The translations under genes and the position numbers were made by a program. A stretch of 64,000 bases of DNA. Origin: Gymnogyps californianus. Taxonomy: Eukaryota; Chordata; Aves; Accipitriformes; Cathartidae. The notes beneath the pieces are model-generated. The model was given only the letters and a program-made list of their open reading frames with translations. It was not told where the DNA came from and searched no databases. The first letter of the stretch is position 1; every line of letters starts with the position of its first letter. The DNA lies in NCBI RefSeq assembly GCF_018139145.2, contig NC_059471.1, positions 210,757,494 through 210,821,493 on the forward strand, in the 5' to 3' direction. This document shows positions 1 through 64,000 of this stretch, piece by piece.

Positions 1-89
1 CGTAGACTGCCCTAAGCAAGGTAACAAATCGACACCTGGCATTTAATGCTTTATACTGTTGAGTTTGACCAAAGTGTTTCTGTTTGTAG

Positions 90-6714
<6,625 letters not shown>

Positions 6715-7199
6715 TGACAGGTATAACTGATCACATCATGATAACAAATACTGAAATTTGTTTATTAAGCCCTGAATTATTTTTCTCTTTAGTGTTGATT
6801 ACTACCTGCAGCTATGCTAATTCATGCCATTTTTTCAGAAATATCTTACGGTCAGAACTAGGAATTTGCAGCCTGTGTAACTTCATTGTTCCTTCCATGA
6901 AATACTGAAAAGGAAGTATTCCTAGGAGGGACTGTAAAAGCCTTCTACCTCCCGAGGTTCAGTTCTCCAAGTCTGTAAGTAGACAAAAAATGGACCAGAC
7001 AAAACTAAGGGTAGAACACTAAATGAAATTTAGTGTTTCTCTTTATCATGAGCTCTAAGAGTTTGCCTTTGATATGTATGTGATCTCAGGTTTTAATAAA
7101 ATACCACATTTTTAACTGTGGGAAGGAACACAACATCTTTCAGGAATGACCATGCAAACAATGCAATAGTTGCACTTTGACTTTAATCCTGAGTTTTCA

Positions 7200-7228
7200 C
7201 TGCAGTTGTTTTTAAAAAACAACTGCAG
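7200..7228. repeat. Perfect inverted repeat, 14-bp arms, 1-nt centre
   Basis: The left arm ctgcagttgttttt and right arm aaaaacaactgcag are exact reverse complements around a single A at 7214. In the DCLRE1C mRNA this lies in the 3'UTR. With almost no loop it cannot fold as one tight hairpin without opening the central A/T pairs, so a cruciform or a dimeric site is as likely as an RNA stem. Confidence 0.8.
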
Positions 7229-8151
7229 AACAGATTGGAGAATTACTGAGAAGGGTTTTTTTTTTTAAAATCAAATTGTTCTTTTCAAGCAGTCTCTCTT
7301 TACACTGAGCAAGTGTTGTCATCCAATTTCAGCTCCTGAATGAGGTACTATATATACATCATTGTCTATGGTTTAAATCTAACTCCTTGCGAACAACTTG
7401 TCATCAGTTCCTCTGTGTTTTGGTTTGTTCTGAATTGCTTTTCAGAACAACTTAAAAATAAAATCCTGTGGCATGTGGTTCCACAGCCCCCAGCAGTAGC
7501 CTGCTCTGGAGGCTAACTCACAGCAACAGATGCTAACCTGTTACCCTGGACAGGCTGTTATGTTACTCAAGGCTCTTGTATTATCAAATTTCACCTCCTC
7601 TGCAACATTCTGTTGACTTCACTGAATTCAGATGTGTTTAGATTTCTTTAAATCAAGACAATAGATTCTCCATGAATGTGTGCCATCATAACTCACTTTG
7701 CCAAAATTCTTAGCTTCTAAAATGGAAATGTAAGTCAGGTTTTTGTCAAACTGCAGTGCCTACAAAAATGCCTTAACAGCAGAAGTCATCTAAGAATCCA
7801 TGAGGTTTCCCATCCATGTGGTCTTAAGTCCCAAAGAATTAAACAGACCTTTAGAATGACAGCTCTCCCCTCCGAGTATGTCTTCAGTCTTTCTGCCATC
7901 TTTAGCGATACGTGAATGTTAAGCCAGCCAGCATTCTGCTATTGCAAACAGTGGGGGGGGGGGAGAAGAAAAATTGCTATCAATTATCTATGTATAGTTT
8001 TAAGGATATTCAAGTCCATGTATTTCTCCACTGTCACCTTGCCCATGCCGTTGCTGGGATTTGTTAACATAATGTCAAAACATGGTCTATCAACTTTTTT
8101 TTTTTAAAGCAAGGTTGAGTGAGAGAAACTGCTGTTGTAACTACCTCTGTG

Positions 8152-8157
8152 AATAAA
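8152..8157 (+). terminator. Candidate distal polyadenylation signal of DCLRE1C
   Basis: AATAAA on the plus strand with a T/G-rich stretch 15-40 bases downstream, the usual arrangement of a used cleavage site. Earlier hexamers at 7095 and 7457 are alternatives. Confidence 0.5.
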
Positions 8158-8175
8158 GTAATTCAGAGCAGAATT

Positions 8176-9126
8176 TCTTCTGTTGGCTTGTTTCCTTAAC
8201 TGTACTACACATGTAAGTTCAGGGCTGTGTTTACAGTGTGCTTAAATATACAGGAACCCAGTCTGCTTTAGACAAGTCAACAGTGTAAATTTATACCAGT
8301 TCTTATCAGCCATAAACTGAATAGGAAACACATGACTTCCTCATGATCGCTTTACTACAGTCCTTATAGTGCTAGAAAAAACAGGAATTAAGAGGCTGCA
8401 GTTCTAAGCAAATTCTACTGCTCAGCTACAGCTAATTTTGACAGGCTACGATTTTTTTTTTTGTTAAGAATGACAACAACAAGAGAAAAACTAAATTTAA
8501 TTTATTTTATCAAAAACTATAGGAAGATAGCAATACTAGAGATCACACATTATGAAAAGAAAATGTTCCTGAGCTTACAAACTGCATATTCTAATGTACA
8601 CAGTCCTAAAACATACATTAGAAATAACCAAAAGATTGACTTAACTTTGAGATTAAATAAATAGACAATAGCTTTTCTTACAGGTGATCTTGCAGCTTTA
8701 GTTTTGCTACCAAAAAAAAAAAAAAATTAAATCCAACAAAAAAGAACAGCTAGAGGATCGATCACAGGTTACCAGTCTCTAAGAAGTGCATATACACAAC
8801 TGAACTGGTGGCCATGATGATGCTAACAGACCACAAAGCAAAACAAAGGCAGAAGCTAGGTTCATTTAGGCTCCTTAGGAAATTGAAAACAGCTTTTTCT
8901 CCTTTTCCAATTTGGCAATTTTCCCCCAAACTCATAAAAACAGCAAAAGGAGTTTTAAAAGTGACACAGTGTCCCATTAAGCTAATTCACTGACTGCAAT
9001 CCAAATGCACTGTGAATATGTAAATATAAAATACTGTTCAAGGCTCTCAATCGGAAACTCGATACATGGGTTTACTTCAAATAAATACAAAATACTGTTA
9101 CCTCCCAGAACATAAATTAACAGTCC
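8176..9126. other. Convergent intergenic gap between DCLRE1C and SUV39H2
   Basis: AT-rich DNA with poly-T (around 8452-8462) and poly-A (around 8713-8726) tracts and no coding similarity that I recognise. A minus-strand AATAAA (TTTATT on the plus strand, 8501-8506) could be a distal SUV39H2 polyadenylation signal, which would put the two convergent transcripts within a few hundred bases of each other. Confidence 0.4.
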
Positions 9127-11529
9127 TTTATTTATCGCACAAGAGGTAACACACATACCCTTAAAGAACAGCAGTGTTATTCCAATGCTGGTGGTAACAT
9201 ATACTGCCTTGGGAAAAAGGCAGACACTGAACTCAAGTACAACTACTAAGACTTTTATCTTTTAAAATGAATTTACTTGCAATATTTAAATCAAACTGGG
9301 CATGGACGTAGACAGACAAAAAGAGTGTCGAACCAGCCCTGTGTTGTCTCGCACAGGAGAGGGCAGAGAAACCGATTTGGTAAGGAATCCATTTCTTGCC
9401 GCAGCCACTCTCGCCATCCTGTACCGACAGGGAAGGCTGCAGACTGCAGCGGATTAAGGAGCTGGAGATTGCAGATTCCATCCACGTGGAATGCATCGCT
9501 GAATCGGGCTACATGCAAGAGAAAGCACTAATGACTCCAAATGATGTAAGATCATCTAGAGTTTGCCAACATTAAAGCTCCACATTCCATTCCAACTTTA
9601 TATATATATATAAAAAAAAAATCATTAGAGACGTGGCATGATAAAAATTGACTAGATTCAGCATTTATCCAAGTGTGTGGATACAGGTGAGCCTGGTAAT
9701 GTCAGATACTTTTAACCTAAGCAAACTTGCTCCTATTCATTAAACAACATAAAGTATCTATTTCAACGTGTTATCTCTTTGTATTGTAGATTACAAAACT
9801 TACACAGCACTTTCAGTGGCCCACACTCTTCACCCCAACCGTGAAACTGATTTTGGCTAGTAGCATATAAAATTTCACTTTCTGCCAAAGAGCCGGATCT
9901 TCAGTGCAAATGCAACTGTGCTTCTTAATGAACAAAGAACCTGTGTTATCCTTTGAAACACTCTTCTCGGAGTGCTAGTAATTAATATGGAATTTAAGGC
10001 ATTTTCTAACAAATTAAGTAAACAGTTACATGCTGGGTACTTGACTTCATTCACCTGAGCCGACAGCTGTGCACCTTATAAAGGTAACTAGCTGACCTAT
10101 GATACATAGCTAGCATCCATTTACGGAGCAACATTATTCTGCCTGACCCTATCAACATTTACATGATTTGTAAGCAATATGCAAGTTTTACAAGCTTTTA
10201 ATCCATGAGAATAAAGCACTTAGATCATCCCTGGGGCATGGACCTTGGCTGTAACTCCACTCATAACCTACCTCAACTGCTCTTCAGTGTTTCTGAAGCC
10301 AAGCAAAACTTAGCATACGTTATGAATAGATCAAGACAACTTTAAGACGATCAGGGAAAAAAAAAAAAAAAAAGACGACTCGAGCAGCTGAAGAACAGTA
10401 CATTTCTCAGCTTTTACATTCAAGAACATCTTACAAATGTCTACAGCAAACGGGTAAACTCACCCCTAGTCTAACTTCACTGAAGTTAACATTTTTGCAA
10501 CAAGAAAAAACAGGCCTAGTATCTTAAAAGTCTGTCACTAGATAAAAAAAGTCACAGTATGTAAAAACTTAATCAAAAACAGTTGTGAATACAAATCAAT
10601 TCCCAGGGTATTTCTGCACCTAACAGATAACTGAGCATATCTCCATAACGCATCAGCTTTGTTAGACAATGGGCTGCTCTCCCTATTCTTTTGTTATCTA
10701 TTTCCAAACTGTAGCCAGTAATTTGTTTCAGCAATGACTGCCAAATTTCTGCAATGAAAACAGTGTACGTTACTACCGGTAATCCGGTATTTACAAAATC
10801 TCTGTAGAACTGCAGACCTCCTATAGCATCCTAACTAAAAATCAGAACATAACAATTGACAAAACTTCTATATGTAAAACTTCTAAATAACGTAACATCG
10901 GCTAAAAACGTTCGAGACCTTGATCTTGCATCTGGAATCTGCTAAAACCAATTACTTTACTTGCGTGGAGTTCAATGGACATTTTACAATTTGCGTTCCT
11001 GTGAGCCTTCATTTAGACACAGTCTGATGGCTGTCCTTAATCCTTCACCCTGGTGCCATAAATGTTATTGCTAATCTCTTGAAGCTTTTCTTTATACCAC
11101 AAAAAAAGCAAAAGAACTGTCAGCTACGACTTAGGATTCAAATCAAATGCCTCCAGACTTTTCAAGGTATAGAAAATACATAACATCACTTCATCCCACT
11201 GAAATCAGCTCCTAAAAGGCCTATGGCTGTAAGCTCACACTCGAATATTCAAATCAAGGTAAAGAGTTTTCTTAGCATACGTTTTACTGCTTCCTAAATA
11301 ACAGTTCTAGAAAAATCAATTTTTAATCCCCGTTATCAATTCTGTATTTGCCTGAAACACTACATCTCTTTCTTTGGCCAATGCCATTTCAATTACAAAT
11401 GTAATGCCTTGTTTTCACTGTACTTATTTACATTAGATGTAAGAATACTTTAATATGTGTGTGAAAGAAGAGTCTTCTTAAAACACATTTAAAAGAGAAC
11501 AAAGTATTTGTGACTTTGGATACCCGAAC
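9127..11529 (-). other. SUV39H2: SUV39H2 3' untranslated region (inferred extent)
   Basis: Follows the SUV39H2 stop codon at 11530-11532 on the minus strand. No open frame of interest. Minus-strand AATAAA at 9127-9132 is a candidate end; ATTAAA-type signals occur nearer the stop. A 3'UTR of up to about 2.4 kb is plausible for this gene, but the true end cannot be fixed from sequence alone. Confidence 0.45.
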
Positions 11530-14500
11530 TCAGTTGAGATAACCTCTGCAACACACAGCTCCACATTTACAGACAGTTCTGATCCTCTTTCTGGATGGGC
11601 TAAGGCCATCAGCAGAGTCTGAAGTCAGATCTATTGAACCTGCGACACAGATAAACACAAATAAGGAAGTTTTAAAAGACAGACTGAAACCGTGCCAGGT
11701 ATTCAAATGGCTTCAAAAAGCCTTCTACCACCCCAGTTCTTAAAACAATTGTGTGTGAAGCTATACTCAAATTCTACTGACACCCACGTTAAAACTACTT
11801 ACACAACACCTAGCATACAAGTCAGAATCCAAACAAAGCTCAACAAACTCGAGCCTTGTACCCTCAGGTCTGTATCCATACTGATCAGCTGAGAGTACAG
11901 CCTGCCTTGAACGTCAGTGTCACAGACACCATAAAAAAAAGAGGAGTTTTAAGGATTCAAATAAGATGAATTTGTCAGTACTTAAAAGAGAGCTTCTACG
12001 AGAATGAGGTATGGCTCTGGAGTGTAGAGCTGCTTCTCTGAAAACAAAATAGCAGGGCAAACAATACATCGCTGTTGTGGATAAATGGTTTGAACGCAAA
12101 GTTTGACACACACAACACCCCTGCCAGCAAACCTCAAGAATTTTTTATTGTACTGGAAAAAAAAAAATAAGTCATAGAATGGTTTGGGTTGGAAGGGACC
12201 TTTAACGCCCATCTCGTCCAACCCCCTGCAGTGGGCAGGGACATCTTTCACTAGCTCAGGTTGTTCAAAGCCCTCTCCAACCTGACCTTGAACACTGAAT
12301 GGAAGATCAAGTATCAAAGATTCATCGAACAGCCCAAGTTGGAAGGGACCTCAAAGGATCATCTGGTCCAGCCTTTCACGGGAAAGGCAGCCTAGATAAG
12401 ATTATCTAGCACCCTGTCCAATTGCATCTTGAAAAACTCCAGTGATGGGGACTCCACCACATCCCTGGAGAGGTTGTTCCAGTGAATGATGGTTCTCACC
12501 GTAAAAAATTTCCTTCTTAATTATCAAAGAGCCGATAGTATTTCACCAAGAACTTTGTTTCCTCAAGCCTCTGCATAATGATCAATGTATCCAACCCAGC
12601 AAAACAATAGTAAACTTTGGACTGTCCTTCCTCCATCCTAAACATCTGTACCATAGGACCTACATCCACAACTGAGGCCTACAGACACCAGAATCCAGAG
12701 ACAAACCTATGGTGCCTTAGACCACTCAGCTGTTACAACTGTCTTTGTAACTATCACTAGCAGATTACTTAGAAAGTAGTTTACCCGAAATGCCAATTTG
12801 AATAAAGGAAAGCTTTTTTTTTTTTTTTTTTAAATGGTAGCCTGACCATTCCTTTGAGCATTCCTGTGACAAATCTTCGAAGTAATTTGCCTCGTCAGAC
12901 ATTCCAACCACAACCCCTTGCTGTGAGCTAGGAGCGCTGAAGGAGGTAATGCGCTAGAGGTGCACACAAAAGCTTCTGGGTGCGCTCTGTCTGCACTACA
13001 CGTCAATGAGCGGTGACTGTTCTAGAATCCACAGAGCCGTGTTAAGGAGATGCAGTGCCTGACCTAAAATGCTACCATCAGTCAGGCTGCAACAAAACCC
13101 ACCAGTGCCCCAAACCTCCTGCAAGCACAGTTTTAAAATCTGCAGACCTTTCATCTGATAGTCAAAGGTTAGCTCTTCTCCAGCCTTAATGGTTCGTGTA
13201 GAAAACAGCGCTATTCGAGGAAGACGCAAGTCGAGGTTATCAATAAACACATTGAAGACTTGAAGATTTGGATCACACTGTAAGGCAAAAATTAATGTAA
13301 TTTCTGTTAAGAAAGAAAAATGCACACTAAGTTTCACCGAAGTGTTTAAGTAAACCAAGGTCACAGGAAAGGAAGAACTCGTTCTTCTCTCAGTGACAGA
13401 AGTCTGAAATTAAGTTATCTTCTGAAATCAACAAATTACGTTCTTGAAATAGTGTTAAAGGAGAACATTCACAGGTTAGAGTCGAGTCCTTTCACGAAGG
13501 CAACCTTTACACAGTAGGTAGACTACACTAATATGCAACAGCCTATTAAAAAAAAATATGGTACCTTCAAAAGATGACAACAAAAAAGATGACAAAGCAA
13601 TTAAAGCTACATTCAGAGGTTAGTATTTACCTACAAAACCCACAAAAAGAATTGAAGTTGAAGGAAAAGAAAAAACAACATAGTGTTTCAAGCCACACAT
13701 ACTCACTATTCTGTATTTAGGTTTAAGTATTGCTTCCAGGCCAGAAATAATATTTTCATACTATGCATAAATTTCTATTTTCAATTGCTAACCTGCTTGG
13801 CTTCTGAATTATCTGCTGTGGGCTGGGTGGCAGGAGAAGGGTCAAGGACACTAAGCAGGAATTAGAAACCACTTTACCTTTTTTCTGGATTAAGTGTCAG
13901 AAGTCAGTAGTCACTGAAACAGTGTATTAAACTCTGTGTGCTTTTTTGCTCTTTAACAGTAAAATATAGCCCACGTTAAAGAATCAGAAGTGAAGGTAGA
14001 CATTTAACTTTACACGAAAGAGTGAGAATGCTTCACTCCTATTTCTGAAAGTGAAGAGCAACTGGTTGTATCTAAAACTCTTCTTCATCCTTCTCCCTGG
14101 CAAGCCCGCACGAAATACAAACATCATCAGCTCACATATATGAAGACATGAATTTACCGTATTTGTAGAACACTGACTGCATACCTCACAAACATTACAT
14201 CAGTAAGAAATCATAATTTTTAGTTCAGAAATCTTTACAAATGCAGTTCAGCCTTCTTGCTTCAGGTACTTCAGTTGAACAGGAAACAAAACACTACAAA
14301 AATTTCCTGTTTAAAATTTACTTTTGAGTTCTCTGGCAAGTTTAGATTTAGGAGAGAAAAAGGTACCTACAGGTGAGAAATACACAAGAAAGCATAGGAA
14401 TTTTTATTTTTTCCTCTACCAATGTTTGAAGGATGAAATTCGGCACAACCCCCTATCGTGCCCGGCTAAAAAATAATGCATCAATTCCTATCGTCTTTGA

Positions 14501-17500
14501 CTCTTCACTAATTTTATTAAGTACTTCTCAAGTGTTAGGTCTTTTAGTTACTTGGAAAAAAACACACCCAAATCAACCCTATTTTGGTCGCCTAGAACCA
14601 GCAGTTTCAGTGACAACCCCAGTCCTACCAGATGCCCACTTCAGGCAACATCTCATTCCCAGATTTTGGTACGTAGTCTTACTCAGAGTAAGGCTAAGTA
14701 TTCCATTCCACTTATTATGTCATCTAACTGACTGGACTGTGCTGGCATGAAACAAACTACTCCAGAAAAACTGTGAATATGGTAAGAAAATGTTTACAGT
14801 AGGAGAAGATATTTCTGGCACAATTAGGACAATTCTCCAAATTCTTAGTATACAAAACAAGGTCTTACGCTGTGATTCACAAAGTGGGACACATTTCCAT
14901 ATCGAGCTGCATCTACTGTAAATTCATCTGAGTCATAGTCCAAATCAAACAAGTATGTATTTCCCTGGTTGTCATAGAGCTGGCCTCGTCTCTCTGCTTC
15001 CTCACTTGTAATCACCTACAAAAAGAGAAAAAAGAAACCTGCATCATATTATTAACTATTACTAAATTAAAACAAAAATCACAATCAAGTTAGAAAAACT
15101 TTACTTAGTAAAAAATACCACATTTTCTTTTTGATGTTGAAATAGCATTCCATCTCTAATGAATAAAGAATACATACGTACAGCTAAACTAATTAGTGAC
15201 TGAGGCTTCTCTGGATCTAATTTGTCTACAGCTGATGCACAGCACTACCTTGTCTCAGGAAAAAAAAAAAAATATCAGCACCTTCTATTAGAGTTTTGAT
15301 GATGACAGATACAATCAACTGTTTCTACACACACAATTTTTTCATTAGACCCAGAAAGTTTTGTTTACTTCCCCTAACATAAAGTTTCAACTTTCTCCCT
15401 TTGCACAGGCGAAGATCAACAGGTATCAGTCTTTACAACCCAGTCACAGTTACAGTCCAGCATTCATCTCCTCCCTCCCTAGAAGCATCTCTTCCTGCTA
15501 TTTTTGACTGCAATGAAAGATCTTATTCATGACAACTTAGACAGATACATCACTTCACAAAGCTGAATCTATGCAATTTAGGCTAGCATGTACTAGCACA
15601 AGGTAGAAATCCAGAAACTCCCCAGAGGAAGAGAAGAACTACAATCACTTTTGACAGAAGCAACAGCTTAAACAACTTCATGTGCAGCCTGTTACGTTAA
15701 ATGTATTCTGTTGTGCAGACTCAGCAAAGAAATCACAAATTGGCAGCAAGACAGATACGAAATGTGGTGGAACTGGACAAAAAAACCCTCTAAAATCTTT
15801 CTGACAGATCAGATTCGAGAACTTATTCAGCAGTAGGGAATAAGTAGATTCAGGTGAAAGGGTAAATACACACTCTTTCCTTTAAGCAACAAAATTACAT
15901 CATCATCATTCTGCATTAACCCCTCAACAGAGATACTTTGAATGACTGACCTCTTGTATGTTTACAAGAAAGGTATGAACATGAGAATTCAGAAGATTTG
16001 GGGCAGGAAACAAGGAAGAAATACAATTAAGACCATAAATATTTGTAGGAAGGGACAGAAGGAATTATTTTGAGTCAACTTAGTAGCAAGGCAGATTTGT
16101 GACAGAAATACGACAGACTGGATCAGAGAGGCTGCCAGGAGCTACTGATGTAAAAAGCGCTGAAGCAGAGCAGCGGTTGAACCAAATAAACACAGGGCAA
16201 TACAAAATCTCAGGAGTAACTCAAGGTCTGTATTTCATAACATGAAAGTTCTGTTTGAAATAGTATGAGATTGAGTAAACAGATAATGTCCATACTGCAA
16301 GTCATCTTCTTGCTGTTAATCAAAAGTAATAAATAAGTTTGGAAATTCTACCTTAAAAGTTCAGACAAAACAGAAAAGGGACTGACAGACTGGGTGGGGA
16401 GTTTGGTAACAACTGTGCCTGGGGAACAGCAAAAAACTACAATAATAAAGATGATCAGGGAAGAACGAAGAATACGACTGCCATGAAAGAAGGACTTCCT
16501 TTTAGAAATACTATCAGGGCCAGTATCTAAAATAATTCTTTAGCAACATATGGGATAAGTATTCTCTTTACATTCAACCTTTTACAATTGCTCTGGAATG
16601 GAGGAACGCTCTGGACAATATAATTTTGCTGTCATCCTGAATGTCTATTTACTGTATTTTTCTACTCAAAAGCAGACTTATCTAATATATAGTAGAAGTC
16701 AAGAAGTGTTAAAACTGAAAGCTCATCAAGATTTTCTCCAACATTGCCTTTATTGTAAATAATTCATCTATATGAGATAAATACATACCTCTCCAACATA
16801 CTCCATCACAAAACTGTTGGTTTTAATTTTCTGGAGGGTTTTTACTCCCCAACCACGGCCATTGTTAGTTCTGAAGATGCAAAGAGAATACGGTGTACCT
16901 TTCTGTACTATCCTATTAGGGCAGTCAGGCCCACACCTACAAAACGAATTGCATTCATAGATGGGCAAGCCGGGCTGGATTTTCAACTTCTTTCGTTTAT
17001 TGTAAGCCAAAATAAATCCAGCCTCCTTTGGACAGCACTTCTCAGCGGGGCAGTCAGCGCATTCACAGCCAGTCGTTATTCCATTTATTACATTTATTCC
17101 CGGAGCAGGTTTATACTCATTAATGTAGTAGAAGTCTAAAGGAGGGCCTTCAAGATCCACAGTGTTTTCTACCAGAATCATTGCCTTATGATTCTTTTTC
17201 CTGTTGAGTTCTTCTTTCCATCTCTGCAGAGCTATTCTTTGCTTAGCCTTCTTTACAATGTAATCTGCAACCGCAGGTTTCAAAGCTTTAACATGGTTTC
17301 TCACTTTCAGTGCTTTGCCTTCTCTCACCCGAGACAAGTATTCATTCTTGTCACTAAGAAAGTTTTGAAGAAGCAATGGGCATTTCAGATTTTTCTGAGG
17401 TTCCCAAGTATTTGAAGATTCTGGCCATCCTTTCCATTTCACAAGATAGTATTCTGTGCCCTTGAAATACAGAAACAGATACAGATTTAGCCACATTTCA

Positions 17501-19818
17501 TTTTGCTGAAATCTAGCATCACAGAGTACACAGAAAAACAAGAGCTCTGGAGTTAAGAAACGGCATACAGGTCTTGATGTCCCCATAACAATTAGAATTG
17601 GGGAGAAAGAGAAAAATCAAGTTTTCTGTTTGCAAATTAACTTACAGCACAACTTTGGATACTCTACATACCATCTCTAGGAGCAAAGAAATATAACAGC
17701 TGGGATGAACTCTGATCGCTAACGGTATACCTGGAGGAGGCTAGTTTGTTAAGGCAATTACTAAGTTATGCTAACTAGTTGTATGACTCGTACGCACAAG
17801 CAGAATGTAGTAATATCAGATACAGAACAAAAAAAGTAATTCTAAACTTAGCAAAAAAATCTCTAAAAAACACTATTTGTCATATCAACCATCCTCCCAA
17901 AAAACTAAGCCATTCAAAACAGGTAATATTGTATCAATAATCAAGAAGCATACATTTTGGTACTTATTTTAAAAAGGCCAAATAACTGTAACAAGGCCAA
18001 ATCCTGAGACTGAATTTCATTGGCACGATCAAGCCATAGGAATCCAGTTGCAGCACATGGCCCTAACTCTTCATCAAACAGACTACAACAGTCAAGAGAG
18101 AAATATAGACTGTTACCTGCAAATAAAGGAGAAGCATCGTAATACATACCAAGCTACAACCTAAACACATCAGCGTTTTGCTTAACTTCTAGATACGCAA
18201 AGGCAAAACATTTCATATTCTAACATCTCTGTAATTTCAGAAAAAGACCTTCCTTCAACATACTGAAACCAGTAGTTATACTGCTTTCTGTTTACAGTTC
18301 AAAGTTTAAAAGATATTTCATTCGACGTCAGCAACAGCTTTGTCCTCACAGCCTGCTACTTTATATTATGAGCAAAACTACCTTTGGCTCGCTTCCAAAT
18401 TTCAGCTGAAAGAGTGATCAAATTGGTCTGTGTTTCTCTTACCTCTTCTACCTTGTAGTCACACAAATATTCCACCTCATAACTCTTTAGATTCCTGTTG
18501 GTGATTCCAATGGATTTACATCTGAGATTTTCCTTCCTACATAATTCTTGGAGGGTCTCAAGTGAAGCTAGACATGGCACATACCAAGCTACAATAAGAA
18601 AATTGGTAAAGAATCCTATTTAATGTCTCGGCTAAATTGAAATCATTACGCCTTATCCCAGAGTCCCCACATTATCATTTGTGATAGCAGTCCACGAGTC
18701 TCTTGTACAACTACAGTGTCTCACAGAGTCAAACTCAACCCTTCTCTAATGGGTAAAGTGAAACACATCAGTGATTCCCTCCCTGCACCTTTATTCTGTA
18801 CAGTACGTACATTTATAAACAACAAAAAACATTTTGGAGGGCAGAGACTTCCACAAGTGAAAGCTGCACTAAGAACCGAATAATTTTCCTACAATTACAG
18901 CATCCCATAACTGAACTACGGCGACAAGGAAACCTCCATTCTTTAGTAAGACCGCCAAATATCTGCAGTTAGTCAAGTGGAATCGAGCACTTGCGATGCA
19001 ACCATGGTGACTGGACGAGGAAAGAAAGATCCACAGCGCTCTTCCAGAAGGATCCCGGGCGCCTTGTCGGCTAGGCGGATTTAAAGGGACGCGACACGCC
19101 GCAGAGCGGCGTGGCAAGAGTGCCAGCTCCCCGCCAGAGCCCGGGAAACACCGCTGCGGTGGGGAAGCGCGGGTGGGATGAAGTTCAGAGCAGGAGCCGC
19201 GCGTTGCGATGCGGCGAGGGCCGTGCCTGCCTCCCTCCCCTCGCCGCCGGCCGGGGCACCGCGGGGCTCTCCCGCCTCAGCACCCGACGGCAGCGCGCCG
19301 GGACCCCCCCCGGCCCCGGCTCCCAGCTCCTGCCGGGAAAGGGCCGCCCCCGGAGGAGTTCACCTTCGGGGCGCACCGCCAGAAGTTCGGGAAGGCGGGG
19401 AAGGGGCGGCGGGCGCCTCTCCCGCGGCCGCCCTGGGCCCCCCCAGCGCCTCTCCCTCCCCCGCCCATATTTACCTCAGGCGCCTCCCCGCCCTCCCCCC
19501 CACAGCCTCTCCCGGGCAGCAGGCAGAACCCCCCGCAAGGAAGCGGCAGGGTCGCCAGCCCGCCGGGCCCCGCTGCGGCCGGGTGGCTGAGAGCGGTGCG
19601 GGGGGGGGGGGTGGCGGCAACGGTCCGAACGGAGTCGGGTGAGAGGGACCGGCAGCGGCTGCCCACCGCCGAGAGCGAAGGGGAGGCCTCCCCGCACCCT
19701 CCCTCTCGGCCCACCCAGCGCAAGGAGAAGGGAGGGAAAGCCCGAGCGAGGCGCTCCGGGCGGCCCCGTCCCCAGCCCGAGCCGCCGCCGCTACCTCACC
19801 TCCTCGCCAGCCCTCCAT
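11530..19818 (-). CDS. SUV39H2: SUV39H2 histone H3 lysine-9 methyltransferase, complete, 407 residues
   Basis: Trimethylates H3K9 at constitutive heterochromatin using S-adenosylmethionine. Six coding exons, read 3' to 5' on the plus strand: 19800-19818, 18443-18588, 16789-17460, 14869-15015, 13148-13277, 11530-11639. The sum is 1224 nt, 407 residues plus stop; human is 410. Residues about 40-100 form the chromodomain ([23 protein letters not shown]). The pre-SET zinc cluster follows ([22 protein letters not shown]), then SET with [21 protein letters not shown] split by an intron, and GEELTFDYQ. The post-SET is [13 protein letters not shown]. All catalytic and zinc-binding residues that I can identify are present. 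The start is the first ATG in the mRNA orientation with a good context (AAGATGG), and only this 19-nt exon joins in phase to exon 2 (RG|AWYVPCL). Lies in tandem behind HSPA14. Confidence 0.97.
12174..12300 (-). mobile_element. CR1 LINE 3' fragment
   Basis: Starts with tcatagaatggtttgggttg, the reverse complement of the CR1 3' end, and runs on with the usual CR1 tail sequence. It lies in SUV39H2 intron 5 in the same orientation as the gene. Too short to code for anything. Confidence 0.9.
12316..12530 (-). mobile_element. Second, more diverged CR1 3' fragment
   Basis: Begins with cgaacagcccaagttggaag and continues with ccagtgatggggactccacc, both CR1 tail sequence on the minus strand. It starts 16 bases after the previous copy ends and is of a different subfamily, so two independent insertions lie back to back in SUV39H2 intron 5. 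Confidence 0.85.
12531..13147. other. Rest of SUV39H2 intron 5 proximal to exon 5
   Basis: Intronic. Has a poly-T tract at about 12813-12832. An apparent minus-strand open frame extending past exon 5 into this stretch is read-through of the GTCTGC donor at 13146-13147, not coding. Confidence 0.6.
15016..16788. other. SUV39H2 intron 3
   Basis: 1.77-kb intron between the large chromo/pre-SET exon and exon 4. AT-rich, without repeats or other features that I recognise. Confidence 0.6.
17461..18442. other. SUV39H2 intron 2
   Basis: Intron of about 1 kb separating the two halves of the chromodomain coding sequence. Nothing else recognisable in it. Confidence 0.6.
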
Positions 19819-20110
19819 CTTGGGGGGGGGGGGGGGGGTGGGAGGGGAGAGGGGGCCGCGCTCGGGGCCGGAGGCGCCAGCCGCGGGTCGAGGCCCGCGC
19901 GGCTCCGCCCCCCTCCGGAAGGGGGCGGAGGGGAGAGCGCGGCGCCGGCGCGCGCACGGCGGCCCCGCCCCGGCGCGCAGGCGAAGGGGTTTGGCGGCAA
20001 GGGCGGCCTCAGCGGGGAGCCGCCTCAGCGCCGCGGCTGCGCTCCTGCGTGAGGGGAGGGTGGGGGGCTCCCCGGCAGGAACGGAGCTGTGGAAGTCACA
20101 GCCGTCAGAA
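19050..20110. promoter_or_regulatory. SUV39H2: CpG-island promoter of SUV39H2
   Basis: Very G+C-rich and CpG-rich block surrounded by AT-rich DNA. It covers coding exon 1, the upstream region and the start of intron 1. GGGCGG-type Sp1 sites are frequent, for instance around 19404 and 19921. There is no TATA box in the expected place. Long apparent open frames on both strands here are a composition effect of low stop-codon frequency. The exact start site cannot be read from the sequence. Confidence 0.8.
19822..19838 (-). repeat. 17-base C tract in the SUV39H2 5' leader, next to the start codon
   Basis: On the plus strand a run of 17 G from 19822 to 19838; in the mRNA it is poly-C ending four bases before AUG (spacer CAAG-like). 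Other long G runs are at 19600-19611 (12) and 20593-20607 (15). Such runs are error-prone in assemblies, so the lengths are uncertain. Confidence 0.8.
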
Positions 20111-21110
20111 AGATGAAAAAGAAGCGAGGCAAAGTTTAAAGCGATTTCTCTTTGTTCTTTTATAGCACTGCGAAGGTGGCAGTGCCCGGGGCGGGGGAAG
20201 CGCAAGGCACCGGGCAGACTTCCACCGGGCCCTTCAGCACGCTGCTAGCTAGAGAGCTGAAAGAAAGAACCACGAAGAAAGGTTTCAGACACCTTTTTAA
20301 AAAAGTCACGCTCTCATCACAACACACGTCTCAGAAGAGGTGTTCCCTATCAATACAGCTTTCAAGTTAACCCCAAGCCCCATAAACCTCACCAACTGGC
20401 ACTGTAACAACAAAACGTCCCTTAAACATGCCTGGCCGCTAGTTAGCGCTTCAGTGCCCCTTCACTTGTATTTATAACGGCTGTGGGACTCCACCGCCCC
20501 AACAGAACCAGACTTTGGTTTTTCCAGGACCCCTTTTAGAAGTTTTCACAGAGGAACTGGCAAACTCTTTACTTATTTAGACCCAGGGATAAGGGGGGGG
20601 GGGGGGGCAGAACTTTCCCAGCACTTCGTCCACTCAAGGAAGCCTCACAAGTTCAAACGCCATGTCTAGGCTGGCAAGCCACACAATACAGACACCTGTT
20701 TGGAACACAGTACGATTTATAGCTATGCTATGCAGTATCTACTCTTCCTACCTCACAAAAGCAATATAGAAATGCATGTTCTGCAAACACAAGAGAATTT
20801 GGGAAGCCTGTAGTAAAACAGGTAATTGAACACAGGTCTCTTCAAATCCAGACGGGCATCCCTTGCTCTAGTTTCCGTCTGGTTTTGAGGCTCTACTGTG
20901 TCACTTGGAATATTTTACAAGGTAACATCTGGTCCTCTCAGGGCTGAACTGTTGCCCCCTAACTGCAAATCCTGTAACTACACTTGCCTGCTCCATCTCC
21001 TTCTTGTTACTCCCCTACCTAAAAGGAAAAAAGCTGCCAGCTTATATCCAAATATATGACGACATACAGATTAGAACAGTGCCACACAGAACAGAGGATG
21101 CCAGGATCTG
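20111..21110. other. Intergenic spacer between SUV39H2 promoter and HSPA14 3' end
   Basis: Only about 1 kb separates the SUV39H2 island from the candidate HSPA14 polyadenylation site. Contains the 15-base G run at 20593-20607. No gene seen. Confidence 0.55.
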
Positions 21111-21127
21111 CATTAAAAAAAGTGTAT

Positions 21128-21133
21128 TTTATT
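21128..21133 (-). terminator. Polyadenylation signal of HSPA14
   Basis: TTTATT on the plus strand, AATAAA on the minus strand, about 590 bases after the HSPA14 stop. It gives a 3'UTR of about 0.6 kb, an ordinary size. Confidence 0.6.
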
Positions 21134-21722
21134 AAGAACACATAAATAAGCACATATAACCCTTACACACATTTTTCAGGTAATACCACAAAACCATCTT
21201 ACAGTAACTCCGGGAAAAAAAAAATCCCGCTCAAGAGGCCAGCACAGATGGGCATCACCTCCCCGGTTTCAGGCAACATCAGGACCACACAGGACTTCAG
21301 TACAATTTGGTACAGTTATCAGAGAGTGGATTTGCACCAGTCTAGCTCTCGACAGTTCAATGCTATGCTGTTGAAGCCACAGATATACTGGCTGAATGGG
21401 CACACGACCTGATTAGTCCAAGGAAAAATCTTTAGACTATGTAATACGCTGGTCGCTGAACCACAGGCACGAGGATTTGCCCTTTGCATTTTTTTTAAAG
21501 GAGGTGCTGATAATTCAATGCTCTGCTGTCTGCATGTCTTGATTAACATTTTGCACCGTGCTTTCCACTCCAAACAGACTTGGTGGCAAATTAATGTTTT
21601 ACTTCAGTTTATTACAGTCCCCTAAGAATCATTAAAGACATCTCAGAGAGAGTCACCACTTTGGCAGAAAAGCCAACAAGAGACAAAAATCAACTTAGAA
21701 AAACGTTGCCTTTCAAAAGAGA

Positions 21723-24700
21723 CTATGATGCCACTTCAACAGTGATGATTTCACACTTTCCAGTATCTTGATCTGTGCAGGTAACATGCAAGGACCCATC
21801 CCTAGATAAAAGAAAAAGGTATGTTTAGGACTATCTCAACACAACACTTGGTATGTTACTGCCTGTTCCAGAGAGGATAAACAATGGTCATGCAGACCAA
21901 AGGAAGAAAGATTAGCATCAAAATATCCAGGGAAGAACATGCTTCAACACAGATGAAATTGATTTATGAAATTAGGTTTAGTTTATTGAGTATTTAGAGG
22001 GCACTTCTTGCCCTCCATTAAAGCACGTATCTTCTCTACATGTGTTGGAACAGATTCAGGAATATGTTTAAATATTGTAACTAAGTTTATTTAGTACAGG
22101 TTTGTAACTAGAATATGTAGTAATATTCAAAATATTCATCTTGAGAACTCTGAGTAACAGCAACCAACAGATAAGCATGTCTTCTCAAAGCATGAGACCT
22201 TGACTTTTTAAAAGTAGTAGTCTTTAAATACCAAGGATCTCCTTCAACGAGGAAAACCTTAATTTTCAAAATCCAAGAATTAGAGACAATATTGACTCCT
22301 ACTTCACCTAGACATACAACAGTCACATGCAATGTTTAGATAGAAATAGGTGTGTTCTAGTGAACTTTCCCCATCTTTTTCACCTAAATATTACTAAAAA
22401 CTCCTTTAAAATAATGCAGCTTTTCTGCGCTACACAGTTGCATATATAATACCTAAGACGTTTTTCTTATCAATGCTAAGTGCAAATCTCTGTATGACTA
22501 ACAAGGTATTTTAGGTGAAGTCTATTAATAGAGCATTAATACACCTGATAGTTAATGTAAGAAAATGAAGTATTTTGAACTCAAGTAGCAAGCAGGCATT
22601 TAGTTTTTCAGCAACATCTAGACAGCTTTCGTATTATTTAGAAAAGCAACATGAACTTCAGGACAGTCCTCAGGAGACAAACATGCTTTGACTACTTAGA
22701 ATTCCACCTTCTGATATCTTTATAAACTATTTAGAGTATTTCAAATGAGCCCAAGGCCTATTAAGGCCTAAAACTGAGAAATTTCTTCAATATCATGTCC
22801 TCCCCAGTCCCCACCCTGCCATAAGATACTTCATATTTTCCCATAATAAACAGGTAATTCTGTAAAAAGTAGATTTATGAAGCCTGATTTCCTGTGGCTT
22901 TATTTCTCATGCTTAACAACCCTGCCTCTTGAAAGGATAGAGCCACAGGCTTTCATCACAAATGCTGCATATGAGAAGACCTTCATGGATTCCTTAGCAA
23001 CCAATAAAGACAGGTTCTACTTCAGTTTTCCCTAAGAGTGTGGGCATTGAACAGAACTACCTGACCCCCTTCCACAGGAAATTTGAGATCCGGACTGCTC
23101 TCAGGCATGGTTAAACTGATCAACGGTTCAGAAGTTGCTAAAAATCATCTATACAACTGTGTTAAGATTTATGTCGTTAGGAATCAAACAATGAAAGCAC
23201 AGAAGGTACTGCATAAAACCCATATTCCTAGAGAATTTACCCCTGCTAGGACACAGCCCTGTAAGCAATGAGATGCTGAAATTTCTCAACACAAAATTAA
23301 ACATTCTGTAACTGGAGAAAAGACTGCTTGTCAGAAGTGTGACATAGCAAGTTAAACAGCAGAACAATAAATGTTTTGGGTACCTTTTCATAGTGAGAAC
23401 AGTTAATATATCATGTAGGCCATCCTCCTTTTTATCTAAATCCTGGAGTACAATCTAATTAAAGAAAAAAAAAAAAGAGAAGTTCAATTATAATCAAGTT
23501 CTCTAAATCCTTGCACAGCAGTTTAATGGAAGTGACACAATAGCTAAGGTGTGCAATTCATTCTGTTCAGCATCTCATACTAATGATTCAACATCAAAGC
23601 ATGCCCTAGTGGACTTCATTCATCTGTAGTGCAAATCTATCCATTTTTAGCTATTTGCACTACTGTTTCAGTGGTTTTGTTTCCGGGTCTATCAGTAAGA
23701 TAGCTGGAATACCTGCAACTCCCACAAACTACAGTAAGAGCTGAGCATATTCCTTTACTTAGGATCAGTTCTGTAATTATGAGGGAACATCCTTTGCCTA
23801 TCCCCTTCAAGATCTTTGGGCAGGACCAAGGTGGAATAACAATTTTCTCAAGTGTTTCATCCATTTCAGCCACATCTGCCCCCTCTGTGATGCTTTAAGT
23901 GCACTGAAGCCAAGGTAAGCACATCATCACTGTTTCAAACAAGCTGTGTTCTCTCAATGGGTTGACTCCCGAGTAATATCTTTGTATCGGGTGAAGATTT
24001 AATCACACCATCTTACCACTGTGAAAAATCAAATCTGGTATTTAATACCAAGATCCTGTCCAATCTAGGAAGATCAAAAAGTAAGCAATAGTACAGACAC
24101 TAGCTACGTCATTACCTCCAGCAGTTTTATTTCTAAAATGTTGGAGATGCACACTACTGGAATGACTGGTTATGATCTCTTATCCCAGGTGAGCTTACTA
24201 CAGTAGCGCCAAACATCAAACCCAGTCAGCCATTTAGAAATTCAAAAGGGAAACTTCGATTTAAACTTTAAAAAAGTGCACAATACTTTGTAACACATTT
24301 ATAGAAGAACGCTTAAAGACCATTTCCAAAGAGATGCACGTCATTCTAATTTTGTAACAAGAAGTTTTGGTAGGGGTGGGATTGGTTTCGGTTTTAATTT
24401 TTTTTCCCCCCCCCAGATTCATTTGATTTCCAAGTGGTTGATATTAAAAATGCCTATGAATGTGTATATACTCACCTGTGCAAATTTACCTTCTTCATTC
24501 ATGGGACTTTTCCCCAATGACTCGTATAGCTCAAGGCATACAGAAGAAGTGTTTCCAGGAGCATGCAGGGTGTGCTGCCTTCGAGCTGGTAATGGTGTCC
24601 CTGATGGAAATAGCACTGTGAATTTGTCAGCCCCTGACTCGTCTACTCCCTTTAAAAAGAAAAAAAAAGTTCATGCCTTTCTCTAAGTACTTTACTGAGC

Positions 24701-27700
24701 TAGAAGCGTTACAAGAGTGCTCCATGAGAAAAGAAATCCAAGATTCATGCTCTCTGCCACATTTACTATCACAGCAAGTAAAAAAAAAAAAAAAATTTGA
24801 CGTTCCTATAAAAAAAAAAATGAAAAAGTCCAGCTATTACAACACAGGAAAGACACAATCTATCTCCCCTTAAAATCAAGCAGTTTTTCCTGTCAATTTT
24901 CTTGTCAATAAACCTGTTACCACTTACTGCTGACCTACAGCCAATCTGTAGAACTAATAATAAAACAACACTGTTTCTCAATCATCAGTCATTCATAAGT
25001 AGCACTGTATATTCATTGCAGCAGTAAAATTTTCTAAGTTTCTAAGCCTTACCTTAAGAAGAATATCTTTGGCGGAACACTCAATAAGTGCTGCTTCTTC
25101 TAACAAAGGATTCTCTTTCCCTAGCAGAATTCCTGCCTCTATGGCTGCACCAATGGGAATAACTTCATCTGGAGGAATTGAATTCAGTAATTCCACAGTT
25201 GGGAAAATGTCTTTGATCAGCTGCTGTAGCTTTGGGATTCGAGCAGACCCACCACACAGAACTACCTGGAAAACATGCCTTAATGATTTCAAATCTTTCT
25301 TCTGACAGATAAAACAGACAGATCACAACCTGCAACACAGAAATGCAAACTGCTCTGGGATATTTTATCATCTGTAGTTGTTAAAAGAAAAACTGATGCC
25401 ATCTTTGCTTGACTTCTGTTACTTTTGTATTTGAAATTAAAGGAAATAGCCTGCAAGTTTGGAACGGTGTCTTGAAAAAGTGTTTCTTATAGTAAGCGTC
25501 AGCTAGATGAAGTAACATTTTAAAAATTGAGGAATTAATCATAAAATAATGCCAGGCTGAAAGGGACCTCCACAAGTCATCTAGTCCAACCTCCTGCCAA
25601 GAACAGGTCCAGTCACAACAGGCTGCTCAGGACCTTATCTCCATGGATATAAATTCCACAGACTGAGGGCCCTTGTTTCAGTGTTTGATTACCCTCACAC
25701 TACAAATTCTTTTCTTGGTATCTAAAATTTCCCCATGTTGTAACTTGTGCTGCTTGCCACTCACCCTTCCATCATACACCTACTGGAAGGAGTAAGTCAG
25801 GTTTTGTCTCGATTAGGTAACTGTAGGCAGCACTAGTCTCCCCTGAGCCTCTTCTTACAGGTGAGCAAACCCAGCTCTCTTGGCCCAAACCATCTCGGTA
25901 GCCCTCCAACCAGACTGGCACCAGTAGGTCAGTACCTTTCGTCTCCTGTGAAGCCCAAAAATGATGAGACTGTATTTGGACACTCTGTCCAAGTGCCAAA
26001 GAGGGAAACAAACGCTTTCCTACACCCACGGCTACACCCTTGCTATTACAGCCCAGCATGCAAGTGGCCTTCTTTGCTGCAGAGGCACACTGCTGACTGC
26101 TATCACACTTACTGCCTATTAGAACCCCCACATCTTTTCCTGCAAAGCTGCTTTCTAGCAACCACGAGCCTGTCCTGCTGCACAGGATTACTCCATCCCA
26201 GACTCTGCACTTGCCTTTGTTTATCTTCGTTATATTCTTCTCCATTGGAGTAGATGATCATTGTAGGTCCCTTCCAACTGAAATATTCTATTCTATTATA
26301 TACATCTCTCTTGCCTTTTTCAACCCCTCTGAATAGCAGCCTTGACCTACAGTGGTAGTGATTGCTCCCCTCATTTTGGTACTGTCTGCAAACCTGCTGA
26401 GAGCACATGCTACCCCATCATCCGTGTTATTAGAGACATTAAATGGTATTAGCCCCACTATCTGGAAAGTTATTAGCCCCACCAGATCTGGAGAGAAAGC
26501 TAATTCCCACTTTTCTTCATGTAAAATATAACTTAAGACTTGTAAATTAAGTTTATTTTTATATTTAAGGTGCCCCACCCCCCACCCCTCCAAAAAAAGC
26601 ATTAAGGCCTGAGAGAACATCACATTGAGCCACCTAAAAAATACTGCCACCAGAAAACAAAAGACATTCTCTGAACAATGGCCTGGGATACTTCATTATC
26701 CTACCAGTGAAACTCAGATGTGACAAACACTAATTAAGAGTCTGAAATAGCATCAAGTATCATTAAAAGCGCCAGTTAACTTTTGCTGCAGAATTTATGT
26801 GCCAATTCCACCAGCAATAAATGCAGCACTTTTTGCCACACACAGGTGCACACGCATTGAGATGAAGTTACTCTCTTAAACCAAAGCAAAAAAAGACATT
26901 TGAATGAAACTAGTAATGTTTGCTACTTTACTCACCATCTTTGGTATTAAAGCACTCTATGGTTTGGCATCTAATGTGTTCCTAAGCTTTTTAAGCTAAC
27001 AAGGAGGAGCATAGGCACCAAGTAGACACTAAGCGATTTGTTCAACTCGTAAGACAAAAGTCTAAGCTCGGGCTTTCTTCAGAAGTGTCAGCAAATCCCA
27101 TCCAAAGCTCAGTGAAGGTAGAAGAAAGTCTATATACTAAATTTAAAAGAAGGTACTCCTCAGCTCTACCAAGAGCTACGCAAACACACCAAATGGAGAC
27201 AAATCCTCTACCATTTACTCAATATGCAACAGTAAAAACACATGGTTGACTCTGACTCTACCTTATACTTAACTTCAAGTAACCGAAATCAAAGATAGGA
27301 GTTCTAAAGATCTTGAGTCTACATACTTTGTTGGATCTGAGCCAAAAATGCTTAAACACATAATGAAATAATCTCAGTCTGCAAGGAAAACAGGCCTCAA
27401 ATATTCTTCTTGTGGAGTTATAAAGCATACTACAGACAAGTAATTTCTATTATTACCTTATTTATATCATCTGCTGTAAATCCAACTTGCTGCAAGAGCT
27501 TTTTAATTGCTTCTACACATTTACTAAAAAGTGAAGAACAGATAAGTTCAAACCTGGCCCTAGAAGAAAAAAAAAAAATTCAAGAAGTGTCATCTCATAC
27601 ATTAGAGACAAATAACTGAAATGGAAGAAAAATCATTTTTAGAATATACTTTGGTTCTCTAGCTATACCTGGTACTAAGGGATTTTTTTAAAAAATCTTA

Positions 27701-30700
27701 TTTCCCAATTATTAATCTTGAAGAAGCGATTTTTTCTGCTGCTGTTGTGAAAATATCTGTGCTATTGATTCCATCATTAATACCTACATGGAATGCACAT
27801 TCATTCTTCTTCAGTGTACTCTAGAGAAAAACCAGTATTGTTGTCTTGACTCACACAAGAAAAAAAGAAGCAAAAATCCTGGAACTGCTTCATCATCTTT
27901 AAAATGGAGACACAAAGACACAAATGTGCCTCTTGAATTTTCAGAGGCAAATCAAGCTGTGTCCTGATTTGCAACACAGGGAGTAGGTTAAGCAAACTGA
28001 AAAACAAACTTGTGCTTGCTTTGGGCTCTTTCAAGCCTGAAGAGGAAGTTTTACTCTGTATGAATACAGCAAGTCAAATCCTGCAACACGAGTCCACAGG
28101 ACTAGCATCATTACCCAAAACTGAACCAAAACAAGTTATACAGTATTGCTTCTCACACTTGCAAACATACCGTGCCTTATTTTACCAGATCCAACTGCTG
28201 CAGCAGTGGATGCACAGTTCTGGAATTGAAAAGTCTATTTCATTTTGCTAAAGCTGCTGCTGACTGGAAGAGCAATCAAAATTACCTAAACACCTCAATA
28301 AGGGATCATCCCAAGAGAGAAAAGACTTAGAGTAGGACACAGCAGCATGAACAAAAAAGACAGAAAACATCTTTCTACTCCAGCTGTCAAAAAGAGGCAA
28401 CATCAAGACTTCCATGACTCCTATTGTTCTGGAGCTCATTTAGATGAAAGAGTCCAAAAGTCATCTTTTCTTTAAGGAAAATCCAACAACAAAAACAATA
28501 ATGCGGTGGGGGGAACCACCTTAAGTAATTACAGTATCTATTCCCCTTTCATCAACAACCAGACTCCAAAGATGGGGTCTCTTTGTGCCTTTTTGCACTT
28601 TATTTTCTAACCATTACGGCAACATTGTTAGTGTTACTACCCCAACTACTACAGATCGCATCATAACAGAAAGATCAATATGAAACAAAGCTGAAAGCAA
28701 GCAAGTTGGTCTTCTATCTTACTTCCATTTCTAAAATTAATGCCACCAAAAATCAAAGCTTATTGAACATTCTAAATGCCACCTAGAAAGACTTCAAGCA
28801 TAGTTTTATATAAAAGCAGTAGCTTCAAGATTTGCTTTACCTGGACACATTACAATCAAAATCCAATCCTTCATACAATGAATCTACAAAACAGTTTGCA
28901 CTTCCGAGGGTTGACAAAGAGTGCTTTGCAATATCAGCGCTGTTCATTAACTTCATCATGGCTCTGGGATTTCCTCTAATATCATGTTTACAAGACCTAC
29001 ATTTAAAAAAAAAAAAAAAAAAAAAGAGGTACCAGTTTAGAAAGGCAGGCATTAAAGTGATAACACTAACCTTCCGAAAGGAAGAACAGGTTAAAGCTAT
29101 TGAACTTTTTCTTCTGTAGACATTTTAGTATTATCTACAATGCCACTACTGAAAGCTCGCAAAGAATGAAAGTGTCTACTTCCAATTTCAACTAAAGAAC
29201 ACTGTGTAGAGGCACCCTGATCTCGGGCATTAGTGTTTATCATTCAGATTTAAGTCTTTCTGAACAGTTTCTCAGCTGAACAAATCCTGTAAGTGACAGC
29301 AAGAAAAGGCCTGCAAGTTAACTAATTTTAATGACAGATTAAGAACTAGAACACCAAACATTAGACACGTCAACAAAATAGTATATTTCATCCAAAAAGT
29401 CTCCTTCTGTGATAGTACACAACTGACCACCTCAAGACAACTAGAGCTAACGGTAATGCCATTTGTTCCATTTTTGTTCAGCATAGGATGACCTGCCATA
29501 CAGACTTCAGTCTGATGACCCAAGCCCCTCCACGGTCCTTCAAGCCAACAAGAAAAACAAACAAAACCCACACAGGTGAATTCCCTGCCACCCCAAAAGC
29601 TTGTGGCTGAAAGAACGTAAGCAGCCTGTAGTCACGTACATCACTCAAAACACAGAACAGTTCATAGCTGAGCCCTTATAGCTCAACACCGAACTTCAGG
29701 CGACATCTACCCAAAAGCAAGTATTTCCCAGCCTTCCTCCTCGGCCCCCAACAGCTGACTGTTCCTTTAATAACTTTACTTAAGCCATTTCACATGCAGA
29801 CAGTCTGCTAGATCTGACAAACTAGTATGAGGTTTTTTTTTGAAAGCAAGCACCAGATAACGAAGTTCCTGTCCTAACAGCAACATGCTTGGAATTCAAA
29901 ACCTACCTCTGAAATTCAGACGCCAAGTGCTGTGCTAGAGCTTCTGTGAAGCAAACTCCACCAATGCTATCATCTGTGTTTGTAGCAAGCACACGATATA
30001 TTCCACTGTTTACTTCTATGACTGTGATAGAAAGCGATGTTCCACCAAGTTTATAAACCAACACATTGCTGCCATGGTAAAAAAAAAAAAGAAAGTAGTA
30101 TTAATACAAGTCATCTAAAATTATGTTTACTTCGACACACTTTCTAAAAAGATGACCACCATACAACATGTTGCAGGTTTTCATCAGTTTTGTCAAGAGA
30201 ATTTGATTTGGGGTGTTTGTATTTAATGCATCTTAGTACCACCGACTGCTTGACAATGTTCCCTAAAGGACAAAATTAGTCTATTTCATACAGTGAGAGT
30301 AGCCAACACTTTTCCTATGACACAATTGAGAAGTGAACATTACATTCAAGATTATAGGCCAGAATTATGAGAAGAGTAAATAAATACCAACCAAGAAGAA
30401 AAAAAAGACAAGACATCTGTTTGCAGTGACAGCAGTCTGCTATTTTGAAAATCTTGCAAATTATCTGAATATTCTTAAGGGAAATCCAATGCACCTACTG
30501 AACCCAGGAACTCGGCTTTAGTTGTTCTACCATATGTAAAATGACCCCATCTCCCGCAATTAAAAAACAGCTATGCCAAAATCTGTTTAAGAAGGGATGC
30601 ATTTTTCTTAAAGCCAGTCAGCTCATTAAAGAGCAAGACAGAATCTGGGGACAAATCTTTAAAAACAATTCTAAAAAAATAAAAACCAGAACAAAGGGAT

Positions 30701-33700
30701 TTAAAACACTACGGATTTACAACTTCTAAATTGTTATTGGCTTTATTGAGAGAAAAAAGAAAAACAAGCCTCAAATCATTAATTCTGTATTGACTGCTAA
30801 GGCTACACAGCATTCCCTGATTCAAGATTTCTCAGGATTTAAGTACAGCAGCTTACATTTAAGAAGTAAAATATTAGGATTTTACCTTTTCCCAGTGGGT
30901 GAATCTTGGCCAATTCCATAAGCCAGGAGAGCGGCAGACGGTTCATGAATTAATCTCATAACATTAAATCCAGCAGCTGCAGCTGCTTCCCTGTGATAAG
31001 GCATAACAGCATTTCATTTTACTTTAATGATTTCACTATAGTCACGCACGCTATTAAGATTGCATCTGAACTACATACACCACCAACTCAGAACTTGGTT
31101 ACAGCATGGTATAAACAAAGCGAAGTGACTGGAAAAGAAAGGTATCAAGAAGTTCAGTTGCTATTGTGTTCTTCAGGTAGTTGGATCTGCTGTGTGCTCA
31201 TTGTCAAAGAAAACACTGATGTATCAGTCTACAGACCTCATAAAAACCAGCAAAACCCCCCTCAACTACAAGATGAAAAACCCCACCCTCAAACTTGGTA
31301 ACTTATCTTCAAGTGTGGCATTAAAAGTTTTTGGTACGTTATTTCAACAGATATCATGCTAGGAAAATTTATTTTACTTCCAAATCAAGCTACCGCACCT
31401 CACTTCTAACATTTTCTTTACATGTTTTCTTGAAAGTTCAGTAACCCTGGGACTGCCCTGCAAGTTGTTTCTTCCACTTTGAAGTTATTTTGAAACTCAT
31501 ATACCAAAGCAATAGAATGTTTCATTATACATACTGCAAATACCCAGCTCACTAATGTTTTATGACCAACTTTAAGTGTGCTTTAAGTATTTCATGACAG
31601 TTAAACATTACGGCTTCTACATATCAGAAAGTAGAAATAGATGCTGCCAATTATGCACAGCTTTAAGTCTACTTAAGTTTTCCTATGAAGGAACTTTTAC
31701 GGCAGAATTTTTTTCAAACAGAACTTCCAAGTTCAATACTGGTGTGTATTCCGTATCTGCTCTCCGACAAAACAGTCCTCAATAAAGTCATGTAACACCA
31801 CTTGGTTTGGTGCGCACTGCTGTATGAAGGGATGGGAAATTATGGAGGAGGGTTGAGAAACTATTTGCATTTCAAAGGGGACACTGAAGATCCACATCTG
31901 AAATGACATTCTATCCTTGATGATACCAAAATTCCCTCTCATTTTAACTGATTCAGAATTTCATTTTGGCTACAACAGTGAATTCCATTAAAAGTTTCTA
32001 AAGTCAGGATTTAATCTCCTGCTTTCGTATTTTCCCAATTCAGATAACATCCCAATGTCTTGACTGATAGTCGCAAGCTGAAGTCCAGCAGGAGAATTCC
32101 CATTGCTGATCTGCCAGCCGGTCTGCTTTAGGCATGTTAAATAACAGAAAAATCTTAATCCTCTTACCCAAGGGCATTTTTCTGATTCTCTCCAAAATCA
32201 AATGGTACAGTGATAACAACGTCATTTACATCTGAACCCAATGCAGACTGAGCAGTTTCTGTTTATAAACATAGGCAGAACATGTTGATTAAAAGCAAAA
32301 AAACCAATACACCACATCTTAAAAATATGAGGACAGCTTAAAAAACTAAAACATGTTATGATTTTCCTTATTATATACCTTTCATTTTACTGAAAATTAG
32401 TTTTGCCACATCTTCTGGGTTAATAAGTTTATTATCTATTTCATATTGAAGTTTTCCATTCTTCTCAGTTATCTGTAAGCAAAACCAACATATCTTTGTT
32501 AGATACGCAATTTGATTATTAACAAAAAGTAATGTTTCATTTAGTTTCTGTTCAAAGTAAAAAGCACTGGACTGTGTAAATACTTTCTGTGTTAGTACTC
32601 TACTACAAGAGAACAAATGCTTCCAAGATGCTTATCGAAGACCACAAAAAACTTGTATTATCCAACAGACATGACAGTGACATTCACATGGACTTAAAGA
32701 CTACAGACTTTCTTTTTCTATGAAGAAGTTTTCGTTAGTACAAAAGCAACATTTAGAACAAAAGTTCTTGCCTGTTTATATTCCGTAAGAAAAAATGACA
32801 ACTATTTATATAGGCATGTCAATATGAACAGTCAAAAACCAGAGAAACACTCGTTCCTTCTTCAGGAATGTATCTTCCAGGATAATTTTTCTCTTATTTT
32901 GCAAAAAGATTTCTAGTAACAAGCACAGTATTATCCAAATTAAATACTGAGATTAAATCAAGTGGTTAAGCGTTTTTATCACAAGATGTTGTAATGAGCA
33001 TCTTCTACTGGAGCTAAGAAACGCCACAACGCTATTACCCAAATATATTAAGAATCATCCCTTTTGAGAATGGCCAAGAGATATATATAATTTTTCTGTT
33101 GGACTATATTATGATGGCAGATCTCAGAACACGGTTAAGTTCTCTCCTTTATAAAAACAGAAACATTCTATATGGCAGCAAATGGACCTTATATAATGAG
33201 AGCTGATCACTACAGAACACAAACATGCTGTGGCACAAACAATGCCAAGAAGAAAAGTATAAAATGATACAAGTTATTCTGGGAACAAAAAAAAAAAAAA
33301 ACCCAGATCATACTCACTGAACATTTGCTTTCTGCAATATATTTCTCTGCCTGTGGGTCACCAGAGCTGTCCAGACAAATTCAAAGTAACAAAATAAATC
33401 ACATGCTCAAGGGTAATTGCACAAATTCATCTTGCTGATATTCCTTATAACATCTACAGCATATGAAGCTATACTTCACCCAAAATTCCTGTTTCCACTG
33501 TACAGGAGAAGAAAAACCAACAGTTCTGACTGCTGGTACCTTTCAATCTCCCTTCCCCAAACCAATGATTGAAAAAATACCTACTAGTTAGTGAAAAGGG
33601 AAAACAAACACCAACACATTGTTTTAACCTGCTACCTCCAATGATCATTATAAAAGACTTCAGTGGCACTTTTGCTGCAATGATTGAAATAACATGACAG

Positions 33701-34891
33701 CAATAAGCTGACTATCCTTAACCCTCTACTAACTATGTAAAGTTATGCCTCTGAAAAGTGCTGAGAAATACATCAGAATAGACATCATCTTGTCAACTCC
33801 TTTCAATGAAAGAGCTGTAACACACAGCTAGGTCATCACTGAAAAGTTTTGTCGCATCTCTGATGTTTGACCTAAACCAACAAGTTTAGTTCTAGTATCG
33901 CTGTAACTGCCAGTGCAAATCATCACAGCTCCACTAACTGAAGAATCATAACAGGCATTACATCAATGTGTTTCACAATCATAATAAAAGCAATACAAAG
34001 TTTCATGCAAATAAAACCACAGTGGATTTTAGCCACAGGAAAGTTAAGAAACTTAAGTATGTATCAAAAGCACATATGCAACTTGTTACTAAATGTCACA
34101 ATTTGATTTTTGCAGACAAATTCAGACATAAAATACTACGCATCTCTTTACCCCTGGAATGAAATGTCGAACAAGAAGTTCATAACGTAATTTTAAGATA
34201 TGACATACCCTCCTGTCAATGCCAGGTTAACTTAAGTACTATCACACTAGATTAAAATGCCTTCAGTATCAGTGCTGAGACTACATTTCACTGACCAGCT
34301 TTAACGAGGAAAACTTCTCACCTTCCCTTTCACACCTGTTCTCTTACCTTCGCCCAAGGATCTGCTTTACTTTCACTACAGTGTTTGAAATATTTCTTAT
34401 TCTACTTTGCTTTGCAGCTAAGCCAACAACCTGAATGAAAAATAAATAAAAAAAAAAAAAACAAAACAAGAAGTGAGCAGCAGGCAGAGCTCCTCTCCTC
34501 TCCAAACCACCACCACAGAAGCAAAGCCTCACCTCCTCGCTTTCCGAGAACGCAACCACCGCAGGAGTGACCCTGTCCCCGGCGTCGTTGGCGACCACGT
34601 CGGCGCGGCCATCCTGCGGACAGAGGCACCACCGGTGAGCCGCCCCTCAGGGCACCCCGCGCCCCGTCAGGGCTTTACTCGCTGCATGACCCGGCAGCGC
34701 CGTGAGGGAACAGAGATGACCGCGGCCCGGCCCGGCCCGGCCCGGCCCGGCCCGGCCCACCCCCTCCTCCTAGCAAGGACCCCCGAGCGACCACGACGGC
34801 ACACGGCGCAGGGAGCGGCCCCTCAGCCCCTCACCTTATAGACGGCAGCGCAGGAACAGGTAGCACCCAGGTGAACACCGATGGCCGCCAT
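21723..34891 (-). CDS. HSPA14: HSPA14 (Hsp70-like protein 1), complete, 505 residues
   Basis: Divergent cytosolic Hsp70 that pairs with DNAJC2 in the mammalian ribosome-associated complex and helps nascent chains fold. Fourteen coding exons on the minus strand: 34835-34891, 34533-34613, 34348-34430, 33318-33366, 32379-32472, 32168-32258, 30886-30990, 29907-30068, 28841-28996, 27457-27559, 25053-25265, 24476-24649, 23384-23454, 21723-21801. They add up to 1518 nt in one open frame, all junctions GT/AG. The ATPase domain shows [56 protein letters not shown] and Hsp70 signature 3 as [17 protein letters not shown]. The C-terminal part is short, as is normal for this family, and ends in ITVEVAS. 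It is four residues shorter than human HSPA14, in the segment before [10 protein letters not shown]. The start is the first AUG of the CpG-island exon, in MAAIG context. Confidence 0.97.
21802..23383. other. HSPA14 last intron
   Basis: AT-rich intron. No repeat family or small RNA that I can identify. Confidence 0.55.
25541..26235 (-). mobile_element. CR1 LINE, 3' part of an old copy
   Basis: Antisense CR1 sequence on the plus strand: tgaaagggacctccacaagt near 25558, then the region matching the CR1 3' coding part (tggccttctttgctgcagag near 26066). It lies in the HSPA14 intron between exons 10 and 11, in gene orientation. It continues after an inserted fragment at 26300. Confidence 0.8.
26238..26297 (+). 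mobile_element. Short CR1 3' end of opposite orientation inside the older CR1
   Basis: gtagatgatcattgtaggtc followed by cccttccaactgaaatattc and a short TATTC repeat is the sense CR1 3' terminus. It interrupts the minus-strand copy, so it inserted later. Confidence 0.75.
26298..26480 (-). mobile_element. Continuation of the old minus-strand CR1
   Basis: Matches the next upstream CR1 section in antisense (tactgtctgcaaacctgctg near 26381). Homology fades at about 26480, where the intron resumes. Confidence 0.65.
26481..27456. other. Rest of HSPA14 intron 10
   Basis: A C-rich patch at 26571-26590, otherwise AT-rich unique sequence. Nothing recognised. Confidence 0.5.
27560..28840. other. HSPA14 intron 9
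   Basis: About 1.3 kb, AT-rich, no repeat family recognised. Confidence 0.5.
30991..32167. other. HSPA14 intron 6
   Basis: About 1.2 kb between the exons ending NALG and beginning EAAAAAGF. Unique-looking AT-rich sequence, no feature identified. Confidence 0.5.
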
Positions 34892-35240
34892 GAACCCCCC
34901 CCTCCCCGCTCCACGCGCGCCCGCTGCCCCACAATGCACCGCGCCCCCCCCGGCTCCCAACCAATCCCGCTCCCCTCTTCTCCCTGGCCGCCAATCAAAG
35001 CCCGCGCCGCGCTCTCTCACAAACCAATCGCGGAGAGGCGCACTTGGAAGTGCCGTCATCGGCGGAGCAGCCAATGAGAAAAATCGAGAGAGAGACGTCA
35101 TCACGCATGGCAACGGGGCAGAGGCCGTGCGGGTTTGGCGCGTTTGGCGCGGAGCGGCCGCTGAGGGGAGTTCGTCAGGCGGCGGCCGGGGCCTGCTCGG
35201 GCTGGAGCGCGTTTAACCCCAGCAGACCCAGCCAGTGAGA
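34480..35240. promoter_or_regulatory. HSPA14: HSPA14 CpG-island promoter, ancestrally shared head-to-head with CDNF
   Basis: Dense CpG block covering HSPA14 exons 1-2 and 350 bases upstream. Upstream of the ATG there are four CCAAT boxes on the plus strand (34961-34965, 34991-34995, 35024-35028, 35071-35075), an ACGTCA half-CRE at 35095-35100 and two adjacent TTTGGCGC E2F-like sites at 35134-35141 and 35143-35150. No TATA box. In human, CDNF starts divergently from this spot; here I find no CDNF exon 1 on the plus side. Confidence 0.8.
34724..34758. repeat. GGCCC pentanucleotide repeat, seven perfect units, in HSPA14 intron 1
   Basis: Seven exact copies of GGCCC on the plus strand (GGGCC on the HSPA14 transcript strand), within the 221-bp first intron (34614-34834) and inside the promoter CpG island. 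Pure G/C short tandem repeats like this tend to vary in length and can form quadruplex-like RNA. Confidence 0.9.
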
Positions 35241-35894
35241 AAATAGGGATTAAAATGGGGAAAGGCGGTCGAAGCTCTTTCGTGCGTGGGCTGGGGCGCG
35301 TGTGTTTTATGACAGTGGCATCTCTCGTGGTTTAATTGCAGGCAATGAAGCACATGGAGTCGGTGTAAATATTTTTTTATCCAAGTGCTGTAGTTATTAG
35401 CGAAGCAGTCAAGCTGAAGCGCTGATTTTGCATAATCTAACCAGGCGTGACCAATGTCTGAAGGCAAAGCTCAGGGTCTTATTATGTTGCACTTCTGTTG
35501 GAGAAATCCATCTTGGCATTACCACAGGAAAAAAAAAAAAGAAATTATTTCTAATCAATCCTGGGGGAATTTAACATCATTCACACACAACTCAGTTCTT
35601 CCTGGCTAGAGCCATCGCCGTGCTGAGGGCTCTTCCGATTTCATATGGCCCCATCACGGGCACAGCAAAGTTCTCTATGTACCTTAATGGGGAGCAGGTC
35701 ACCTCATATATGCGGCTTTGGGTCCTCTCACTGTAAAGATGACAGCGCTTCTGTAGGTTTGGGTGCTCATTTCCCTCTCATTTCCATAGGGAGTCTAAGT
35801 GCCCCACAGTACCATCTCACTGCATCATTCAGAAGCAACGATTTTCCTTACCCTTGCTTTATATATGATATGCTGAAGGGTTAAAGGAATGAAT

Positions 35895-35975
35895 CGAGAT
35901 CACATAGAGGTTAAAGGAGCTATCCGGAGTCGCAAAGGGATTTTGTGTCCGAAAACTGATCCTGGGCTTCCTAAG
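35895..35975 (-). mobile_element. Possible MIR-type SINE remnant
   Basis: The order gatcacatagaggttaaag, then a diverged middle, then actgatcctgggcttcctaa follows the antisense MIR core, but similarity is weak. Confidence 0.35.
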
Positions 35976-38900
35976 TCACGGGGCAATCTTCCTTTCAGTA
36001 ACCAAGCTTGCTGAAGTCTGACCAAGGGCTGGAGCTCAGTTTGCCAGCAGTCCATGCTCGGGAGATAATCACAGTGTTGATAAAGGCGAAACTTGTGCAA
36101 CTGAAACCAATACCTTTGAAGTGTGTCCAAATTGTAGCTCCTTTCCGCCTCCTTTTGTAAATGGAGGAATGAAAAGAGAAGGGTAGAGGTGAGCAGGAGA
36201 GACCTGCGGGGACTGGAGAAAGGTATTGTAGAAGAAAGCGATGATAGAAGTGATGCTTTTGTCAAAGGTAAAGATGGAGAGAGTCTGGGAAGAGACACTG
36301 AAGATAGGAGAGTAAAGGAGAACAGAAGCCCCTAGTACAAAAATCATCCAGGAATGATTTTCCTGTGCTTTCCCCCAAATCCTAATACCAGTTGCACCAC
36401 TTATGACAATAGACCAGTATGTGTAATCTGTGCCTCAAAAAGTGCTTGTGGCCACACTGCTAACATCTCCTGCGCAACTAAGCACATCCACGGTTATTTT
36501 CCAGTTGTTGTTATGCCATGGACACGTCAGGATGGACACACAGAAGTTCTGCTTATCTTAACTAAAGCAGTTAATGTTCCTTCCAGGGGTAAGCAAATCT
36601 GCGCGGAAGCAGGCAAGAAATGCCTTGGCAGGGGTTTGTGGTGGCCAGTAGCGTTTGTTGAGGAGTGAAAAGATCTGTCTGTCTGTGTCCCTCGTATCTT
36701 TTCGGGTGGCATCCTTAGCTAATGGGAAGCTCAGAGGCTGCAGTGAGCTTGAGTGAGCTGAGAGATGGGGTGAACAACCCACTTCTAAATAAAAATGGAA
36801 GAGGCCGCCCTACTTGCTATGGCAGTTCTGTAAGTAAGTGAAAGCCTTGTTGTTCATTAAAGGTGGAGTTGAGGAGGCGAACACTGGCCCGAGCAGCAGT
36901 CTGGTTTCAGGATGCAAGAGAATTTAATCTTTCACATCTCCAGGAGAGTTATCCCTCTTAGTCAGAAGGAGGAGAGAAATCCAGCCCTAGTCTGACAGGA
37001 GTCCTGCACATCTCCAGGTACCTACATCAAACAAACAAGCCTACCATGCTCCCCCTGCAACAAACTCACCTCTGATTTAGCCAGGTACTCTGCTGAAACC
37101 TCTTGGTATTATTTCCCGGCTGACAAAGCAGTGGCGCAAACCTTCACAGCATCAGAGCTGCCCCTTCTCTCCCAGTCTGTGGCACATCTCTCAGCCATCC
37201 AAAAACCAGACCAGCTACCATCAGAGCAGCTGTTAGCACAGTACGACATGAGCTCGCCTAAATTCCTTCTGTACCGAGAGCTTGCAGGCAGCCTGAGAGG
37301 CTTGAATGCAAAAATTGATCCCCCGGCACTGTCCGTAGCTGTCTGACTGTAGGAAAATCACAGAGATTACAACAAAAAGGCAGTAACATCTGCTGAGTTA
37401 TTTAAAGTGGAAGCAAGTGTCTCTATTGAACAACAGACTGTTTTGCGGCTGGTAAATAGTATATACTCTAAAATGTCCCTTGGGGTGAGGAAAGAAGGAT
37501 GAGAGAACTTCTTTTAATTATCTTGTGCGTGTTCTGACTTAATTCTCAGGAAATTAAGCTCCAAGGAGGCTAGAGATGGCAGCTGCAAGACCATGGCCTG
37601 TGATCATCTCCGGCCTGGGGATGTGAACAGAGCCAGTGGAGTCGATTCTCAGGAGAGCTGCGGGAGAGGCCGGCTGCAGGGGGACCTGGACAGTGGTCCT
37701 CCAGGTGGCACTTCCCCACTGGCTTTTAAAATAGCCTCTTCCCCAAGACAGCGGCGTGAGGCTGTACAGCCCTACTGGAGATGCTGATGTCTCTGTTGGA
37801 AAACTTCCGTCCCCATCGCTTGCCTTCATAAAAGCATCCATGAGGGTTTGGGGTTTTTTTGCATAAAAAGAGGCTCTTCAAACTCATTGCCTAAATCCCT
37901 CAAAGTAATTACACCATCATTGTTCATTGCATGGCTTATTTTGGGCACAGGAATACATGCTGTTGGGAGGTCTGTCTGTATATCACCCCCAGAGTTGCTG
38001 GGTTTCAGTGGAGGCTGTAGGCTATTTCTGGGTTTGCTGTAACACTTGCCACCCATTACAAAAGGCACTTGATAAAGTTGATTTCAGTATCCTCATTGCT
38101 TCATAGTTACAGTACCTAAGTGATAGGGAAGAGGCATGTTCAGTTAGTGAATCAGATTAATCAAATACTTGTGTTAATTTTTAATAAGCTGAACAGAATG
38201 TTTTTATGGGTCGAAGGTCAGGGCTGACTACTATGGAGTCTTCTCACAGCAGTCCAAAAAAGAAGTACATAGAAATTTTGGCAGGCAAACCTGTTGAAAA
38301 GCTGGTATTAATGCCTGTAGGTGGCATAAACGCAGCATGTAATTGCAGTGCTACAACTCATCTGCAAGATTTAGTCTGTTTGGCAGCTCAGTAGGTTTGC
38401 AGTAAAGTTGAAGCCAGATTTATTTTTTTATACTTACACCAGAGTGCTTATTAGAGAATATCCCAAGATTTTTTTATATTTCAGATGACATAAAGCATAT
38501 TAAACGTCTATTTGATTTTGCTTCTAAGTCAAGAATGTTAGTTTTCTTTCTCTCTTTTCTTGAAGAAGCTTTGAGTGCCTGGAAAATAAACCATCCTTTA
38601 TTGCACTCCACATCACAAACTTGAGTCACAAAGTAGGAAAAATCCGATTTTCTTACAACCCGGAACAACCAAACCCCCAGCCTGTACCTGGGGCATTGAT
38701 CAGTGTTTACTGAATGAGCTGCTGACCCACGCTGAAGTATCCCGAGGGAATCGGCCAATGACTCCAGCTGACGCGCTTTGTCTGAAAGCAACGTTGTCCT
38801 GAAGATACGAACCTCTTCCAAGTTCCTCCAGCACAGTTCTTCTCTGCTGCCATTCAGCCAGTTGCGGATTATTCTTGACAGGAGTAAGGAGGCACTAAAG

Positions 38901-39784
38901 GCTAATTAGACACAGCAAACATACTTCATAGCTAGAACAGAGAACTAGCGCAAGTCACCTTTCACAAGGCTTTGTTGGCTATTATGAAAATTGAATATGT
39001 ATTATTTTCTTTAGAGTAAGGATAAGCATGTGCCACAGATAATTGCACATACAGTCTATGTTAATAAAACAAGGAATATGTAATATTCTCATTGCTGTTT
39101 TGAGAATTGCTGTAGACTGTATCAGGCACGATCATCTCTAGGCACATCTATGATGGTCATGGTTGTCTGAACAACTTTATTACTCTTGTCAAGTCTGAGA
39201 ACTTTTAAACATACATACAAATGACTTTTTTTTTCCAAGGAAAATAACAGAAAAATCTTCAAATAACTTCTTTTTAAATTTTTGGCCTTTTTCCTCTCCA
39301 TGTTCCAGTTTTTCCATCTCCTAAATGATGTCAAATTCACTTTACAGGAATGTTGAAAGGTTTTAATAATAGATAGGAAGTGTACTGAGATCCTTGGCTG
39401 GAGGATGCTCTGTAAATATAAAATGTTGTGGTTAATAATGCAGATCTAAGTTATGACATGAATTACAAAGAGTGCCATGAGGCAATTCCAGAGCTTTCCA
39501 AGCAAGCTTCATGGTAAAATATGCCTGAAATTCACTTTTGTGCTCTGGGTGGAAAACCTTGTGTTCATTGAGCACTGGCATGAAGTTTATGCTCTGCAGG
39601 GCAAGTTCAATACAAAACTGAGCGGTGTTTAAACCAGCAGTTTAAGAAGAGCCGACTACCAAAATAGGTCATGATCAGCATCAGGTTAGTTAGTGACAGA
39701 TGTCTTAATTTTAGGCAAAGAACTGATTTAGGCGTGAGGGTGCCAGCTTGAAACAAGAAGTTCTTTCTGTGCACTGTCAGAGAT

Positions 39785-39915
39785 TTACTATATGACCTTG
39801 AGGAAGTCATTTAATTTTACTGTTTCTTGAGTTCTTAATCTGAAAAAAAACCTAACCAAGAGTAGCATTTTCCCTTCCTCCCAAGGGTGTTGTGAGGATA
39901 ACCACTTTAATTAGT
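39785..39915 (+). mobile_element. MIR-type SINE remnant
   Basis: Reads tatgaccttgaggaagtcat, then a T-rich segment and gggtgttgtgaggataacca, the sense order of the MIR core and 3' part. Old and diverged. Confidence 0.65.
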
Positions 39916-40361
39916 TTCCTGCTTAGAGGTGAGTGTAATAGGATGGAGTAGCTAGAACATAGCTCTTCCTTATCTCTGCTGACCAGTCCTGGTCAGTATC
40001 ATGTCAACTAAATTGATTTTTGCAGAAGGTGATTAAACACAATTAAATGTCCATGTTAAAACCAACGCTAGGATTAGTTTTATTGAACTGAGATCAAAGT
40101 GGTGATAGATTCTGAGCTCCTTTTATTAAAAAAGTGTTAATGGGATACATGCAGAGCTGACAGAACGATTTCCTTTCCCACAAACCCACCATTATCTATA
40201 AAGCTAAAAGATGAAATTAGAGTTCTTTTTTTAAACTACAGAGCAGTCATATTTTTTTTTAAATGTTAATGATCCCTGTCTTTAGCTAACTTGTTAACAT
40301 TCCTTTGGCAGCTTTACCAGTTTCTGCTGTTCAGCTTAAGGTTTTTATTTTCTTGTTGCAG

Positions 40362-40479
40362 TATGTAAAGAATTTTTGGACAGATTTTACAATTCACTTA
40401 AAAGAAATTCAGATTTTGCTGTGGACACCATAGCTGGTCAGCAGCTGTGGGGATGCAAAAGGAAAAGAGCAGCATCTGG
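40362..40479 (+). pseudogene. CDNF: CDNF pseudogene exon 2
   Basis: Preceded by a T-rich tract and ttcttgttgcag. The first 24 codons follow CDNF closely, including the phase-1 split Val codon before Cys. After VDTI, 19 nt replace the usual 27 nt; homology resumes one frame over as DAKGKEQHL (40452-40478). No GT donor follows, and the first frame runs to a TGA at 40505-40507. Confidence 0.88.
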
Positions 40480-42292
40480 AACCATTCTCCTTTGTTTTAA
40501 GTTCTGAGGAAGTCTGAGTTAAATGACAGAATTTGTGTTCGATAAAAATCTCTGTCCATCTGCACTCACGGGGATTAATTCAAATCCAGTAATGACAATA
40601 ATAATGATAATTACGAGTAACAGAGGACAGTCCTGTGGCCTGTGTGAAGCGAATTTGGCGGGTCTGTGTTTAATTTTCGGCGTATATGGCTGCATGTTGT
40701 TGGACAGCCATTGAAATCAGTGGGACTCTTTCCAGCAGCTTCCCTGGTCATTGGCTGGGGCCCTAAACGGCCTATTACAACAGGGGAAAATTAACATAGT
40801 TGTTGGCAGCTCATCAGCTGATGACTGAATAGATACACTGAAATCCCCTTCCACCTTTCCAGACTGAAACCGGGAAAGGCCAGGGGTGCAGAGGAGGGAG
40901 GCTGCGCTGCTGATGGACAGCCGCACTGTTCTCCCTTAGTGACAGCTTCGGGGCTTCGGAGGTATTTCAGGCACCCAATATTTTTTACTGTGTGATGTTC
41001 TGGTTTTAATGACCTGGGTCCAGATAGCTGCCTCTAAAAGAATAGCTGTCGCTTTTGTGGAATGCTACATGTGTTTATGGACACTGAAAGACTTCTCGTT
41101 CAGGGCAGACTTGGGGTCCAAGCAGTTGGGACGCATTGTATTGACTGATCCTACCACAGGAGCTTTGTGCAGTCAGGCCATTTGTATTGTAAAATCTCAC
41201 CACGCTCTGATGTTAATCGGTCGTGCTGCAGGGACTCCTCATGTCTTTGGAAGCGGGAGGGGAATCCCTGAGGTCTTCACAGAAGAGCTGCTGCAGAAGA
41301 CACACTGCTTTCTGGTAGCTCACAAAGGACAATCTCACTCCACCGAGTAGCAGTTTTAGGTCAACTTCAGCAGACACATTTGCAGCACTGATCGCTTTTG
41401 TGGGCCTATCCTTTGAAGAAGGGCATACGCTGGATTTTCAGCTCTGGATTTTCCCAGGTTATTATTTGGGGATTTTCCTGGCCTGTTCTCATGCCCAGAA
41501 GACATTCCTCTGAGTGCTGTTCAACCACAGAACAAAAAGACAAGATCTGCTCGAAGAACTTACAGTCATAATAAAAGTGAAAAGTGAAGAAATGAGCCAA
41601 ACCAACAGGAATTCCCTGGGGTGCAGAGAAACAGTGAATCAGTCTGGCCAGAAGATATGCAGAGGTTTCAGCGGATCAGCCTCCTCCCCCTGTGCTGAAG
41701 AGTGCTTATCTACCATGGGTCCTGGTGGGACAGATGAGATGGGTAGAGGTGGAAGACTCTCATCCTTGATTTAGAACCACAGGCGGTCTGTTTGCCTTCT
41801 CTACGCTGTAAAAGCTGGTAGGAAAACCCCATTGCTTTCGATGGGATGCATTCTGCCATGAAGAGGAGTGTTTCACTGGTGTATCACCTTACTCATTAAT
41901 TCATTTAATTGTACATTCATTATGTTTACTCATGTGACAGGCCAACACAATCCAAGGCTTACCTTCAGGATTTATTATAAGCACAAAATTAAACAAAATG
42001 TTGCCAAATAGTAATAACATCATTCAATATCACCTTGAAAATCCATTATTTGCACATTAGCAACATCCTTTACGAGCAGGTCTGGCACTGCTGTGCCCTC
42101 CGCTTTGCCATGTGTTTTACCCCATGGAAGAGGGAGTCCCATGATCTTAGCAAGTGGCTTGCGGCAGTCAACATCCCTGACTTTTGGGTGCCTTCTACTC
42201 CCACGGGCTTCTAGGAGTGTGAAAGCATTCCCCACTTTGCAGCATCCCCTCTCTTTTGTCTTGGCATTAACTCCCTGTCCGGTGTTTTTCAG

Positions 42293-42434
42293 TTCTGTTA
42301 CTGTGGAGCCACCAGTAACACACCCACAAAAATCATTGCTGAAGTCAGTTGCACGGTGGGTGCCCACATGCCCCTGCCAAAGATCTGTGAAAAGTTTAAG
42401 GTGGCAGATAATCATCTTGGTGAGCTCAGATAAG
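42293..42434 (+). pseudogene. CDNF: CDNF pseudogene exon 3
   Basis: Acceptor ggtgtttttcag and donor AAG|GTAGG are still present. The frame is open until the last codons, where the Tyr of the CELKY motif is TAA. The C in that motif and one tyrosine of CYY are also gone, so disulphide pairing of the saposin-like domain would be broken even without the stop. Confidence 0.9.
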
Positions 42435-43490
42435 GTAGGCTGAGGTTTTAAAGCAAATTGCTGGGCTTTGAGGTCTCATTATCTAGTCACATTCATTTAT
42501 CCCTCTGGGTCCCTGCCCACAGACTCTTTCCATTCTTTAGCCTTTCTAAACCTAAGCAGAAAGGGAAATAAATAGTTCTGTACTCCCTCCCTCCCTCTTC
42601 TCATCTACTTACAGCTTAGGCCAGGAAAAGTAAAGAGTTTGGGGCTTATGCTTTCCTCCTAGCCAGAGCAGTCTTTGTTGGAAGCCTGTCCAGATGACTC
42701 ACTCATGCGGATGGGCACTTTCCCAGCTCTGCAGTGAAGGAGGAGCAGGGCTGACTCCTTCAGAGAGAGGTTGCTTGTTCAAGTTGAGCAGCTGTTAACA
42801 AAGACTGCAGAGTTTTAAATAACCCGAATAAATGAAATCTCTTCTCCCTCTTCAGTTAATCAGGCCTTGCTTTCTTTGTACGTCAAAAACCTGCTTGCTT
42901 TCCTCTTACCCAGACAGTTTTTCACAGCAGATAAAAACTGAATGTAGGACATAAACAGCCAGTCCCATGGACTGAATGAAGCCTCATTTCCAGTGGTTTC
43001 ATGTCTTGTGGATCTGCTGCTTTTGTCCTAGTAAAGCACAAGGGTTGGCATAAGCTTTTCTCATGGCTGGGTATTCTCGTGATTCATTCTCCTGTGTGAC
43101 TTCTCTGGTGTCTAGTAAGATTTATTCTACAGCCCTTCTCTTGGGGAGGGGAAGGCTGTGGAGATCCCAAACTATGGGGAAAGAAGTGAGACAGAGGAGC
43201 TGGTGGCATCGCCTCTAGAGATGTCATGGACTGGCAAAGCCCTGGTCCTTGGCTTTAAATACGTGGAGCTGCAGACAGATCACTGGAGGGCATGGGACTG
43301 CAAGCCCATGTCATTTGGGGTGCAGCAGCTGCTCTCCCTGACTCCACCACCCCCTGTGTTACAGTAATTGCTCCGCAGCATTTGCTTGAACTGGGTGATT
43401 TTTTTCCTCTGCGGCAGCACAGAGGAGTTAAGGACAACGTGAAAACTTACGTGCGCTCTAAAGCATCTCTCACATTCTTTCCTCTTGCAG

Positions 43491-43671
43491 AAAGGAAACT
43501 GGACTTAAAATACACGGAGGTCTCCAGGAGGATGAGAGAGGCTGAGCGCTGGAAGTACTGACAGGCTGGGGAGAAGTGAGCAAGGTCTGTATGGAGAAAG
43601 CAGAGCTCGTGAGCCTGAGTAAGGAGCTGGTCCTGAAGTGTACGTGCGGAAACCCCAGATCAGACCTTTAG
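43491..43671 (+). pseudogene. CDNF: CDNF pseudogene exon 4 (SAP-like C-terminal domain)
   Basis: Acceptor ttcctcttgcag. The first frame covers 43496-43558 and ends at TGA 43559-43561; homology goes on in the frame starting 43558 to TAG at 43669-43671. The first cysteine of the CxxC redox-like motif (CRAC in human) is replaced. Exon length and the ER-retention-like last four residues (RSDL) remain at the expected distance. Confidence 0.88.
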
Positions 43672-43879
43672 TTGACAGCGATATCAAGCCCTTATTGGTC
43701 ACAGATAGTGTCTAAAGGAATGGTTGGGGGTTTTATTAGGAATTGCTTTTGTAGCACCCTAGCAGTGGAAGGCATTTTTCAAACACCTTCAGAAAAGGTT
43801 ACTAACAGACATACAATCATTAATTATTTACCTTGCAGTAGGTGAGCAGAAGTCCCAATATGCCAAGACCTATACATAC

Positions 43880-43880
43880 G

Positions 43881-43912
<32 letters not shown>
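43880..43912. repeat. CA/CG dinucleotide microsatellite
   Basis: Alternating CA and CG steps merging into a (CA)n run just 3' of the CDNF remnant. Such purine-pyrimidine alternation favours Z-DNA. Confidence 0.9.
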
Positions 43913-46900
43913 GAGAAGCTGGTTTCCTACATTATTCTCTGAGGACATGGTGTAAATAAAGCCACAGACAAAATCCATAAATAAATAAAAGGGCTCTGCC
44001 CTATTACCAGTGAAGTCAAGGGTCTCTCACTGATGATACTGAGAGCAGAATTAGCCATGGGGTATTCCTGGAGCACATGGTACTGTGGAATGGAGATAGG
44101 GAAGGAGGGAAGTGCCAAAACACAGTGGAGGTGAAACTCATGTGCCCTGGTTTAGCTGCCTGAAGCACAAGGTCCAGGTCTGAGCTAGTTCACACATGGC
44201 AGAAATGGGCATCTCAAGAGGCGCTTTCAGCCTGTCGGTTTTCAGAGCGCTGGCAAATCCCTCACAGGCAGAGATCTCGCCTTCAAACATGTAGTCTAGC
44301 ACAGATGGATCCTATCCTACGTTCTCTGTTGCTTTTTCTCTCTCTTTCAGCACAGGTAGGCAAGTGAGCAGCAGTACAGATAAAAATTGCAGCTATTAGT
44401 CAGAAAATGCTAACCAAAACTAGCAAGCCTAAAGCCTGTGTTGCTAGGAAACAATCTGCCTCTTACTATCCATTGCTACCATTTGTATGCATCCACTCTT
44501 CTGATTTTCTTATTAATATTCTTTGCCTCAGACCCAGTAAGAAATTCCCACTACAAGCTGGCACAGAATCCAGTCCTCTCCAGGTCCCACGATGGTTTAA
44601 TTTGACCTCAGACTGTTGGTGCAAGTGGCTTCAGTTACTTCATTTTAGTCTGGCAAAAAACTGGCAGAATTCACATGCCCATGTGAATGCCCATGGGCAT
44701 ATGCAAACAGGGACAGCTGAGCTTTGCAGGACACAGCGGCATGTACTGCCTTCTGGTTTTTCAGCCTCTCCTGGAGGTTTCTTCCTTTCAGCAATGCTGT
44801 TGTGTCTTACATGTCTTAAGGAACTAACCTGCCTGCTTGTGACTGTCCAACCATATCCAGAGGGAAACGCAGGCAAAAAAAAATTAATCCTGCTAAAATT
44901 ATTTTTCTTAGGACAAGCTACACTGATAGAAGTACCTTTAACCTGCGTTTTTATGTCAATGCTAGGGATCTCTATTGATTTACTATGTTTGAATTTAAGT
45001 CAATGTAGTTAAATCGATACCCAACCGGAGCGGAGATTAGGTTCCCTGTTGATTTTAAGTGTGCCTGACACCGGTAGAGTTTGTAATTTAAAAGCACAAG
45101 ATATATTGATGTGAGGCAGCTTTAAATCTCTCTGGCCACATTGCACGGGCTGCATCTGAGCTCTGCTAAGATTTAGGCTGGGAGTTGGAGGGGGGTTTCC
45201 AGTGATGCATTCCCAGTCTGCTGATGGTTGCTGATATGTGAGGTCACCTGACGAAACATGACGTGTGACTGCTTCGCAATGCGGTTCTATCAGAAAATTG
45301 AAGTTTAGCAAAAATCATGGTTTTTGCTCTTTTTTTGATGTGTTTTCAGGTGAGTTTATTTGAAGCATGTCATTATGCTATCAGGGTTAGGAAGGGGCTC
45401 TGCCTGCAGTGCCATCAGCAGTATGGGAGTGCCATAATCTTGGCCCAGGCAGGGCACGGAGAGCACCGACCATCAGAAGTCGCAGTCTAAGCCCTAGCTG
45501 CTAACACTGATCAGCAGCAGCCAGAAATCACATCACCTTATAATCTCATACAGAGGTATTTGGCACCGGCTGCAACTTCCACAGGCAGCTCCTTGGCCAC
45601 AAATCCATCTTGGCTTTCCTGGAAGGCTCTTGCCTTTCATCATAGCAGTGAAGGAAGGAGGCAGGGTCCCTGCGGGTAACCCCGTCCATTACATATTACT
45701 GAATAAGGCAGAATCCTGGAAAAAACAGTCTGAGAGAGTGTTCTTCAAAAATCTGAATGTAGGGCACAAAGGACAAAATTAAAGTGTTTCACCTTGCACC
45801 TGTAATCTTATAATGGATGGGAGAGTCAGTATGGCATAAATCCCTTGTGGGGATTATTCCATAATCCATAGATCTTTGCTGTTTGGGAATAATTCTTGAA
45901 CAAGCCTGCATTTTCCTTTGCTTGTTGTCTTTGTAGCAGTTTGCCATGAATATGCAGTCTAGTGCACTGGAAACTATTATAAACAAAAACTTAAGCTCTT
46001 TAGACCTATTCTAAATACATCTCTTCCCACCTTGGTGTATTATACTGTGCAAAAATCTATAGATATCCAAGGGCTTCGCCACCTCATTTTACTCTGCTAA
46101 ACTGGAGTTTTCAGAGGATTTCAACAGAATTTGAGCTCTCAACTGTCCTACTCTTGTTTTGGCGTTCTTCAAATCCCTTGCAATCGGGGATTTATACAAT
46201 GGATGGCAACACAACCAGAAAATGCCACTACTCCAGGACATTCTGCTCATTTAAAGGAATTATTTGACATGTATACAGGTAGAGCCTGTGGGCTTAATTT
46301 TAAGTACAGAAAATGAAGGCGCAGGAAGATCAGCAGAAGGCCATGGTACAGCTCATGAAAGGAAAGCAGAAGGCTTGTTCATTGTGTTTCTACCTCAAAA
46401 AGGCCCTGTCTCCCTGTGGGAGTGAGCAGAATCCCTTCCATGCCCACCAGAAAGGAACATGCTGTCTCCCATCCTGGGTTGCACTGCCCGGGCACCCTCA
46501 TACCATGAAAGGTGTGGGTGGCAGTAGGACAGGTTATGGCATACTAAGTCCTGAGCAAACAGCTTCAGCCTTGATGGGGAGGATCTGAGCTGGTCCCAAA
46601 GCCAAAGACTGGCAGCAGATCCCTTAATGGCAGGAAGAAACCTCCTCTGATAACTTGACCCATCCTGGAAAAAGTGAGACCTACTTTCTACTAGCTGGAG
46701 GAGCAAAATAAAACAAGATGCAGTACTTGGGAAAGAAGCTAGTTCGTGCATTGGAAGCCTGTGAAATATGCTGTTATTTCTGTAGCTCCGTGCCACATCA
46801 AACGCCAGTAGAAAAAGGACTCGGATCACAGTTGGTTAAATGCAATGGTAAAAATGGTAAAAAGCAAACTTCTAATATGTTACAAATAAACAAATGCCTA

Positions 46901-47085
46901 AGACTTCACATCTGAACCTTGGCAGCCTTGTCCTGTCTGAAAAACCTGGAGTTGAAACACTTGATGGAGCATACATCTCTGGTGCCATTTGGGATGCCCT
47001 AGGATGCCCTGTGTGACTTCCAGCTGGGCTGGAAGGATGTGCATCTCCTGGAGGTCCTGTGTCACATCTGCCCACACTGAGTGTC
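43913..47085. other. Non-coding stretch 3' of the CDNF pseudogene
   Basis: No gene recognised. The plus strand is open for 201 codons from 44407 to 45012, the longest unexplained open frame in the window, with no domain that I recognise and no splice context; probably chance. Confidence 0.45.
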
Positions 47086-47665
47086 TGTGCTGGTTTTGGC
47101 TGGGGTAGAGTTATTTTTCTTCAGAGTAGCTAGTATAGGGCTATGTTTTGAATTTGTGCTGGAAACAGTGTTGATAACACAGGGATGTTTTAGTTATTGC
47201 TGAGCAATCCTTGCCCAGAGTCAAGGCCTTTTCTGCTTCTCACCCCACCCCACCAGCGAGCAGGCTGGGGGTGCACAAGAAGTTGGGAGGGGACACAGCT
47301 GGGACAGCTGACCCCAACTGACCACAGGGATATTCCATACCATATGACGTCATGTTCAGCATATAAAGCTGGGGGAAGAAGGAGGAAGGGGGGGACATTC
47401 GGGGTGATGGTGTTTTTCTTCTCAAGTAACCGTTAGGCATGATGGAGCCCTGCTGAACACCTGCCTGCTGATGGGAAGCAGTGAATGAATTCCTTGTTTT
47501 GCTTTGCTTGCGTGCATGGCTTTTGCTTTACCTATTAAACTGTCTTCATCTCAAACCACGAGTTTTCTCACTTTTACTCTTCTGATTCTCTCCCCCATCC
47601 CATCAGGGGGGAGTGAGTGAGCGGCTGTGTGGTGCTTAGTTGCTGGCTGGGGTTAAACCATGACA
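47086..47665 (+). mobile_element. Solo endogenous-retrovirus LTR with 5-bp target duplication
   Basis: 580 bp beginning TGTGCTGG and ending CATGACA, flanked on both sides by GTGTC (47081-47085 and 47666-47670). Inside are a perfect CRE (TGACGTCA, 47345-47352), TATAAA at 47362-47367 and an ATTAAA polyadenylation signal at 47534-47539, giving a U3-R-U5 order on the plus strand. No internal viral genes remain: this is a recombination-derived single LTR. A 5-bp duplication suits an ERVL- or ERV1-like element. It looks well preserved, hence relatively young. Confidence 0.9.
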
Positions 47666-47670
47666 GTGTC

Positions 47671-50600
47671 TCAGTCGAGAAAGTTTGAAATGGCTCTAGA
47701 TACATGTGTTGATGTCACTGAATCAAGCCTGTCTTGTTTGGTTTTGCAGTGAATTTTCAGTATTTACTGTCACAAACATAGGTAGACAGATAGATGGATA
47801 ACTATATATATATATATTTGTAAGTTATTTGGGTACATCTGCTTTAAAAAAGGAAGTGGAGAACTACATGAAAATTAATCTGTCAAATGTGGTTGAAATG
47901 CTCTGATGAGCAGGTAAAGACTCTCAATAGATTTTACACTAATGAACTATATTTTTACTACAAACCAGTTGGCTTATCCTTAGCTAATTGGAGGGCTTGA
48001 ATCCATGTGCCCACCGGTGCAGTTCTTGTATGAGGGAGAGAAGTGTTGCATTCTTAGGGACAACACTCTGGTCTCGCAGATGGGAGAGGAAGTTCACGGA
48101 CGTCGGGAGTTACATTATCATAGGCCATCAGAAAGTCCAGACCCTTGAAACTATAGTCTCTGTTGATGGAATTCTGTTGACTTCAGCAGCAACTCATTTG
48201 TCTGTTGGTTTCATTGAATTCACTTGTAGCCCAGCAATTGAAATCTCCTTAAGATTGTTCTTCCAGTTAGGGGTCTTCTGCTGTCTTCTAGTCTTTTCAG
48301 ATCTCCCAAGTTGACCTGGGCCTAGAAAAGATCATAACTGTATTGAACTGAAAAGAACTTAAAAATTGAGTTTTCTCCTCTCTGAGAAAGGGACTATGGA
48401 AGCGATCTTTCATGTAACACAAAACTGTCATTTCTAGGTGGTCTCAAGAAAAACAAAGTGAGAGCTAGAACCACCAAGAGGCACCAGGTTTCTTCTCTTT
48501 ATTCACTAATTATCAGTTATTAATTCAGCCATCTTCCTGACAAGATCTTCCTCCACCTTCAGATGAGGTGGCTGGATCTCAGAGCTGAGATCTCCATTTC
48601 ACAGCAGGCCATATGCTGGTGGCCAGGCCAGCTCTGGAGGTGTTATGCCAAAGAAGGCCCCGAGATGCTGCTCAACCAGCTACCACGTGAGCGCCCTGCT
48701 GCTCACCTCCTCCATGAAAATGGCAGCCCAACCCCGTGACATTACTTCTAATAGCCACGTTTTGGAGGGGGTAGGATAGAAATTCATTATCAGCCAAACC
48801 ATGTAATTCAGTCTTCATGCTGCTAAAGATAACTTAGGAGAGGAATTGTTCCTTCTGCATCAGTAATGAACCAAGGACCTGCTTTAGTGTTAATGTTACT
48901 TGTCTTTCGGATGTGCTCTGTCACAGAAGTTAAGTCCCTGTTCCTCATCCCTTCCACCTTGTTAAGATTTTCTAGCACTTCATAAAAGAGCAGAGTATTA
49001 ACTCTGGGGATGTGGCCAAACACACCTTACTTGAAACCTTCCTATCTACCTCCATTTTCCCCCCAGGTACATCTGGATAAGACAGTCTGCATTTCCTGTC
49101 CAAAACTACCCTATCATTTTGCAGTGAGGTATAAAACTATGTACAAAATACACAAATTTGTATTTCATTGCCAAAGCATTTCAATAAATGGATTAAATTG
49201 TGTTGCCTGAAGTTTGCAAAGTACCGGAGTTTTCCTTGTGGCCAAGAATATATATGTTTTTTTATATATATATATATATATATATAAATATAGAGAGAGA
49301 TATTTAGATCCTGGTTCAAGACCTCTTGTCTGCTCAGCTATGACTTATTTGCCTGTGGAGTGACCATGGAGCCAAGTGTGCACGTAAGGATAGACTTGCA
49401 GTTGCCATGAGTCAAATGAGCTCAGCAGAGCCCAAACAATTTCCATTGTCCCATGGCTTGGTGGGGGTTCCTATGCAAAATTATTTAGAGGGAAAGGCAC
49501 TCAAGTCACATGCATGCTTAAGTAGCAGTTTTAAAATTAGGAAGGAAAATACTCACTCTGGACAAAACATGGGAGTGGAAACGTTTTGTGTACCAGGTGG
49601 GACTCCCGCACCCGATTAACTGATGCAGAAATAGCTGCCATCAGCCCACAGCGTTCTGGAGCTCTCTCGTTCTGTAAGTCGACATTTGCTGATGCCAGCA
49701 AACTCAGCAGCCTGAAAAGCTATTTTTTCCCTACTGCTGAGACCACCATTTCATAGACTCTGGCAAAAGAGGTGCCTTCTGTCTCCCAACATCACATGCC
49801 AAGAGAAAGCCTTTTGTCCGCCTACAATAGAGCCAGTGGCAGAGAAGAAAGTTGTGAAACACTAGTTACTGTTGCTGGCAAGTGAGCCATAAAAGAGGGT
49901 TCTGCCAAAAGGACACAGGCTGGGATCTGACCTCCCTTTCTGTGCTCATAGCTAGTGTGTATAGGTGAAGCCATCTCTTGTAGAGAGCACTGGAGGCGGG
50001 CTGCGTGCTGAGCCGAGCCAAGAACTCCTTGGAAGTTAACAGCGGTGTTAGTGCTGCGGCAGGGATCCGGGTCCGTGTCGGAAACACGGACAATGCTTCC
50101 CCTCAGTCTTTCCACTGAGGGATTTTTGCCACTTGGGCAATTGCCATGGATCTCAAAATGCAGCTATAAAATTGGTAGCTATCCCAAATTAAATAATACC
50201 CTGGAGGAGGGGGGCAAGAGCAGGAGGGTGGCACTGAGCAGCTTTCAGGCTGGCCAAATTTGGCATCTTTTTTATTTGCTAAAATCTGCCTTCTTAATAG
50301 TCCTTGCCTGTGCCTGCCCTCTTTCTTTGTGCAACATCGGCTCCAGAGTGTCAGAGCAGCAGGATGAGGTGCCTTTGGGCATAGGAGGCGTGATGCATCG
50401 GTCCCCTCCGGAGCCCAGCAGCCTCCGCTGCTCCTCTCCCCTGCAGTCACCCACGCATGATGCAGCTAGGTCCGGCAGGACACCGACGGGGTGATCCTCT
50501 GCGTCTGCTATGAGGGGTGCAGAGCAGAAGAGGGGTGCAGCGTGGGACACTGGCCTGATAGCACAGTGCTGTGCGGTGATGAAGGATCTGTTCCTTCCCT

Positions 50601-51985
50601 GCTAAAGGGCGTTCGCTGTCTCCTCCCCGCTAGAAGCTGCGCAGGACCATAGGCACGTGTCAGTCCATTACTGATTACTCCCAGGGTACGTCTTCAGACT
50701 CTCTTTTACAAACCCAAGGGCTCAGAGACGTATTTTTAAAGTGGAATCTGCAATTCTGGCATTTTCACGTGCCTCTGGGAACCTGGAGTTTTAACCACAG
50801 CAGTACTGACTCCTTCATCCAGCCTTAAACAACCCTACAAGTACTTGACTCAGCTCTTTCACACCTAAATCACACTCTGGATTGCCGTTGCCTCCCATCT
50901 TCAGAAGACATTTTGCTGCAATAAGATTTCCAAAGTTGCTCCTTAAATTTGGCTGTTAATTTCACATTTGAAGCATGTGAATTAAATGGCCAGATTTTCC
51001 AAGCCTGAAGCACCTTGAATGCGCCCGTGACTTTTGTTCTTGCCAAATATTTGTTCTTGAAGGTAGTCAAACACACCCGTGCTGTGGTTTATCATGACCT
51101 GATTATATCGCCGTGAAGTCGAAGGGTGGGTGTGAGGGGGAAGCAGCTATTTAAAACCATTTTCATCGAAATCAGAGCAGTCTATGAGAGGAAGACAGCT
51201 GTTAGATGCATTGTGGGCACCGAGATGGGAATTCCTGCCTGTTTAATCAGGCAGCCAGCTGCAGCCGGGAAAACCAACCCCGGCAAGTCAAGCGGTGTAA
51301 AGCTGCACCTGCGAGCTGTGTATGCGCCTGTTGTGGGGTTGGGAAGGAAAAGTAAAAGAAGTTTAAAGGCTCGATCAAACAAATGAAACCTGAAGTGTGG
51401 AAGCTGTACAGAGGTTAAATGGCAACAGCTCCATCACAGACTATCTTGCAGGCTCAGCTGAGAGAGGACTCAGCGCATCGTGGTGAGGGGCCATCTGTGC
51501 TTAGGAAAATTTCCAAATGTCTGTAAAAACGACAACCCTCTGTTAAAACTTCTGTAGCTGGGTTACCATTCCCACTGCCTGAAGTTCTGGATAATTAGCT
51601 TTAAGGATATTACAGTGATGCCTTTGGATCGTCGCCTGTGAGGGTTCAGCAAGAAGCTGAGGCAGTGAAATGCCTGCAGAGCCCCAGTGCAGAGGCAGTA
51701 GCAAACCCTGCCATCTGTGTTTAGCTCAGGCACTGTAAGCAAACATTAAACAAGTGCATTGCATCAATACGCACATGTATTTCAGCCTGTCGGTCGGAAA
51801 CTGCCTGTATTGCATATGCAGGCAGGCAGGCAGCATGACGTTGAAGGGCAGCCCCCTCCACCAGCTGCCCGCACTGATTCAGGTCACGCAGTTGGTACCC
51901 AACTTTTGCTGCCGGACCTCAGCCTGTCGATCTGACAGTTGATTGCTGTGGTTCCTGGACTAGATGAATGAAGTTTGTTAACTTG
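47671..51985. other. Non-coding stretch between LTR and CR1
   Basis: No gene seen. A (TA)n run lies at 49263-49286 and a shorter one near 47803-47816. Scattered open frames overlap each other on both strands and show no similarity that I recognise. Confidence 0.45.
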
Positions 51986-52876
51986 AGATGGATTTTATGC
52001 AGTCATAAACTGGATGACACCAAACTGGGAGGAGTGGCTGATATGCTGAGGGATCATACTGCCATCCAGAGCTTAACAGGCTGCAGAAATGGGCCAACAG
52101 GAACCTCATGAAGTTCGACAAGGAGAAGTGCAAAGTCCTGCACCTGGGGAGCAACAACCCCAGGCACCGGTATATGCTGGGGGCCACTCAGCTGGAAAGC
52201 AGCTTGGCAGAAAAGGACCTTGGTGGCCACCAAGTTGAACTTGAGCCAGCACAGTGCCCTTGCAGCAAAGAAGGCAAATGGTATCCTGGGCTGCATTAGA
52301 CAAAGTTATTACCAGCAGGTTGAGGGAGGTGATCCTTCCCCTCTACTCCGCTCTCGTGAGACCCCACCTGGAGTACTTTGTCCAGTTCCGGGCTCTCCAG
52401 CACGAGAGAGACATGGACATACTGGAGAGAGTCCAGTGAAAGACCATGAAGATGATTAGGGGTCTGGAGTATCTCTCCTATGAGGAAAGGCTGAGAGAGC
52501 TGGGACTGTTCAGCCTGGAGAAGAGAAGGCTCAGGGGGGATCTTATCCATGTATATAAATACCTAAAGGGAGAGTGCAAAGAGGATGGAGCCAGGCTCTG
52601 TTCAGTGGTGCCCAGTGACAGGACCAGAGGCAATGGGCACAAACTGAAACCCAGGAGGTTCCCTCTGAACATCAGGAAACACTTTTTCACTGTGAGGATG
52701 ACTGAGCGCTGGCACAGGTCACCCAGGGAGGTTGTGGAGTCTCCATCCTTGGAGAAACTCAAAAGCCATCTGGACACAGTCCTGGGCAACTGGCTCTAGG
52801 TGGCCCTGCTTGAGCAGGGGGTTGGACCAGATGACCTCCAGAGGTCCCTTCCAACCTCAGCCGTTCTGCGATTCTG
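51986..52876 (+). mobile_element. CR1 LINE, 5'-truncated, with broken 3' part of the reverse-transcriptase ORF
   Basis: About 890 bp, sense, ending in the typical ggtcccttccaacctcagcc plus gttctgcgattctgtgg tail. It codes for the end of the CR1 ORF2 protein: [20 protein letters not shown] at 52124-52183, [19 protein letters not shown] near 52334-52389, [19 protein letters not shown] near 52492-52548. A frame change near 52230-52260 and a stop at 52437-52439 break it. 5' truncation is normal for CR1. One of the less diverged copies here. Confidence 0.93.
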
Positions 52877-54598
52877 TGGTCTTGTTTCTTGATTAAATAC
52901 AGGATCTTGGCCACAGGCACGACTATCCATTTTCCCAAGCATCAAGCAAGAATGTTGCAAAGTAAACATAGCCAAGTAGTGTGCAGACATAGCCAAAATT
53001 AAATTGAAAGTAGCAAAATGATTGAGGACCCTGTTTGGATTAATCACCTAGCTCTGGTCAAGGCCATCGCAAGTGCAGGTTTTATTTAGAGTTTTTAAAA
53101 ATAAATAGGCTCCCAAAAAAGAAAGATCATTTACCAAAGTAATCATTTCGTGAGATGATAATTGCTTGAGTAGGTTCTTTTTTTCCATAAAAATGTTCTT
53201 AGCAAGAAAGATGACTTCTTTATACAGAGAAAAAAGAGGAGTTTTTCTTCAAGTAAATGAAATGTTAACATTTTTGAAGTGTTTCTACAAAACACCTGAA
53301 GGTTTACAGGGAAATACAAACCAAAATGCAATTATAAATTTTTAAAATATCTCACTATGTTGCCCTTTTAAATTGATTCTGGTTTTATTACTTATAAATC
53401 ACTGCTGCGCTGAGATGAAGACCAGGTTTTGTTCAGGAAGCATACAGAACGCAAAGAACAATATATGGCTGAAATCCTATATGATGATGTATTTTCAAGC
53501 CTCTGTGAGGGAAGAAGGAAATAAAAGTACTTCTCCCTGCATCAGAAATTTCAGAGTGAGATTTTGTGGCCCATGTGTGACGCAGGGTACCTGGCACGGT
53601 TGCTCGTGGCTCTCAGATCCGTGGATCCTTCTATTAGCCATGGAGACTTGGTCGGTTAAGGACTCGCAGAGTCAAAGGAATTGGGTGAATTTATACTGAG
53701 AGGTAATTGTCGCATTGTAATTAGCATAGTCAAGCAGCAAAAGGCAATTTTAAGGGTGAGCGGTAATGACAGTCCCTTGAAGTTAAATAGCACTAACGAT
53801 ATTTTTTAGGTGGATATGAGGAGGGTTCAAAGAAGAGATCAGTGGGAATGAAAAGAAACTGGAAGCCCACGTTTCCTGCTCCCAGACATCGCTCCCTTCT
53901 TTTGCATGCCCCATTTCTCCACTTTATCCATGCCCAAAACCAGATTCCCGGTCCCTGAGGGCAGGACTGTGCCGTAGCCTCAGATGCTGTGCCGTCCTCC
54001 AGCTGCAACGTGTGGGCTCCCTCCGTTTGCCTGTATTTGCATGCTATAAAGGCAGAATTACGCAGCGATGGATCTCATCTGCATAACGAAGAGCCCATTC
54101 CCAGCACAGAAGGCCACAGAGCAGATTTCCTCTCCCCATGATCCTAATTAGCCATCTGTAGCGTGCAACTGGAAGGGGGCTTGGCTCAGCCAGCGGAACA
54201 GGAAAGGGGCAGCCAGAGAACGATCCCCCCAATCTAGGCTTGGTCGGCATTTCTGTTTACACTGGAGCGGAGCCTGCCCGTTGCTGCGGGGAACAGTAAC
54301 ACAGCTGCAGACCAGTGAAGGGAAGGCTGAGACACCCCCCTTTCCCACGCCAGTTATGCAGAAGCTGGAAGAATCAGAGTTGTTTGAGAAAATCCCCACT
54401 GGGAAAGTGGCCTTTGGCTCATCCATTTCCAAAAGGGCATCTGGCAATCTGCTGCATCCGTTTGCCAATGTGTGCAAGCAGAGCAGTCATCCTGCAACCG
54501 GCCGGGAGGATGGAGGATGCCTCTGGGGCACTGGATCAGGCCATGAGGGTCCAGAGATATGCGTGCTGCATCTAAGATATGTTTCCAGTGTGAAGAAG
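52877..54598. other. Non-coding stretch between two CR1 copies
   Basis: AT-rich unique sequence with no gene recognised. Confidence 0.45.
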
Positions 54599-55355
54599 CA
54601 TGGCCAGCAGGTCGAGGGAGGTGATTCTGCCCCTCTACTCTGCTCTCATGAGACCCCACCTGGAGTGCTGCGTCCAGCTCGGGGGCCCCCAGTACAAGAC
54701 AGACATGGACCTGTTGGAGCAGGTCCAGAGGAGGGCCATGAAAATGATCAGAGGGCTGGAACATCTCTCCTGTGAAGAAAGGCTGAGAGAGTTGGGGTTG
54801 TTCAGCCTGGAGAAGAGAAGGCTCCGGGGAGACCTTATTGTGGCCTTTCAATATATAAATATATAAGAAAGATCATAGAAACATAGAATCGTTTAGGTTG
54901 GAAAAGACCTTTAAGATCATCGAGTTCAACCATTAACCTAGCACTGCCAAGTCCACCGCTAAACCATGTCCCTAAGCACCACATCTACACAGCTTTTAAA
55001 TACCTCCAGGGATGGTGACTCAGCCACTTCCCTGGGCAGCCTGTTCCAGATGGGAACAGACTTTTTAGCAGGGCCTGTTGCAATAGCACAAGGGGTAGTG
55101 GTTTTAAACTAAAAGAGGGTAGATTCAGACTAGATATAAGGAAGAAATTTTTTTACAATGAGAGTGGTGAACCACTGGAACAGGCTGCCCACAGAGGTGG
55201 CAGATGCCCCGTCCCTGGAAACATTCAAGGTCAGGTTGGACAGGGCTTTGAGCAACCTGATCTAGTGCAAGATGTCCCTGCCCATGGCAGGGGGGTTGGA
55301 CTAGATGACCTTTAAAGGTCCCTTCCAACCCAAACCATTCCATGATTCTAAGTTA
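54599..55355 (+). mobile_element. CR1 LINE, sense, interrupted by another CR1
   Basis: Two halves of one copy: 54599-54872 ([37 protein letters not shown] coding) and 55051-55355 (gactttttagcagggcctgt through the tail tggactagatgacctttaaa). The halves join at an internal point where CR1 is normally continuous. Confidence 0.92.
54873..55050 (-). mobile_element. CR1 3' fragment nested in the copy above
   Basis: Begins tcatagaaacatagaatcgt, the antisense CR1 terminus, and ends at ctgttccaga. AGA occurs on each side of the insert (54870-54872 region and 55048-55050), at most a 3-bp duplication. Confidence 0.9.
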
Positions 55356-58300
55356 CAAACAAGATAATCCCCTTTCTTTTATTCCTTGAAGGTGACCTGC
55401 TTTTGGAGTAATTGCTAAAAATCGTCCATCGGGCAGGTCTATGTTATTTTAAAAGGGCTGCACGGAGGCTAGAGTGCTTATTTGTAAATTCAAAAGAAAT
55501 CGTTCTATGAAGTAAAATCATTGAAGCTAAGGAAGTGCTTTGTCATTGCTCTTTTGTTTTACATGATGCTCGCAGTCACGCCATGTTAATATCAGTGGGT
55601 GAGAGTAAAAAATGGAAAATTGCTATAAATGTATAAAGTTGTGAAGGTTGGTTGTGTAACTGAGAAAAGAGCAGAAAGTAAATGAAGCTGATCAGTTACA
55701 AAGTGTCAATTATATTAAAATGTTCTTCTGGCTCAGAGGCTTCAAGTGTCGTTAGTCCATGAAAGGACATTTTAGAACAATAATATGGTTTTTAATCTTG
55801 ACTCCTTTAAACTACAAACAGAAGAGATTCGGCTCCTGTCTCAAGGACAACTTGTGCGCAGACAGAAGTTTTATTTCAATTGCTGTTAAACCAGCTATAA
55901 AAGCAAGGCTCTAAATCCACCTCAGAAACTAGTAGCACTTGTTATAAAAGAACTAATTTATTAAGCAGCCTTCAGATTTTCCCAGCTTTCACTGATGGAA
56001 GCAACCTGCCCAGCTGGAAGATAGCTAAGTAAACGTCATCATCGCTGTTGTACCCATTTCAGCAGCAGAATCAAGACTTGGTTTACAAAAGCTTCTGGCT
56101 CCTAGGCCCAGGACTTTGGTTTGGTATGAATATTATTTGCATTGCCAAAAACAGAAAACCTGAACAATGACTTTCTTTAACATTAAGAGTGCGTGCGTGC
56201 ATCCATCCAACTTTGGGAATCATCCTGATTTTAATTCTGCAATAGGACAGCACAATTTGTTGAAAAGGACTTTAGCTTAACCCTTCATTTCCAGCCTTCT
56301 GTAATCTCACCAGCTGGGTTTACTTTTTACCTGTGTTTTTTCCCAGCTACTCAGTGGCCAGCATGAATCCCTTAAGGGGATAAGCATTTTCACAGCCCCA
56401 CAAAATGATAACCCTTCCTGGGAAGACCGAGAGGGGCATACTCAGTGTCTGCCTCCAGCCTATCATTTAGTGCTATTGGGTTTTAGGTGTTCCAAGGCAG
56501 GAGGTTTTCGCAGCCTCCAGGAGCAAGAATTTGGAGCTCACTGAACAGGCCCGCTCAGGACCTTCAGAATTCACATTACGAATGGAATGGCGGGGGGGTT
56601 TTTTGGACAAAAAGGGGCATTTTTTGTTGAATGCTTGAGCTGTAGAGTTAGCTGGAATTCTTCGAGCATCAGGCATTGTGATCAATTCTTAAGAGTGTCA
56701 AAACATTTAGAAATTTCAGAAAATGAGTTAAAAAAAAACCTCAAAAAGTTTCCTGTGCATTTTTTAAAACTGGTTTACTATTAAGTAAATTCTTTTGCTA
56801 ATCAGTCTAGATTTTTCCTGTCGAGAAACACAGGCTCTGCCATAACTGGATGAGACTAATGGTTCCTCTAACCCCATCACCTCTCCTCAGTGATGCCTAA
56901 TAGCAGGTACAACAGAAGATGAAAGAAAGTCTGAAGTTATTAGTTAGTGTTTTGACTACCATAATCAGCTTCTTTTTTAACCTCAATCCCTATGCTTCTC
57001 AGATAAACACAGAGCATCTTATCTTATTGCTTATCTTATTGTTTTCTTGTTGCATGTCCAGCTGAGCTCTTTAAACCTTCCCTTGTGAGCTGGTCCCTCT
57101 GCCATCTGCATTGCTCTTCTCTGAACTCTCTTCTATTAAGCTCCATGTAAGTAGTGCTAAGTTGCTTCTAGCTGTATTTCATGGTTTAGGTACACTCTCT
57201 TCACATCCTACTCATCTTTTTCTATAGAACATATATATTGTGTGTATATAGAAAGTATGAAGTAGGGGAAGCCAGAAGCTCAGCTGGTTTTCAGCTGAAT
57301 TTTGGGCAGTCTGAAAGGAGGTAGAGGAGATGATAGCAGGAGACTGGATTTAATTCCTCTGATCACCCTTTCAGACCCCCATAATTTGAAGGCAGTGGAG
57401 CTCTACTGATCATTGCCAGCTCAGGTTTAACCTAAAATTTACTTTGGTGCAATGAACATATTCCTTCTGCAGGCAGCACAGAAGCAGCAGACGCAGGCTG
57501 GGGCTTATGTCAGGATGAGGAAGAGGAGATGCTGGGGAATGCCGAGCTGTGGCCAGCCCCCACCAGACAGACGTGGGTTTGGGAGATGTTTAGAGAATCA
57601 GTGTTACTGTAGGGGCACAATGATGAGGAAAGAAGGGACAACATAGAAGTACAAAAGCAGGATGACATGCTGTAAAACTGGCTCCTGCAAAGTAAGAAAA
57701 CCAGCTAGGCTTAGTCCCTGCTGTAAGCGTGGGGCGCCTGAGCTAAATCTGACCCCATGTCTCCTGCTGAGAAGAGAGTATAATATCAACCACGTGAAGG
57801 AAAAATTTCCCTTGAAGGAATAATACTGAAGACAGGTCAAGAGTTGGCTGAAATTCACCTTCTCCATTTACTTGACATGTCCAGCTTGCTGAGGCGTTAA
57901 GCCAGTACATTTCAGCTCATCATTAATTTATGAGCAAATTCAGGAAGAACAAAGCGAGTCTTGTCCCTTGTCCTAATAATATCTCATCGCACATAAAAAT
58001 GTGGTTAGCACACCTGGTTGATTGGTGCAAGGAGATCTGCTTGAATGAAATAAAACTTGAATCATGTCTTCAGCATTAGCTAGAGTGACGGGCTTAATCC
58101 AAAACCAAAGAGCCCCAAGCTGTGAGGAGATTGGGCCCAGGTCTGACAGCTGGGGCTCATGGCTGTCACCTCTTAGATGTCACCACCAGTTCATTTTGGA
58201 CATTCTCAGCTTGTGAAGGTTTCTCATGTTGTCTTTAAACTCAGGACAAGACTCACGGGTTAATTTTCCTTGTCCTGATCACTTCTCTTACGGTTACAAC

Positions 58301-60771
58301 GGAGCATTTAGCCCTTTTTGTTGACTGAAAAAGCATCTCTGTAGCTCTCACAGCAAGCAGGCACTGAAAGTCCTCCCTCCTCAGAGGTAATACAAGCAGA
58401 GACCTGATTTTTAGAACAACCCCTCTTCACACAGGCATGCATCTATGCTGCATGGTGACTTTAAGTGATCATGACTCACGCATGCAGCTAGTCTTCACAT
58501 AGACTAGTGTCCCTATAAACTCACAAGGATCTCAGAAAGAGCTGAAGAAAGGCCGGCATGGCCAACTGAAGGCCTGGAAAGAATTGAATGTAGGTTGTTG
58601 GCTGACTGACTTGCTGAAATAATTATTTTAATTCCAAGGACACCTTACTGTGTAATTAAAGATGTGTTAGATAGCCCGAAGTTTTAGTTGTGCATCACTT
58701 TGAAACTACTGTTCCCATCTAAACACCAAATACTGTTCCCACACAAAAGCAGTTATTTCTTTGGTTGGCTAGTCCTGCCTCTCGGTCTGACCTCTCACAG
58801 CCATGAAACCTGTCTGGTGTGTGCCCAGTGCCATCTATACCGCTCGGATGGCCCCTATGCATGGGTCTGTACCTAGCCTGGTGTCTATCCACAACCGAAG
58901 TCTAAGCCACCGTGGTCTACAAAGCCTTTTTGCAACCAATATCCAGGATTTTCTGGACATGCTGAGAGCACCTGAGCTCGCTTGTTTACTACAGTCATCA
59001 TGAAATGACTTTATCAATATTCTCATATGCTTAGACATCAAGTACCCAAGTGGTACCATATTGAGCCCAATCATGGGATAATAGATAAACACTCAAAAAT
59101 GTAGAGCTAAGTTTAGAGGATAACACAGAAAAACCTTGTAGAGGATTTTACTAGTTTCTCTCAGGCATTTTTATGAAGCCTAAGGATTAGTAAAGGGAAA
59201 AGTACTTAGAGGGGACTTGCTCTGCAAGAAATAAGACAGTCTCTAAACTTTTGTTTATGTCTGGACTCAAACTGATCTTCTTCCGAGGATCTGAATATTT
59301 CAGTAGTTTCTTGAAAACATTTTGCCTGTGCCTGTTGTTCTGCCGGGGCCCAGGACTGAATGGAGGCACCAGAAATCCTGTGGGAAGGCTTGTTCCATGA
59401 TACAGGTCCAGCCTCACATCCTCAACGGGTCTGTAAAACTCAAATAGATACCCAGGCTTGTGGGTATTTCCTCTGCTTCTGAAGTTCCCTGATCTGAGAG
59501 ATTGATCCTGTCAGGCTTCCAGTGCTGTGATACTGGAACAACTCACAATGTTTAACACCCATGAGACAGAAAAGTACTATTATCTACCTTTGATAAATTA
59601 GAAACTGAGGGAAAGAAGCATCCAAGGTCAGACCCAATAAAGAACTGAAGTGATTTAAAAGTTAAGAGAAAAACAAAAACTGAATTTTTATCTACTTGCT
59701 GCCGAAAGCAGAGCCCAAAACTTTCAGACAGGCACCCACAGTGCTGTGCAGAAGAGCGGGGCATCCAGGTGGGTGCAAAACGGATCCATCTGTGATGGAT
59801 CCACTTCCAGAGGGATCCATGTCCACCCCGATGGATGCAAAGCAAGAGGAAGTTGCTGCATATCAGTACAGCCAGTCTTTTGTCTCCTGGCACTTGCTGA
59901 AGGGGAATACTGAGATCGGTGCTGATGCTTTCACCTCACTAGTGAAGCAAGATGGACTCCGAACCAAAATCATCCTCTTCCATGACTATAATACAGATAA
60001 TACACTTAAAGAATTTCCAGTTTTTCAGCACATTCTCCCCCTCTGAGTTTGCTTTCCCCACTATCAGATCCTGTCCTAACATTTTTCAAGCTTTTTTGGG
60101 TCACGAGGTACATCTTTCTCACTCCAGGAGCTGTATGGTCTTCACCCCACCCTGGCAGTATTTACAAACCAGGGAGTGATACAGGACAGCAAGAGCCCCT
60201 GCAGCTCAAAATGCATTGCTACTCAAGCTGGAGACCACTTTGGACCTTCCTAAAACCAACACCAGCCATTGAGACAAGCCGACGTACAAGACATGTCCGT
60301 TAGGAAGGGGTACAAAGAGAACTGTGAGGTTAATGGGGGATGAGGGACCTGAGATTGTTTTGCTTCAGGCACTGACAATTGACACAAGGGGAGTTTAACC
60401 CTCAACCTTCAGCACTTTCCTGGTGAGCTACTGGAAACACGAGTTTCTCTTAATATTTTGCTGAATGTCAAGCCTTACAGTAAGATGGAAGGCATAGTTA
60501 CAGGGAGGGTATGACAAGCATCTAACAACATCTAACAACAAACCAGGCTAGAAAAGTAAATGGAGGAGTATGGGTTTGTTGGGAAAGATTGAAACCCAAA
60601 ATTTCTCTTTAGATGCTATTAGCAGGTAGATGCCATGTTTGTATTTGGAGATCTTTTGTACCAGCAGCTTAAAAGCAAATAAGAGCAAGCCGGTGCCCTC
60701 AAGAGTTTATAACCTTTTATAAAGAAGGAGGATATGTATAGTGAGTGGAAAAAAAGAAGTGATTACTCTCC
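55356..60771. other. Long non-coding stretch
   Basis: No intact gene, no spliced homology and no further clear repeat. Small items only: an imperfect palindrome of GGATCCATC arms at 59782-59802 and a tandem ACATCTAACA duplication near 60520-60541. Confidence 0.4.
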
Positions 60772-60890
60772 TCCTTTTTACAGATGGAGGTAGAGATCAA
60801 ATAACATCTCCGCTATCACACAGGAAGCCTATGGCAGCGCAAAAAAGAAGGAACTGGGATTTTCTGGAGGCAGATGCTCTAACCACAAAG
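60772..60890 (-). mobile_element. MIR-type SINE remnant
   Basis: Antisense MIR order: tttacagatggaggtagaga, then ctatcacacaggaagcctat, then gaactgggattttctggagg and gctctaaccac. All core landmarks occur in sequence with correct spacing. Confidence 0.7.
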
Positions 60891-61817
60891 TCTCCCTCCT
60901 TCCCTCACTTCCCACATGTTTTTGTTTTAACAGCCAGCGTTGAGCCACTGCACACTGAAAAAGGAAATGTCTCCCCTTACATCCGCCCGACGGCAGACAA
61001 ATTTTAGTAGGATGTTTCCCCGGTTTTCCCCACGGAACGAAGGGGGCCAGGGGGAGCAGTGGGTGCCTTTGAGAGGAGCTGGGAGAGGTGATGCTGCGTG
61101 GCAGGGGGCGAGCTGCGTGGCCGGTGGAGGAGCTGCGGGGACGGATCCTGCCTGTGCCAGAGCAGTGTGTGCTGCACAGGACGTGGGGTGCCCACACAGC
61201 ACCCCATCTTCTCCTCCCTGACCAAAGCAGCCACTCATTTTCCCTTCCTAACGATGAACAGCCCAGCCAGAGCCTGAAAGTACATTTTTGATCTAAGTCA
61301 GTGATAGATGAACGATTTGGGGTTTTATCGCTAATAAATATCTGAGCAGCGTAATCGGAGCCAGTTATACTATTGTTATGATGATACCGATACACATGTT
61401 GATGCTGTTATGGCTGGAGACCTCTGGCTACATTATCTTTTTGCCTTTCGCCAGGTAACTTGAGGCTGCGGCACTATTGATTGAGGACCGCCTGGTGCTG
61501 TAGCGTCCGCTCCTGTAACCGTAGCCCGCCGGGGTTATGGGGCTATTGTGAGGGCTTTGTTTAGCTGCTGACAGCTCCGAGGAACAGCATGCAAGGCTTG
61601 CAAACGTTTTTATTGTGTCTGCGCTCCTTTGCCTTGCAGACAATAGGAGTGGGCGGCAGCGAGGAGATAGTGGGCTGACTTCGGTGGAGGACAGAGCAGG
61701 AGGTGTAGTACCCCACTTTTGAATGCTCCTGACAGCAGAAAACAGGGTGCTCTCTCTTAGGAAGGCTGGAATGACATTATGCCTGGGCTTTCATTTTGGG
61801 TACTCTTCTGGATGTGA

Positions 61818-62264
61818 ATGCAGCCTGTTGATTATGCGGATGTGGAAAGCAGGCTAAGCGGATCCGATAACCTGTCATCCAAGATGCATCCTTTCCCTTG
61901 CTCAGCCCTGCTCACCTGCTTTGGAAACACACACGAAAACACTCCGTTTGACCAGTCCAATGCAAGCCCTCTAGCCATGGAGGAGGAGAAGACCGAGGTG
62001 ACCTCAGTGGTGTGTCTGCAGCCATCTGCAATAGCAGCCAGCAGCATCAAGCACGGAGGAGAGAAGCATAGTGAGGAGATGTTCAAAGCCAGCAGATGCT
62101 CTGAAAAACACAGCCACACAAGCAGCAATTCTAGCAATTATATTGCTGCTCAGTCAGTGTCTGCTACCACGGAGTCATCAGTGTTTGCTGCTAACGAGCT
62201 AAGCCATGATGTTATTGCACTCTGCACTCACATCCCCAGACCATCCATCATCCACGTGCCAAAG
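61818..62264 (+). CDS. First coding exon of an unidentified gene; FAM107B long isoform by position
   Basis: 149 codons from ATG to a consensus donor (CCAAAG|GTGAGT, donor at 62265, phase 0). A TGA at 61815-61817 directly before the ATG shows no coding sequence enters in this frame from upstream, so the exon must start translation, at 61818 or at the better-context ATG at 61977-61979 (agccATGGAGG). The protein is hydrophilic and Ser/Thr/Ala-rich, without membrane segments or a domain that I recognise; it ends IPRPSIIHVPK. An acceptor-like tgccttgcag at 61630-61639 could start the exon as a 5'UTR portion. Synteny puts FAM107B next on this strand, and human FAM107B has a long isoform with an extra N-terminal exon, but I cannot match the residues. 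Other exons lie beyond the window. Confidence 0.5.
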
Positions 62265-63471
62265 GTGAGTGCTCTAGAAGTCGCTGTGCAACAAGGTAAG
62301 AGAATTGGCTCACTTTAACAAAGTATAAAAAGGGAGGAAAAAATCTATAGGAGCATTTATCTTGTATTGATTGGCATGCAGTGAAGAAAGGACTAATGGC
62401 TGTTCTTACTAAAATAATACAATATGACAGCTATAGCTTTCCTGCGCTATTATCAGAAGCCTTAGGGGATGTTTGTAATAATACCGGGCACTTTTACAAT
62501 ACATTCCGTTCAGTCGTCTTCCTGTCTTTTGGTGATCCTCACTTATTTTGGACCTGATCCAAAACCCCGTGAAATGAACAGGCATTTTTTTTTCCACTGA
62601 CTTGAGTGAATGCTGCATTTTTGCCACCTCAGCCAGGTGCCTAGAGGCTGTGGCACCAGTGACCGCAGAATCCTTTTTCCATCATATTTTTAGCTTGTGT
62701 GTGCTTGGAGGCAACAGTAAGGCTTTGAGTACAGTTTTGGTGAATTCAATTTGTTCTTGCCTGAATAAGAAGATCACAAAGTTGGTATTTTGCTGTTGGT
62801 ACTACTAAAATAATGAATAGTAATGGGCAAATAGCGCTGTTCTCATTTTCTCTTGGTGAAGTAACTGGAGATCACATGCTTTTTTTCACCTGATAAACAC
62901 TGAGGAATAGAAGCCACATGTGTGACTCAACTTTTTCATACCACAGCTTTTATTTAGTAGTCCATTCCTCTACCAATTTCCCTGCCAAATCCCATATATT
63001 CAGAGTGCCTCTCCTCGCTTCCCCTTCACAGTCAGGTAATATTGTGTTTGGCAAAGATATCTGTCCTTCTTGTAGGAGAAGTGTTAGGAAAGGGTTTAAT
63101 ATGAGATATATCTGCTGAAATTAAGAAAATTATCAGAATCAGGGTTTCCAGGTGGGTTATGCTGCTATTACCAGAGCTGGGGACTCTGTAGACCACTGTT
63201 TCAGTCCTGTTGCCATCAACCACAGCCCCTATGTACAATGTAAGAAACAACTGGAGCTGCCTGAAAGCAATAATTTGCTTCAGTGTAAAAGGGAGGGCTG
63301 GCTATGGAGGTGCTGGGATCTCTCTTTCACGTGAGATTTTGAAGAAGAGCTAGCTGACCATTATCTGGGGATGGAGTAAGTATATTTAGTCTGGCTGTCA
63401 TTCAAGGAGCCAAATCAGATGCTATCAAGGTCTCCCTCACCAACACATTTCTGCGGTTTCACTTGCATTTT
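62265..63471. other. Presumed first intron of the gene starting at 61818
   Basis: Non-coding, AT-rich. Nothing recognisable before the CR1 fragment at 63472. Confidence 0.4.
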
Positions 63472-63715
63472 TTTTTTGCTTGGGAGGTTCAGGTTGGATG
63501 TCAGGAAAGGCTTCCTCACCTGGAGGGCAGTGCAGCATGGGAAGAGGTCACCCAGAAGTGATGGGGGTGCTGTGCTTGGAGGATTTCAAGACCTGGCTGG
63601 ACAAAGCCATGGCTGACCTGACGTAGTGTTGGCAGCAGTCTGGCTTTGAGCAGAAGGTTGGACAAGAGACCTCAAGAGGCTCCTTCCAGTCAACATTTCT
63701 GGGGTTGTGTGACGT
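63472..63715 (+). mobile_element. CR1 LINE 3' fragment
   Basis: Sense CR1 tail: ttcaggttggatgtcaggaa, ggatttcaagacctggctgg, gaggctccttccagtcaaca. Diverged, no open frame left. Confidence 0.85.
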
Positions 63716-64000
63716 ATGGATTTTGATGCATGTATGCTCCTTATAAGCATGAAGAAGTGGGATCAGACTGAGGCATCTCCTTGCTGTCACTGAGACAGCA
63801 ATGCAGCCAGTGGTGCTCTTGGCTTTACAATACTTTTGTGACAATTTCTTCCCTCCTTCTGCTCCTACTTGCCCCCTTCCAACCACTTCACCCTGCCTTT
63901 GTTCATCTGCTGCTCTTCTCTGTGCTATCAAAGCCACTGCCAATACCTATCTCATGCCACAAGTGTCCATTGTAGCAGAAGAGGTTCCTTACGTTGGGCA

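Follow-up and report, generated by a model that had tools for sequence, protein, structure and literature searches.

A decayed CDNF gene beside HSPA14 in Gymnogyps californianus and its bearing on a possible loss of CDNF in birds

Unitary pseudogenes and gene losses in birds are already known kinds of event. The nearest described case is STK33, a unitary pseudogene of neognath birds, which is likewise a conserved vertebrate gene with decayed exons at its own locus and the loss of which is dated to approximately 100 million years ago (PMC4509753). STK33 differs in that it encodes a kinase, is reported to be intact in palaeognaths and was compared in 28 neognaths (PMC4509753), whereas CDNF is a neurotrophic ER protein and the DNA of one bird was read in the present work. 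The 'missing genes' of birds described by Lovell et al. (2014; PMC4290089) are for the greater part retained by crocodiles but absent from birds, as CDNF appears to be, although those losses are mostly of syntenic clusters while CDNF is a single dead gene with readable exons and a legible neighbour. None of the names CDNF, ARMETL1, HSPA14 and MANF is found in the main text of that study, the supplementary lists of which may differ. CDNF itself has been investigated for the treatment of Parkinson's disease and is reported to be safe and well tolerated (PMC10405524). It is reportedly abundant in skeletal and heart muscle, and Cdnf-/- mice are described as having a reduced number of enteric neurons and defective gut transit (PMC8821067).

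In this study, we analysed a stretch of 64,000 nucleotides of Gymnogyps californianus DNA (hereafter the window), in which an earlier note had proposed that CDNF survives only as a unitary pseudogene. The locus is identified as such because of its position beside HSPA14, its intron phases, the identity of its residues and the presence of lesions across three exons. We estimate with a probability of roughly 0.93 that it is the orthologous CDNF locus, and that it has been dead for about as long as Galloanserae and Neoaves have been separate, perhaps from as early as the ancestor shared by all living birds. Alligator and turtle CDNFs (P0115 and P0064-P0067) belong to the same family and have open frames, in contrast to the three broken exons of the window.

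HSPA14, the left neighbour of the locus, served as a positive control and was recovered as 12 tblastn pieces in order on the minus strand (21726..34891); nine pieces are 74-85% identical to the human protein, while the other three (48-55%) extend into introns. HSPA14 on the minus strand and the CDNF remnant on the plus strand (from 40362) adjoin one another in divergent orientation, and the place beside HSPA14 is, by synteny with human 10p13, presumably that of CDNF. The syntenic position proposed earlier is thus borne out on the HSPA14 side. The region between 34900 and 35300, upstream of HSPA14, appeared by eye to be CpG-rich with several CCAAT boxes, and is the expected site of a promoter shared by HSPA14 and CDNF. 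Further to the left, an exon on the minus strand (16768..17586) displays Chromo and Pre-SET domains above the cut-off and a SET domain below it (13.2 versus 22.4 bits), and from this domain order and the synteny with human 10p13 we take it to be SUV39H2. The exon at 5745..6714 on the plus strand is taken to be the last exon of DCLRE1C (Artemis). Its reading frame is open to approximately 6265 and continues in another frame from approximately 6268 to a stop at 6712-6714, i.e. one net single-base change near 6266-6270 in an otherwise open frame, which reflects either a mistake in the assembly or a genuine lesion. At the other end of the window, a frame of 166 amino acids (61818-62318, plus strand) is open and has no Pfam match; it is perhaps, we assume, the first exon of a long form of FAM107B. 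Repeats of at least 30 nt are scarce in the vicinity of the remnants, with a similarity of 71-77%.

Three exon remnants were delineated on the plus strand. The exon 2 remnant (40362..40478, 117 nt) starts in phase 1 directly after a retained acceptor CAG (junction CAG then TA TGT) and reads CKEFLDRFYNSLK-RNSDFAVDTI up to a frame change near 40433, followed by LVSSCGDAKGKEQHL; its donor has changed from GT to GA. The exon 3 remnant (42293..42434, 142 nt) retains both acceptor and donor, with CAG preceding a codon boundary at its start and TAA G preceding GTAGGC at its end, and its length is exactly that of MANF exon 3. The exon 4 remnant (43491..43671, 181 nt) begins in phase 1 after a retained acceptor (GCAG then AA AGG) and reads ERKLDL... 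until a frame change near 43547-43551, after which EVLTGWGEVSKVCMEKAELVSLSKELVLKCTCGNPRSDL and a stop codon TAG follow; the tail RSDL is still readable ahead of this TAG, which ends at 43671. The order, strand and intron phases (1, 0, 1) of the three remnants are those of this genome's own MANF, a paralogue serving as the reference in place of a crocodilian or turtle CDNF gene. This junction comparison, together with the tblastn matches described below, confirms the earlier claim that three remnants correspond to CDNF in order, strand, phase and acceptors. A motif for the end of exon 1 (TGYGARG then G or T) had no match on the plus strand within 34401-40362; exon 1 of CDNF is lost or beyond recognition.

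Alligator CDNF (P0115) aligned with the window by tblastn at 40358-40459 (63% identity, 42.7 bits), 42299-42430 (54.5% identity, 52.4 bits, E 5.6e-11) and 43552-43668 (51% identity, 42.7 bits), all on the plus strand, while the start of exon 4 (43490-43546) reached on its own only E 2.9. The end of exon 2 is matched by turtle CDNF in the other frame (40434-40478). When mature alligator CDNF was used as query against 200 dinucleotide shuffles of the window, none of the 200 reached 42.7 bits, the best score being 26.6 bits against the real scores of 42.7, 52.4 and 42.7. Additionally, Pfam gave 37 bits for ARMET_N in the exon 3 piece (cut-off 26.9) and 24.5 bits for ARMET_C in the exon 4 piece (cut-off 23.5); no Pfam family was reached by the 23-aa piece of exon 2.

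Each remnant carries its own damage, and the lesions in exons 2, 3 and 4 are independent of one another. Exon 2 is 117 nt long against 128 nt in the bird's own MANF (hand count), and has a 3-nt gap as well as a net 8-nt gap that accompanies the frame change near 40433; its donor reads CTG|GA, as opposed to CTG|GT in MANF. Exon 3 is interrupted by an in-frame TAA at 42431-42433, where relatives have Tyr, and Cys is replaced at two aligned conserved sites (C43F and C85G). Exon 4 is 181 nt long against the 179 nt expected from alligator CDNF (hand count; net +2 nt), and in addition to its frame change the CxxC motif has become SxxC (C119S). The out-of-frame deletion and missing donor, the in-frame stop with lost cysteines and the frame change with a lost CxxC cysteine that the earlier note had assigned to exons 2, 3 and 4, respectively, were therefore all found. 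A functional CDNF has an open reading frame with a signal peptide and eight cysteines; here, two frame changes and one in-frame stop are present, three cysteines out of the seven that the remnant covers are changed, and exon 1 was not found. These features show that the gene, as assembled, is incapable of making CDNF protein.

A hand alignment spanning 150 columns has 73 at which 19 sauropsid CDNFs are all identical; the remnant covers 70 of these invariant columns and keeps 47 (46 of 70 on a MAFFT alignment). By comparison, each of the 19 intact CDNFs retains 73 of the 73-76 columns that are invariant in the other 18. This loss of constraint bears on the proposal that the gene is alive and its apparent lesions stem from errors of assembly or sequencing. 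Such errors may occur in this region, given the single-base frame change in the putative DCLRE1C exon of the same window; however, errors do not mimic the replacement of 23 of 70 otherwise invariant residues, nor do they sit well with a missing exon 1 end motif, a lost donor and an 8-nt gap, while the adjoining HSPA14 is legible in the same assembly (9/12 pieces at 74-85% identity to human). An error-ridden living gene is consequently extremely improbable, and the earlier statement that the lesions could not all be assembly errors is supported by the replaced residues, the donor loss and the 8-nt gap. A locus that is still of use, through a truncated exon 3 peptide, a non-coding transcript or regulatory DNA, might be envisaged in view of the two splice sites of exon 3, the 46-codon open frame that precedes its TAA and the retained acceptor of exon 4. 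Against this, changes affect three of the seven cysteines within the remnant as well as 23 of its 70 invariant sites, and no Rfam match was obtained within the window at gathering thresholds; we regard continued use as very unlikely.

Given that CDNF and MANF are paralogues, the remnants might instead be what is left of a MANF duplicate or retrocopy, and they do have exon phases in common with MANF. A retrocopy is contradicted by the introns, which the remnants still possess. Over 141 aligned residues, the remnant is identical to alligator CDNF at 83 and to turtle CDNF P0066 at 84, as opposed to 61 for the bird's own MANF, and of the 21 sites diagnostic for sauropsid CDNF versus MANF, 11 agree with CDNF in the remnant, two with MANF and eight with neither. 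The remnant is thus closer to CDNF than to MANF. In both trees the remnant sits on a long branch and has turtle and alligator CDNFs as its nearest rows; only the hand-alignment tree groups it, weakly, with alligator (70/32), and in the tree from the first alignment the bird's own MANF formed a supported clade with four bird MANFs. Placement of the remnant with MANF gave an AU p value of 0.028 on the MAFFT alignment, in which the exon 4 pieces are out of register, and of 0.197 on the hand alignment, the latter value leaving room for a MANF origin. The evidence from the tree alone is therefore mixed with respect to placement with CDNF or MANF. Residue identity, diagnostic sites and the location beside HSPA14, presumably CDNF's place by the human 10p13 order, all speak against a MANF duplicate, an origin to which we give hardly any credence.

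A search of the 1.24 Gb assembly (542 contigs) with alligator CDNF produced seven matches with E values of at most 10: three lie in the window, three in the MANF gene of contig 13 and one, which is noise, on contig 5 (E 6.9). An ARMET_C family search of the assembly yielded a single match, which is MANF. No credible second copy of CDNF is therefore found in the assembly as it stands, although one might lie in an assembly gap. The MANF gene on contig 13 has legible exons with intron phases 1, 0 and 1, and adjoins an open reading frame that we take to be RBM15B. An intact CDNF elsewhere in the genome had been named as the observation that would refute a unitary pseudogene, and what the search of this assembly returned was MANF, the remnants and one noise match. 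With no functional copy in the assembly and open-frame orthologues in alligator and turtles, the reading of CDNF as a unitary pseudogene is supported. As a separate observation, four cytochrome b matches in the assembly all contain stops, and two of these copies, on opposite strands of C307 (527405-527962 and 605860-606405) and approximately 78 kb apart, are considered nuclear because of their TAA stops.

The age of the loss was estimated from the decay of the remnant. In a neutral simulation at the 70 invariant sites (kappa 2 to 6), retention of 47 corresponds to approximately 0.19 substitutions per site, with values of approximately 0.13 to 0.29 being compatible, on the assumption that the ancestral CDNF had the invariant residues and that all later change was neutral. 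At 0.19 neutral changes per site, somewhat more than the single in-frame stop seen in approximately 142 codons would be expected, as simulation at 0.2 substitutions per site produced 1.2-1.8 stops per 70 codons. Nam et al. report a divergence at fourfold sites of 0.172 for chicken and 0.199 for zebra finch since the split of these two birds, set at 90 million years, and annual rates per site of 1.91 and 2.21e-9 (PMC2911116). The decay of the remnant is close to this divergence. At these chicken and finch rates the loss would be approximately 86-100 million years old (range approximately 60 to 150), and the slower rate given for ancestral birds (1.23e-9) implies an older loss (PMC2911116). CDNF thus most likely died near the base of the neognaths or earlier, and the level of decay would be in keeping with a loss around the origin of neognaths or of living birds, comparable to that of STK33.

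Protein searches address how widely CDNF has been lost. With human CDNF as query, no match named as a bird's was present among the best 120 of 321. With alligator CDNF, the best 120 of 145 matching proteins contained birds in six clusters, all named MANF and comprising 237 member sequences by the tool's counts, while the CDNF proteins among the matches listed came from alligator, turtles, lepidosaurs, mammals, amphibians and fish. No bird CDNF was named among these best 120 of 145 matches, in which one name stands for each 90% cluster, so that any bird sequence grouped into the alligator cluster of eight members would stay hidden. If full-length, a bird CDNF ought to outscore bird MANF and would therefore be expected among the matches listed. 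A short-piece search with 89 residues of alligator CDNF recovered two proteins from three candidates, namely a sea turtle protein and a contig protein with 25 residues equal to alligator, and missed known CDNF or MANF proteins of fitting length such as P0091, P0112 and P0143, so that its outcome weighs little. Together with the age estimate, the protein searches, which offer good though indirect evidence, suggest that the loss may be wider than this bird, the relatives with open CDNF frames being alligator and turtles (P0115, P0064-P0067).

A loss that is recent or confined to the lineage of this bird, with other birds keeping an unannotated or unlisted CDNF, would accord with the insensitivity of the short-piece search and with the false gene losses that are reported to arise in assemblies through GC content (PMC9516821). 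Nevertheless, bird MANF is listed where bird CDNF is not (best 120 of 321 and 120 of 145), and approximately 0.19 neutral changes per site are too many for a recent event at 1.9-2.2e-9 per site per year, and we consider such a limited loss rather unlikely. Among the titles and opening parts of abstracts listed for CDNF, none reports its loss in birds, and supplementary gene lists may hold such a report. The term 'CDNF' was not found in PMC6321700 and PMC12954441, nor were 'chicken', 'avian' and 'birds' in PMC4731063 and PMC10405524.

The early loss that we favour would be a single event common to most or all birds, in which the gene drifted to death either as MANF covered its essential role or as the need for it was relaxed. 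As a paralogue that shares both domains and also acts in the ER, MANF may have made the loss tolerable. In mice, MANF is reported to rise in Cdnf-/- muscle and a double knockout to worsen the stress response there (PMC8821067), while little redundancy is described outside muscle (PMC8821067, PMC10405524). It is moderately probable that all living birds lack CDNF following a single death of the gene, either in the avian stem lineage or at the root of crown birds, which would make them natural knockouts in which MANF alone protects dopaminergic, enteric and muscle cells from ER stress. This bird-wide loss is inferred from the missing bird proteins and from a clock with a wide error, in conjunction with the DNA of one bird. 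The role of the body's own CDNF is less clear than its therapeutic use. If the loss is indeed shared, birds, a large group with heavy demands on muscle, would constitute a natural test of which CDNF roles are dispensable and whether they pass to MANF, and caution would be warranted over chick models for the function of CDNF itself.
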